From: Hoplostethus atlanticus
Lineage: Eukaryota; Chordata; Actinopteri; Trachichthyiformes; Trachichthyidae
NCBI GenBank assembly: GCA_034670405.1
Contig: JAXDDX010000048.1
Coordinates: 1,984,001-2,048,000 of the forward strand
Reading direction: 5' to 3'
Length of the DNA: 64,000 nucleotides
Shown here piece after piece: positions 1 through 64,000 of the stretch. The notes below the pieces were generated by a model. That model was not told where the DNA came from. It did not search any database and worked only from the letters and a program-made list of their open reading frames with translations. The position numbers and the translations under genes were made by a program. Positions within the stretch are counted from its first letter, which is position 1; every line of letters begins with the position of its first letter.

Positions 1-53
1 TGCCTGCCAGTCGGTGGTGGATTTGGTTTTGATTTCAATAGAAACCGATGTGG

Positions 54-152
54 AAAAATATACTTCTAGTGTCAAGAAAGTATATGTTTGAATCAGAGTT
101 GTGCCTGGACTTGGATTTATATATATTTTTTTGACACTAGAAGTATATTTTT
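54..152. repeat. Perfect 22-bp inverted repeat (hairpin) with about 55-base AT-rich loop
   Basis: The arm at 54-75 (AAAAATATACTTCTAGTGTC..) is the exact reverse complement of 131-152. No known mature microRNA is recognised in it. It may be a small foldback element or the end of a MITE cut by the window edge. Confidence 0.8.
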
Positions 153-1630
153 ATACATTTTATACACAGTAGTTTTTTTTTTATTCAGTTCCCCCCAACC
201 CACACTTACGTTTATATATAAATTTCCTTTTAGATTGGTTTATTCTCTTCATCATCCACCTAAGCAACTAAAATAAAGACTAATGTTGATTATGATATCA
301 TATGATAAGGCTTTTCTACTTCTGGTGACAAATTCGATGTTTAATGTCATGTTGATATGTTGATGTGTAAGGGGGTATGAGTACATTGGTTTTTCTCTTA
401 CCTTTTTCATTTCTAGATAATTTTCATTGCTGTACATTTTTAATCGTGACTAGTGAGCTACAATTTACTCATTGCTCTTATGCCATCAAAATCTGTCCAA
501 AACAGTTCTATGCCTTATGTCCCAAATGTCTATTTAATGCAATATTGTCTTCCCCTATGCATTATAAAATAATTTACAGGCAACTTTTGAATTCACACCA
601 GGAAACAGACAATTTCTCAGTTGATTTCACATTCAGTTCAACGGGTTCTGGAGCAGAATACTTGGGATGAATGTGAAGGTGCTGAAACCTGCATGTTCAA
701 GAAAATGTTCAACCTCAAAGTAACCTGTTTTCTGATTTGGCATAAAATTCCTTGCCACATGCTTTCCCTTCTGTTTATGATCTTTCATTTATGCTCATTT
801 CAATGCTTTGACCTGCACGCACATGAAATGTCTGGATGGAAAAGATGCCCAGTGGAAACGTTACAGCAGGGATTCATATTCCTCTTGAGGGAGTGATTTT
901 TTCAAACAAAGTAATAATTGCAATATTTTCATATAAATATTTCGCTACCCTCTATCACTGATTGTTGTTATAACAGCATAGTGATTCAACCTCTAGCCAG
1001 GTCATGAAATCTACATTTTGCACATCATGTGTACAGTTTTAGGGGGATACTCAATATCAGAGAGACCTCTTTATCACCGGGGCCCAGGTTTTTCAAACTT
1101 TTAACCTGTATTGCATTCATAGAGGTTTTATAATCCTGTTTTCTGCAATCCAGGAGACTGACAGTGATTTTGAGGTTGTTTTTTTTTAAATCACATAGAA
1201 TCATTACAGATTACAGAATTTACATTTTTAACTTGACTTGACTTCACCATCTGTTGGATAAATAATGTCATAGCATGTTAGTGTTAGACAGTTTGTATGT
1301 TACTTTTATTCATTTATCTGAAAAAGTAACTCATGAATCAGAATGCAAGACAAAATTCGAAGTCTCACTGATAAAAACTTTCCATTTCTCTGCAAGCCCT
1401 TACACATTCATTGACTCAGTTACATCACACATTCTAGGTTATAAATAAAGCCCTTCTGAATCCACCCCGAATCCCCCCTTGCAGTGGCATCAAAACTACC
1501 CTATAATGTGTAGTTCTGAAAGAACGCAGAAACAACATTTAATCGATTAAAGGCGGGACTGGATTCCCCCAAATCCCAATCGGAATAATCAGAATCGATT
1601 TCCAATCCAATTACTGAAATCTGTATCAGA
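153..1630. other. AT-rich non-coding stretch
   Basis: No supported gene. Only short chance frames are seen. It contains a diverged copy of a three-copy repeat at about 895-1015 (shared phrase CAACCTCTAGCCAG). Confidence 0.6.
895..1015 (+). repeat. Interspersed repeat A, copy 1 (short)
   Basis: Shares the phrases TATCACTGATTG, TATAACA..ATAGTGA and CAACCTCTAGCCAG with copies at 22535-22735 and 28185-28385. Class unknown; a non-autonomous DNA element is likely. Confidence 0.6.
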
Positions 1631-1830
1631 AAAGTGTTTAAAACGACTGGGCTCCAGGTTAGTCATTTTAAATCACACTCTGGTAACCAGGGATTGGAGA
1701 CTAACAATGTTTTTATTGTTCATGATTATGTCATCCCTGTACCTCTTGTTTATTCTTGGCAATATAAAAAAAAATACAAAAAAAGGGACTGGAAACTACC
1801 AACATCTCTGGTGGCAGTTGGCGCGTTCGG

Positions 1831-1845
1831 CCAGCAGGTGGCGAC
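1831..1845 (+). promoter_or_regulatory. CTCF-like motif
   Basis: CCAGCAGGTGGCGAC fits the CTCF core CCASYAGRKGGCR on the plus strand. A motif only, with no direct support for binding. Confidence 0.35.
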
Positions 1846-1899
1846 AAAACACCAGGAAAGAGACAACCCGCGAAAAACACATGGACCAGGGAGGACTCA

Positions 1900-1945
1900 G
1901 CAGCCTCATCATCATCATCATCAACACAATCATCATTATCATCAG
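1900..1945 (+). repeat. CAT/CAA trinucleotide microsatellite
   Basis: Imperfect (CAT)n run. It creates a histidine run in a chance frame covering 1634-2191. Confidence 0.8.
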
Positions 1946-2559
1946 GATTATTTTCTTCCTGCGTCCCGCATCTCTGTCGGCAGCTTCTCACGGGTCCGTG
2001 TGTTCATCCATCGCTGGATTTTAAAAGTGGAAGGAAGAAGTCGGGTGTGTTTCACTGAGTCACCGGTCAGGTTGTGGATTTTTAAATGCACTTTAATAAG
2101 AGCTGTCAGCGGTTCGCCATGTTTCCGTACCTTTATAGTCTATGGAAGGCTTTCGGCTGTGCGTGTAAGTCAGTTTAGGTGCAGACAGTAGAAATCACTA
2201 CCACATCACCATGATATTACCCATTTATATACATATATTTTATATCTTAATCAAAAGGTCTCGTCTAGATTCTTATTTTTTTTATTAATTTCATGCCGAA
2301 ACGAAAAATCTCATCTAATTTTGAGATTTAACATGTTTAGAAATTATTTCCTACCCATACCGTGGCCTGTTCATTTGTCCCTGTCTTTCTTATTCCTATA
2401 GGTGGTGAATTTGTTTTCCCGTTTGTCCAGAAAGAGAGATGCTGTTTAGTGTGTTTCTTTTGCAGCCTTTCCTCCTCTTGCAACTACTTCAAGGCAGGGA
2501 TGTATTAAGAGTGTAAATCCACCCAACTTTATGTATTATATAGTTTTTATTATATCGTT

Positions 2560-2830
2560 TTTATCCACCCTTTTAGTCTCTTAGTAAAGTGTGAATTCAG
2601 TGTACATCACAGTAAGCAGTATTAAACTGGTGGAAGTTGCATACAAAATAAAGTCTTTATGGGTGGAAAGCAAAGATTCAGGTTTTTCTGAGCATAGAAA
2701 GTTTTTTTTTGTTTCTATTGGTTGTTTGCCTTATAATGGAGGTCAAAAGTCTTATCCTTTTAATTTACTACAACACTGATTTAAAAAAAACAGTATTATT
2801 ATAGTAGGCTAGTAGTAGGCTAATAGCATT
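2560..2830 (-). repeat. Interspersed repeat B, inverted copy
   Basis: The reverse complement shows the family B core: TAAAAGGA.. then GACCTCCA, then AAGGCAAACAACCA.TAGAAAC, followed by an A-run and TTTTCTGAG-type end. Direct copies lie at 3185, 9830, 10085, 11205 and 30567. Confidence 0.6.
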
Positions 2831-2837
2831 GCTTTAG

Positions 2838-2868
<31 letters not shown>

Positions 2869-2936
2869 GTGATGGGTGGGTGGGTTGGGGGGGGGGGGGG
2901 GGGGGGGTGGGTGGGTTGGGGGGGGGGGGGGGGGGG
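2838..2936. repeat. (TG)n microsatellite joined to long G runs
   Basis: About 15 TG units, then GGGTGGGTGGG and two G runs of about 20 separated by TGGGTGGGTT. Strong G-quadruplex potential on the plus strand. Confidence 0.95.
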
Positions 2937-3184
2937 TCCAGGCCCACCCACATCTGACTAGGAAACGTTTTGTTTTTCCAAGTTTCAAATGTCTCTTTGT
3001 TTTATTGGGGGACAAGAGGCTGAAAGCAGCAAGGCAACACCAACTGTTCAACTCATTTATTTAGACTGCTGCTGCTTCCAGACAGTATACCCTAAATTAT
3101 CTTAGCTCTTCATTCTTTCTTTTACAGTTCAACCTGTTCTACTACTGCGGTGTTATATCATTGCCACACCTGGGTTAATGATGG

Positions 3185-3490
3185 AGCGGAAAATAAAAGC
3201 AGGGTAAACTGTTCCCTCCACTCACCAAGAGGCAAACAACCACTAGAAACACAAGTCAATAGTTAATTGAATTTTATGTAACTTGCACCAGTTTTATATT
3301 ACCTACTATCATGTTTACTGTGAATTTCTATTTAAAAATGTGGTAAACTCTATTCCATTCATTAAAAAAGGTGACTTTATCCCCCACTGCACCCCAGGTC
3401 ATGATTAAATGAATGATGTAACTGGGATCACGGTGATAAACAGATATTTTAAAACCAACAGGCAATATCAGTGAGGTACACTAGATTCAG
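3185..3490 (+). repeat. Interspersed repeat B, copy
   Basis: Holds both family B landmarks: the CCTCCA..AGGCAAACAACCACTAGAAAC core and the distal GACTTTATCCCCCACTGCACCCC followed by GATGTAACTGGGATCA, matched again at 11505-11610. Class unknown. Confidence 0.65.
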
Positions 3491-3944
3491 GTATCACTTA
3501 ATAGTTTATCATGATCATTATATACTGTTAAAAGGGAGACTTGGCTCTTTTTAGTAGAAAAGTAATGGAATAAGCCAAAACATGGAAAACTAGTTCTTGC
3601 TATTAAGTGTAAGTCTGCAGATTTTTTTTCTACTTTATGATTTTTGATGTTACATTGAAAATTTGTCCTGCAAAGATAAATAGCTTTTGGAAATCATGTT
3701 TCAAGCTGTAAACCCATCATTCCTTCGGAGAAAAAAAATACACAAACATCCCTTTAACACACACACACTTCAAATTATTACGCTCTTTCTTTAGCTGCAA
3801 CATCTTGTCTTTCATATCATAAATCATCTGCACTCATTTCTTCTTTGCCTCCTACCGCTGTTATCTGTTCATACAGCCAATGCAATTGTCTGTTGCACGT
3901 TCACATAACCCATTTATTAACATTCTTGTTTCTATTCTAATTTT

Positions 3945-4022
3945 CTTCACTGTATCCTATTGCTTGTTTACTGCTGCGAGCCAATTTCCACCCGCAGGGA
4001 TCAATAAAGTTTCATCTGATCT
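3945..4022 (+). repeat. LINE 3'-end fragment
   Basis: GCTGCGAGCCAATTTCC..GGGATCAATAAAGTTTCATCT resembles the 3' ends of fish L2-like LINEs. A better match lies at 58700-58776. Confidence 0.55.
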
Positions 4023-4314
4023 TATTAGGGCTTTTACTGTCACATCACAAAAGGCTGTAAATCCACAGCTCTTGTGTCTGAACGTGCTTCCTCCTCCATC
4101 TATTGTTGCCTTCTGACGGGCTCTAACCGACGGGAAGATTAATCAGCAGTGTTTTAATGCCATCCCTGAAAAAATGTGCTGTCTTCCCACCTCCCAAAAA
4201 CATCACAACATGGAACCTGGTCTCCAAATGAAAAAGACAGGGAGACGGCTCTTCGTCTGGAAACTTTATTGAAGCATTTGTGACAAGACTTGGGCAGGCT
4301 GCTAAGAGATGAAG

Positions 4315-4319
4315 GGTGT

Positions 4320-4350
<31 letters not shown>

Positions 4351-4357
4351 GGGGGGA
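4315..4357. repeat. (GT)n followed by a G run of about 25
   Basis: Simple repeat directly beside the miR-130b hairpin; read on the minus strand it is a C run and then (CA)n. Confidence 0.95.
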
Positions 4358-4385
4358 GTAGGGGTGGGGTGAAGGTGCAGGTAGG

Positions 4386-4468
4386 CCCAGCTGACCGATG
4401 CCCTTTCATTATTGCACTGCTTGCTGCAGCTCCCACAGTAGTGCAACAGGGAAAGAGTGTCAAGCAGA
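4386..4468 (-). ncRNA. mir130b: pre-miR-130b hairpin
   Basis: On the minus strand the 3p arm at 4419-4398 begins CAGTGCAATAATGAAAGG, which matches fish miR-130b (the human form has GATG in place of AATG). The 5p arm at 4458-4438 reads ACTCTTTCCCTGTTGCACTA and pairs with it across a short loop. From memory this equals human miR-130b-5p. It is the last of four same-seed hairpins on this strand. A (GT)n plus G-run lies 28 bases or more below it on the plus strand. Confidence 0.95.
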
Positions 4469-4469
4469 G

Positions 4470-6529
4470 AGCGACTGGTCGTCCCTCCCAGTTGATAAAC
4501 CACAACACGAGCCCTCAGAAAACCAGCCTGGACACATTTCTACTTGTTTCTGCATCGGCGGAATCAGAGAACACCGCCAGTATTGATATTACCCTACAGC
4601 AGTCCTCCCAGGGAAAACCACACACAAAACACTCTAAAAAAAACAGGTTTTTCTACCCAAAAAGAGCCTGCTGACATCAGTCCTTGAATGTTTTCAAGGC
4701 TAAATAGGAGTTCTAGCGCTGCTCATTTCAGCGTTTGTTCTATTGGAGAGTGAATGTTGATGAAGGTTTTAGAGAAAAAAAAAGAAAAGTAATAATTTTA
4801 GTTATTTTTGGATGTTTTAAATTTGTTTCAGGCAATTTGATGAGAACTTAATCTGAACCAAAGCTTTGATTCATTTAATTATCAGTTATTTTTTCATCAT
4901 TTTGTTATGTAACGATTGTTATTTCACTGACAAACTGGACTGCACAAGTCCAATGACACGTTGATTTTTATCACACAGTGAGTACATTAAAACGCGTACT
5001 TACTATATGATTTCAACACAATCGGGATTTTTGCAGTAATAACTATTTCAGTGAGGAAAAATAACCACATCTCAAAAAAAAAGGTGAGAGGACAAAACCG
5101 TTTTTAGATGTTAGCGTACATGAACGTCACATCCTGATTATGTTGTGACACTACGACAAAAACTATTAAATCGCTAAAGCCGGAGCATTTCACACTTTTA
5201 GTAATTTTTTTATGAGAAAGCGTCTGAGAAATCTGTTACTACTGCTGCTAATACTAAAAGTTACAAGTATAAACCAGTTTGTAAATCTTATAAGCCGTTA
5301 TACAGTCCTTGTGTTAAGCTGTAGGTCTCCACAGTGCTGTACACATGTATAAGTTCAGTTTCATTTTCATACACCACTATTAATAAACAAGTGTTTAAAA
5401 GCTTGGAAGAAGTAATGCTACTGTTGACTATTTACTGAATATTTATTTCAGTGATTAGGAAAAGCTCAACAACAGCGCCGTTCCTCGATTGGACGATGGA
5501 GAATTTCCATTCCTTAAAAAGATTTATTGCTTATTATTATCGCTGATTTTGAGTTGATTTGCGTTCTTCTTCGCACTTTGGACGTGGGACATTTCCAGAA
5601 ATCAGTTCACAAATCAAAATCAGTAACTTAAATCCCCTGGAGTCATGGTCATCGTATACAATAACAAACAATCTAGTTTCATATATTTAAGAATCTTTTT
5701 TTGTGCTCGTACAACATAGAAACAAATGGAACAAAACGCTGTATTGTTGACATTATTCTGGGTGGATTTGCATTGGATTTAAGTCTTAAACAATAGTAAG
5801 TAGTGGTAGTAATCTTAGTAAGTTTGAAAAGACAGTGAATTAGCTTTGCTTCTACATTAGTCTTTGATACTTAATCATTTGGGTATTAGTTAGCTAGCTA
5901 GCTAACCATCATGATTTTACACTTTTCAGTATTTCTGACGTCAAAACAGCTACAACAAAAGGTTTAAAACAGTCGGACACAAACAGCTTTTCACCTGATT
6001 AACATGAGCAAGATCAAAGCAACGTGAAATAACACAATCTCACACAGATTTTGTGAAATGAGCACAAACTCAAAAGCAGATTATGTTTACACATATCATG
6101 TGATATATCATTTCCTCCACCAGGAAAAGGATTAAGTGACATAAGCACAAAATCTGATTTTTTTTTCACATTTCACAAAGTGAGCTAACGGCTACGTTAA
6201 AACAGGTGAGGGCTAAGGTGCGGTTTAGCCAACTAAAACAGTTTGGTTAAGGTAATACATGAAAACATGTCATGAGTTAGGGTTAGGGTGAACCTGCGTC
6301 AGTTGGAGGTAAATGTCTCCTCCACACTTTGCACTGCACTATTTCAATATCAATGTCACTACTTCCTGTTTCTAGTAGAGTCTCCTCCACTTGACCCTTT
6401 CCTGATGGAAGAAGAGGATTTTTCTCACTTTGGCATTTTCGTGCTCAATTCACAAAATTCCACGAGACCGGACTGCAGAATAACGACTGTGAGACATCTG
6501 AATACCAAACCAGAGGAAGAAGATCATCC
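4470..6529. other. Non-coding spacer between miR-130b and miR-454
   Basis: AT-rich and without a supported gene. It contains two telomere-like GTTAGG units near 6275, too few to mean anything. If the cluster is one transcript, this is part of its intron or body. Confidence 0.5.
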
Positions 6530-6617
6530 CTCAGAGTCAAGACCCTATAAGCAATATTGCACTACTCCGTTAACACACGTGAAAGCAGAGGCAATATTGA
6601 TAGGGTCTCATCTGCAA
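6530..6617 (-). ncRNA. mir454: pre-miR-454 hairpin
   Basis: The minus-strand 3p arm, 6564-6542, begins TAGTGCAATATTGCTTATAG and matches miR-454-3p along its whole length as I remember it. The 5p arm, 6606-6585, begins ACCCTATCAATATTGCCTCT, one base from human miR-454-5p. The lower stem GAGACCCTAT/ATAGGGTCT pairs outside the mature duplex. It shares the AGTGCAA seed with its neighbours. In mammals miR-454 is clustered with miR-301a, not with miR-130b. Confidence 0.95.
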
Positions 6618-6909
6618 GGCAATGTGGACGCAGCCCATTTCTTCTCAGAGCCGGAGAGCCTAAACCTGAGACCATGGAGGAGAAGGAAGGAAGATGAGGA
6701 ACTACAAACCCCAGCAGGACTAGCAGTCGCTGGGGTGTCAGCTATGGGGCTCCTGATGGAGCTAAAATACTGGGGTCTGGAGGTAAATTTCCCATACATT
6801 TTTAATAGTGTAATGTTCAAATACCACAAGACGTCTGATTGTGAAACAACTATATATGTTCCCGTAAATGCCATCGGTCGTTCAGATTTCAACTTTGTGA
6901 ATTTTCTTC

Positions 6910-7015
6910 TGTTCTAAAACTACGCTACCCACAAGCTTTGGCGGGTTCCCGCCAGAGAGGTCGCTGCTACCATGGAAATGTTGCCCGCTCCCAAGACCAG
7001 AGCGAAATAACGTTA
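6910..7015 (-). promoter_or_regulatory. E2F-like palindrome with ZNF143-like motif, possible internal start for pri-miR-454/130b
   Basis: Plus-strand TTTGGCGGGTTCCCGCCAG contains the perfect palindrome GGCGGG-TT-CCCGCC. Beside it is AAACTACGCTACCCACAAG, similar to ACTACAATTCCCA. The site is about 330 bases upstream of miR-454 on the minus strand. Direction is inferred. Confidence 0.3.
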
Positions 7016-8059
7016 GCCAGCTAGGCTAGCAACCTGTATTGTTTTACTGTCAGACGTTATTTTTTTTAGGGACGATGAAAAGTTCATTACAAAATCACTG
7101 TTATAGTATTAGATTATTTAATATAACTGTTGAAAACGAGGGAAAGGGAACAAATGACATCACTCGCAATGCTGTGAGATGAGTACTTCATTACAAAATG
7201 TTAGCGCATAGCAGTGTAAGAAATTAACTTTTGTTTCAGAGGACATTTTTTGCCACGTTAGTCTGTTTTTCAGGGGCAATTTTATTGACCTATGAAACAA
7301 TACATTTGATTTGCATTTTGGCAAATAAAAACTCTATTTGAACCACTACAAAAAAAACGCTGCATTTTTCTCACCCAGAATGCACTGGGAAGAATCGCGC
7401 CATCGTAGGCTCCCCCATATCACCTACGGTGGCCCACAGGGTGAAATGCAAAAATGGGTGCTTCTAATTATATGGGGTTTTTTTGCCCCCTCATTTTTAA
7501 TTACATAGGTACTTTGATAACTTTCAAGGGCAATTTTCCCCCAAGCCTCCATTAATTTCTGACCCTGGTACACAAACTTGTGGCCTTTTTTCGTTTTTCA
7601 TAGAGAAACTTTTCTGAATTTTTTTTTTAATAAGCTTATGCTTCATCTTGCAGCAGGTTGGTTCAGTTCAAAGCTTAAAACTCTTTATAAATCCGGATTT
7701 TCTTAGGATTTAGGAGGAGAAAATGAATGGAGCAACTCTTTCAGCTCTTTAAAGAATAAACCACAGAGGACGGTGAGTGAAGGACATGAAGTACAAACCT
7801 GTGGAGATCGTCAGTCTTCCTCGCCGCGCCAACGTTGAGAGAATATTGTTGCGGTGCCCCACTCTTCTTATCACATTCAACGGCCATCCGAACCAATAAA
7901 ACCCCCTAGGGCAGAAACCACTAGCAACAAAACAACTTTCAGCAGAGCAACATCAGTGCACAGGACACCATAGCTTAGCCTACTGTAAGTGAGTCCAAAT
8001 GTCATCTTGTAGTTTTTTTATCTGGATAATGGCGAGTAAAGATCAAGCAGCAATCACCA

Positions 8060-8290
8060 GAGATCTATTTGGAGGTCTTATCTGAAATAAAAACAATCAC
8101 ATCAAGGAGAATTCAGGACAAGTGTTCCCTCTAAGTTTGGTAAAGTTCGGCGTCTAATGATTTATCACATTGAGCTAATAATAATAATATCTTTAATTTT
8201 AAACAGGTTTGGAGGTAGCAAATTTGGACATTTGGTAGCAAATTAGATGCAGGGTCTTTGCCAAAGCTTACAATTTAGCAACTTGATGCC
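8060..8290 (+). repeat. Interspersed repeat F, copy 1
   Basis: Shares GTGTTCCC.CTAAG, TTTATCAC.TTGA and TAGATGCAGGG.CTTTG..AA, in the same order, with 12340-12620. Confidence 0.55.
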
Positions 8291-9829
8291 CCTGATAGTC
8301 CTAATGTAGGGCTATTAAGCCATTCTCTAATTTCCTACCCTACATCCTGACCAACAAACACACTGCACTAGAAAAAGGCAAACACTGACTGTTTTTTGTG
8401 GGTTTTCGCAGACAACGGTCATGACCAGGGTTAAGCTTTCATATTGACAAAAAGTATACCCATAAGCTTCACATTAGAACCAAAAGAAATCCAAAAATCT
8501 CACGAAACCACTTTTTGTTTTGCATGGCAGTATCGGCCCCTTTAACCTGCACCGGGTTTCTACTATTGCAAAAGTAGGAAGTATCTAAATAACCAACTAA
8601 ATGCCTAGAAGTTGGTGGCAGCACTCGCCATGTTTCCATTTATCAAGAATGAGGAAATGTTTGGGTCACTTTAAACAGAAACAGCTTCCAAGGAGCCTCT
8701 ATTATTGTCAGTGGCAGAAACGCTGCACTCTGACCCTCATTAAAAACCCAAAGACTTTGGAGACAACAGATGTGATGAATTCCACTCTCCCTTTTTCTGT
8801 TTTCAGAAATGCTCTGAAAACGGGGGGGGGGGGGGTTTCGGCACATCTCGTCTTTGATCTGCTACGCAAACGTGCAATCTCAGGCCCTCTGGATGAAAAA
8901 TGGAAGCCTTAATGAAATGAGAAACTACTTTTTTTTCCCCTTGTTAGACAAGTCTCTGTATCAGAACATACACATAAATGGTACATTTTTAAAAATGCTA
9001 TTTTTTAAATATATTTTTATATCAACATCTCATTACTTTTACATCCTGGAAAACAACGTATTTTTAGTGGATACGTTTTGGCTTCAAAATTCAAAATTCA
9101 ACCAATAATACCACCACAGATTTTTTAACACCACCCCCCCAGCCCCACCCCCACCCCCACACACACACCCCACCCATCATATAAAACCTTCGACTTCACA
9201 ACTTTGTGGCAACGTGGTACGGTGGTGCATTTTCACCATGAAAAACCCCGTTTCCGTTCCCTAAGGCACCACAGTTGAGTCCACACTGGCTGGAATTTAT
9301 TCATTTTGAAGAATCTGGAATTTGTGACGGCTCGAGAGGCTATGAGCGGAAGCATTTTTAACTTTTGAACACTTTTTTAAACAGTCCCTCCCCGCGACAT
9401 CCTTTTTCAACCGGAAATACATCCAGTTCTGGAGACAGGGCACCGTCGAAATGTACCTTTCCTTGTGACTTTAAAACGTTGCAAGTCTTAGTGTTCCAGC
9501 CAACGTCTTAGGTGGGGCCTACCGAGGCTTCAGGATCTTAGTCCTTCCTCCACGGATTCTCCCTATAGGCTAGACTTCATATAGACCCCGTCGACTCTGG
9601 TATTTGCCTGCCAGCAGTGGGAAAGACAGGCTTCTACTTGTTGTGGATCCCAACTCTCCCATCAGCCCCATACTTTCACATTTTTATTCATTCTCATTTT
9701 GACAGTGTGCCACGTTCTCCCAATGGTGGCCTTGATTGTTTACATGTGGAGTAAGGGGTCTGACTTCCACTAATATGGCCTGGCATTCCAGCCTGCGAGG
9801 CAAAATATGCATGCATTACCAACCAGCTA

Positions 9830-10075
9830 TGCTTTGGTAAATAAAAAGGAGGGTAAACAATGACCTCCAGGTCATTGGCATGAGGCAAACAACCACCTAT
9901 ACTAACAAAAAACAATTCTATTCTCAGAAAAGCGTTCATTCATGCTTTTTTTGTCCTTCAAATACAAAATTTTCATATAATTTACAGATTGTATCAGATT
10001 GATACTACTTGCTATGATATTTATGCTGAATTTACATTATAAAGATTTACATCTTTTATAGATTTATATATATAT
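9830..10075 (+). repeat. Interspersed repeat B, copy
   Basis: GGTAAATAAAAAGGAGGGTA, then GACCTCCAGGTCATTGGCATGA, GGCAAACAACCACC and a TTTTCATATAATTTACAG tail leading to TTATAAAGATTTACAT. Confidence 0.65.
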
Positions 10076-10084
10076 AAAAAGGCG

Positions 10085-10390
10085 GGTAAACTCTACACCT
10101 GCAAATAAAAAGGAGGATAAACTATTACCTCCACCTCAGTGATTATCATAAGCCTCACAACCACTGATAGAAACCAAAAAAACACTGTATTTTCAGAAAC
10201 GCATTAACTCATGCTTTTTCTTTAAAGACTTCATATAATTTGCACGAGTTTGATAGCCTCTTATGAATTTATCCCATGAAGATTTAAAATCAGACTTAAA
10301 AAAAAAAGTGGATAAACTTAATTACTGCAAATGAAAAGGCAGTAAAGTGGATTGTAGGTGGTTTTACCCTCCAATACATCCCTGGTTACA
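10085..10390 (+). repeat. Interspersed repeat B, tandem neighbour copy
   Basis: Repeats the same order directly after the previous copy: AAATAAAAAGGAGGATAAAC, TACCTCCA, AACCACTGATAGAAACC, TTCATATAATTTGCA, GTGGATAAACTTAATT and GGTGGTTTTACCCTCCA. Confidence 0.65.
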
Positions 10391-10409
10391 ACACCACCAT
10401 CCCCCCCCC

Positions 10410-10537
<128 letters not shown>

Positions 10538-11204
10538 ACCAAATTCCACAGTCGCTTACAAAACAGTGGCTAAATATGACGTTACAGGCTCCTATGGAAG
10601 GCGTGCACACACACATATAGAGCAGAAGGCGGTAACTGAGGATGACCCCCCCCTTAACCCCCCCGCCCCATCCCCTCAGAGCGGCCCTGCCCTCAACATT
10701 CCTCACAAGGAGCCCCATCCCCCGCTACGACCTGCCCCAAATAGGAAACTTACCCCCTTTTCCCACCCACACCGTGACTTCTTCAAGCCTGCACACTCAA
10801 ATTATGCTTTCAAAAGGACGACAAAAAAAAATAAAAAAATCCCCCTCTGCTCAGCGTGGATTTATAGTCCAACACACTACACGGCCAAAACAAAATGACT
10901 GCAGCGTGAACCTATACGCTCAGACGTTCCTTTACAGGCGACTCAGTATACAGCTGTTTGTTTTTTACCCAGCCTGGTCAGAATACAAAATGAGAATATA
11001 TGGTTGCAATTAAAATGTCTCTCAGTCATAGTGGGTTGTTTCACAGGTGAAATCAAAATGTGTTCCAAAATAAGGCTATTTTTTTCTATCTTTAAACTAA
11101 TTCACACGGGTAAACATTGAATTATTTTTGGCGGTTTAATAAGGCTATTTTTTAGTTCAGGTCTAGGCCTGGTTTGCATGTTCTGATAACATTATAATCA
11201 GTAA

Positions 11205-11615
11205 TGGTAAATAAAAAAAGGGGGGTAAACTATTATTTCCAGTTGGTGATCATTATGAGTCAAACAGCCACCAGCATTTAAAAAAAAGAAAAAAATTATA
11301 TTTTCAGAATAGCATTAATTTATTCTTCATTTCCTTAAAATAACCCTCTCTTCATACCATTTAAATCGGTTTGATACCACAGAAAATGATGCATATTATG
11401 AATTTACATTGTAAAGATTTACGCCAGCCTAAAAAAGGTGGATAAACTTAATTCTGCAAATAAAAAGGTGGATAAAGGTGGAGTTTAGGTGGCTTTATCC
11501 CCCACTACACCCCTGGTAATGATTACATAAATGGCATGTAACTAGGATCATGGTAAAATAAGATATTTAAAAACCCTGATACACCAACAGCCAATCTCAG
11601 TGAGGGACACTGCAT
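11205..11615 (+). repeat. Interspersed repeat B, longest copy
   Basis: Runs from GGTAAATAAAAAAAGGGGGG to CAATCTCAGTGAGGGACACTG. It includes GGATAAAGGTGGAGTTTAGG and TTTATCCCCCACTACACCCC. The best copy for building a consensus. Confidence 0.7.
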
Positions 11616-12339
11616 TTGCATGATTTCACGCTCCAGGTCAACATGCACGGCTACATTACACCATCCCTCAAAACGTGTGAAACGTTGGGAAAGTGACCTC
11701 AAAGTATGTTACTTAATCTGACACGTGGTTTCCAATGCAAACGAAGACAAGCCTCTGAAGTTCTGTGAACAAAATGTTCCTTTTTTTTCTCCTGGAGGCG
11801 TGGTCCACAAGGCCTGTATCTGCCAGGGTAAAATATAATAATGCAAGCATAGTTGAATGGAAAAGCCAGGGACTCTTGCTGCTAGTGTGCACCCTGGTCT
11901 TAGCCAGGCGGTGCACAAACTGAGGCCTGAGGGGCCTCTGGGGGTCCTTGGGGGATGTTCGGGGGGGGGGGGGGTCCCGAGCAATATGAGGAATTGATTA
12001 ATTTCAGTTAACATAATGAGAGAATGTAAAAGGATGACTATTGGGGGGTTTAACAGCTATTCAGATCTATGGGAAATCATATTGAACAACATAAACCTAC
12101 TGAGATGGGCTTCCTTGGGATACAATATCATAAAATTAGGGCAATCTAATAGGAGTGTTTGTTTGTTTGATATGAAAAACATTTGGACACCCCTGGTATT
12201 AGCTATTAACATTTATTTGTGAGAACACACTCCCTATATAAGCTCCTCATGGGCATCAGTTAGACATGGCAAAGTTTGGGAACTCGCATTAGCTTAGCGA
12301 GTTTAATTGAGTAGGTTTTATCATTATAACGGAGAGCAA

Positions 12340-12620
12340 AGACCGCTCCAAATGAAAATCACAAATTAATTTGCAAGCCTTTTTTTTTTTTTTAAAGCAC
12401 CATCATCACATCAGTTGCATTCAGGACCAGTGTTCCCACTAAGCTGATAGTTTGGTCACCCAGGTCTGGTAATTTATCACGTTGACTAAATAATCATATC
12501 AAGTCCTGTCATCAGTCATTGCTCCACTTTCTCCCCATAAATTCAGTCTATTTATAATCAGCAGGTCTGGAAGCTTTGATGGCAAATCATACTAGATGCA
12601 GGGACTTTGTCTTAAGATTC
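12340..12620 (+). repeat. Interspersed repeat F, copy 2
   Basis: See the phrases listed for 8060-8290. This copy has ACCAGTGTTCCCACTAAG and ACTAGATGCAGGGACTTTG. Confidence 0.55.
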
Positions 12621-12849
12621 AGAACTGGCTCTCCGAGCAAGCAGGGACCAGCTGGATAGAAGAAGGAAAAAAATAGGCTCTGCTCTAAATGTATAGGCCT
12701 CTGTCATATGATTGGTGTGGGGAATGGGTGGGTAGGGGGGGGGCTGTCTGGCTTCCTATTGGAACCCGCGGAGGAATCTCTACTGCTTCTACTTTCCGGT
12801 TCTATTTTCTCCACCGAGTTGCATCTGCTTCCACTGTAGTTGTAGGGGC

Positions 12850-12932
12850 AAAGGCCTAATGCTATGACAATACTATTGCACTGCTTTAGTGGATGGTACA
12901 GTAGTGCAACATCGTCAAAGCAGCTGACCTCC
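12850..12932 (-). ncRNA. mir301: pre-miR-301 hairpin
   Basis: The minus-strand 3p arm, 12883-12861, begins CAGTGCAATAGTATTGTCAT, which is miR-301 with the T found in a fish 301c-like form. The 5p arm at 12921-12900 begins GCTTTGACGATGTTGCACTA and pairs with it; miR-301-5p has the same pattern. It lies about 330 bases from the miR-130c-like hairpin, close to the spacing of the human miR-301b/130b pair. Confidence 0.94.
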
Positions 12933-13177
12933 GCGTGCTGGACACACGCAGGAATAGATACTAGAGGCACGCAACGACGTAAAACTATATAAACTACATC
13001 AATCATACAACACAGCTGCGGCTAACTACCCTTGTGCGTTCAACGTATTAAAAAGGCTCGTGGTGAGCCAATTCCACATCTACTTGTCACGTCTAAATAA
13101 GATTTGGAAGCAGAGGAAGTTGGTGGTGGTGGTGGGGTGGAGGGGAGGGAGGGGGGTGGTGAAGGGTGGGGTGCGTT

Positions 13178-13258
13178 TTGTGTCAGCCAATGCCCTTTTA
13201 ATATTGCACTGCTCATCTGATTTCACAGTAGTACAACAGAAAAAGGGCTTTGGACAAC
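13178..13258 (-). ncRNA. mir130c: pre-miR-130c-like hairpin
   Basis: The minus-strand 3p arm, 13211-13190, begins CAGTGCAATATTAAAAGGGC, the fish miR-130c form. The 5p arm at 13248-13227 begins GCCCTTTTTCTGTTGTACTA and pairs with it. It is the promoter-proximal member of the cluster, about 1.6 kb from the predicted exon 1 donor. A C-rich tract (G-rich on the plus strand, 13119-13175) follows it closely in the RNA sense. Confidence 0.93.
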
Positions 13259-14836
13259 ACGGCTTGTCGTCAAATCCGTTCAATGCTGTTCAAATCCCCG
13301 CGTGCACGGCTGTCAGCCGCACGCTGCTAAACCCTCCGGACAGTCCGGGGCCTGCACGCGGACCTCAACCCCTCGCGACTGTGAGCAAAGCAGCAGCCGT
13401 GAAACAACTGGCTATAGGCTTGTTAAGAGTCACAATGCGGCCGTGTATACGTGCTGTAAAAGGCGTAAATAGGAGAGATAATGTAGCCGGTGTAGAGCAT
13501 GCAAATTGGAAAGAAATTAGAATTAGGAATTCAGCTCCCCTACTTGATAGCCTAACGCAAAATGAATAGTTTTAATGTAAACGAGTGGGGTATGGTAATC
13601 GATTGCAACATGCTACTATTAGGGAATTCATAAAAATTCATTTCTGGGTGTAATTCGTTCCGGTCAGCGTTATGAGGCCGGGGGGGTATTTACCACATTC
13701 AAAAAGCAGTGTTTCTTTACAGCTTCACAGAAAACCCAAGCATCGACCAGGACTTCGCCTGGAGGAAACGAGGGAGGAGAAAAACGTATATAGGGCAAAG
13801 AGCACATTCCGCGATACAATACCAGAAACCTTCATTTAATACCTACTATTCTTGTCCCTTTGGCCAAAGTGGCAATTTGAAACCCTCTTAGTTTAGGAAA
13901 CCGAGGGGCGGGTGTGTGGGGGTCCAGGAGGGGGGGGCTTGTTATTTCCAATGTTCGGAGAAGTTTACAATTAGCAAAAGTGCTCATTTCCCCCCTGCCA
14001 AACTCGGGATAAAAAAATAGAAACACACGCACAGCGATAAGCAACCGAACCGCCATTACATCTCAAAGTCACGTTTTAAAACTGATCAAAAGCGGACGAG
14101 ACCACCAGCTAAGTCAACTTTTTTTTCCCACGTTCGTCGTTTAGACAGGGGGGGGGAGCTTAAATGGGTATTGTGTAAAAACGAGTGGGTTTTTTTCTTC
14201 ATTACACATCACAGATGAACGAGGTTAGGCTACATATTTGCTTTACAGTCGAGACGTTTAATTAGGTTTTTCTCTGCGGGCTTGCTTTTCCACACACACT
14301 CCTGTTAAAACATAAAATATTGGGGGGTGGGGGGTTGAAAATGCAGCAGCCATACCGACCACACGTTCTTACGATAGGGAGAACAGCTTCGACCACAACT
14401 CCTACAAACGTAAGGAAATTAAAGTTGGGGAGGGGGGGGCGATACTAAAGACACAATTCTTTCCAAAGCCGTGTAAATTGTACATTTTGACTTAACAGTT
14501 TTTTTTACGTAGGCAAGCACACACACTCTAAAATGATTAGCCCGGGATTTCTCAAACGTTTTCAGTCTTCCATATAGGAAGATTGTAGTTGTCGATTTAG
14601 TGTTGAATTGTAGAACTATCTACACTGTAGAGGAGATAATAGTGGTGAGAGTCTAACCTAGGATTACAGTAGTCGTTCTTATACATTCTCTATTTGGGAT
14701 CATCTTTAGTGATTTTAAATTAAAATGAAATTCCTCGTTCTGCTGGGGACCCCCTAGAACACCCTCAAGGACCCCATGGAGGTCTCCGGACCCCACTTTG
14801 AGACCCGGTGGATTAGCCCATATCACAGTACTTACC

Positions 14837-14953
14837 TTTTGATATTCCAGTTTGTGGGCAGGAATAATCACTAGCACGAGCATCCACCTGTCAATCACTC
14901 ACATCTTTAACCCGCCACATCCCTCTATCACACACGGACACGCGCGATAGAGA

Positions 14954-15020
<67 letters not shown>

Positions 15021-15300
15021 ATAGCGGCTATACAGTTTAAACTACTAGAGCTCGCGGAACCCCTCCCCGTCCAATTAGACCCACCGACATCCACGTCTGG
15101 CCGCGAGCTCCCCGCCATCTCCGCCCCGCAGCAGCAGCGCTCTCCACGCGCAGACAGAGGTTCTGGTGAACTATACCTGGCAGAGGCAGGGCCGGTCCGT
15201 ACAGCACAACACAGAGAGGAAGCGAAACGGAGCGAAGTTGGCCACTTTAAGGAGAATAACGTCCTGCGCGTTCCCATCTATCGCCCCCCCCTATTCGTCC
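14837..15300 (-). ncRNA. Predicted first exon of the microRNA host transcript (5' edge uncertain)
   Basis: On the minus strand a near-perfect donor, AAAAG|GTAAGTACTG, ends an exon at about 14836-14837. The exon would start within the CpG-rich promoter and contain a (TA)n(CA)n tract at 14957-15016. Frames inside it are short or driven by the repeat, so it is treated as non-coding. The acceptor partner could not be identified. Confidence 0.4.
14957..15016. repeat. Compound (AC)n(AT)n microsatellite
   Basis: About 13 AC units followed by about 15 TA units, inside the predicted first exon of the microRNA host transcript. Confidence 0.95.
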
Positions 15301-15545
15301 GTTTCAACCGTAATAACGGTTCGCGAGGCGTGACGGCTCGTCGGTGATAAAAAACGGTATTTCGTCCATAGGCAACCTCACGGCCTCCCAGCTCCGGACT
15401 CCATCTTTGACTAGTTGACATTCAGCTCTTGCCGAGACAAATTCCTTATTTGCATGCCAGCCTCCCATTGGTCCGTTTCCGCGCTTGTCTTTGCTCCCAT
15501 TGGTGGGAATTTTATCTCATCACCTTCGGGATTGGTCGCATACCA
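15050..15545 (-). promoter_or_regulatory. CpG-rich, CCAAT-box promoter region, probably of the miR-130/301/454 primary transcript
   Basis: This is the most CpG-dense stretch of the left third. On the minus strand three CCAAT boxes (plus-strand ATTGG near 15474, 15499 and 15532) and an octamer-like ATTTGCAT (plus, near 15450) lie upstream of a GC-rich leader with a TCGCGA-type motif near 15322. No long conserved reading frame follows. It sits 1.8 kb upstream of the first hairpin, so a non-coding host transcript is the simplest reading. Minus orientation is inferred. Confidence 0.55.
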
Positions 15546-16584
15546 AGGGAACGTCGTTGTATAGTTTAATTTTAACAATGAACACACAAATTCTCTCTTC
15601 CATTCACAAATTTCTCATTACCCGCCTTGGAGGTGCCACATTGTGTTGTTGTGATTTAAAGGAACGAAAAAAACAACAACTATCAGCATTTCATCTGTTT
15701 CTGTGTAAACCAGAGTCCTGTCAGTAGAACAGCATGAGGGATCTTTGTAATACTTGATCCACTTTGAAGACCACCCAGGACTTTTCACTGAGTACAAGTG
15801 GAGACAAACCCACTACCGTTCTTTGTGCTTGAGGTGAATATGTGCCTCTAGCATCACAAACCCTGTGTAAATCAAGACATCTTCTGCATAAAAGCGTACC
15901 GTTCTTCAAAATCATTGTATTAATTTATTTCAAAAATTCGGTAATAACTTTGTTGCCTATGCAAAAAAATTTGGTGCAGTAGGTTACAGCATCCTAACGG
16001 TTCCATAAACGCTGCATTTTTGAATGCAAGTGGCTTTTGTAGCAACTGTGACAGTTGCATGGCGGGGACAACCTGGTGTAAAAGAAGGAAACGGCGATGC
16101 TACGAGTCGCGGGTTTTGTGGTGGTTACTCGCGCAGGCTAGAGGTTCGGCCGGGGTTGGGAAGAGGTTAAAGGCGACGGGCTCACTGGAGGTGCAGTGGC
16201 CGACGCTTGGAGGAGGGCAGCGGGCTGTGAAATCTAGCATTCCTGACCAATGGAGCTGAAATAATGGCATTGTCCGGCGGAAAAGAACCCGCCTCTACCC
16301 TCGCCCCCCCTCTTCCTCCTCCTCCCCCACCCTCCCCCCGCCCCCCCTCCTCTCCGTTACCGGGACCCGATGGTGCAGCTAATCGGCGGAGTGCATTTGA
16401 TGTCGTTTTCAGAGAGCGAATGAGTGAATTCCTCACTTGTGGAGAGGGTCATATTTTCATTGTCTCTAGAGATGATGGCTACATAGCGGAGCGTAGTGTC
16501 TACTACCCGAGTTCAGTAGTTCCACTATCTTCAGTTCGCATACCACTTCAAGTCTATCTGTCTCTGTGATGCTTGGGCAATATT

Positions 16585-16652
16585 GGTTCTCTCCCACTCT
16601 TGTCAATAAAGCTTACTTGAATTGAATTGAACTGAGAGAGAGAGAGAGAGAG
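16585..16652 (+). repeat. LINE 3' end with TTGAATTGAA tail, then (GA)n
   Basis: TTGTCAATAAAGCTTACTTG followed by AATTGAATTGAA is the usual end of a fish L2-like LINE. It runs into a GA microsatellite. Confidence 0.55.
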
Positions 16653-19600
16653 GGACACCTTTACGTGAACCTCCAACCTCTCTCGCGCTCTCTTTCAGTC
16701 TCTCTGTGACGCAAATATAAAAGAAAATATCAAGAACAAAAATCTTTACACTTGCAGAAGAATAATATCCGTATTTATCATTGTGACATCAAATAGCCTA
16801 CAACTAAGTTTTGAAGTGTGAACATGTGTAAGCTCTCTGCCCCCCCCCCCCCCCCCCCCCCCCACCGCACACACACTTCGTGAATGTCTCTTTCTCTCTC
16901 TCTCCCCCCGTTTCATTACAACCAGTCCACTCCTGTAGCTACTTTGAGTTTTTAGATGAAACCTGTCTGCCATGACGTGTTTCGGATGCTATGTAAGGAA
17001 TGCGCGTTCACGTCGCCCCTGTGTATGTGTGTAGTCCTACGTGCACGGGCGCGCGTGCGTACAAGGGGGCGGGGCTGAGTGAAGTATGTGGGGCCCCGCA
17101 GGAAGTCCATGCCCATATTTAGTTATGACGGCTGTCTGATTAGGTTGACATGCAACTATTTTTTTAAACTAAACTGCTGCCTCCACTAAATGTATATATA
17201 CATTAAAGTTTTAAAGTTATATTAATTGCCTTTTTTTTTTTTTACAAGAGATGCAAATTATGTAAAAAAAGAGAATGCAAAGTTACTTTTAGAATGCATG
17301 CAAAAGTGAGATTGACGAAAAACCAATCCACGTGTATTTTACAAACTAGAACTGTAAAAAAGGACATGCAAATCTGTTTGACATGTGACAGCTCTTGATG
17401 TCATATATCTGGTGTATTATACAATCCCTTTAAATGTGTTTTTCCTGCATTTGTCAAGTTATTGTTATTTTGTCTTCCATGGAGGACCGCAATGGTTAAA
17501 TATCAGATAAGGCTTGAAAAATAAGATATGCTTCATTTTTTTAACACACCGAACAAGGCCGGCCTCCCATACCACAGTTTACCACCATGTGCCATGCGTG
17601 GCCAGGGTCCAAACTTATTTGTCAGTGCAGGCTGCAGGAGTTAATGTTTACAGTGAATTGTGCAATAGATTGCAGAGACCAGGGGGCCAACATGTTGTAA
17701 ACGGTCACCTTTTGCAGAAGTAAAGAACAGTATAAACCCAAGTAATTCACTGCACAGCAAAATGGTCAGTGTTCATTTATCTCTGAGTGTAAAACTCTGA
17801 ACAATTCCAGTGTTTCTATCAGTACACACCCATCAGAGTAAATTTAACACTTTACATAGTTTTGACCAACCGCCCCAGGGCCACATCAGCTCTGTGAGTG
17901 GACACACAATTCCCCAATCACCACTGTCAACTCCATAATTGTTGCTGAAACATCAACTCATATTAACAGTGGGAAAATTTGCCCACTGTTCGACAATCCG
18001 TATATTCTGGAATAGTTTGGTTATTTTGCGGAAAGCGTAGCAGAACGTTTTTTGCCTCACTTCAGGGGAGTCAGCGTTCATAGGACTAGACAGGCCTATG
18101 CAAGTCTTAGTTGTTGAGATAAGGTCCGGGCCTCAGCTCCCGGACAATAGAACGAACACAGTCACTAGAAATAACCAGGGTGAGCTGCAGGGAGACTAGT
18201 TTGTCTGTTTCATTGTCAAAAATGGGAAGTGAAACACATTTGTGTTAAACAGGCTTATAATGAGATTGGAATAATCAACTCCAACTCCCCTTTTCTGCAC
18301 AGCCTTTCTATTGAATTGTACAGTGTCCCTTGACCATAGTGTAAAAGCCAAATCATTTTTTGGTGCTGTTTTTTCAAAAGCTAGTCCACTCAGAATTTCA
18401 TTTCTAGCCTTGAAGTCATTTGGCTGTTTTCCCTCCATTCTCAGTGACAATTGGCCTGTTAAGCATATTGAGTGTTTTGTGGTGTTGGAAGAAAAAAGAA
18501 AAAAAAACCTCAACAATGTTGACTGTCAGGCGCCAACGTGTCACATTGTGCCTCTGAGCCAATGAGAGTTGAAAAAATTCAGACAGACAGCTTGTGTGCG
18601 CTGGCCCCGCCCCCCCGTGGAGACCATGTGACCTATCAGCAGCAGCAAGACACACCTCCAGCTCTCACACAGGAAAACAACCTAGACCATGTTTGCTTTC
18701 ATCAGCTGTAAAACGGGGCCTGCTTGAACTATGCTCTAATATACACTGTTAAGATGGTAGAAGACTGGATTGTCTGGAGCCTTAAAATTAGTCTAAATTG
18801 TACTATAGTGTTATAGCTCTAACTATAAGAGGTAAACCACATTCAATTGCATATTTGTGTGAATATATCAAAACTACCTAGCCTACTGATTCATGCAAGA
18901 TTAAATTATTGCATATATCATATATCATCATTATGAATCGTAGCTCTTATAATACATAAAGACAGAAAACCTCATCCGATTAAAGGTTTCTAACATGCAC
19001 TAACAGTCCCTTTTTATTTGTTGGAATAGTTCAAACTTGTCAAACTCCTCTGATATGCACACAACAAATTATCTGCTGTTTTTCGTTCCACTTTTTACAA
19101 AGAATTGAAAATTGAAACATAAGAATGCATGGGACATATTAGGTGTAGAGAAGCTACAAATTGAATTGATTTAACGGATTATAAATCTGTGATTCTTTTA
19201 TCATTCAAAATAGACTAAAAAGATAATCACCCAAGTCCTCCTGAAACACAAAATTACCATTAAACTTTTATATGTGAACGTGTTCAAACTGCCTGGATTT
19301 CAAAAAAGGGAAGCTTGAGCAAACTGGATGTGGATGGATGCAAACATCATATTTACTTCCATCAACAGATTTTCTTACAGGTCTAAAAGGCTCACAGTTT
19401 AGATCAAATTATGGTTCTATTTCTGAGCCGGCAACGCCAAAGATAAATGTCAGGAGAATTGGAAATACAAACTAAATCATCCTTTACACTGGGGATTGTT
19501 GAAGCTTCTCAGCCAAATGAACTCTGTTTAGTTTCCTATCCCAGGACAAAGTGAGATGAAACTCTATTTATTTATTTAGTAGTTTAAACGGATGCTGCTC

Positions 19601-19679
19601 TCCACCATTTGAACATGTTGGGAGGAGCGGAGGTTCACTAAATTCTGTATCAACAATCATAATGTTATTGGCTCAAAAC

Positions 19680-20170
19680 CTTGGATGTTAGAGTTAGACC
19701 GATATATCAAGGCAATATTGGTCTTTTTTTAAACAACAGATATTGGCCAGTCTGTGTTATGATGGAGGTTCGTCACTGGCCACAGCTACAGAAAAATCTA
19801 TAAACCCTGCAATGAAATTTTATTTACACAATTTATATATTTTATTATTCCATACTTTGTGCAAGAAAAGAGTCCAGTTCCATGTTTGACTTCCTGCAGT
19901 GGAGCCACCCTTGTTTGCATTCAGAGTGATGCAAAACTGGTTCATCCATTAGTCTAGTTCAGTCAAAGCACCCATCGGACCATGTAACAGTGTTAGAAGT
20001 ATCTTTCTAGTATTTCTAGTATTTCTAGTATCTACATTTTTTCTAACTCTCCCATATAACCCCCTAACCCTCCCTGTGGTCATTCTTTCTCACCCATCTC
20101 CTGCACTCATCTTCCCCTAATATATAGAACGCCTCTATAAGATCTTCTCTCCAGGAATACAGAGATTTTG
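19680..20170 (+). repeat. Repeat C, left portion, interrupted on its right by the 45-bp-unit element
   Basis: Begins GTTAGACCGATATATCAAGG.., the terminal signature of repeat C. The right portion reappears at 21540-21760 beyond the inserted element. Confidence 0.5.
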
Positions 20171-21235
20171 TTAAATGATGAGAACATAGACACTAAAATC
20201 ATTCATGTGAGCCCAGAAGATTGTTGGCTCCGATGCTCCATGCTAACACTTTAGCATTCATTATGTTGAGTGATAGTAGGCTCCATGCTAACACTTTAGC
20301 ATATATTAAGTTGTAGCAGCCCTAAAGCTAAATAAAGGTAAATCATTTTAATTGATATGTGGCTAAATCTGGCAGTTTTGTGGAGATTGATCAAATCTAC
20401 ATGAAATATGATATAAAAACTACTACTATAAAAAGACTACTTTGCCTGTTCCCATAGGAAGTGAAGGTGGTGGCCGATGTGTGCAGCTTTAGAATTACTA
20501 AAGAGGATGAATACATGCTCACCTGAAATAGTTCCTACAACAAGCCTGGCTACATCATCTGTATTGTTTTTAGTTTTTTAAATGTATAATCTACAGGCCA
20601 TATAATAAAAAACAATAACTTTTTATTACTAAAAGTTCAAGCTTCGCTTTGGATAATGCTAGTGGCCTACTATCACTCAACATAGTGTATGCTAAAGTGT
20701 TAGCATGGAGCCTACTATCACTCAACATAGTGTATGCTAAAGTGTTAGCATGGAGCCTATTATCACTCAACATCGTGTATGCTAAAGTGTTAGCATGGAG
20801 CCTACTATCACTCAACAGTGTACACTATGTTGAGTGACAGAATGTACACAACGTTGCAACTGTGTTGCTAGATTTAACTTTTCAGACCCCTCTAGTGACT
20901 TCATATCTCAAAAGGGACTAGTGTGACAAATAAAGCAGCTTTTCGGACCTTTGGGAAAAAAATGTGCAAAAAATGTGCATTTGGTGACAAACTGGTACCA
21001 CTGATGCCTATTTACACTACCTGCTTGTTTAGTCTGATGATGACAACGCTTCCCATACACAGCGTTGCCCCTCCCTCCGCAATTGGCTGTAGCAAATATA
21101 TTAATATGCCAATTAGTGTGTGATGACTTCTAGCGACTATTCGGCAGTAATAGTGTATGCTAAAGTGTTAGCATGGAGCACCGGATCCACGGGGGACACA
21201 TAAATGATCTTGGTGTCTATGTTCTGGTCACTTAA
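20171..21235. mobile_element. 1.07-kb non-autonomous inverted-repeat DNA element with internal 45-bp repeats
   Basis: The left arm at 20175-20260 and right arm at about 21150-21231 are inverted copies of each other. Both contain GAACATAGACAC, ATGATYTT.GTG and ATGCTAAAGTGTTAGCATGG. Both ends abut TTAA (20171-20174, 21232-21235). Two inverted 45-bp units start at 20236 and 20281, and three and a half direct units start at 20666. There is no transposase frame. It is probably a MITE. The TTAA flanks suggest a piggyBac-like target, but the termini are not typical of piggyBac. Confidence 0.75.
20666..20839 (+). repeat. 45-bp tandem repeat, 3.4 copies, ending in a small palindrome
   Basis: Units start at 20666, 20711, 20756 and 20801 (CCTACTATCACTCAACATAG...). 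The last breaks at CTCAACAGTGTACACTATGTTGAG, an inverted copy of the unit's own first part. Confidence 0.92.
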
Positions 21236-21539
21236 CAGCTAAAATGACCAACAGGACAAGCATTTAATCATACAACATTAGACTTAGTAGGGACCAAGAT
21301 AATCCATATTTTCATAGAAAACGAGTTTATCGTAGTTTTATGAATACTCCTCAATTTCACTACATAGTACACGCAGCTCTGGCTGATTGGAATTTATCAC
21401 AATTTACCCGCCAGTTTAGCACAGACACTTTTATGGACGGGAAAGAGACACATTTTGAGCAATGGTCTCACACGCTCATACACAAACACATGGCTTTTTA
21501 GTAGGTGTACATGGACAAGTGGTAGTAGTGGTTGGTTTC

Positions 21540-21760
21540 AATGGAGAGTTTTAGTGTCCCATCTAAACACTGTTTCAGAGGCTTTTCCACCCTGACAAAA
21601 ATACAATTCTGGGGAAAAAACTGAATACTTGGAAATTAAAAAAAATAAATGTAGACATGGTCAACTTTATAGACATTGAATATCAGTACAAAATATCAGC
21701 TATCAGCAGCTTCAATCCAAAAACATCTGCATCAGCCCTCAAAAAGCTATTCTACATAGT
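21540..21760 (+). repeat. Repeat C, right portion
   Basis: Contains GTTTCAGAGGCTTTTCCACC, AATACAATTCTGGG and AGCTTCAATCCAAAA, as at 33185-33330. Confidence 0.6.
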
Positions 21761-22534
21761 GTTCTTCAAAAAGAGGCTTCCCCCATTCCTGTACCCCTCT
21801 TCCCCCCTTTAAGGAGGTTCTCATTGGCACTGAAAAAGGAAACTAGCAACCGACCCCTCCCACAACTCCCCCACCCCCCACCCGCTCCTCCCATACCATC
21901 TGACCTGTGACCTCCAGGGGTCAGCAGCCGTAGAGAAGCCAGATGTCAGGATGGGGAGTGGGCGCTGGGCGACTCGGGTTACCCCGGGCAGCATGGCGCC
22001 AGCGTTGGGGGGAGAGAGAGAGAGAGAGAAAGAGACTATGAGAAAGTGTTTGAGACTGAGAGTCACAGAGAGAGATGTAAGGGAAAAGGGGGGAAATGAA
22101 AAGAAAGACAGGAAGCAAAGGAGAGAAACACGCAGAGACAGAGTACGCCGAGGAGGGATGTTGTGTATCCGACATCCAGTCTTCGGGCCCAAAGCCGTGG
22201 TGCTTTTTTTCCCCATTCGCTAAACTGGTCCTGAACTCCACACACAATCCTTGAGGCCTTTTTTCACCTGGGAACAGTAGGAGCAGCGTTTTTACAATAC
22301 AGCAGCTAATGATTAAAGAGAGAGAAAGATGAGAAGATGTTGAAGAGGTTAAATACATTCATAAATTCAGTCAACCAGTTGGTATCAAGCCATTACAGCA
22401 GCTCGGTCAAGTTAAGGTTTTTAAGTTTGGATTATTCACACTAAAATGAACCAAATTTAGATTGTGTACACACACACAAACAGAAATACAGAAACTCCAA
22501 ACAGGCTGTATATGTGAAACCAAACCTACTCAGG

Positions 22535-22735
22535 ACTTCTCACCTCCAGACAAGAATTTAAAGTGATAAATGTAAATTTTGCAACTCTGTTTGATATAAC
22601 CCAATAGTGATCAACCTCTAGCCAGTTCATGAAAACTTGCTGCTTCTGCTGTTCTAAACACCCGGTGTCAGGTAGATCTTTCCTGGGAAAAACCCTCTGG
22701 CGCACAGGAAGTGATGCGTTTTAAGTTTACGGTTT
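22535..22735 (+). repeat. Interspersed repeat A, copy 2
   Basis: Shares CAACCTCTAGCCAGT, AACACCCGGTGTCAGGTAG and CACAGGAAGTGATGCGTTTT with 28185-28385. Confidence 0.7.
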
Positions 22736-24540
22736 GTTTGGAATCAATAGAAGAAGAACTGGGTAGTTAGCATGAGCAGCGATAGCCACCATAGCTGAAC
22801 AGACAAAGAAAAGAGCGCCACCTACAGAAACTCAACCTTCACCAACAGAAAATCCAAGGAAAAGGGCATCACTGTATTGGACACCACCAGTGTTGCTCCT
22901 TTGAACATCCATTCCTCAGACGTCCTTCTCTCCATACCTCTCACTGCCACCCAAAAGTGGCACTAGTAGCCTTGAGATCAGAAAAGCAGTTTTGTGACCG
23001 GAAAATGCAAGAAAAATGTACATGTAACAAGCCAAATTTTGCATATAAGCCTCAGCTCACGTCGCTTCACTTCAGAACGCCGGCAGGCCGAACAGATCTG
23101 GAATCAGCTCAGCCTCCACCTCAGGCAATGACAGATAAACACTGGCATGAGGCCAGATCAATTTCTTTTAGTCACTCAAGCCTACTCCAACCTCTCCAGC
23201 AGTCTTTATGCTGCGTTCCATTTGAAGTCGGAAGTCAGAAATTCCCAGCTAGTAGGTCATAATTCCAACCTTCAAGTGGTCCATCTCGGAAAAACCAATA
23301 TTTAATTTTCCCAACGCAAAATATTGTTCCTCGTGCAACAGCTAATGTTATGTCAATGATATTTGGTAACGTTAGCTGGCTAGTTAGCGTAGAATGTTAG
23401 CAACAGAAAGCGTAACTTTATATTTCAAATTTATATTTTTCACCATTTTCACCATTTACCGCACAGGTGTTTTGATTTTGTTTTAAGGTCATGTGAGTCT
23501 GAATATCAAACTCAAGTGTATTTTGAGGATTATAAATATGTTAAAAGGAAATTTCCAACTTCACAGCATCTCTGGAATGCAGCATTGCGGCTTCTTACAG
23601 TGAAATCGTCACTTCCTCCCCCTCTGGCTGTGTCAAACCGAGGTCATAGTATCATCTGTGACTGTTCTGTCTGTTTATTTTATAGTAGGCATTTTCAATA
23701 TTCTAGCAGTTTAACACTTTGCAGTTTAACACCAGTAAAACACACACACACACACACACATGCTACACGTAAGACTACTAAGAAGTTACTGTTTAAATCA
23801 GTGTTGAAATTGAACATTAATAGTTCTGGGATTTTTGTTGTCAGACTATGGCAGGTGAACTCACATTCTCTCATGCTAGAATATTGGTTGATAGGCTACC
23901 AGTGGATTGAGGATACTGTTGAATAGTTGATAAGGACAAAATCATAACAGGCTTATTCCAGATAAATCATTTGCTTTCATGTCATGGGATCAATGGCGCA
24001 GCTCTTCAGTTGAGATGAAAGATTTTTGTTAAGTGCTTGCACGAATGATAGGCATTACTCAAATTCAAGTCAAATGCAAGTCAAATTCAAAAACTTTAAC
24101 AAAGTAAATGATCTCTGCATTTGTGCCTTTGAACCTGGATTCAAGTTTTCCTCTGCTGCTCAAACTCAAACAATCACTCAAGGCTGTTTGTTTCCAGACG
24201 AAATTTTGACTTTACACCTATTCATTCCTTCATTGCAGTACCTAGTGATTTGTTTGAAGCCAACCAGGTTCATTTGAAAACAGTTAATGTTTTCATGTTT
24301 TCATTATAAGGCTACTCAAAAGGACGGACACATAAACTGAAACAAACAGTTGTGTTTATATATATATTTATAAAAGCAGAGATTTACATACTTTTTCACT
24401 TGCGGAGTAAAGTTTACTCCACAAGTAAAGTTTTAGGCTGACATATATATTTGTTATATAATATTTATATTATTTATATAATAACTATTTGCTGTAAATG
24501 CACCAGTTCAGTATCAAAGTGCTCAGTATCAAAGTTCCAA

Positions 24541-24757
24541 AGTGCTCTTACTGTATATATTGTGTTGTTTTTTTTATATAAGAGCTCTTACTGTAATTAC
24601 TGTAATACTGTAAATATTGTGGTTTTTTTATTGTAAATACTGTGTACTGTTGCCTTTTGCACATTCCCGTTGAGCATTGCCACTTTTCATTTCACTACAC
24701 ACCCCGTGTGTGTATGTGACAAATAAAGTTCTTGAATCTTGAATCTTGAATCTTGAA
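24541..24757 (+). mobile_element. L2-like LINE, extreme 5' truncation (3' UTR only)
   Basis: Matches the 3' UTR of the LINE at 50860-51885 throughout: GTGCTCTTA.TGTA, GAGCATTGCCACTTT.CATTT, CACACC.CGTGTGTGTATGTG, AATAAAGTTCTTG. It ends in three TTGAATC tail units, against four in the longer copy. Confidence 0.85.
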
Positions 24758-27557
24758 ACTGATGCAACTTGTATGATGAACTGCTTTTTAAGGGGAAAAA
24801 GGCAGAAAATAATGTTTCTCTGAAAATAGAACTGGTTTCCTCATGATAACTACAGGTCATAGTTTACCCACCCTTTTTTATGGTGACATAAATCTTTACC
24901 ATAAAATAACAAATAAAAACTATTTCTATTCATGGAACAGAGTAAATCCACCTCTTTAAGGCTGACATAAATCTTTAGTATCAAACTGATGTAAGCTATA
25001 GGAAGAGAGGATTGTTGAAGGAGGTAAAGCATAAATTAATATTTTTCTAAATATGTAAGCAATTTTTGTTCATATTAGTGGTTGTTTTGCCTTATGATGA
25101 TCGCCTACTTAAAGTAGTTAGGCCTGCACCCATTTACTATTCACCACTAATGTTTAAAACGCCTTAAAATATGCAATCTGTCTTATGAACGGCTATGAAC
25201 GGCTACATGAACGACTTATTGGTTTTATTGTGCGAGTTGAGGCCTACATATGAGTTTTGTATATTCAGATTTTGCTTCCCACCCCCCAGCCGCATATCTG
25301 ACTGTGTATTTGAATGCTATTCCTGCAGAAGGGGCCGGCTGGCATTCCGACAGGCGGGGCTACACGTTAGAACCCTATATGCTGCATTCAAGTTATACGG
25401 GAAAGACGGATACACTTAATTCTAGAAAACACCTATCACCTCAGCTTTGAGATGGTAGACACTATTAGAAAATACTGTTCGCCTCAGCTTTCAGATATAA
25501 ATACTACTTGGAAAGGATGTTTGGAGATGGACCCTGATTTCTCCAACTTCCTGGAGTCCATCATTGAAATACCTGTTATCAAATGTAGGGAATGGCATAT
25601 TGATTCAAATAAAACACATAACTCATTTTCAGATCACAACTAAACTGATCACAACCATGGCAGGACACAATTACTTGCTGTTTTTGTCATTTGCAGTAAA
25701 GGTTACAGTGTTCGGTTTGCTGTAAAACATGAACTCAGATGTATCAGCACTAAATGCGCATGTGTTCAGTGAGAAAAAGCTGACCAGGAGCAACCACAGT
25801 CTGCAGAAAACTGTAATCATGGCGTCTTGGCGGCTTCAAACGAGTTACAACACTTTCAAGGTGCTGCTTTCAACCGTCAGGTCGTTCTTCGGGTATTTCC
25901 CATAAGACTTGAATGCAGCATTAACCTATGAAGACCTCGCTGCAAAAATATCAGTCCGCGTTGTTTACGTTCTGGCGCAATTACAGACGTATGGGGAAAC
26001 TCGTAACCATAGCAACACGCCAAAATCACTGGTTTCCTTACCGTCAACGGACTATATTTGTCGGCGGAGTGATATAAACAGTAGAATTCGACAGCGTTGC
26101 CTACTGTGTCTGTTATTGCTAAATTCAACTATTTTCACTAGCAAAATGAGCTGTCGGCGAGTGACACATACTACTATACCCGGAGCCTTCACGTGACCGC
26201 GCATAAGTAGGTAGAACGGGGATTGAGCCGTGATGAGGAAAAAAAAACAGTTAATGAAAGGGTTAAACTGGGAGGTTTACTGGACCACACATGCTGGAAG
26301 GAGCTGAGGACTGACCAAACCAGTTTAGCTCAACCATAGCTTAATTTACCTCAAGACAGGCCAAACTAATGGGCTTGACAGGATTAACGCCGCGAATACA
26401 ACTATCAGTGGTCAAAAATAATTCCTATAGAACGTTCACAGCGGGGTGTATCAGCGGCAATAATGTCACATTAAATTATTCTTAACGAATTCCAAAACAC
26501 CGAGAATTTCGTTGAAATTATTTGGATAATATTCGGATATTACTGTTTTGGTAGGCTGTGTGGCAAAATTCTGGCGTTTGTCGTATTTGATTCTGTTATA
26601 ACAATAATTATACGTCACTGGGATCAAATTTGTCGAGCTAAGGTGGCAAAGCACTGCGCACCAAAAATATTTGTCTCGTAAAAGGCAGATTTTGCACATT
26701 TGAAGCAGAGGAATAATTATTTCATTGAAATAATCCTGCCAAAGTAGGCCTAACTAAAACATATTACACACTAGTAGTGAATAACAATGAAATGACATGG
26801 CTTTTGATTTCAGAAATGTTTGGAACATGGGCAGTTTTTTAAATTTTAAATATGTTTTTAATATAATATAATACAAATAAGTGAATGATAAAGCTGGCCA
26901 TATGTAATCAATGTAACAGAATTTGATTTAAAAAAAAAAAAAAAGACAAACCTCAAATAAAACTGCATTACATGAATGGGCGTGATTTTAGGAAACAAAG
27001 CAGTATTTTCTAAGTGAGTATTAACAGAAAAAAAGAAACAAGGCACAAGTCAGTGTTTTGACAGGTTACATATTCCTGTATTTCTGTTAATAACCTGATC
27101 TGCAATTTGAGCTTTTTTGCACTCGTTTTAATGTTGCCCTATAGCCTGCAACATCTCATTCAGTTCAAGTCTTCTTCTTACAAATGAGGCTTGTTTCATA
27201 TAATTAGAAGCAAGTGACCATGTCAACTATGTGTGAACTATGCAGTTGATGTTTTAGCAGATCATCTCAGGGGATTTATTCTGAAATATGATCAAACACA
27301 CTCTTCATTCCTCATCATCTACTAATCTTCAATACCTTCTTTTTTTAGGTGTCAGATTATTAAAATCTCAGTTTCTTGCTGTTAACAATTATTGGTTATT
27401 TACAACTAAACAGTTATTAAATATCGATTATAGGAAATTATTATAGCTGTATGCTGTTAAATTGATGGATGTTTCTGTGGTTGTTTGTGAGTTGAGTGTA
27501 AAAAACAAACAAACACAATGATCCACAATGGATTCTGAAAGCAAGAACAAAATGCAT

Positions 27558-27604
<47 letters not shown>
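27558..27604. repeat. (CA)n microsatellite
   Basis: About 23 uninterrupted CA units. Confidence 0.95.
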
Positions 27605-27606
<2 letters not shown>

Positions 27607-28184
27607 GTCAGTATCAGCCATGTTTCCTGGAGGTCAGAAGGAACCAAACAAGCACACCCATCAATAGCCCATAGGAATACAACAGCACTGCTGATGTAAT
27701 ATGTAATATCAACCCCACCCACCCACCTCAGAAATCTTTAGAATGACCTTCAGCACAAAACACACACAAAAAAAGAACGTTTTCTCTGAGATGATGCAGC
27801 AGAGAAACAATTGTCACAGTTCATTCTAGCTCTGATGTGTTTTGTCCGTTTTCGGATTCTGGTCAAGGATTTGAAAATATCTTTTGCATATTGTATGAAA
27901 AATATCAAATGAAAAAAAAATGACCTGCAAGAGCGCCGCCCCGGATCAGAGTTCACAACATGTAAGCTTATAGGGAGTTAACACCTCTTTAGGCCTAAGG
28001 TAAGGTTAGCTGTTAGTCACCAGCTGTTAGTCTGTGGTGTGTATGTTTGTCACGTGGCGTGCACACACAGAAATAGCATGGTTTTGCAGATGAGTATGTA
28101 TGTGTGTGCAGAGGGTCAAGTCAGGTTGACCAGCTATTTGTTTCTAGAATAGTTCAGTTCAACCACATTTTTAGGCTGATAGAG

Positions 28185-28385
28185 ACAGCTCACCTTTTAG
28201 ACAAGAATTTCAAGTAATAATCTACAACATTTTCATCTAAATAAATGTCTGTTTCGTTGCTCTGTATCACTGATTGATATAACACTATAGTGACTCAACC
28301 TCTAGCCAGTCCATTTGCTGTTTTAAACACCCGATGTCAGGTAGGTCTTTCCTCCGGTGCACAGGAAGTGATGCGTTTTATGTTT
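28185..28385 (+). repeat. Interspersed repeat A, copy 3, abutting an inverted repeat B fragment
   Basis: Has TATCACTGATTGATATAACA, CAACCTCTAGCCAGT and CACAGGAAGTGATGCGTTTT. From about 28397 an inverted repeat B piece (GGTGGTTGTTTGCCTCATG) follows. Confidence 0.7.
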
Positions 28386-29045
28386 GAAATGAACACTTCT
28401 GAAAAAAGAATTAATTTGTATTGGTGGTTGTTTGCCTCATGCTTATCACTTGGAGGCTGTAGTTTAGCCTCTTTTTTTAATTTGCCACTACACCCCTGTA
28501 TGTGTCACGTCCTCTGCACGGCAGAGTTCATAGGTTGGAGGTTCAGAGAAATTCCAGTGTTTCGCCATAGCGGCTGCATACCTCGCTATACCCTGGGCCA
28601 AAAGGTCAGAGGTCACCCGTCACAGTGGAGGTAGAACTCTGTTCAAACAACCCTGGAATTCCAGGTTGAGAGTTGGGGACAGAGGGGAGGAGGAGGAAGG
28701 CTGGGGAAGAGAAAGAGAGGAGGGAGGGGAGGGGGGTTGTTTCCAACACTGGAACCCACCGATGAGCGGAGGAGGGCAGTTTTGATGGGGTGAGGGGTAA
28801 TGAAGGATAACACCCCCCACTTTCACCCTCCCAAAGCTTAATCAATATTCCATTGAGCAACAGAAGAAGAATAGAATAAAAATAAGAATAGAGCCAATGG
28901 TGGTTATATGTTATATAATCATGCACAACTGACAATTCACAAGACGTGTTCAGTAGAAATGTATGAATGAAAATGAAAAATCTGGATTCCAGCATCAATA
29001 GGACGTGTAACATAACAGCACTATGTAACGTGAGATTTCGCCATT

Positions 29046-29375
29046 ATGAAAAAGGTGGAGAATTATTCAAAATGGTTCAAAATAGAAAGCAAGGCTAGTG
29101 TACCGGGGAAGATGAGCAAGAAAAATGGAGACAAAAAAAAAAGCCCCAGAAAACAGTCAAATCACAGTGATGAGAAAGAGTTGGAATCCAGAACGGACGA
29201 CGACGGAGAAGAAACGGAGCAAAGTCATCGACTGCTAATCCAAAAGATAACATCTGCATCAGGGTTAGAAATTAAAAGCCCTAACCCAGAAGACAAAAAG
29301 ATATCAGGGTTAGAAATTAAAAGGCCCAACCCAGAAGACAAAAAAACAATTGAGCTGTTTGGCTCCCCCTGTTGA
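29046..29375 (+). CDS. Unrecognised 109-codon lysine/glutamate-rich open frame (doubtful)
   Basis: The frame begins MKKVENYSKWFK, is highly charged and contains a 45-bp duplication at 29259-29348 encoding SGLEIKSPNPEDKK and SGLEIKRPNPEDKK. No domain, signal peptide or membrane segment is seen, and no splice context links it to other exons. The duplicated DNA units differ by few bases and keep the frame, which is also expected of a repeat. It could be a repeat-derived or chance frame. No function is proposed. Confidence 0.15.
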   Translation: MKKVENYSKWFKIESKASVPGKMSKKNGDKKKSPRKQSNHSDEKELESRTDDDGEETEQSHRLLIQKITSASGLEIKSPNPEDKKISGLEIKRPNPEDKKTIELFGSPC

Positions 29376-30566
29376 AACCCCGTCACCCCTTACGCTGGCT
29401 TTCTTGACGCAGCGATTTATCCGAGGAAAGACCCTTTTTGTTTCGCTCTGAAATTTACCGCCCGACCTTTTTGATGATTGACAGTGCGTGGCGGTTAAAC
29501 ACAAGCTTTACGCAGGTTTTTGAGTGTCAAAGGTATATTTGTAATTGTATTTGTAGCTGCAATGGGGTTAAGAATGCTTCAGAGAGCTAATTTTATATCT
29601 ACAAATCAAACTGTTGGAGAACACATCAAATTGTAATGATCAAATAAACAGCCGACTGTATCTTTAACAGCCTCCGTTGTGTTTATAACATTTATTCCCT
29701 TGTTATTGCAGCGCTGTATCATGTCATTTTATTGTGAAAGTTCAGGGAGGCGCTGTTGAAGGCGCAGATGATGCTGGTAACCATGACGATTAGGACGGCG
29801 GCGGTGGTGGTGAGGATGCAATTATGAGGTGAGGTACATTTTTGTCATTTTTAGGACAACAAACAAATCGCTACAAATGAAAAATTTGTAATCCCTGTGC
29901 GATATTTTAGTAATAGGGACTCTTGTACAGCTAGACGATGGGTTTTGATTCGTCAGACTTTGGGTTCAAGAGTGTGATTGGTAAATGGACACATTTGAAT
30001 GGACTTTATGGACTGGGGTTCATAGTTTTTTTTCTGGGAATTACAAGAAAACGCTGGTTCTGTTTTCGATAAACTCACAAACATGACCAGTGATTTCTTT
30101 TGGTTTGTTTTAATCTAAGCTGACTTCCCTTGTGCATCTCTCTGAAGATGCTTCATAGGGGAAGCACAGGAGCCCGTTTTGTTTTTGCCTCTCCTTGTTG
30201 TTTCTCCTCGGTTTCCTTGCAGCCGAGTGTCAGAATCCAGACGGCGTTGGCAGAATGTTACAGAAAACCACGCAGTGCTGCATGCCGCGTGCATGCCGCG
30301 TGCATGGAGGAAGGTGGAGGAGGAAGAGGAAGCTGACCCGAGGCTACCGGGCACCTTGCACCGGCGTGGGAACCAACCAATATTTGGAGGGGAAAAATAA
30401 TAATCAGGAATGGAAATGTTGGAATGGTTAAGATGCTTCTTCTTTTTTTTTTCAACCATGAGAATAACTGTTGATGCCTTTATAAATAATGAGAAGATAC
30501 AGTTAAGTAGATACAGTTCCTTTTTTACAGAAAATGCATTTCATTTTATGTTTGTCAGTGATGCAA

Positions 30567-30690
30567 TAATAAATAAAAAGGAGGGTAAAATATGACCTCC
30601 AGTCGGTGATCATCATAAGACACACAGCCACCAATAGAATACAAAAATAATTTGTTAATTTATGAAAAAAAAAAAAAACATCAGTAACCT
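30567..30690 (+). repeat. Interspersed repeat B, short copy
   Basis: AATAAATAAAAAGGAGGGTA, ATGACCTCCAGTCGGTGATC, then ACACAGCCACCAATAGAATAC and an A-run. Confidence 0.65.
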
Positions 30691-30887
30691 GATGATGTGA
30701 GATTCCACATTCTCTAAACGGTAACCTCTTACAACCAGTAGTCAGTCTTCATTCTGAAGTGAAAAATAATGAAGGTGAACTGGGTATTCTGAACCTGCGA
30801 CGACTTGGACTGGTCAAGATCCTGGTACCACATGGTGACTCACTATAAATTTTGATTCTGTTCTACCTCTCTCGCTCTCCCTCTCTT

Positions 30888-30926
<39 letters not shown>

Positions 30927-31275
30927 TAGAGAATGGACTGACAGCGGGCTGACAGCCAGTCCTCCGCTTCCATCTTCAGACAGAGCATGATGAGAAAAAA
31001 TGGGTGAGTCAGCAATCACACACATGCACACACACAGACACACACACACACACACACACACATACACACTGTTCCAGCTCTGGCCCAGCCCCTTTTCTGC
31101 TCCAGAGGGTCAGCTATGTCCCCCGTCAGCCCAAACGCTCTGCCTGTCACAAACACACACACACATACACACACTGTCATTCCCTGATGCATGTTGTGTA
31201 TTTCCTTTGCGTGTGTGTTTTGTTGTGCACGCTGCAACGAAGAGGCTTGGGCAGTGTGTGATCTTCTGTGTGTGT

Positions 31276-31307
<32 letters not shown>

Positions 31308-31819
31308 CTGTCAAATTCACTCTCGTCTCCCTGCGTCTGCACTGCCACTAGAAAGCTGACCATCACCTCTCATGTTTAACCTACCGGGGGATCCATACCA
31401 TAATACTCAGATCCTGTCAACACTCGAGCTGCAGCTCTGGGTCTGGCTGCTGGCTGAGCTTCATTATGGATGGATCCGGCACATGGAGGAAAACAGGAGC
31501 ACATCGCCATGGCAACGCCACTTGCTACAGACCTTGCATGGTATGGGGAGAGAGGAGGAGTGGTGCCGACGAATGCGCACTCAGTCTGCAAGGTTCCTTT
31601 AGCACTGTGTGTGTCGAGACCCTGGACTCCCAGAAGACGTCCTGGAAGATTCAAACGGGGGGGGGTCCCTGAAGTTCAAAACATGAACCTCATAGATGCA
31701 GGAGGAACAGCAACATTTCAGCTACAAAGGCTAAAAAAGCCTCATTTTCAAGCCAAAAAAGCAAATGGATCTTTGTGCGCATTGGCTAGCTTACCCTTCG
31801 ACACTGGGAAAATGAGACG

Positions 31820-32010
31820 CTATTGTTTGCGTCAATTACAGGCCACCGTAGCTCAAGGGGATGGGAGGGGAGGGTCGGAGGGCTGGGTAGGAGGAGATAA
31901 GGTCTATTGGTGTTGTTGCAATTCCTACTGGTCCTGTAGAAAGTTCCTAGGCCGGATTTGAACCCAGGACATCTTGGAATGAGCCTTACCGAGCAACATG
32001 ATCAACAAGT
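31820..32010 (-). repeat. Possible tRNA-derived SINE fragment
   Basis: The minus strand carries CTGGGTTCAAATCCGGCCTA, a good tRNA B-box (GGTTCAAATCC), near 31960. The A-box region is unclear and the tail is not recognised. Confidence 0.3.
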
Positions 32011-32656
32011 CACCAGAAGCCCATCCATTTCCTACAGAGCTGAGCAACCAGGAAAACCAGGGCACTATCACAAACAGATGTCTGTTTGTTTTCCATTTGA
32101 TGCTACCTAATTAGCACTTGCTAGCTCGCGACGCTCCCATGCAACGTTATGGAAGGCAACACCGAAGCAGCAAACAATACATGATATGCTTGATCGAAAC
32201 TTTGCAGCTGCAGACCGCTACCTAGATGCGTTCGGAGCCTCTGGCCCCGCCCACAATTGATCAGAACAGTCACTCACAGTGTGAATGCATGGTTAGCCGG
32301 CTGAACCACCAGGACAACCCAGCATGCTTTCTGTTTCCAGAAGGTTTTTTATTCAGTATCCTATATAACCATCCGTGGCTGCCTACAGTATAAAACAGTG
32401 GCGACTTCAAGCATCTGATGTCATCCCTTCATCGTTCTTCCTCCTCCCTTAATCTTTCCCTCACCATTTTTTCCCTCCCCTCTCCTCCTGCCTTTCCCTT
32501 TTCCCTCTGTCCCTCCATCGACTGTTTCCGCCATTTGAATGCTTGAAGTCTGCCAAATGTGGAGGAGGCTCCTCTGCTAGCGGCTGGATATTAACATATA
32601 GTGTGGCCATTGTGATTGGTTGGGATCCATTGGGACTCATTGGCAGGCTGCACACA

Positions 32657-32702
<46 letters not shown>

Positions 32703-32929
32703 TACATACTGAGGGTAGGTGGGTGGCTGGTTAATGACTCACACACTCTCAGAAACACCAGATGACCGTGGTATATATCTCCCATCCCCCGTTGACTGCC
32801 ACACACACACACACACACACCAAAACACATGCATATATTAGCACTACACCTACCTTGCACTCAGCTTATCATTTTCTGCATGTGTGTTTGCATGCATGCA
32901 CGTGCACATAGACGTGTGGGTTATATATA

Positions 32930-33367
32930 TTTGGGTTAGACTGATATATAAGGTTGATTATGTGGCCTTTTTAGTTAAAATCCACTTTCTGATACGGTGC
33001 ATATGACGCAGTTTGATTGATTACATATTTATTGTACGATTGATCAATACTACACTGGTTGTCTACGGGAAAACCTTAACCTGAATTTATTCTAATGAGA
33101 CATTTTCATCGGATTCCACACTAGTATGCATTAATATATTTTTCTTAGAAGTATTATCATGGGGGTTTTGTGCCCCGTGATGGTCTAAATGCTGTTTCAG
33201 AGGCTTTTCCACCCTGGTGAGAATACAATTCTGGGAGAAAACAGTAAATGCTTGTTATTGTTTTGGATTTTTTTGGCATGAAAATGATCAGACTTAAAGA
33301 TATCGACTAGCTTCAATCCAAAACTATCTGTATCGGCCTTCAAAAACCCATATCGGTCAAACCATGA
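32930..33367 (+). mobile_element. Repeat C, full-length copy (about 435 bp, short terminal inverted repeats)
   Basis: The left end TGGGTTAGACTGATATATAAGG and right end CCCATATCGGTCAAACCA are imperfect inverted repeats. The body has GGTCTAAATGCTGTTTCAGA and AGCTTCAATCCAAAACTATC. Non-coding. Partial copies lie at 19680, 21540, 38280 and 61750. Confidence 0.6.
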
Positions 33368-34227
33368 TATATATATATAATGTCAAAAGGACACAGAATG
33401 TGGCTGCTGTCCTGCTTTCTGAGATGGTAGAGAACGGGTCAACTTACCACAGTGCTTTGCAGACCAGTCTATACATCACAACCCCAAACCAGAGCACACA
33501 CAACCCTCCCCCCCCATGCAAAACAGCCCCGGCTAGTCATATACATAGGCATACATCTGCTCCCTAGTATGAGCCTCTTTCTCTGGGGGATCTGCCGACT
33601 CAATGTGCTGCAGGGAGGGGGCTAGGATGCATTTAATTGATTACCCACTTTGAAGTATAGAGGAGGAGGAGGGGGTTGGGTGTAGCCACACACACTCCCC
33701 TCCTCAAACCATCTGCCTGGGGGTCAGCACCCCATCACCATCCCAAAAGACAAGGCTCCCCACCCCCTCCGCCTCATCAGTCAGAGATGAACCCCCCCCC
33801 CCCCCCAAACACAACACACACTCACACAGCTCCCTCCATCTTTTTCCTCTCTCACCCACCTCTTGCCCTCTGTGACCTCACCGAGCCCCGGGGGGGGCAG
33901 GGGGTTACGGCCCAGCAGCTGTGGTTTCAGCATTAGGTCAGACTGTAAATGGTGACAGCACAGGTTTTTTAGCATGACGTGGCATGTATGCATACATGCT
34001 ACCATTTGTACCGTCAACAGAATCCAGGCACTGCTCTTCCCCCTGATTTGCGAGAGATGAAGAGCGGCCCGGGGCGAAGCATGTGAAGACGGGGACTTGA
34101 AAATCAAAATGTCAGGTTGAAAATAGTTGTGAGGTCTGCAGAGATGGTTTACTCTCTGCTGTTTTCAGTGGTTCAATTGATCTCAAATGTAAGCGCAGTA
34201 ACCCATTTTTATTGATGACCTCTCTTG

Positions 34228-34240
34228 CCATCTAGTGGCC
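34228..34240 (-). promoter_or_regulatory. CTCF-like motif, minus orientation
   Basis: The reverse complement GGCCACTAGATGGC fits the CTCF core CCASYAGRKGGC. It is convergent with the candidate at 1831. Confidence 0.35.
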
Positions 34241-35039
34241 AATCTGAGCAGCAGCCTCTAAACACTCCAGTGGAGGTTTTATTATGTCAGATTCTAGTCA
34301 TGCTACTGTGTGTCAGGGACCCTCTTGTGCGATTTTGACACTTACTAAAAAAGTCCAAATACATAGATATCCCCAACAGATTGCTCATACGGTACATTTA
34401 TTTTATGATACACATGCAACTAGATAAAAAAAAACCAAACATTTGGAGTCGAAACGTGCGTTCAAATGCAGAAAATGAATGAATGAATGAAATTAGCCAT
34501 GCATCAGTTTTAGACACATCCCATCCATCCGTCCATCCATCCAGTGAGAATGTCAGGCTGCCAACAACAACAATAATAATTTCTTTACTCTGTGGTTGAG
34601 TGTATTGTAACACTCCAAAATTCAAATGTGGTATGAGTAAAACAGTTATTTGTACAAACACAAACTTGAATGACTGAAAAAATGACTATCATTACAACTG
34701 TTGGTAGACGAAGTATCGCAGTACTTTCAATCAGTTTTTTTATTCAGTTCAAAGAATAACTAGGTATACACAGAATACATACAAACAGAGGGGAAGGGAA
34801 GACAGAAAAAAATCTATGACGAAAATATAGAAAACAATTTTGACAGCTTTCTTGTCAATAGAAAACTCAATACAAGAATGTAACGTTAGTGTTCTAATTC
34901 TAGAGTGAAAAAAGAGAGGGGTTTAATTAGAACATTTACGCTTAATCATTTTTTTTAAATCCAAAAATATTTGACACCACATTTTGCTAAAACAAAGAAA
35001 AATACAAAGTAGCTAGGCCTCGTTAGCTAAAGGAGCAAC

Positions 35040-35329
35040 TTGTGACCCGGAAGTGAATTCTCTAAACTGTCATGGCCGCGTTAACGGTTCATGCTCACAA
35101 GTAAATAGGGTAGATGTTCCTCTGTACATTACATGTGAATTAGTTATTTCTGTTCCAAAGGGTTTATTATTGCTACGACTCGATTATATATTTTGAGATA
35201 GTGAGCAGCAGATTTACGTTTACGTTTAAAGTGCAAATTGTGTGGAAACAAGCTGGCTAGAGGCTAACGCTAGCTACCTAACTGACTTGGGCTTGCTAGC
35301 ACAGCTGTCACTATACTTCATTCATCAAA
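35040..35329 (+). promoter_or_regulatory. TOP3B promoter and 5' leader region
   Basis: An ETS-type CCGGAAGTG at about 35048-35056 is followed by a short CpG-bearing stretch (GGCCGCGTTAACGG). The coding start is 275 bases downstream. No TATA box is obvious, as expected for a housekeeping gene. The transcription start is not resolved. Confidence 0.45.
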
Positions 35330-38300
35330 ATGAGAACGGTTCTGATGGTAGCAGAAAAGCCTTCCTTGGCTCAGTCAATTGCGAAAATCCTCTCCAAAGG
35401 TGAGTGCGAATTTATTGCAATAAAACATTAATTTATCATGCCACAAAGTGAGTCTCAGATGATGAAATTAACACTGGCACAACTGGCATCAAACATCACT
35501 TAGCTATGTGTAAAGACTATTAAATTAAACAAGTCTATTTTGACAAGTTCATTGGGGTCATTGTATTATCATTTCTGTAAATTCAACCAATTTTGGAAGT
35601 AGATTTCTTCAAAATCTCTTCGCATACGAGGATTGTAGTCAGTATGTATGGAAAGAACGATGGAAAGAAGAATTAAATACGACCTTGCTAATCGACAAAG
35701 GTATGCACATCATTTAACATGACTTGAGACCTTTTACGAACCGTTGGGGGCTACTGATACAGTCATGCTTGAAAGTTTGTGAGCCCTACATGAGGTCAGT
35801 ATTTCATATAGAGGAATAAACTTATCTAAATCTCAGGTCTTAATGAATCCCAAATAAAGAGCATGCACAAATAAAATCAATTTGAAACAATTTAATTTTT
35901 TTATTTAACAAAATTGGTTTAACAGAAACTGCAAAAGTATGTGAACTCCTTCAGTCAGTAACTTGTGGCTCCTCCTTTATCAGTGATGACTTGGAGTAAT
36001 GGTCTCCTAGAGCCACTGATCAGTCTCTTCATCTTCCTGGAGGGATTTTCTCCCACTCTTCCTGACATAACTCAACCAACTCAGTGAGGTTTGAGGTCTC
36101 AGGTGAACAGACGCTTCAGGTCCTTACAGCATCTCAGTTGGATTTAGGTCAGGACTTTGATTTGGCCAATCCAAAACACTAAACTTCTTCTTCCTGACAC
36201 ATTCTTTGGTAGATTTGCTTGAATGCTTAGGATCACAATGCCATCAGATGCAGCAATGGAGGCTTGTAGAACTCTGGATGTTATTTTTACTATTTTAATG
36301 TTTCTTGTGTCTCTTGGTGATATTTTAGAAGGACATCCACTTCTAGTCAGAGTCTCTGTCGTGTTAAATTCTCTCCATTTGTATATTATTTGTCGCACAC
36401 TGGACTGATGGAGCCCAAGTGTTTTTGATATGACTTCACTACTGCCCTGTATTTTGATTGAAAATAGTAACGGGAGTGACAAGAGAACCTGCAATAATTT
36501 ATTTATTAGCCGTTTTGTGCATCAGATGTATAATGAATTGAAGACTGGACCCTGTGGGCTTAGAAAAGGTCTTACATTATGTTCTACAATGTATGTACCA
36601 TTGCTGATAAGCAAGGCAACATTAAATTGCCAGAAAGTTTAATGAAAATTGGCAAGACATTCTCTATATACCATACTGGAGAACGGCACATACTGGGGCT
36701 ATACTATCATCAACAAACAGCAATTTCTGTTTTTAAATTAATTGAGTTGAAGATGAATTGATGATACATTTATAAACTCTCAAGAGCTTATACATGGACA
36801 CAAGAATGATATCATTTCATTTAAAATGTCTTTAATTGCTATGGCTAGCTGTTAACAGACATGTATTGAGTGCTAACATTTTACATGTCTTTCAGAAACA
36901 AATGACACATGAATTGCTTAAGTGATTTCAGAAATTGGTATCTTTCCCTCAGTGCTCCTTCTGAACTAATATACATTCTCAACCTTGGTGGAATACATCC
37001 TAAGTAGACATTCAAGCAATCCCACTCAGCTGTTTCTGGAAGTGGCACATATACACGCTATGTTGACAGACTCAAACTCAAGAGAGTAGCTGGCTTTGGG
37101 GAAGCAACTGGGGTTTTTCTTGAGGACAGGCATCCTCAGGGTAATGGGGACGGTCTCCAGGGTGGAGGCGCTGTCCACCCCGCCGCAGGAGTGGCTGGTG
37201 TGGCAGTTGGCCTCGTGGATGATCTGAGGCACCCGGTTCAAGTCAATGTTCTCCCTGGTAGGAGATCAGGAGCAGGGATGGGTCAGAAAATTCTAGCATT
37301 CAGTCTTTCCTTCAGTGTTTTGCATGTTTGTTTTCATTAAAGTTTGATCTAGTATTATCAAATTTAATCTTACGACTCTTAGGTTAAAAATGGTGACAGA
37401 TATAAGGGAGATTCTGAGGATAAAAGTCTATTGACAAGTTACATTACATTACATTACAGTTATTTAGCAGACGCTTTTATCCAAAGCGACTTACAATAAG
37501 TGCATTCAACATAGGTAGGCAAGAAAACTACTAGTCACCAGAAATCGTAAGTGCATTTCCTTCCTAAACAAGCAACTAAGAGCATAACTAGTGTTAAGTT
37601 AAGAGTGCAATAAGTTAGCAACCTACTTTATCTTAAACAAATGAGACAAATAAGAGAATCAAATAAACAAGAGCTAAGACAAATAAGTGAACCAAATAAG
37701 CAAGAGCTAAGACAAATAAGTGTATCAAATGAACAAGAGCCAATAAACAAGAGCTCAGACACATAATTGACGACAAATAGGCAAGGCTAAGAGGAAGAGT
37801 CAGGGTAGTGTTTCCTGAAGAGGTGGGTTTTCAGCCTGCGGCGAAAGATGGGCAGCGACTCAGCTGTCCTGACATCAGTGGGGAGTTCATTCCACCACTG
37901 CGGGGCCAAGTGATATAAAGGCATGTCGAAGGCTGCATGGTGGTGGATACTCACACGTAGCTCCAGGCGGCAACGCTGCGCTCATTGATGCGGTGGGGCA
38001 GGTTGACTAGCTGGCTGTAGTAGTCCTGCAGGCTGTTGGTGCAGAAGGACTCATCCACACACTGGCTGCCCAGCGGCATGGCCAGGCACTGGTGGAGGGC
38101 CAGCAGGCACAGCAGAAAGAGGCGCAGCAGCTGAGGATGGAGAAAACCACCAGTTAAACATCCCTGAGTCGTGATGTTATTACAGCCCCGTCATGAGCAC
38201 TACAAGATTTGTTTGTGCATGTCTGACCACAGCAAATGAACAATGCTGTACAGCTGCTGTCTCCAGTCACAGTGTTGTAGGATTTGACTGATAAGGCTTT

Positions 38301-41300
38301 TTAGGTCAATACCAATATTTTTAGCTGATAGTGTGCCAATATTCAATCTTTAAATTTACCATTTTCATGCTAAAAAATGACCAGTATTTCCTCCAGGATT
38401 TTATTCTTGTTAGGGTTAGCAGCTTGGTAGGGTGGCCCACCATACCTATTCAGTGGTAGGGAAACTCTGGGATGCATTACTGCCTTTAAATTAACAATTA
38501 CTTTACAAAACAACATTACAAATTTCATGCCAGGGTTTCCATTCTGTTTTTATGTAGCTGTGGTCAGGGAGGAACCTCCATCATATCAGGTGGACGACAT
38601 TGGATCTGCCAATATCAGCCCGATGTACTATTGCCAAGAGCCATTGATAATTAGAACTTCTTATGTGATTTTCTTTGCTCAAAGTTACGGCTGCATAGCC
38701 TGCAAAACCTGCAAAAATTCTGTACAAAGCTTAGACAATAGGCAGCGTTCCTACACAGGTCTGGAAAGTCTGGAAATGCATGGAAAACACGTTTGGTAAT
38801 TTCCAGGTCTTGATAAGTTTTGAAATTGCACAAAAACTTTGGAAAAAAAGTATGGAAATATATTGTTGTACTGTCCTGCTCTACGGTTTTAGACCCTGCC
38901 ATCTGACATGATTTTGATGTATAGAGTGATATGACAGAGTTAGTACGACAAGTTCTGTGTATGTCATACTGAACAACAAAATCATCAAATCAATAAATTA
39001 AACTCTGGAAAAAGTATGGTATTTTGGAAGCTGTAGGAACTGAATAGCTGCCTGGAAACAGAACAAAGGCAGTGGATGAAAATAAAACAAAATAGCCTAT
39101 TAGAACCTATTACAGGTTGTAAACTAAATAAAAAGGCAACCTACTACAATATATAAACCAAAACTAAATTAAACCTTCCTACCTATTACAAGCTACTACA
39201 GGATATAAGCCAAATCTAAATACAAAATTGCTCTACTGCGGCATTCTACAGGATAAAACCCCAAACAAATCTGCTCTGGAAACAACCCTAGCGTAACACG
39301 TGGCAGCAGCCAGTCGCACGGCTTCAGCCACCACCATCATCACCATCATCATCATCACGGAGGCTGGCATCTCACCTGGAGCTGTTCCATGGCTTGAATT
39401 GTGGATGGGGATTGGCGTGCTGTGGCTTCTGTTGGGGAATTGGATTTTTTTTGCTGGGTCCTCGGGTGTTTCTCTTGGGGCTCAAAGTTGATCTTTGTCT
39501 CGGACCTGGAGCTGGCTCTATTTATTCTCCCTGGCCTCAATGGGATTCCCACTGGTCCACGGCAAGGTTGATGGGGGTGGGTGTGAGTGATTGGGGCATC
39601 CACTTCAGACAGGGCCTGAGTGGCATTGGGGGTCGGGGGCGGTTATTCGTCACTTTCATTCCTATCACAATGGTCTCTGTCCATGTACCCCCTATTAGCA
39701 TTTAGCCTTGAGAGAGCCATTTCATTCAGAGAGGAAGTCACCACGCAGCATTAGGCAGCAGGTAACCAAGGCAAACCCCCCACCCCACCCTCCTCTATTG
39801 GGAAAGAGCTATTGGAGGCCTCAGCACCACTCTGAAGTCCTGTAAAACCCCAATTTCCTGGCCTAATGCAATTAATTAATGACTAATGCTATTTTTTTTA
39901 GAAAGGATAACAATGATGTCATCATTATGTAAAGTTTTGACTGAGTAGTGACATTTCTTCAAACTTTGTAGTGCAGCTGGCTGTGACATTTTGTCATTTT
40001 CATCTTAAAAATGGTCACCTGATTTTATTTTTCACACGCTAAAATACTGTAATCCATACTTTTTCCAGTCATGTTCATGTTGAAATTGTTGGATGCATAT
40101 TTTCATATCACCCCAATTTGCTATATTCTTATTTGTTTATTTTTCTTCACTGTATCTATCACTGTTGGGTACTGCAGCAGCTTGTTAAAGTTTCATCTTA
40201 TGTCACCTTTTGTTGCTTTCAGTTCCTATTGATCATAGTTTTCAGTGAAACAGCCTCTAAAATCCTGAGCCTTACCTTTTTAAAGTCACAGGGAAACAGC
40301 ATTTTCTGGCGTTTGTTAAATGTTAACTTATGATATGGAGAATTGGCAAACAAAGTGAAAAAAATATTTTTCATTTCATTGTGACTTTAAATAATTGCCC
40401 ATATAATTAACCAACTGCGTTCTCATCCGTTCAACTTCAGGAAGTTGTTCAAGTCGCAAGGGACTCAATGGCGCATGTTCAGTGCACGAATACACTGGCA
40501 GCTTCCAGGGCCAAACTGTACGCTTTAAGATGACTTCTGTATGTGGACATGTGATGAGCCTGGATTTCATCGGTGGGTATTACCCATATTACATTCTGTT
40601 TCCCCTTTTAATACTTTTGCACCCAAATGTAATGTTCTTTTTGCCCGTACGTTATGGTGTCACATGCAGTTCTGTATGGGTGATACATTGCCTGCTAGTA
40701 GTAAGGTGGCTGCTTCAAATCCCAACCAATCTCATTAATAACTTCTTGGCCAAAATGTCACTCTCTAGATGAATATTACTTTTAATAGTGAGTGTGGCGC
40801 CTAAAATTTCAAACTGAAATGGGTTTGGAAACTGCATTTTGTGTTGCTGCCCTGGGCGCTCCAAATTGAACATGTCTCAACTTTGGCATTTCGTCTATGT
40901 GAAAATAGCCCTTCAAACAGGGTCTATCAAGGCAGAGCTCTTAGATGAGATGATGATACTTCCCATGTCATATACCCACATCCTCCATTTCAGAATGGGC
41001 TCCTCATCCTCTTTGGGACCAAGCAGAGCAATCGCTAACTTTCTCTGGTCCATTTTTATTTTCAACAATTCTATCCCCTTTGTTACTTCAGGTTAGCACG
41101 CTAATGCTAACTAGATAGCTTGAAGTTGTCAAACTTTGTGTTGCATAGCAACCAGAACGCTCCTTGCGTTCTCTGACCTCTTGCTCTCTCTGTTACTAGC
41201 GATGCTCACAGCTGAACTTGTATTTGAGTAGGACATAAAAGATTATCTGATCATGGGCTAAGGCGAGCTAATCACGGTTATCCAACACAGAAAGCAATTA

Positions 41301-44300
41301 CTTGTCATATGCCGTTGTGGTTTCATCTTTCCCTTGGAGAGAAAAAGGTGTATGTTCATTACCCTGGTCTTCTTTTTCAAGGGAAGTACAACAACTGGGA
41401 CAAGGTGGACCCTGCTGAACTCTTCAGTAAAGCCCCCACAGAGAAGAAGGAAGCCAACCCCAAACTCAACATGGTCAAGTTCCTCCAGGTAGATTTGTGG
41501 CTTATGATTTGAAGGCGACCAATTTATTGTTTTAGGGCAATATAGCATTTTATGCTATACAACATAGTGAAAAACATTTTCCGCACACTTGGATCCAATC
41601 CAATTTACATTTATTAAGCCAAGCTTTGGATCTACAAGACCTTCATTAGAGAATACATGGTGCACAATGCACAGGCAAGCAGGGGTGGAAAGACCCTAAA
41701 ATACCCTACTCAAGTAGATGTAGTTACTTTGCTGAAATTGTACTTAAGTAGAAAGAGAATTACTGGTGTAACAATCTACTTAAGTAAAGTTGCAAAGTAG
41801 AACATTTAAGTAGTAAGTTAAGTTACTGAGTTACTTAAAAAAAGGCATCTTAATATTAAAGGATATCTTAATATTTTTTATAGACTATGTTGATCTCCTA
41901 AAAATAAGTTCATGTCATTGTTTAATCTGTGATTAAAACAAAAAGTATGCAGCAATGCCAATACATTGATTATTTTGCTATTATTTGTTCAACTAGCTAG
42001 GAAGAAAAGAAAACTTGAACGATTATAAAGCCAGGCTAACGTAAACCAAGCTAGGTAGATGTTAACTAAGATGTTACTGTTAATGTCACACTGCTTTCAC
42101 TTCTGATTTTCACAAACTACAATACCCAGGTGGTATTATGTCATGTGACCAGGTGTTGACAGGTGTGCATATGGCCAATTACATGTTTGGGATGTATGGC
42201 TATGTTATACTTTCATTGTGTGCCATGCATGCTCTGATGAAAGTCCTATAGACCCAAAGCTTGGGTTAATAAATGTAAATTGTATGGATCTTATGCTGCA
42301 TTGACGTCATGTTGGATTTACTGTAAATCTGCTGAGCTGCTGTCTAAGGAAAACAAATGTTGTCAGCCAAAAATAATTTTGGATGTGGGAGTTCCAACAA
42401 CTTAAACACGTGCACACTTCCAAGTTGTAGCAATGAGATGTCATCCCATTCTTTTACTTAAATGAGCAGTATTGTGTCAGATGATCTTTTTAACCATGGA
42501 TTCGACTGGTTCTCCAGCACTCCAGGCATGGTGGCCTGTTATTGACCCAATAAAGTGACAGTGATCAGTAAGCTAGCTAATTTTAGCAGAGACCCAACAG
42601 AAATGTCTAGTGAAGAGGTAATCTATCACCATACAAATTACTGACATAACAGTACTGTCTTTAAAAATTGTCCTTCAAAAATCCATAATCTCTCAGCCTC
42701 AGCTAATGATGGCTAAAACCATCAACCTTTGGTAGCCTCTGCATCATCCTACAATTGCATCTTTGGAATATCACTTAAATTGTCTTTAACACTTTTTCCA
42801 CAATTTCTGATGTGATCTCATGTCAGGTTGAAGCCAAGGCGTGTGACTATGTGGTTTTATGGTTGGACTGCGATAAAGAAGGCGAGAACATCTGTTTTGA
42901 GGTAATCTTGGTAATCAAAATCTAGTTTCTCGTTGTCTTGAAACCCAGAGCTGTAAAACTATTATATTATAGATTATTCTAGCTAATGTATAATGCTCTG
43001 CTGCAAGTTGTGGTTTAACTATGTGGGCTGGGGGTATATCAGTGGCACAGAGAGGTCCCTTCTTAACCAACTAATCTGGTTAAAATATGTCAACTTAACC
43101 CAGGTAAATTTATACTCTGATTATGAGAAACCTGGTTAAGATGCCTGGCTTACTCCCATATTCAACAAGTTACAATGTCATGGAAACCTCTTATTGCTTT
43201 CACTTTCACAGATGTTGATGAACCAGAGTAAGTATTGCCTGTAACTTCAGGTTATTTGCCAGGGGCGTCACGAAGATCCCTCAAATTACTATATATCCTG
43301 TATTAGAAGTAAGCTATGATTGCTCAGTAAAAGAGGGATATTCTATTAACTGGTTTATTCGGGACAACCTGGAGACTCATATCATAGGGTATCATAGGTT
43401 CGTAGAAACAGATTTGCCCTGAATAAAACCTTCACCAGCATGTGACCAATAGCTGGTTAGTCCACATGGCAACATAGCTACTGATATATTTACCTTTTTG
43501 AGTGCTCATTCACCATTTCTCTTGCCTCCCAGGTCTTGGATGCCATTCAGCCAGTGATGAACAAGCCGTACGGCAGGGACCAGACCATCTACCGGGCCAA
43601 GTTCAGCTCCATCACCGACACTGATATCTGGAACGCCATGAACCGTCTAGGAGAGCCCAACCGCAACGAGGCCCTGTCGGTCGATGCTCGTCAGGAGCTG
43701 GACTTACGCATCGGTTGTGCCTTCACTCGGTACACAGCTACCCACAATCACAGACACACTGGTTCTGCCAGGCTGCCATGCTGCGCTGGATTTCCATTGC
43801 TGTACCATACATATTTTGGAGGGACCTTTCGGTGTCCCTATTAGCTGTGGTTCCCAAATCGTGTTGGCCACATATGGTTATGGCTCTTTTCAGCCTGCCC
43901 CGGCACAGTGTTGTCCGTGGAGGCCAAGAGTCTGCAGGTTTTCATTCCATCCAAACACTCAGCAGTTGATTTCAAGCTCCTCCTCTCTGGTGTTAATCAG
44001 TGGAATCAGCGACTGTAGTGTTTGGTGGGAATGAAGTCCTGGGGTCTTAATATACGTTGTTATGCGTTGTTGTGTCCTCCACAATTCAAACCAAAGGGTT
44101 TACTTGCCAGAGTTTTACTTGCCAACTAGGTAAGCTCACACTCTGATACTGAGAAACCCAATAAGATGCCTTTCATCTCTGCAGACTCTTGGACGTTGAG
44201 GACACATGGTTGAAAACCACTGCTCTAGAAAACTGTGTCTCGGATGCTTCTTTAGATTAAATCCATGTTCATTCAGCACAATGTGCTTCAGGTTTATTTA

Positions 44301-47300
44301 ACTGGGACCGTATGTATATTAAAAACAAAAAAATCAAAGAAAACTTGAATTCTGTTGCACTATAGAGCAATGGTTCTCTACCATATTCCACCATGACCCA
44401 ATAGTTGGCAAGTTTTCATTCCATCCAAACACTATAGCAGGTAATTTCCTTGATGACACTTTCAACTAGAGAGGAGGTCATTGAATTTGGCTACAGTAGT
44501 GATTAGTTGGAATGAAAACCTGCAGACTTTTGCTCATGATGCCAGAACCCCATTTCCAGTCCATGAGTTACATTACAGTTGATCCAAGGCAATGCTAAGT
44601 GTGACCTTTACCTTTCTTTCTGTCTGTCAAATATATTTCAGTTTCCAGACCAAGTATTTCCAGGGTAAATACGGCAACCTGGATTCTTCCCTGATCTCAT
44701 TTGGTCCCTGCCAGACCCCAACGCTAGGCTTCTGTGTGGAGCGCCACGACAAGATCCAGTCCTTCAAACCAGAGACATACTGGGTCCTGCAGGCGAAGGT
44801 AAGATCCCCGTTGTCAGCGACCTCCTTATAATACAAATACTCTCTCCAGCCAGGGGTATAGTGACAGACATGCTGTGTTTTGTGTCAGGTGTTCAAAGGA
44901 AAGGACACCCCTCTGATGCTAGACTGGAACAGGGGGAGGGTCTTCGACAGGGAGGTGGGTCAGATGTTCGTCAACCTGGTCAAGACCTCCAGGGAGGCCC
45001 GGGTAAGAACAGACCTCAACACTGTAGAATGTATTCCAAGTTGACTGGCAATTAAAAATGGAACCAATATGAGGTGCGGTGCATTCCCAAGAGTAAGCAG
45101 CAGCACAAGACACTCAATGAGACAAAACAAGAACCCCCTGTAGAAGGTTCTGCGAATTGTTTACCCTCTGAATACATTTTAAGTTGCCAAAGATCAAGGG
45201 ATTTTAAATTGGCCAGAAAATGACAACAGAATTATTATATACATCCTGTCACCCAACCCTAAGGCTAAACTGATTTTGAGCTCACCTCACTGACGTCTGA
45301 TATAAGCTGTGTAATTCTGCCCTCAACTACAGGTGGAGTCTGTGAGTAAGAAGGAGAAGGCCAAGCAGAGGCCACAGGCCTTGAACACAGTGGAGATGTT
45401 GCGAGTGGCCAGCTCTGCCCTAGGTGCGTCAGCAGCAGTTAGAATTAAACATATGCAGTACTTAGCAATTAGTTCTCGCTGTGGTAATTTAGTTTATGAG
45501 TTGGGATTTGTATTTGAGTGTTTGATACGTGCAGTTTGACCCTCAGTGATCCCAACAATAGATTAAATGTGGGTGAATTCATGTAATAGTCTATTGATAT
45601 GTCGTCAGTAGTCAATGCTGGAAAAATGGACATAATTTCAAATAATAATTCATTGGAATTGTTGTTTTTGTGCCCAGAGATAGTCGAGTGGTTGACTTAC
45701 TAACCTCTGGAGCTACACGTATGCTCCAACTGGCCTGGGGTGGGTTTCCCAGATAGCGATTGATCTTGAAAATTCAGATTTAGACTGGCAGAGTCCTGTA
45801 GCCTATAAAAAGAGGTTCACCTGAAGTTTCTTGCTTACAACATGGCAGAAGATAAAAAGAGAAGAGCAATATTTCCAAACAGGAAATCCAGTGTTAAAAA
45901 TATAGATTTATATAGCGTTGTAGAAAAGATAAAGGACTAGCTTTTTTTTCAAGTATGGAATGCTGGGGCCGAAAGATGATGCAGATCATGCTTTTGACAT
46001 GTTGTGGAGTGCAGGTTAAACAGCAATCTGTGCCGGCAGTAAAGGATCTTAGGCCTAGACGCCACCTGCAAAGAGATAGATGAAATCTCACGACTAGCAC
46101 CAGGTCATGGTGGACGAACGAGAGATTTCACGTACTATGTGAGTTGAGACATGTGGGAAACACTTGTGAAATTCATGTATGTCTTGAAGAGTTACTTAAA
46201 AATATACATGCGCTATGATGCCTTTTGGGAAACCCACCCCTGATTAGTTCCCTGTCTTTATATCTCAGCAAACAGAGGGCGTAGCTTTACAGTATTCAGT
46301 TATAGACTGTCTTGGCTTCAGCAAGCTTACTTTTGATACCTACAGAAAATGCTGACAAAAGTCAACAGTAGTTTAGCTTAAATAATTCTGCAAATCCACA
46401 TTCACCCACTCACAAAATAATAATCAATGTTTGTGAGGCATAGCATTCATAGCACATGAAGAATATCAGACTGTGTGCAGGTCTTAGATTAGATATTAGA
46501 TTATTGTATCTAAACTCAGTAAGCCGACAACTCGTCCGGTATTCAGACTAGCTGGGGGCAACATTATGTTGGAAATGACGTACGCAGAATATGACTGGTT
46601 CAATTATGAACGAGGCGTGACATGGCTGATGTTTTCGATGTCTCAGGTATGGGTCCTCAGCATACCATGCAGATTGCAGAGCGCCTGTACACGCAGGGCT
46701 ACATCAGCTACCCACGTACCGAGACCACCCACTATCCAGAGAACTTTGACCTCAAGGGAACCTTGAAGCAGCAGATGAACAACCCCTACTGGGCACAGGA
46801 GGTGAGAGCCACCATGGTGCCAAGGATACAAAAAATGAACTGATTCATTCAAGGCGAGCAGCGCATGGAAATGTAAACACACTCATGGGCCTTGACTGTA
46901 TTTATGCTCACGGGCACACAGTCTGACTACTAACGATAAGTTTTACCTCGCCACCAGGTGAAGGCTCTGCTATCGGCCGGATTGAACCGACCCAGGAAAG
47001 GAGCGGATGCTGGAGACCATCCTCCCATCACCCCCATGCGAGCTGCCTCAGAGGCAGAGCTGGGTGGGTCATAGCTGTATTTGTGCCATGTTGAAAATCT
47101 CAAAAGTCATCAATACCTATTGTACAATGTACAAAATAAGATAGCTAGCATCCACATATTGGCTGTTGCAGGGAATGTAAAAGATTTAGATTCTATAGTG
47201 AACCACTCCCTATTCACCCCTCGACTAAGGAACTTCCTGTTCTTGCCTTCCCCATAGGAAGTGACGGCTGGCGGCTGTATGAGTACATCACGCGACATTT

Positions 47301-50300
47301 CATTGCCACCATCAGCGAGGACTGCAAGTACCTGCAGACCACCATTGACTTCAGCATTGGCACCGAGGCCTTCTCATGCAGCGGCAAGACCCTCATATCA
47401 TCAGGTAAGGCCTGCTGGCCAGACCCTCAGCTTAGTATACCTCATCCTCTGGACTTGCCGTTTGTTTGTTTTTTTAAAGCTGCACAAGGCAACTTTGCAC
47501 GTTTGCGGCTACAAATGGCAGCGAGAGATAACTGTTGGAAGACTTTTTGAAGTTCAATACTCAGAAATCATTTAATGTGACGTCAGTAAACTGCACACAG
47601 CATGCTAATCAGTGTCCACATTTAACATCTTGTCTCACCTGCTGGTAAGCTAAAAGAGCAAAAGCCAAATAACTCTTTTCTATCCTAGTGGAGTGGCATT
47701 TAAAGTTCGCCCCCATTTCTCACTTGGGCTATATTGTGTCACTGTAAAAACAAAACCTGAATTTCATGACATATTAATGCTGCATCTTTAAGTTATCAGT
47801 GTTGGACAGTAGTGTTGCTACAAGTAGTGGCGTTACTAGTTTAACTACATTTCTCAGTAGCGTGGTGGTAGCGTTGCTGTTTTCTGAATCAAATAGCTTT
47901 TCAGTAGCGAAGCTCTTTTATTGGTCAAGTAGTGCGGTAGCGTCCACACAAGCTACATTTTCCCAAGCATTCCTGAAGCTCAAGCGCAGCGGCGCTTTCT
48001 GCTGCGGTCTGAAATAAAACTGCTAAGGATCAGTAAGTGACGCCACCGCCATACACGGACCTGTATGTGTAGCCGACAGAAGCACTTCCGTATGACGGTG
48101 ACATCACGTACCAATCCTTGGGCTGATGCCAGCGACTTGTCTGCTGCAGGCGAATACAGACCCGCAAGCTTGAGTTTACTTGATGGAAAAATGGCAGAGG
48201 GTGAGGACGGAGAGGAATTGATCCCGAGGGAGTCGCCCTGGCCGTACCTCAAGCTAACACATGAGTTTAAGTGAAACAAATGATGTGTTCAGGTGCTTAC
48301 TGTGCAACCCGAAGAAGAAGCTGCTCTCATCTTCCAAGACCTCAAACACTAATTTAATAAACAATTGAACTGAACATTTTTTGCCTGCCTATCTGTTTGA
48401 CTGATCAGCATTGACTTGGAATGGAGTTGGTTAAATGTAAAAAAATAAAATAAAATAGCTTTGATGTAGTAAACTACTTTTGCCATGTTGCTGTAGCTTA
48501 GCTTGCTACATTTCTCTGGGGGGTAGCTTCACTGTAGTGAAGCTTCATTTAATGTAGAGTAATGTAGAGCTTAGCTCACTACACTTTCCAAGTAGCTTGC
48601 CCAACACTGTAAGTTACAGTGAGACATTTTGAATATATTTGGCTCTAATTTGACCTTTCATGCTAGGAAGTCTTATGTCAGGTCCCATACATGTGAATGG
48701 GATTTTAGGTGTAAGGGTGATTTCTGTTTCAAAAATGCTGGAGCACAGTGAGGAATTGCTAATAAAAACTCAAAATGTACTCTCATTATATTTTTGTCAT
48801 GGCCTGGCTAACTGTGTAATCCATCCACAGGGTTCACGGAGGTGATGCCATGGCAGGGCATCCCTCTGGAGGAGGCCATGCCAGGTTGTGAGCGTGGAGA
48901 CACTTTCACGGTAGACGAGATCAAGCTGGTGGAGAAGCAGACCAGCCCCCCGGACTACCTGACCGAGGCTGAACTAATCACCCTCATGGAGAAACATGGC
49001 ATCGGTATGCTTTTACACTGGACATAAGAGTGACTGTGTGTGTGTTTGAAGGAAAGGGCATGATATATTGAAACTGGAAAGTGATATAGAAGGAAAGAAG
49101 TAAGGAAGGCAAGAAAGAAGGAACGGTTGATCTCTGTACAGTATATGTTAGTCCAAATGGCCTCAAGATGTCACTGCAATTCATGTGTATTTACTTGCAT
49201 TTTGAGTCTGAAGGTGGCCCGTTCAAATCCTTGGAGGAAATCTTTCCTACATACAGCAAGAAGTGGCTAGATGAAGCTGTGTTTGGATGTGATGGATTAC
49301 TTCCTGAGTGTATACAGAACAGATACAATCAAAGTTGTTTTTTTTTAGTGCTTGTGCACTAAAGTGAATGGTGGACTTGGACATTAAGTCTGAGAGGTTT
49401 GAGATGTACTAAGTTGATTTTAACAACAAAAAAAACTATTTTTCACACATCTGAAGAAGGAAGGCACTGCATCAGATGCAGTCTTCGACCAGGATTTCCT
49501 TCTAGGTTTTGAAAAGGTTGCATTCAGACTCCAGAAGCAAGTAAATGCAAATTAATTGCAGTGACTTCTTGAGGCTGTGTGGCATTGCCACAAGAGTTAG
49601 CGGGAATACAGCTTAGTGTGATAGGTTTATGAAAACAAAGCCTTGCAAGGTCAAACCTCACCATGTGTTATCTTTATCTGCCTAAATTAACTATATTTGT
49701 ATACTGGTCAGCTTTCAAGGACTAAATAAATCAGACTCAAGGTTATCCAGGTGAACAGGGGTGATGTCCCTTTAAGAAAGGTAAGCCTGGGAGAACAAAG
49801 AGAGAAGAGAGAGAGAAGAGTTTGACAGGGAAGAAGAGAGCTCTGTCTTTTGGGGCATATTCAGCCATTCATAATTTGAAATAAATAAGTAGCTGGATGA
49901 GTTCGAAGAAGACCAGGAGAGAGGAGCACGGACCGTCAGTAGCGGAAAGGATTCAATGCCAGGCCGGGATCTAGAGCGTCCTGACACAACCACCAATGAG
50001 GTTGATCCTTTTGGAGCTATTCTTGTTTTTTTGGATGCAATGCATTGCTGTTTTTGGGGATATATTTTTGCATTTTGAAGGGGGAGCGCCAAACGCTGGA
50101 TGTGACAACTTTTAATATATAACTAGGCTTTGAGAAGTAGCTGATTGTTTGTGGGGGGCATATGTTCACTACAGGTAAAAGCTCTTATATTGCCCTCTTC
50201 TCTCCTTCCTCCAGGTACTGATGCCAGCATCCCGGTCCACATCAACAACATCTGCCAGAGGAATTATGTGACGGTAGAGAACGGACGCAAGCTGAAGCCC

Positions 50301-53300
50301 ACCAACCTGGGCATTGTCCTGGTGCATGGTTACTACAAGACAGGTCATTGCCTTATGCAGTTGTAGTGTTTTTTAAATTGTGAAAATGGCCCTAAAGTTT
50401 CTGTACAAACCAGTGTTTCCATTTTTGAAATGATACAAGGACAAAGCAGTTATAGTATATTTTGCCCTTCAATTTATGCCTTGTTGGCCTTCTCTGTATA
50501 TATGCTTATGTGGATGTTTTTTCTAGATGCGGAGCTGGTACTGCCCACCATACGCAGCGCTGTGGAGAAGCAGCTGACTCTCATTGCCCTGGGCAAGGCC
50601 AACTTCCAGCAGGTCCTGCAGCACACACTGGACATCTTCAAGAGGAAGTTCCACTACTTCGTGGACTCCATCAACAGTAAGTCGGCTGCAGCTGTAGGAT
50701 GGCTAGGACATGAGAGCAAGAAGCCCATTGGTTCGAGGTGTTTTTTTACAAGAGGGGAGACACGCACAAGATTTTTAGCAGGTGCCGGAGCATAGTTGCT
50801 TGCAAAATAGCGTAAAACACTGCACAGTGTTTCCAATGCTCCCGAAGATTTTAGTAAAGGTTGTTTAATATATAAGTTTGCGGATGACACAGTGGTGGTG
50901 GGCCTGATCTCCAACAACGACGAGAAGGCCTACCTGGAGGAAGTTGCTGATCTGTCACTCTGGTGCCAGGACAACAGCCTCCTCCTGAATGTCACCAAAA
51001 CTAAGGAGCTGATTGTGGACTTTAGGAGGACACAACAACAGAGGACGTACTCACCACTGGGGATAAATGGGACTACTGTGGAGAGGGTGAGCAGGTATAA
51101 ATACCTGGGAGTCAACATCACCGAAGATCTGACATGGTCCACACACACTGTCACTCTGGTGAGAAAGGCGAGGCAGCGCCTTTACCACCTCAGGCAACTG
51201 AGGAAATTCAAAGTCTCCCGGAGGATCCTTCAGTCCTTCTACTCTGGAGCTGTAGAGAGCATCCTGACAGGAAGCATCACTGCCTGGTTTGGCAACAGCT
51301 CCGCTCAGGACAGGAAGGCTCTGCAGAGAGTAGTGCGTTCGGCCGAGCGCACTATTGGAACTACACTCCCCACCCTGCAGGACTTGTACACCAGGAGGTG
51401 CAGAACCAGAGCCTGCAGGATCATGAAGGATCCTCACCACCCCAACAACGGACTGTTTCAGCTGCTGCGGTCAGGCAAGCGCCTCCGTAGTCACGCTGCA
51501 AAAACAGAGAGACTGAGACGGAGTTTCTTTCCTCAGGCCATCAGGACTGTGAACTCCGACCTCACCAGGGCCCCCACCAAGACACACACACTGCCCCTCT
51601 TATGCACACACACACACTTAGGTAAAGACTACACATAATTTATAATTTATATTACACATACAATTTTCCCTTTTTTTACTATATTTTTTTATAAAGTGCT
51701 CTTATTGTAAATATTGTGTTGTTTCTTTGACATTGTAAATATTGTGTTGGTTTATTGTAAATAGTGTGTACCTGTTATTTTGCACATTTCTGCTGAGCAT
51801 TGCCACTTTGCATTTCACTACACACCTCGTGTGTGTATGTGACAATTAAACTCTTGAATCTTGAATCTTGAATCTTGAATCTTGAGAACACACGTTTACA
51901 AGTTACATTAGTCATTTTTAGCAGACGCTTTTATCCAAAGCAACTTACAAAGGTGATAGGTGACACTGTGGGGATCGAACCCACAACCCTGAGACTGAGA
52001 GTCTCATGCTCTACCTACTGAGCTGTTTACAATGTTTAGACCCTAAATCTTGAAGACAATGTTTTGACCCTGGGTGTTGAAGATAGACAAGACTTGTCCA
52101 TTCCAAAATGTGCATTTTGCTGTGTGACCCAACATCTGTTAAGTTTCAGAACACTGACAGCTAACCTGATATTATCCTTTACAATTTCGTGATACAATAT
52201 GGAGTTCATTGTTGCCTTGGTGATGGTGAACTGTCCATGCCCCGAGGCAGCAGAGCAGCCCCAAATTGTTGTGCTACCTCTCATGATTCACGGTTCAGAT
52301 GAGGTTTTGGTGTTGATATTTGGCAAAAAGTTGTTGTGTTTTTTGCACCTGTAATACTTCTGACAGAGTGGTAAATACCCAAAAAAGTCCCAAAATTATT
52401 AAAAGATGGACAGGACCAAAACATATGGATCAATGAGGCAGGGGCCTGGAGACACCGATTGCATATTAGATCTATCTTTGGGTTAATTTGTGAGTCTGAC
52501 CTTGGTCCAATGGGTGCGGTGGAGCAGTTTGCACTGGTTTATACCGTGCCCAGCACAAAAAAGGAAGAGTGATCATGGTGAAAAATGCTCTGCCATTCCT
52601 CCTCTGTGAATGCCTCTCCTAAAGCTTCCTCCCACAGGGTTTTGATAGAGGCCTCCTCTTCTTCTGTAGGTAATGAACGCGCTGATATAAAGCTTGCAGA
52701 TATCTGAAGAAGTGACATTTGGGAAGTGAGAATTTCTCCACTAGTTGAGATTTTTGGTGAATCAGTGGCTGGGTTTGTGATCTGAGTGAATTTAACGGGT
52801 GATATAGTATTTATTGTGGTGAAGCATTTGCATAGTTTTACTGTTAGACAATCTAATATTTCTATTTAGACACATTAGTTGAAGTTTCTTTTTTCCCTAT
52901 GCAATTCCGCCCTAGCGTATCATTCCACTGTGTTTTGTAGGCATGGATGAGCTGATGGAGGTGTCATTTTCCCCTATTGCTGCCAGCGGCAAGCCCCTGT
53001 CCCGCTGCGGCAAGTGCCATCGCTTCATGAAGTACATCCAGGTCAGTAGTGCAGCCAGTCACTGCGACTCCTATACAGTGAACCGAGTCTGCAGATAACC
53101 TCCACACCATTCTTTCTCTCCACTCTACCTCTCATCTTTAATGTCAGCATCGGACGAATTCTAAGTAGTCTCACACTGAGAATTAACTTAGCATAGCTGA
53201 AAGCCTGTCCACAGTCAGAATGAGTCATCAACATGTTACAGGTTACAGCGGCCTGAAAGTAACAAATAATAGATATATTTTCATAATAAAGACGATAAAG

Positions 53301-54045
53301 CTAGCCAATTGGAGCACAGATCCAACAGAAACGTCTAGTGAAGAGGTAATACAGTTGTGAGAAAAAGTCGAACCCTTGGGAATTAACTGGATTCCTGCAT
53401 TAATTTCTCTTAATAATAGTAATAGATAATAATAATAATAGATAAACACAATCTGGATACAATAACACAAACATGTACTAGAATAATAATAAGTATGCAA
53501 GAGAACAGTAGTGGGATTGTTTAGTTTTGTTCAGCCATTTTTGTTCCAAAACAGAGTACGGGCTGGAAAGTTAAGTTCAGAAATCTCAGCACCTCACCAA
53601 CTAATTTGTTGAGTCATTGGTATTGATCAACCACTGCAGGATTTATTGTGGTGATTTTGTATTTTGGAGCAGTAAATACATTACAAAAGGTAGAGATGTT
53701 GCTTCTGACGCACAACCAGATGCCCAAGGCACCATTAACGTTCCATCCACCTGACCACCTGATGTCTGGCGGTCGAGCTCTGGCCTTCAACCAGCGGCCA
53801 GCTCTAAAAAAAGGACCTTTTAACTGCTACAGCGGGCGAGCTCTCTTTATCATCGTTTCTCCCTGATTTATTTTTAAGTTCCTGAATAAATCATGAGGCT
53901 GCTGATCTATTGGTCATTGTCCAACTAATTGTATCTGAATATATGTGTAGTGGCTTGCGCATGACTGTGAGTACAAGGATATCCACATGACGTCCTCTTG
54001 GACATATGTAACATGAAGACTTTACGTGTTGCACTGTGTATGTGT

Positions 54046-54076
<31 letters not shown>

Positions 54077-55668
54077 GGGTTGTTCCATGTGCATTGTGGC
54101 TGTACATTGCATTCATTAAATTACAAGGCACGTCCTCAATGACATCACATGTTTCATATGGCACAATCATATGGTGATAAATGCCTAAATGCCTATTTCT
54201 TTTGAAATAATAAATATATGAAATAACGACCACCCCCTGTAGGTATTCATATTAATCTTTCTGTCTCCAGGCCAAGCCCAGCCGGCTCCATTGCTCCCAC
54301 TGTGACGAGACCTATAGCCTCCCCCAGAATGGAGCCATCAAGCTGTACAAGGAGCTTCGCTGCCCGCTGGACGACTTTGAACTGGTGCTTTGGACCTCGG
54401 GAGCCAGGGGCAAGAGCTACCCCCTCTGCCCCTACTGCTTCAGCAACCCGCCCTTTCGGGACATGAAGAAAGGTGAGACACGAGCTGAGAATTGACGCTT
54501 AGTAAATTGATGATAGTAAATAAAGTAAATAAGTAAAGTATTTTTGTGACAATCCACAAAGTCTGTTATTTTTTCTTTTTTTCTGGGATTTGGTGCTAAT
54601 TTTAATGAACTTTAATTTTTTTTTTAATGTGAATTCTATTTTAATGTGCATGTGTTCTCTTCTGTCACCCCATCCCTTCCCCCTCTGCTTTCATCTGCCA
54701 TTCTCCCAGGTATGGGATGTAATGAGTGCACCCACCCATCCTGCCAGCACTCTCTCAATTCTCTGGGCATCGGACAGTGTGTGGAGTGTGACAGCGGGGT
54801 TTTGGTGCTGGATCCCACCTCGGGACCTAAATGGAGGATGGCCTGTAATAAATGCAACGTGGTGGTGCACTTCTTTGAACATGCACACAGGGTGCAGGTA
54901 AGAAGATGGCTCATCCAAGCATGCACCTTCAACTAGAGATGAGGAACTAGTCAGTGAAATTGGCTGCTGTAGCAATTTGCAGAAATTAAATCCTGCAGAC
55001 TTCTGGACCTCCATGACACATGGTTGGGAAGCACTGCTTTATTGTGCATGAGGATTTTGGGCTCTTGATGTCTTTTCCTAAATGTTTCACTGTTTTGACT
55101 GTCCAGCAAACTCTATGCAAAAAGTTGCCTGACTAAAAATGTCTGTTATGGCATGCAGCTTATTTATTTGTTATTAGCTGATCTGTAGTGTGTAGGCTAA
55201 TTTGATTTATTTTTTAAGTTGGAGCTATGAAAAGCTACCCATGTTGATACTAAATAAGGTCTTTTAAAATGTCCAAAGCCACTTTTGAATTGTCTTTCCT
55301 AAACATTTCACTATTTAGACTTTTAACAATCTCCTGACCGTACATAACCCATATACCCAGGCTCTTATTTTTCTCCCTCTCTTGTTTTTTAGGTCGCTCA
55401 GGAGAGCTGCGACGCGTGCGATGCCTCTCTGGTGGCGGTGGACTTCAACAAGACTCGCACACCGCTCCCCGCTGGCGAAACCCAGCACACCGGCTGCGTC
55501 TTCTGCGACCCAGTCTTCCAGGACCTGGTGGAGCTCAAACACGCCACCATGCGGCACCCCATGCACCGCGGCGGGGGGGCCAGGCGAGGAGGACGGGGAC
55601 GGGGACGCCGCGGCTACCCCAAAAAACCTAAAGACAAAATGGCTGCACTGGCAGCTTACTTTGTGTAG
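35330..55668 (+). CDS. top3b: DNA topoisomerase III beta (TOP3B), complete, 18 coding exons
   Basis: Type IA topoisomerase that relaxes DNA and RNA by single-strand passage; in animals it works with TDRD3 on mRNPs and R-loops. Exons: 35330-35399, 40441-40572, 41382-41488, 42827-42901, 43533-43729, 44642-44798, 44889-45002, 45333-45423, 46647-46801, 46958-47063, 47258-47404, 48831-49004, 50215-50343, 50527-50676, 52941-53041, 54271-54472, 54710-54897, 55393-55668. They join in frame to 2571 nt (856 residues; human is 862). The N-terminus [15 protein letters not shown] is the Toprim start and DCDKEGEN supplies metal-binding D117 and D119. Catalytic Tyr336 lies in [14 protein letters not shown], the same number as in human. 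Exons 15-18 carry Cys pairs (CGKC, CSHC, CPYC, CNEC, CVEC, CNKC, CDAC, CVFC) and an Arg/Gly-rich tail ending AALAAYFV. All 17 introns are GT-AG; the intron 13 donor (GTCATT) is weak. Intron 1 (5.0 kb) hosts an antisense IL-17 gene. Identity is seen directly; the partner roles are family knowledge. Confidence 0.97.
35757..36500 (-). mobile_element. Degenerate, internally deleted Tc1-like transposon in TOP3B intron 1
   Basis: The minus frame 36494-36144 has the Tc1 paired-like helix-turn-helix, [20 protein letters not shown], then [11 protein letters not shown] collapsed join to the C-terminal [14 protein letters not shown]-type end follows around 36130-36170, and further degraded transposase sequence extends to 35990. 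The left end has CAGTCATGCTTGAAAGTTTG, a usual Tc1-family terminus. The catalytic DDE region is largely missing. Confidence 0.75.
37026..39390 (-). CDS. il17n: IL-17 family cytokine, IL-17N-like, nested antisense in TOP3B intron 1
   Basis: Secreted cystine-knot cytokine of the interleukin-17 family, expected to signal through IL-17 receptors. Minus-strand exons are 39390-39376, 38130-37955 and 37254-37026. Splices are CAG|GTGAGA...CCTCAG|CTG and GT|GTGAGT...TACCAG|G, and the joined frame is 420 nt (139 residues). Residues 1-22 ([19 protein letters not shown]...) form a classic signal peptide. Exon 2 contains a WSY motif at the usual IL-17 place. Exon 3 has [12 protein letters not shown], a further Cys in [17 protein letters not shown] and the closing ACIC pair, which is the IL-17 knot spacing. 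It is somewhat shorter than mammalian IL-17A. The IL-17N assignment is inferred from sequence feel and from the TOP3B-intron location, which I recall for fish IL-17N but could not check. IL-17A/F or IL-17C type is the alternative. Family membership is firm, the subtype less so. Confidence 0.88.
37437..37935 (-). repeat. Fish interspersed repeat with TTACA tail, filling IL-17 intron 2
   Basis: A (TTACA)n tail at 37439-37458 is followed by GTTATTTAGCAGACGCTTTT..CCAAAGCGACTTACA, the tail block common to fish SINEs and LINEs and also present at 51905-51950. The rest reads through GGTGGGTTTTCAGCCTGCGG and GGAGTTCATTCCACCACTGC. It ends about 20 bases from the IL-17 exon 2 donor. Confidence 0.7.
38280..38420 (+). 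repeat. Repeat C, fragment
   Basis: GATTTGACTGATAAGGCTTT..TCAATACCAATATTTTTAGC and CATTTTCATGCTAAAAAATG match the left part of repeat C. It lies in the first intron of the nested IL-17 gene. Confidence 0.45.
39518..39550 (-). promoter_or_regulatory. Candidate core promoter of the nested IL-17 gene
   Basis: On the minus strand, a TATA-like AATAAATAG lies at 39526-39518, about 130 bases before the ATG. A kappaB-like GGGAATCCC lies at 39550-39542, just upstream of it. The arrangement suits an inducible inflammatory gene with a start site near 39490 and an unspliced 5' leader. Both motifs are short and could be chance. Confidence 0.4.
41680..41860 (+). repeat. hAT-like element end (Tol2-type) in TOP3B intron 3
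   Basis: Begins CAGGGGTGGAAAGA and continues with repeated ACTTAAGTAGA/ACTTAAGTAAAGT phrases, typical of fish hAT termini. The opposite end was not found, so the copy is partial. Confidence 0.55.
43910..44240 (+). repeat. Repeat D, copy 1, TOP3B intron 5
   Basis: GAGTCTGCAGGTTTTCATTC, CATCCAAACACT, then GGACGTTGAGGACACATGGTTGAAAACCACTG. Similar pieces lie at 44365-44545 and 54926-55045. Confidence 0.6.
44365..44545 (+). repeat. Repeat D, copy 2, TOP3B intron 5
   Basis: AGTTTTCATTCCATCCAAAC, TAGCAGGTAATTTCCTTGAT, then GGAATGAAAACCTGCAGACT. Confidence 0.6.
45735..46242. mobile_element. 508-bp element with 16-bp terminal inverted repeats, TOP3B intron 8
   Basis: The left end CTGGGGTGGGTTTCCC and the reverse complement of the right end, CAGGGGTGGGTTTCCC, match at 15 of 16 positions. 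Inside is a short frame starting [15 protein letters not shown], perhaps a remnant of a Myb-like protein of a PIF/Harbinger element. Superfamily unproven; no clear target duplication was seen. Confidence 0.6.
47797..48609. mobile_element. 813-bp hAT element remnant with 8-bp target duplication, TOP3B intron 11
   Basis: Ends CAGTGTTGG...CCAACACTG, flanked by TAAGTTAT (47789-47796) and TAAGTTAC (48610-48617), an 8-bp duplication with one change. The inside encodes RESPWPYLK and then, in another frame, [20 protein letters not shown], the start of a BED zinc finger as in fish hAT transposases. The catalytic domain is absent. Confidence 0.88.
50860..51885 (+). mobile_element. 5'-truncated L2-like LINE with open reverse-transcriptase frame, TOP3B intron 14
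   Basis: The frame opens at the RT catalytic motif [11 protein letters not shown] (FADD in place of YADD) near 50873 and stays open to a stop at 51638. It covers [37 protein letters not shown] and [13 protein letters not shown]. The 3' UTR ends AATTAAACTC followed by four TTGAATC units. The first part of the RT and the endonuclease are missing. The clade (L2/CR1 group) is inferred from motif wording. The lack of stops suggests a fairly recent insertion. Confidence 0.88.
51898..52027 (-). mobile_element. tRNA-derived SINE
   Basis: The minus strand reads CAGCTCAGTAGGTAGAGCAT (A box), then GGGTTCGATCCCC (B box). The tail block is TTGTAAGTTGCTTTGGATAA followed by AAGCGTCTGCTAAA. It sits directly after the LINE tail. 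The same tail block, inverted, is at 37459-37490. Confidence 0.82.
52040..52290 (-). mobile_element. Tc1-like transposase C-terminal fragment
   Basis: The minus frame from 52284 reads [20 protein letters not shown], then [13 protein letters not shown] and [10 protein letters not shown], the usual Tc1 stretch around the second catalytic aspartate. The following NDPKHT part is lost. Confidence 0.78.
52295..52720 (-). mobile_element. L1-like LINE, C-terminal ORF2 remnant
   Basis: On the minus strand, [19 protein letters not shown] and [16 protein letters not shown] are followed, after a frameshift, by [20 protein letters not shown]. This is the CxxC..HxxxxC zinc-knuckle-like end of fish L1-type ORF2. 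It is inactive. Confidence 0.72.
54037..54079. repeat. (TG)n plus G run, TOP3B intron 15
   Basis: About 12 TG units and then about 19 G; G-quadruplex-prone on the sense strand of TOP3B. Confidence 0.95.
54926..55045 (+). repeat. Repeat D, copy 3, TOP3B intron 17
   Basis: TTCAACTAGAGATGAGGAAC, ATCCTGCAGACTTCTGGACC and CATGACACATGGTTGGGAAGC match copies 1 and 2. Confidence 0.55.
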
Positions 55669-58223
55669 TGTCTTGGTTTATTTGCTCACTTTAGAGACAT
55701 GTTGTACTAAAGTTGTACTATATCATTTCCTGTGCTTGTAAATTGACTTTTGTTTTTACACAAAATATGTCTGTTAAATGTCACAGAAGTAAAACATTAT
55801 TTAAAAAAACCTTACGATAAGCCTGTCTGTTCACAATCATAAAAATATAGGTTATTGAAAGTAATTAGACAATTGTGAGTAAAAGTTATGAAAAATGATG
55901 CATGTGCAGATATCAATGAAATTTGTTCATGATCTTTTAAAAAAAAAAAAATGGGGCAATACTGTAACATCAAATTTGACTGGTATTGAAGGAATAATAC
56001 AAAAAAAAAATAGTTTCATATGTTTTAATTGAACATATTGTTCAACCATTAACAGCCAAAAGTGTGTGAACCTCTAGGATAATGACGTCTATGAAAGGGG
56101 ATAATTGAAGTCAGGTGATCCAATCAATGAGATGACATTCAGGTGTGGGTTAGACATACCCTGTCATATAAAAAAAAAAACACAAAGTTTGGTTACTAAC
56201 AGAGTCTGCGCTCCAAAATGAAAAGATCAGTTCAAGTGGAATATGCCCCTGTCAAGAAATTTCAGAGGACCTCCAGAGAAAGGTTGTTGAGGCTCATAAG
56301 GCAGGAAAAGGATACAGAAGCATTTCCAAAGACTTGGGCCTCCATCAGTCTACAGTCCGATAGACTCTTTACAAATGGAAAAACTTAAGTGCCATTGCTA
56401 TTCTCCCTAGGAGTGGGCGTCCAGCAAAGATAACAACATGCTGCGTAATGGTCAAGTAGGTGACAAAGAACCCTAACAGCTGAGGATCTGCAGGCATCTC
56501 TTGAACTTTCTAACATCTGTGTCCACAATAATAAAAAACTGTAAATAAGAGGATACCAAGGAGGAAACCACTGTTCTACTGAATCTCACAGTTCACATGC
56601 TTTTTCCAATCAATCAATAAAGTTAATGTTTCAAAAAAAACAAATGTATATATTTTATTTCTTTAAATGTGTTGGGTTTTTGAGTGAAGCATTTATTTAA
56701 ATCTAGAGGCGGGTGTGATGACGGCACAGCGATCCTGTCCAATAGGATTACAGTCCATGGGCGCTATCACAGGCATGGCGTTCACGTAACATATTGGGCG
56801 TAAGACAGATCTGTAACATTATAGATGGTGTACATTGCGTGTTTACGACATACCATCAAGCGTGGGTCACTTTTCAATCTGTTCTACCAGCGCAGGTTTG
56901 TGTGTGTTTATATCTATTGTGTCTCAATAGTCGGGTTTTTTTTAACAGGGCGTGTTTCTCTGCCAGACTGTCTGTAGCGTCGTAGGCGTAGTTTGCTAAG
57001 GGACTGTTATAATTTAGCAAGGTAAGCTATCGGAAAAAATACTGCTTGTTCAAAACCGGTATAGTTTTATAAATTAACGGAACCGGAAGTCATGTAAACA
57101 TTTTTACTGAGTATTTTTTGCATGCACGGTACGTAGTAACGTTACCGTCAACCGTGCATGCATGTCAAAACTCTTGGCGTTGTTTGATAGTATGGTTGGT
57201 CGCTTTTGCTTTATCGTATAGAATAGTCTGTTTTCTAATACGGTGAAAAGCTATGTAGTCATTTGGTAACTATAAATGTCATGCCTATAGTCATGACTGG
57301 GATTTAGCCCCAAACACAAGCCGTTCTCTTGTACGGAGAGGATATCCTGCCAAACTTAATTCAAAAACCTGACCGTTTAACGTTACCTCACGTATCTGCC
57401 AAAGTACATACCTAGAAGAACATATTTTAAGACCTTTTACGAGTCAGATCTTCTGGTAAATTCGGCACATCTATAATTCACCAAGCAGCGCTTGTTTCAG
57501 TAAAATTAAACTTTGAGAATTGCTTCAACATGCTCGCGATACCGCCCACCACGGTGCATTTTGGTGAAAGATGGTGGGAATAACGGGCTAACCAGATATA
57601 ATGTTGAAATGTTCTTGAAATAAGAGCTGCTTGGTGGATGTTATGACTGCCGAATTTACCAGACTACTAAATAATTCATAAAATTTATCAGGTTATATTC
57701 TGCCAGGTTTCTGTCTGTCCCGATAAACGAGGCAACGTTAAACTGACAGATTTCAGAATGGAGTATGGCGTGACGGTCCCTCCATACAAGGACAGAGTAT
57801 CAAGGCTGGTCTGATTTGATCTATGAAAGGGATCATTAGCATAAGCAGTTTGGGTGATATCACTGTTTAATGTCACAATGAAATGAAAAATGACTTTTTA
57901 ACCTTGTTAGCTCATTCTCCACATAAACATATTTAACAATACATGAAAAAAATAGAACAATTTTCTCGTTTTTATATCAAAATCGCACTACTTTTATTTT
58001 AGTGGTTAATACATGATGCCCCAGTATGCATAGATAAAAATTCAAACCAATAATGCCATCACAGATGGGTTTTTTTTAATTGTTTTTTTTTTTTTTTTAA
58101 ATAAACAGCACTGCTCTCTATTTTTCCCCATCTTTCCTTGACCTTTAAGAGTCTACCCGTCACCTCTAAACCTTGACCTGTTGACCTGAGAGGTTTCGGG
58201 GAGAGGGGGCTATAGGTGTCAGT
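55669..58223 (+). other. TOP3B to PPM1F intergenic region
   Basis: TOP3B 3' flank, a Tc1-like remnant, then the likely PPM1F promoter. No AATAAA is close to the TOP3B stop; one at 56616-56621 lies past the transposon. An ETS-like ACCGGAAGTC near 57078 and a donor GCAAG|GTAAGC at 57021 suggest a non-coding PPM1F first exon. It would join an acceptor such as CTTTAAG|AG at 58149. These are predictions only. Confidence 0.4.
56040..56620 (+). mobile_element. Degenerate Tc1-like transposon, N-terminal half
   Basis: Reads KGYRSISKDLGLHQS and LYKWKNL with stops between, then SGRPAKI, the Tc1 helix-turn-helix and GRPR-like hook. The left flank has the family phrase AAAGTGTGTGAACCTCTAGG. No DDE catalytic part remains. 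Confidence 0.72.
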
Positions 58224-63522
<5,299 letters not shown>

Positions 63523-64000
63523 GTACTGGGACGGCGCTATACCCGTATATCCTAATCCGTTTCCTGAAGGTTTCAGGTGACGTAACACTCCCTCCGGCGG
63601 CCATATTGGAGGTCCTGAGCTCTTGGGCAACAGTGGCTGTGAACAGCTGTTTGTTTTTCTTAATGTGCAACTTGGCCGTCTCAATAGAATGGAACAGACA
63701 TGGTTCATTTCTTTGCTGTTTCTGACTGAACTGATCATTTTATCACTGATACATCAGATTGATTTTGTGTAGATAATGTCAGCTTGTTAGCTAGCTAACC
63801 ATAGTATCTGGTCAGCTAACCCTCACTGTCTTGTCTGATCTGATTAGCACACTAGCTAACGTATCTAGTAGGAGCTAGCGTAAGCTGTGGCTAGTAGTCA
63901 TATAACATGAACTAAATATGCCTGCTAGCTAGTTAGCTAGCTAACAGTTTGTTCAGGTTAACTGAGCTGACTCTTCTCCAGCTCCACCTTTTTGAAGTAG
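63523..64000 (+). other. Start of PPM1F intron 4
   Basis: Follows the GAG|GTACTG donor. Many GCTAGCTA-type palindromic tetramers occur near 63790-63950. No exon is seen before the window ends. Confidence 0.6.

Follow-up and report, generated by a model that had tools for sequence, protein, structure and literature searches.

A likely IL-17N gene on the opposite strand of the first coding intron of TOP3B in Hoplostethus atlanticus

IL-17N is a known gene of teleost fishes, and the nesting of one gene on the opposite strand of another is a known and common arrangement. Nested genes number 174 among 20,796 genes in fugu and 767 among 23,524 in zebrafish (PMC2151771), and in humans approximately two thirds of the nested genes lie on the strand opposite to that of their host (PMC4394429). 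The lrrtm genes, which are located in introns of alpha-catenin genes (PMC3933685), resemble the locus described here in that a whole protein-coding gene lies antisense inside a single host intron. However, single-exon guests are thought to be retroposed (PMC3933685), whereas the guest of TOP3B contains introns.

The IL-17N proteins of fugu (BAI82584.1, scaffold_264) and medaka (NP_001191717.1, chromosome 9) are both 139 residues long, with the IL-17 domain spanning residues 55–133 in fugu and 55–134 in medaka, and both are encoded by genes with two introns (PMC4517768). European sea bass and snakehead have seven IL-17 ligands, A/F1, A/F2, A/F3, C1, C2, D, and N, as described in papers among PMC7178287, PMC11942210, and PMC8187396. 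The open literature, within the parts consulted, yielded no description of IL-17N together with TOP3B or another topoisomerase; the nest may have been published, for example, as synteny.

An IL-17 gene within the first coding intron of TOP3B

The window, which is the whole stretch of 64,000 nucleotides of Hoplostethus atlanticus DNA that was analysed, contains on its plus strand a host gene identified by sequence similarity as TOP3B. Stretches within the three plus-strand reading frames of 35298–50296 (with stop codons read as X) match human TOP3B collinearly, beginning at its N-terminus and reaching approximately residue 536. The parts of the host gene are as follows.

35330..35399, plus strand: first coding exon of TOP3B
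35400..40440, plus strand: first coding intron of TOP3B, 5,041 bases, which houses the probable IL-17N gene
40441..40572, plus strand: second coding exon of TOP3B, with a donor picked by eye (exonic G followed by GTGGGT)
41354..50294, plus strand: later coding exons of TOP3B, residues about 70–536, including the motif SYPRTET
54256..55665, plus strand: C-terminal part of TOP3B, with a zinc ribbon (PF23546, E = 2.7e-10) in 54256–54492

The first coding exon has a short match to human TOP3B (E = 0.0052 when taken alone) and is in the right place and phase; joined to the second coding exon, it reads on as in the human protein. This first exon junction is fully resolved, and the later coding stretches were placed by frame matches. 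We take the SYPRTET motif to be the site of the active-site tyrosine of TOP3B. An RGG-rich tail was noticed by eye at 55393–55665, for which Pfam gave no match. The frames 50367–50792 and 54628–54933 are TOP3B-like by eye and gave nothing above the Pfam cut-off.

The guest gene is encoded on the minus strand. Its exons, together with a repeat located in its second intron, are:

39376..39390, minus strand: putative exon 1 of IL-17N, preferred among seven candidate exons; codes for MEQLQ, phase 0, with the donor GTGAGA following exonic CAG
37955..38130, minus strand: exon 2; codes for the remaining hydrophobic leader and the N-terminal region and ends in phase 2 after SVAAWSY
37454..37508, minus strand (the guest's own strand): 3' end of a UnaL2 LINE, within intron 2
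37026..37254, minus strand: exon 3; codes for the bulk of the IL-17 domain, with cysteines 81, 87, 114, 131, and 133, and contains the stop codon

Spliced through GT-AG junctions, the segments 39390–39376, 38130–37955, and 37254–37026 (15, 176, and 229 nt, respectively) form an open frame of 139 residues, which runs from the ATG at 39390 to a stop codon that ends at 37026. The initial annotation of the window had described a complete three-exon IL-17 gene nested antisense in intron 1 of TOP3B. The coordinates of that gene are exact to the base, and its open frame, its GT-AG junctions, and a match to the Pfam IL17 family bear out the description. The antisense orientation and the wholly intronic position also hold, with the qualification that "intron 1" denotes the first intron between coding exons, as TOP3B may have a non-coding exon upstream of 35330. 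The guest (37026–39390) lies on the opposite strand, entirely between the ends of the TOP3B coding exons at 35399 and 40441, and about 1.6 kb of intron remain beside its coding span on one side and 1.05 kb on the other. The nest of the IL-17 gene in the TOP3B intron is a genuine, ordinary gene within a gene.

An origin of the guest as a retrocopy was also considered. In all six other IL-17 loci of the genome, a GT donor in phase 2 directly follows the W-x-Y/W motif, and the guest has a donor at this place and in this phase. The guest retains the family intron in the same place and phase, and therefore it is not a retrocopy.

In addition to the UnaL2 end, a LINE-like coding remnant was seen by eye at 37787–37981; Pfam gave no match to it.

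The guest protein among the IL-17 ligands

The Pfam IL17 family (PF06083) matches residues 57–135 of the guest protein with a score of 64.9 bits (curated cut-off, 24; E = 9.3e-18). The best relatives among the sequences of solved structures in the PDB are human IL-17F (E = 4.4e-6) and IL-17A (E = 5.7e-6). The match is beyond chance, and on the strength of it the guest protein is assigned to the IL-17 family. Residues 4–21 are strongly hydrophobic (Kyte-Doolittle values of 2.1–2.3 over a span of 12 residues), which is consistent with a signal peptide. The signal peptide of the initial annotation is a putative one. For the fugu and medaka proteins a signal peptide was called (PMC4517768).

The guest protein contains nine cysteines. 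Cysteines 81, 131, and 133 occupy the knot columns of the alignment, whereas cysteine 87 is one column off, and the first knot pair is spaced C-x5-C, in contrast to the usual C-x4-C. The four cystine-knot cysteines (81, 87, 131, and 133) are present, with cysteine 87 shifted by this one column. Two other motifs of the family are altered. The guest has AAW where seven of seven other rows of the alignment carry SPW or TPW; the sequence SVAAWSY at the end of its exon 2 occupies the position of SPWxY in other IL-17s. Near the end of the protein the guest has ACxC. Of the six other rows that extend this far, five have GCxC, and the sixth, the C-like locus L004, has ACxC like the guest.

The altered SPW and GCxC motifs, the longest branch in the tree of the family described below, and the presence of the UnaL2 end in intron 2 might be taken as signs of a decaying or silent IL-17 copy. 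However, the frame is fully open, the splice sites are canonical, and the knot cysteines are retained apart from the shift of one column. The G+C content at third positions of the guest gene is 0.82, versus 0.38 overall in the flanking intron, and the length of the protein equals that of IL-17N from fugu and medaka. We regard it as very improbable that the guest is a pseudogene.

When the 633-Mb genome was searched in all six frames with PF06083 and 15 of 15 candidates were scored, at least seven IL-17 places were identified, including the guest, all seven of which are above the cut-off; these counts are lower bounds. The other six loci were read as A/F1-like (L002), A/F2-like (L003), A/F3-like (L007), C-like (L004 and L005), and D-like (L001), with labels that derive from exons read by eye, motifs, exon layout, and general knowledge of the family rather than from named fish sequences. 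Because these six loci read as A/F1–3, two C, and D, matching the set of sea bass and snakehead, the guest is left as the probable IL-17N. It resembles the fugu and medaka IL-17N, to which it was compared by description, in the span of the domain and, given the preferred exon 1, in its length of 139 residues and its two introns. In contrast, snakehead IL-17N has 132 residues encoded by two exons, compared with the 139 residues and three exons of the guest.

A tree that includes the guest and the other IL-17 loci of its own genome was calculated from 92 alignment columns, and one of its five inner branches is well supported. The only well-supported group is the C-like pair of L004 and L005 (96/96). 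The guest forms the longest branch and pairs weakly (67/72) with the A/F2-like L003, in agreement with the snakehead paper, which groups IL-17N with A/F2. The sea bass paper relates IL-17N to D. In BLAST comparisons of the guest protein with the other rows, human IL-17F ranks first (1.5e-5), followed by the D-like L001 (3.3e-5) and L003 (5.7e-5). The weak tree sister L003 has the exon 2 donor in the same place and phase as the guest and the same knot, but it is only 26% identical to the guest and keeps SPW and GCTC; it is located 10.5 kb from the A/F1-like gene, on the other strand, on C9. L001 also shares the place and phase of the donor and is a slightly better BLAST match than L003, but its identity to the guest is 25%, it has a longer tail after the domain, and it is not grouped with the guest in the tree. 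Viral contigs were scanned as well, and none of the ten pattern hits obtained is a relative of the guest protein.

Its length, its introns, exclusion of the other ligands, and the weakly supported tree together suggest that the guest is most likely the teleost-specific IL-17N. Among the options named in the initial annotation, IL-17N is the best fit. The likely IL-17N of Hoplostethus atlanticus is pinned to a precise place, and the first coding intron of TOP3B can serve as a landmark for seeking IL-17N, or its loss, in other vertebrates.

Start of the guest gene and candidate signals around it

The region 38131–40440 was scanned for exons that extend from an ATG to a donor of the right phase, with at least seven of nine donor positions matching. 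The scan resulted in seven candidates for exon 1, which use four donor sites; three of the candidates, at two of the sites, score 8, including 39390–39376. A product of 139 residues is obtained with two of the seven, 39390–39376 (score 8) and 38516–38502 (score 7). The exon at 39390–39376 is preferred because of its donor, a TATA-like box, and the length of the product taken together. Exon 1, which contributes five coding residues, is the least certain part of the gene model, and the choice of 39390–39376 is preferred, not proved. The candidate signals around the guest are:

39519..39526, minus strand: TATA-like AATAAATA, 129–136 bases upstream of the ATG; putative core promoter, by consensus match only
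39542..39550, minus strand: weak kappaB-like GGGAATCCC, 15 bases before the TATA-like box, first spotted by eye
36831..36836, minus strand: candidate poly(A) signal ATTAAA, some 190 bases downstream of the stop codon, by consensus match only
36643 (ATTAAA), 36507 and 36503 (both AATAAA), minus strand: further candidate poly(A) signals past the stop codon, by consensus match only

Ten motif patterns were tried on a region of 1,050 bases that precedes the guest ATG. This region contains one GGGAATCCC, one TATA-like, and one STAT-like match (40249), as well as four NFAT cores (GGAAA/TTTCC), which are too short to carry meaning. The standard kappaB (on both strands), AP-1, and ROR patterns are absent from the same 1,050 bases. 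The kappaB-like pattern GGGAATCCC has a single match in the window, where 0.32 are expected, and at least one match occurred in 27 of 100 shuffles. The AU-rich decay motif ATTTA does not occur in the 196 bases past the guest stop codon. With the TATA-like box and the candidate poly(A) signal, the requirements of an independent transcription unit appear to be present in the guest.

Regulation of host and guest

We consider it likely that the guest is the teleost IL-17N, that it occupies the TOP3B intron in antisense orientation as an independent unit, and that host and guest are regulated separately. Transcription of the guest would start from a separate promoter slightly upstream of 39390, and its transcript, with two introns, would end at a poly(A) site of its own close to 36831. 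The product would be a secreted cystine-knot cytokine. The TOP3B polymerase would transcribe through the guest from the opposite strand, and splicing of the host intron would remove the guest in its entirety; only the TOP3B precursor would be complementary to the IL-17N RNA. Host and guest would most likely be under separate regulation, and the nest would reflect the way in which the guest reached this position rather than serve in control. Nested arrangements are for the most part regarded as neutral, apart from some conserved cases (PMC3786989). The sequence holds nothing that shows control of TOP3B by IL-17N or the reverse.

Opposed polymerases within the 5-kb intron could cause TOP3B and IL-17N to repress each other, either because induction of the cytokine lowers the output of TOP3B or because strong transcription of TOP3B holds IL-17N down. 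The proposal of the initial annotation that colliding transcription could tie cytokine induction to TOP3B output is not supported. The geometry allows such transcriptional interference, since the guest unit, counted between the TATA-like box and the ATTAAA at 36836–36831, is approximately 2.7 kb long and fills about half of the TOP3B intron, and a review deems inverse regulation of opposite-strand nested pairs likely (PMC4394429). That IL-17N can be induced, as the initial annotation supposes, is on record: it is reported to be upregulated after Nocardia in snakehead and after mitogen in sea bass, but steady on nodavirus. However, the coding exons of the guest do not overlap with those of TOP3B, and surveys cited by PMC3786989, which cover human (109) and fly (752) pairs of host and nested gene rather than fish pairs, revealed no significant correlation of expression. 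Furthermore, IL-17N expression is high in the brain of several teleosts, including sea bass and snakehead (PMC7178287, PMC11942210, PMC8187396), and TOP3B, which acts on hypernegative supercoiling and R-loops, has a role in neurodevelopment (PMC9363430). Because of this combination, co-activity of the two genes is at least as natural as their exclusion, and we consider mutual repression improbable. The initial annotation had also pointed to the action of TOP3B on transcription-linked supercoils, which is a roughly fair description of the enzyme (PMC9363430) and gives no reason to tie it to the guest of its own intron.

The same expression pattern bears on whether an enhancer or open chromatin in the TOP3B intron drives constitutive expression of IL-17N in the brain and has thereby locked the nest in evolution. 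Such shared control in cis would agree with the high expression of IL-17N in the brain of several teleosts, and regulatory sequences in host introns were proposed for other conserved nests (PMC3786989). If host and guest were coupled, the locus would provide an elegant example of a host gene that modulates the cytokine nested within it. However, the motif evidence amounts to one weak kappaB-like site, and we find this control in cis unlikely. Little credence is likewise given to the broader proposal that TOP3B and IL-17N form one regulatory unit kept across teleosts, in which an enhancer or open chromatin in the TOP3B intron would bias IL-17N expression towards the brain. Separate regulation of host and guest is preferred to both. 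The brain of snakehead also shows high expression of A/F1, A/F3, and D, and brain expression is therefore not peculiar to IL-17N in this species.

Motifs and repeats within the TOP3B first coding intron

The first coding intron of TOP3B (window 35400-40440, plus strand), which encloses the probable IL-17N gene on the minus strand, contains an AATAAA at window 35419 on the plus strand, approximately 20 bases inside the intron. On the host strand, the intron has nine AATAAA and seven ATTAAA motifs in total. A 33-base unit is repeated in tandem (2.9 copies) at window 37644-37740, within intron 2 of IL-17N.

Putative mobile-element remnants

Three segments in TOP3B have matches to mobile-element or tRNA families:
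36144-36518, minus strand, sub-threshold HTH_SB match in Pfam (E 3.5e-6; 27.1 bits against a family cut-off of 43)
50811-51635, plus strand, open frame of 275 residues inside the TOP3B span
51968-52024, minus strand, tRNA-family match of 43.5 bits inside the TOP3B span

The first segment is a remnant resembling a Tc1/Sleeping Beauty-type transposase. It shares the TOP3B intron with IL-17N and is positioned past the 3' end of that gene. The 275-residue frame matches the Pfam families RVT_1 (E 4.2e-4, under the cut-off) and, more strongly, ALKBH8_N (46.1 bits), a label that we take to be carried by LINEs. This frame is similar to the last part of a LINE reverse transcriptase. The tRNA-family match is perhaps a SINE head.

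Other features of the window

Downstream of TOP3B, a protein phosphatase 2C (PP2C) exon was identified at window 63268-63552, plus strand (Pfam, E 1.7e-9). The exon perhaps belongs to PPM1F, a neighbour of TOP3B in man. The frame at window 62870-63166 appears phosphatase-like by eye; a Pfam search of this frame returned no match.

Four microRNA precursors cluster within window 4388-13259, all on the minus strand:
4388-4469, minus strand, mir-130
6525-6628, minus strand, mir-454
12848-12932, minus strand, mir-301
13181-13259, minus strand, mir-130

An additional domain break in an A/F3-like locus

One IL-17 locus elsewhere in the genome was labelled A/F3-like from its motif and by eye:
G000:C56:2817605-2817772, L007

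The IL-17 domain of L007 has an additional break, where the open frame stops at a CAG|GTGAG donor, and a TGA falls inside the profile match. The snakehead paper reports a fourth exon for IL-17A/F3, and the extra break fits this organization.
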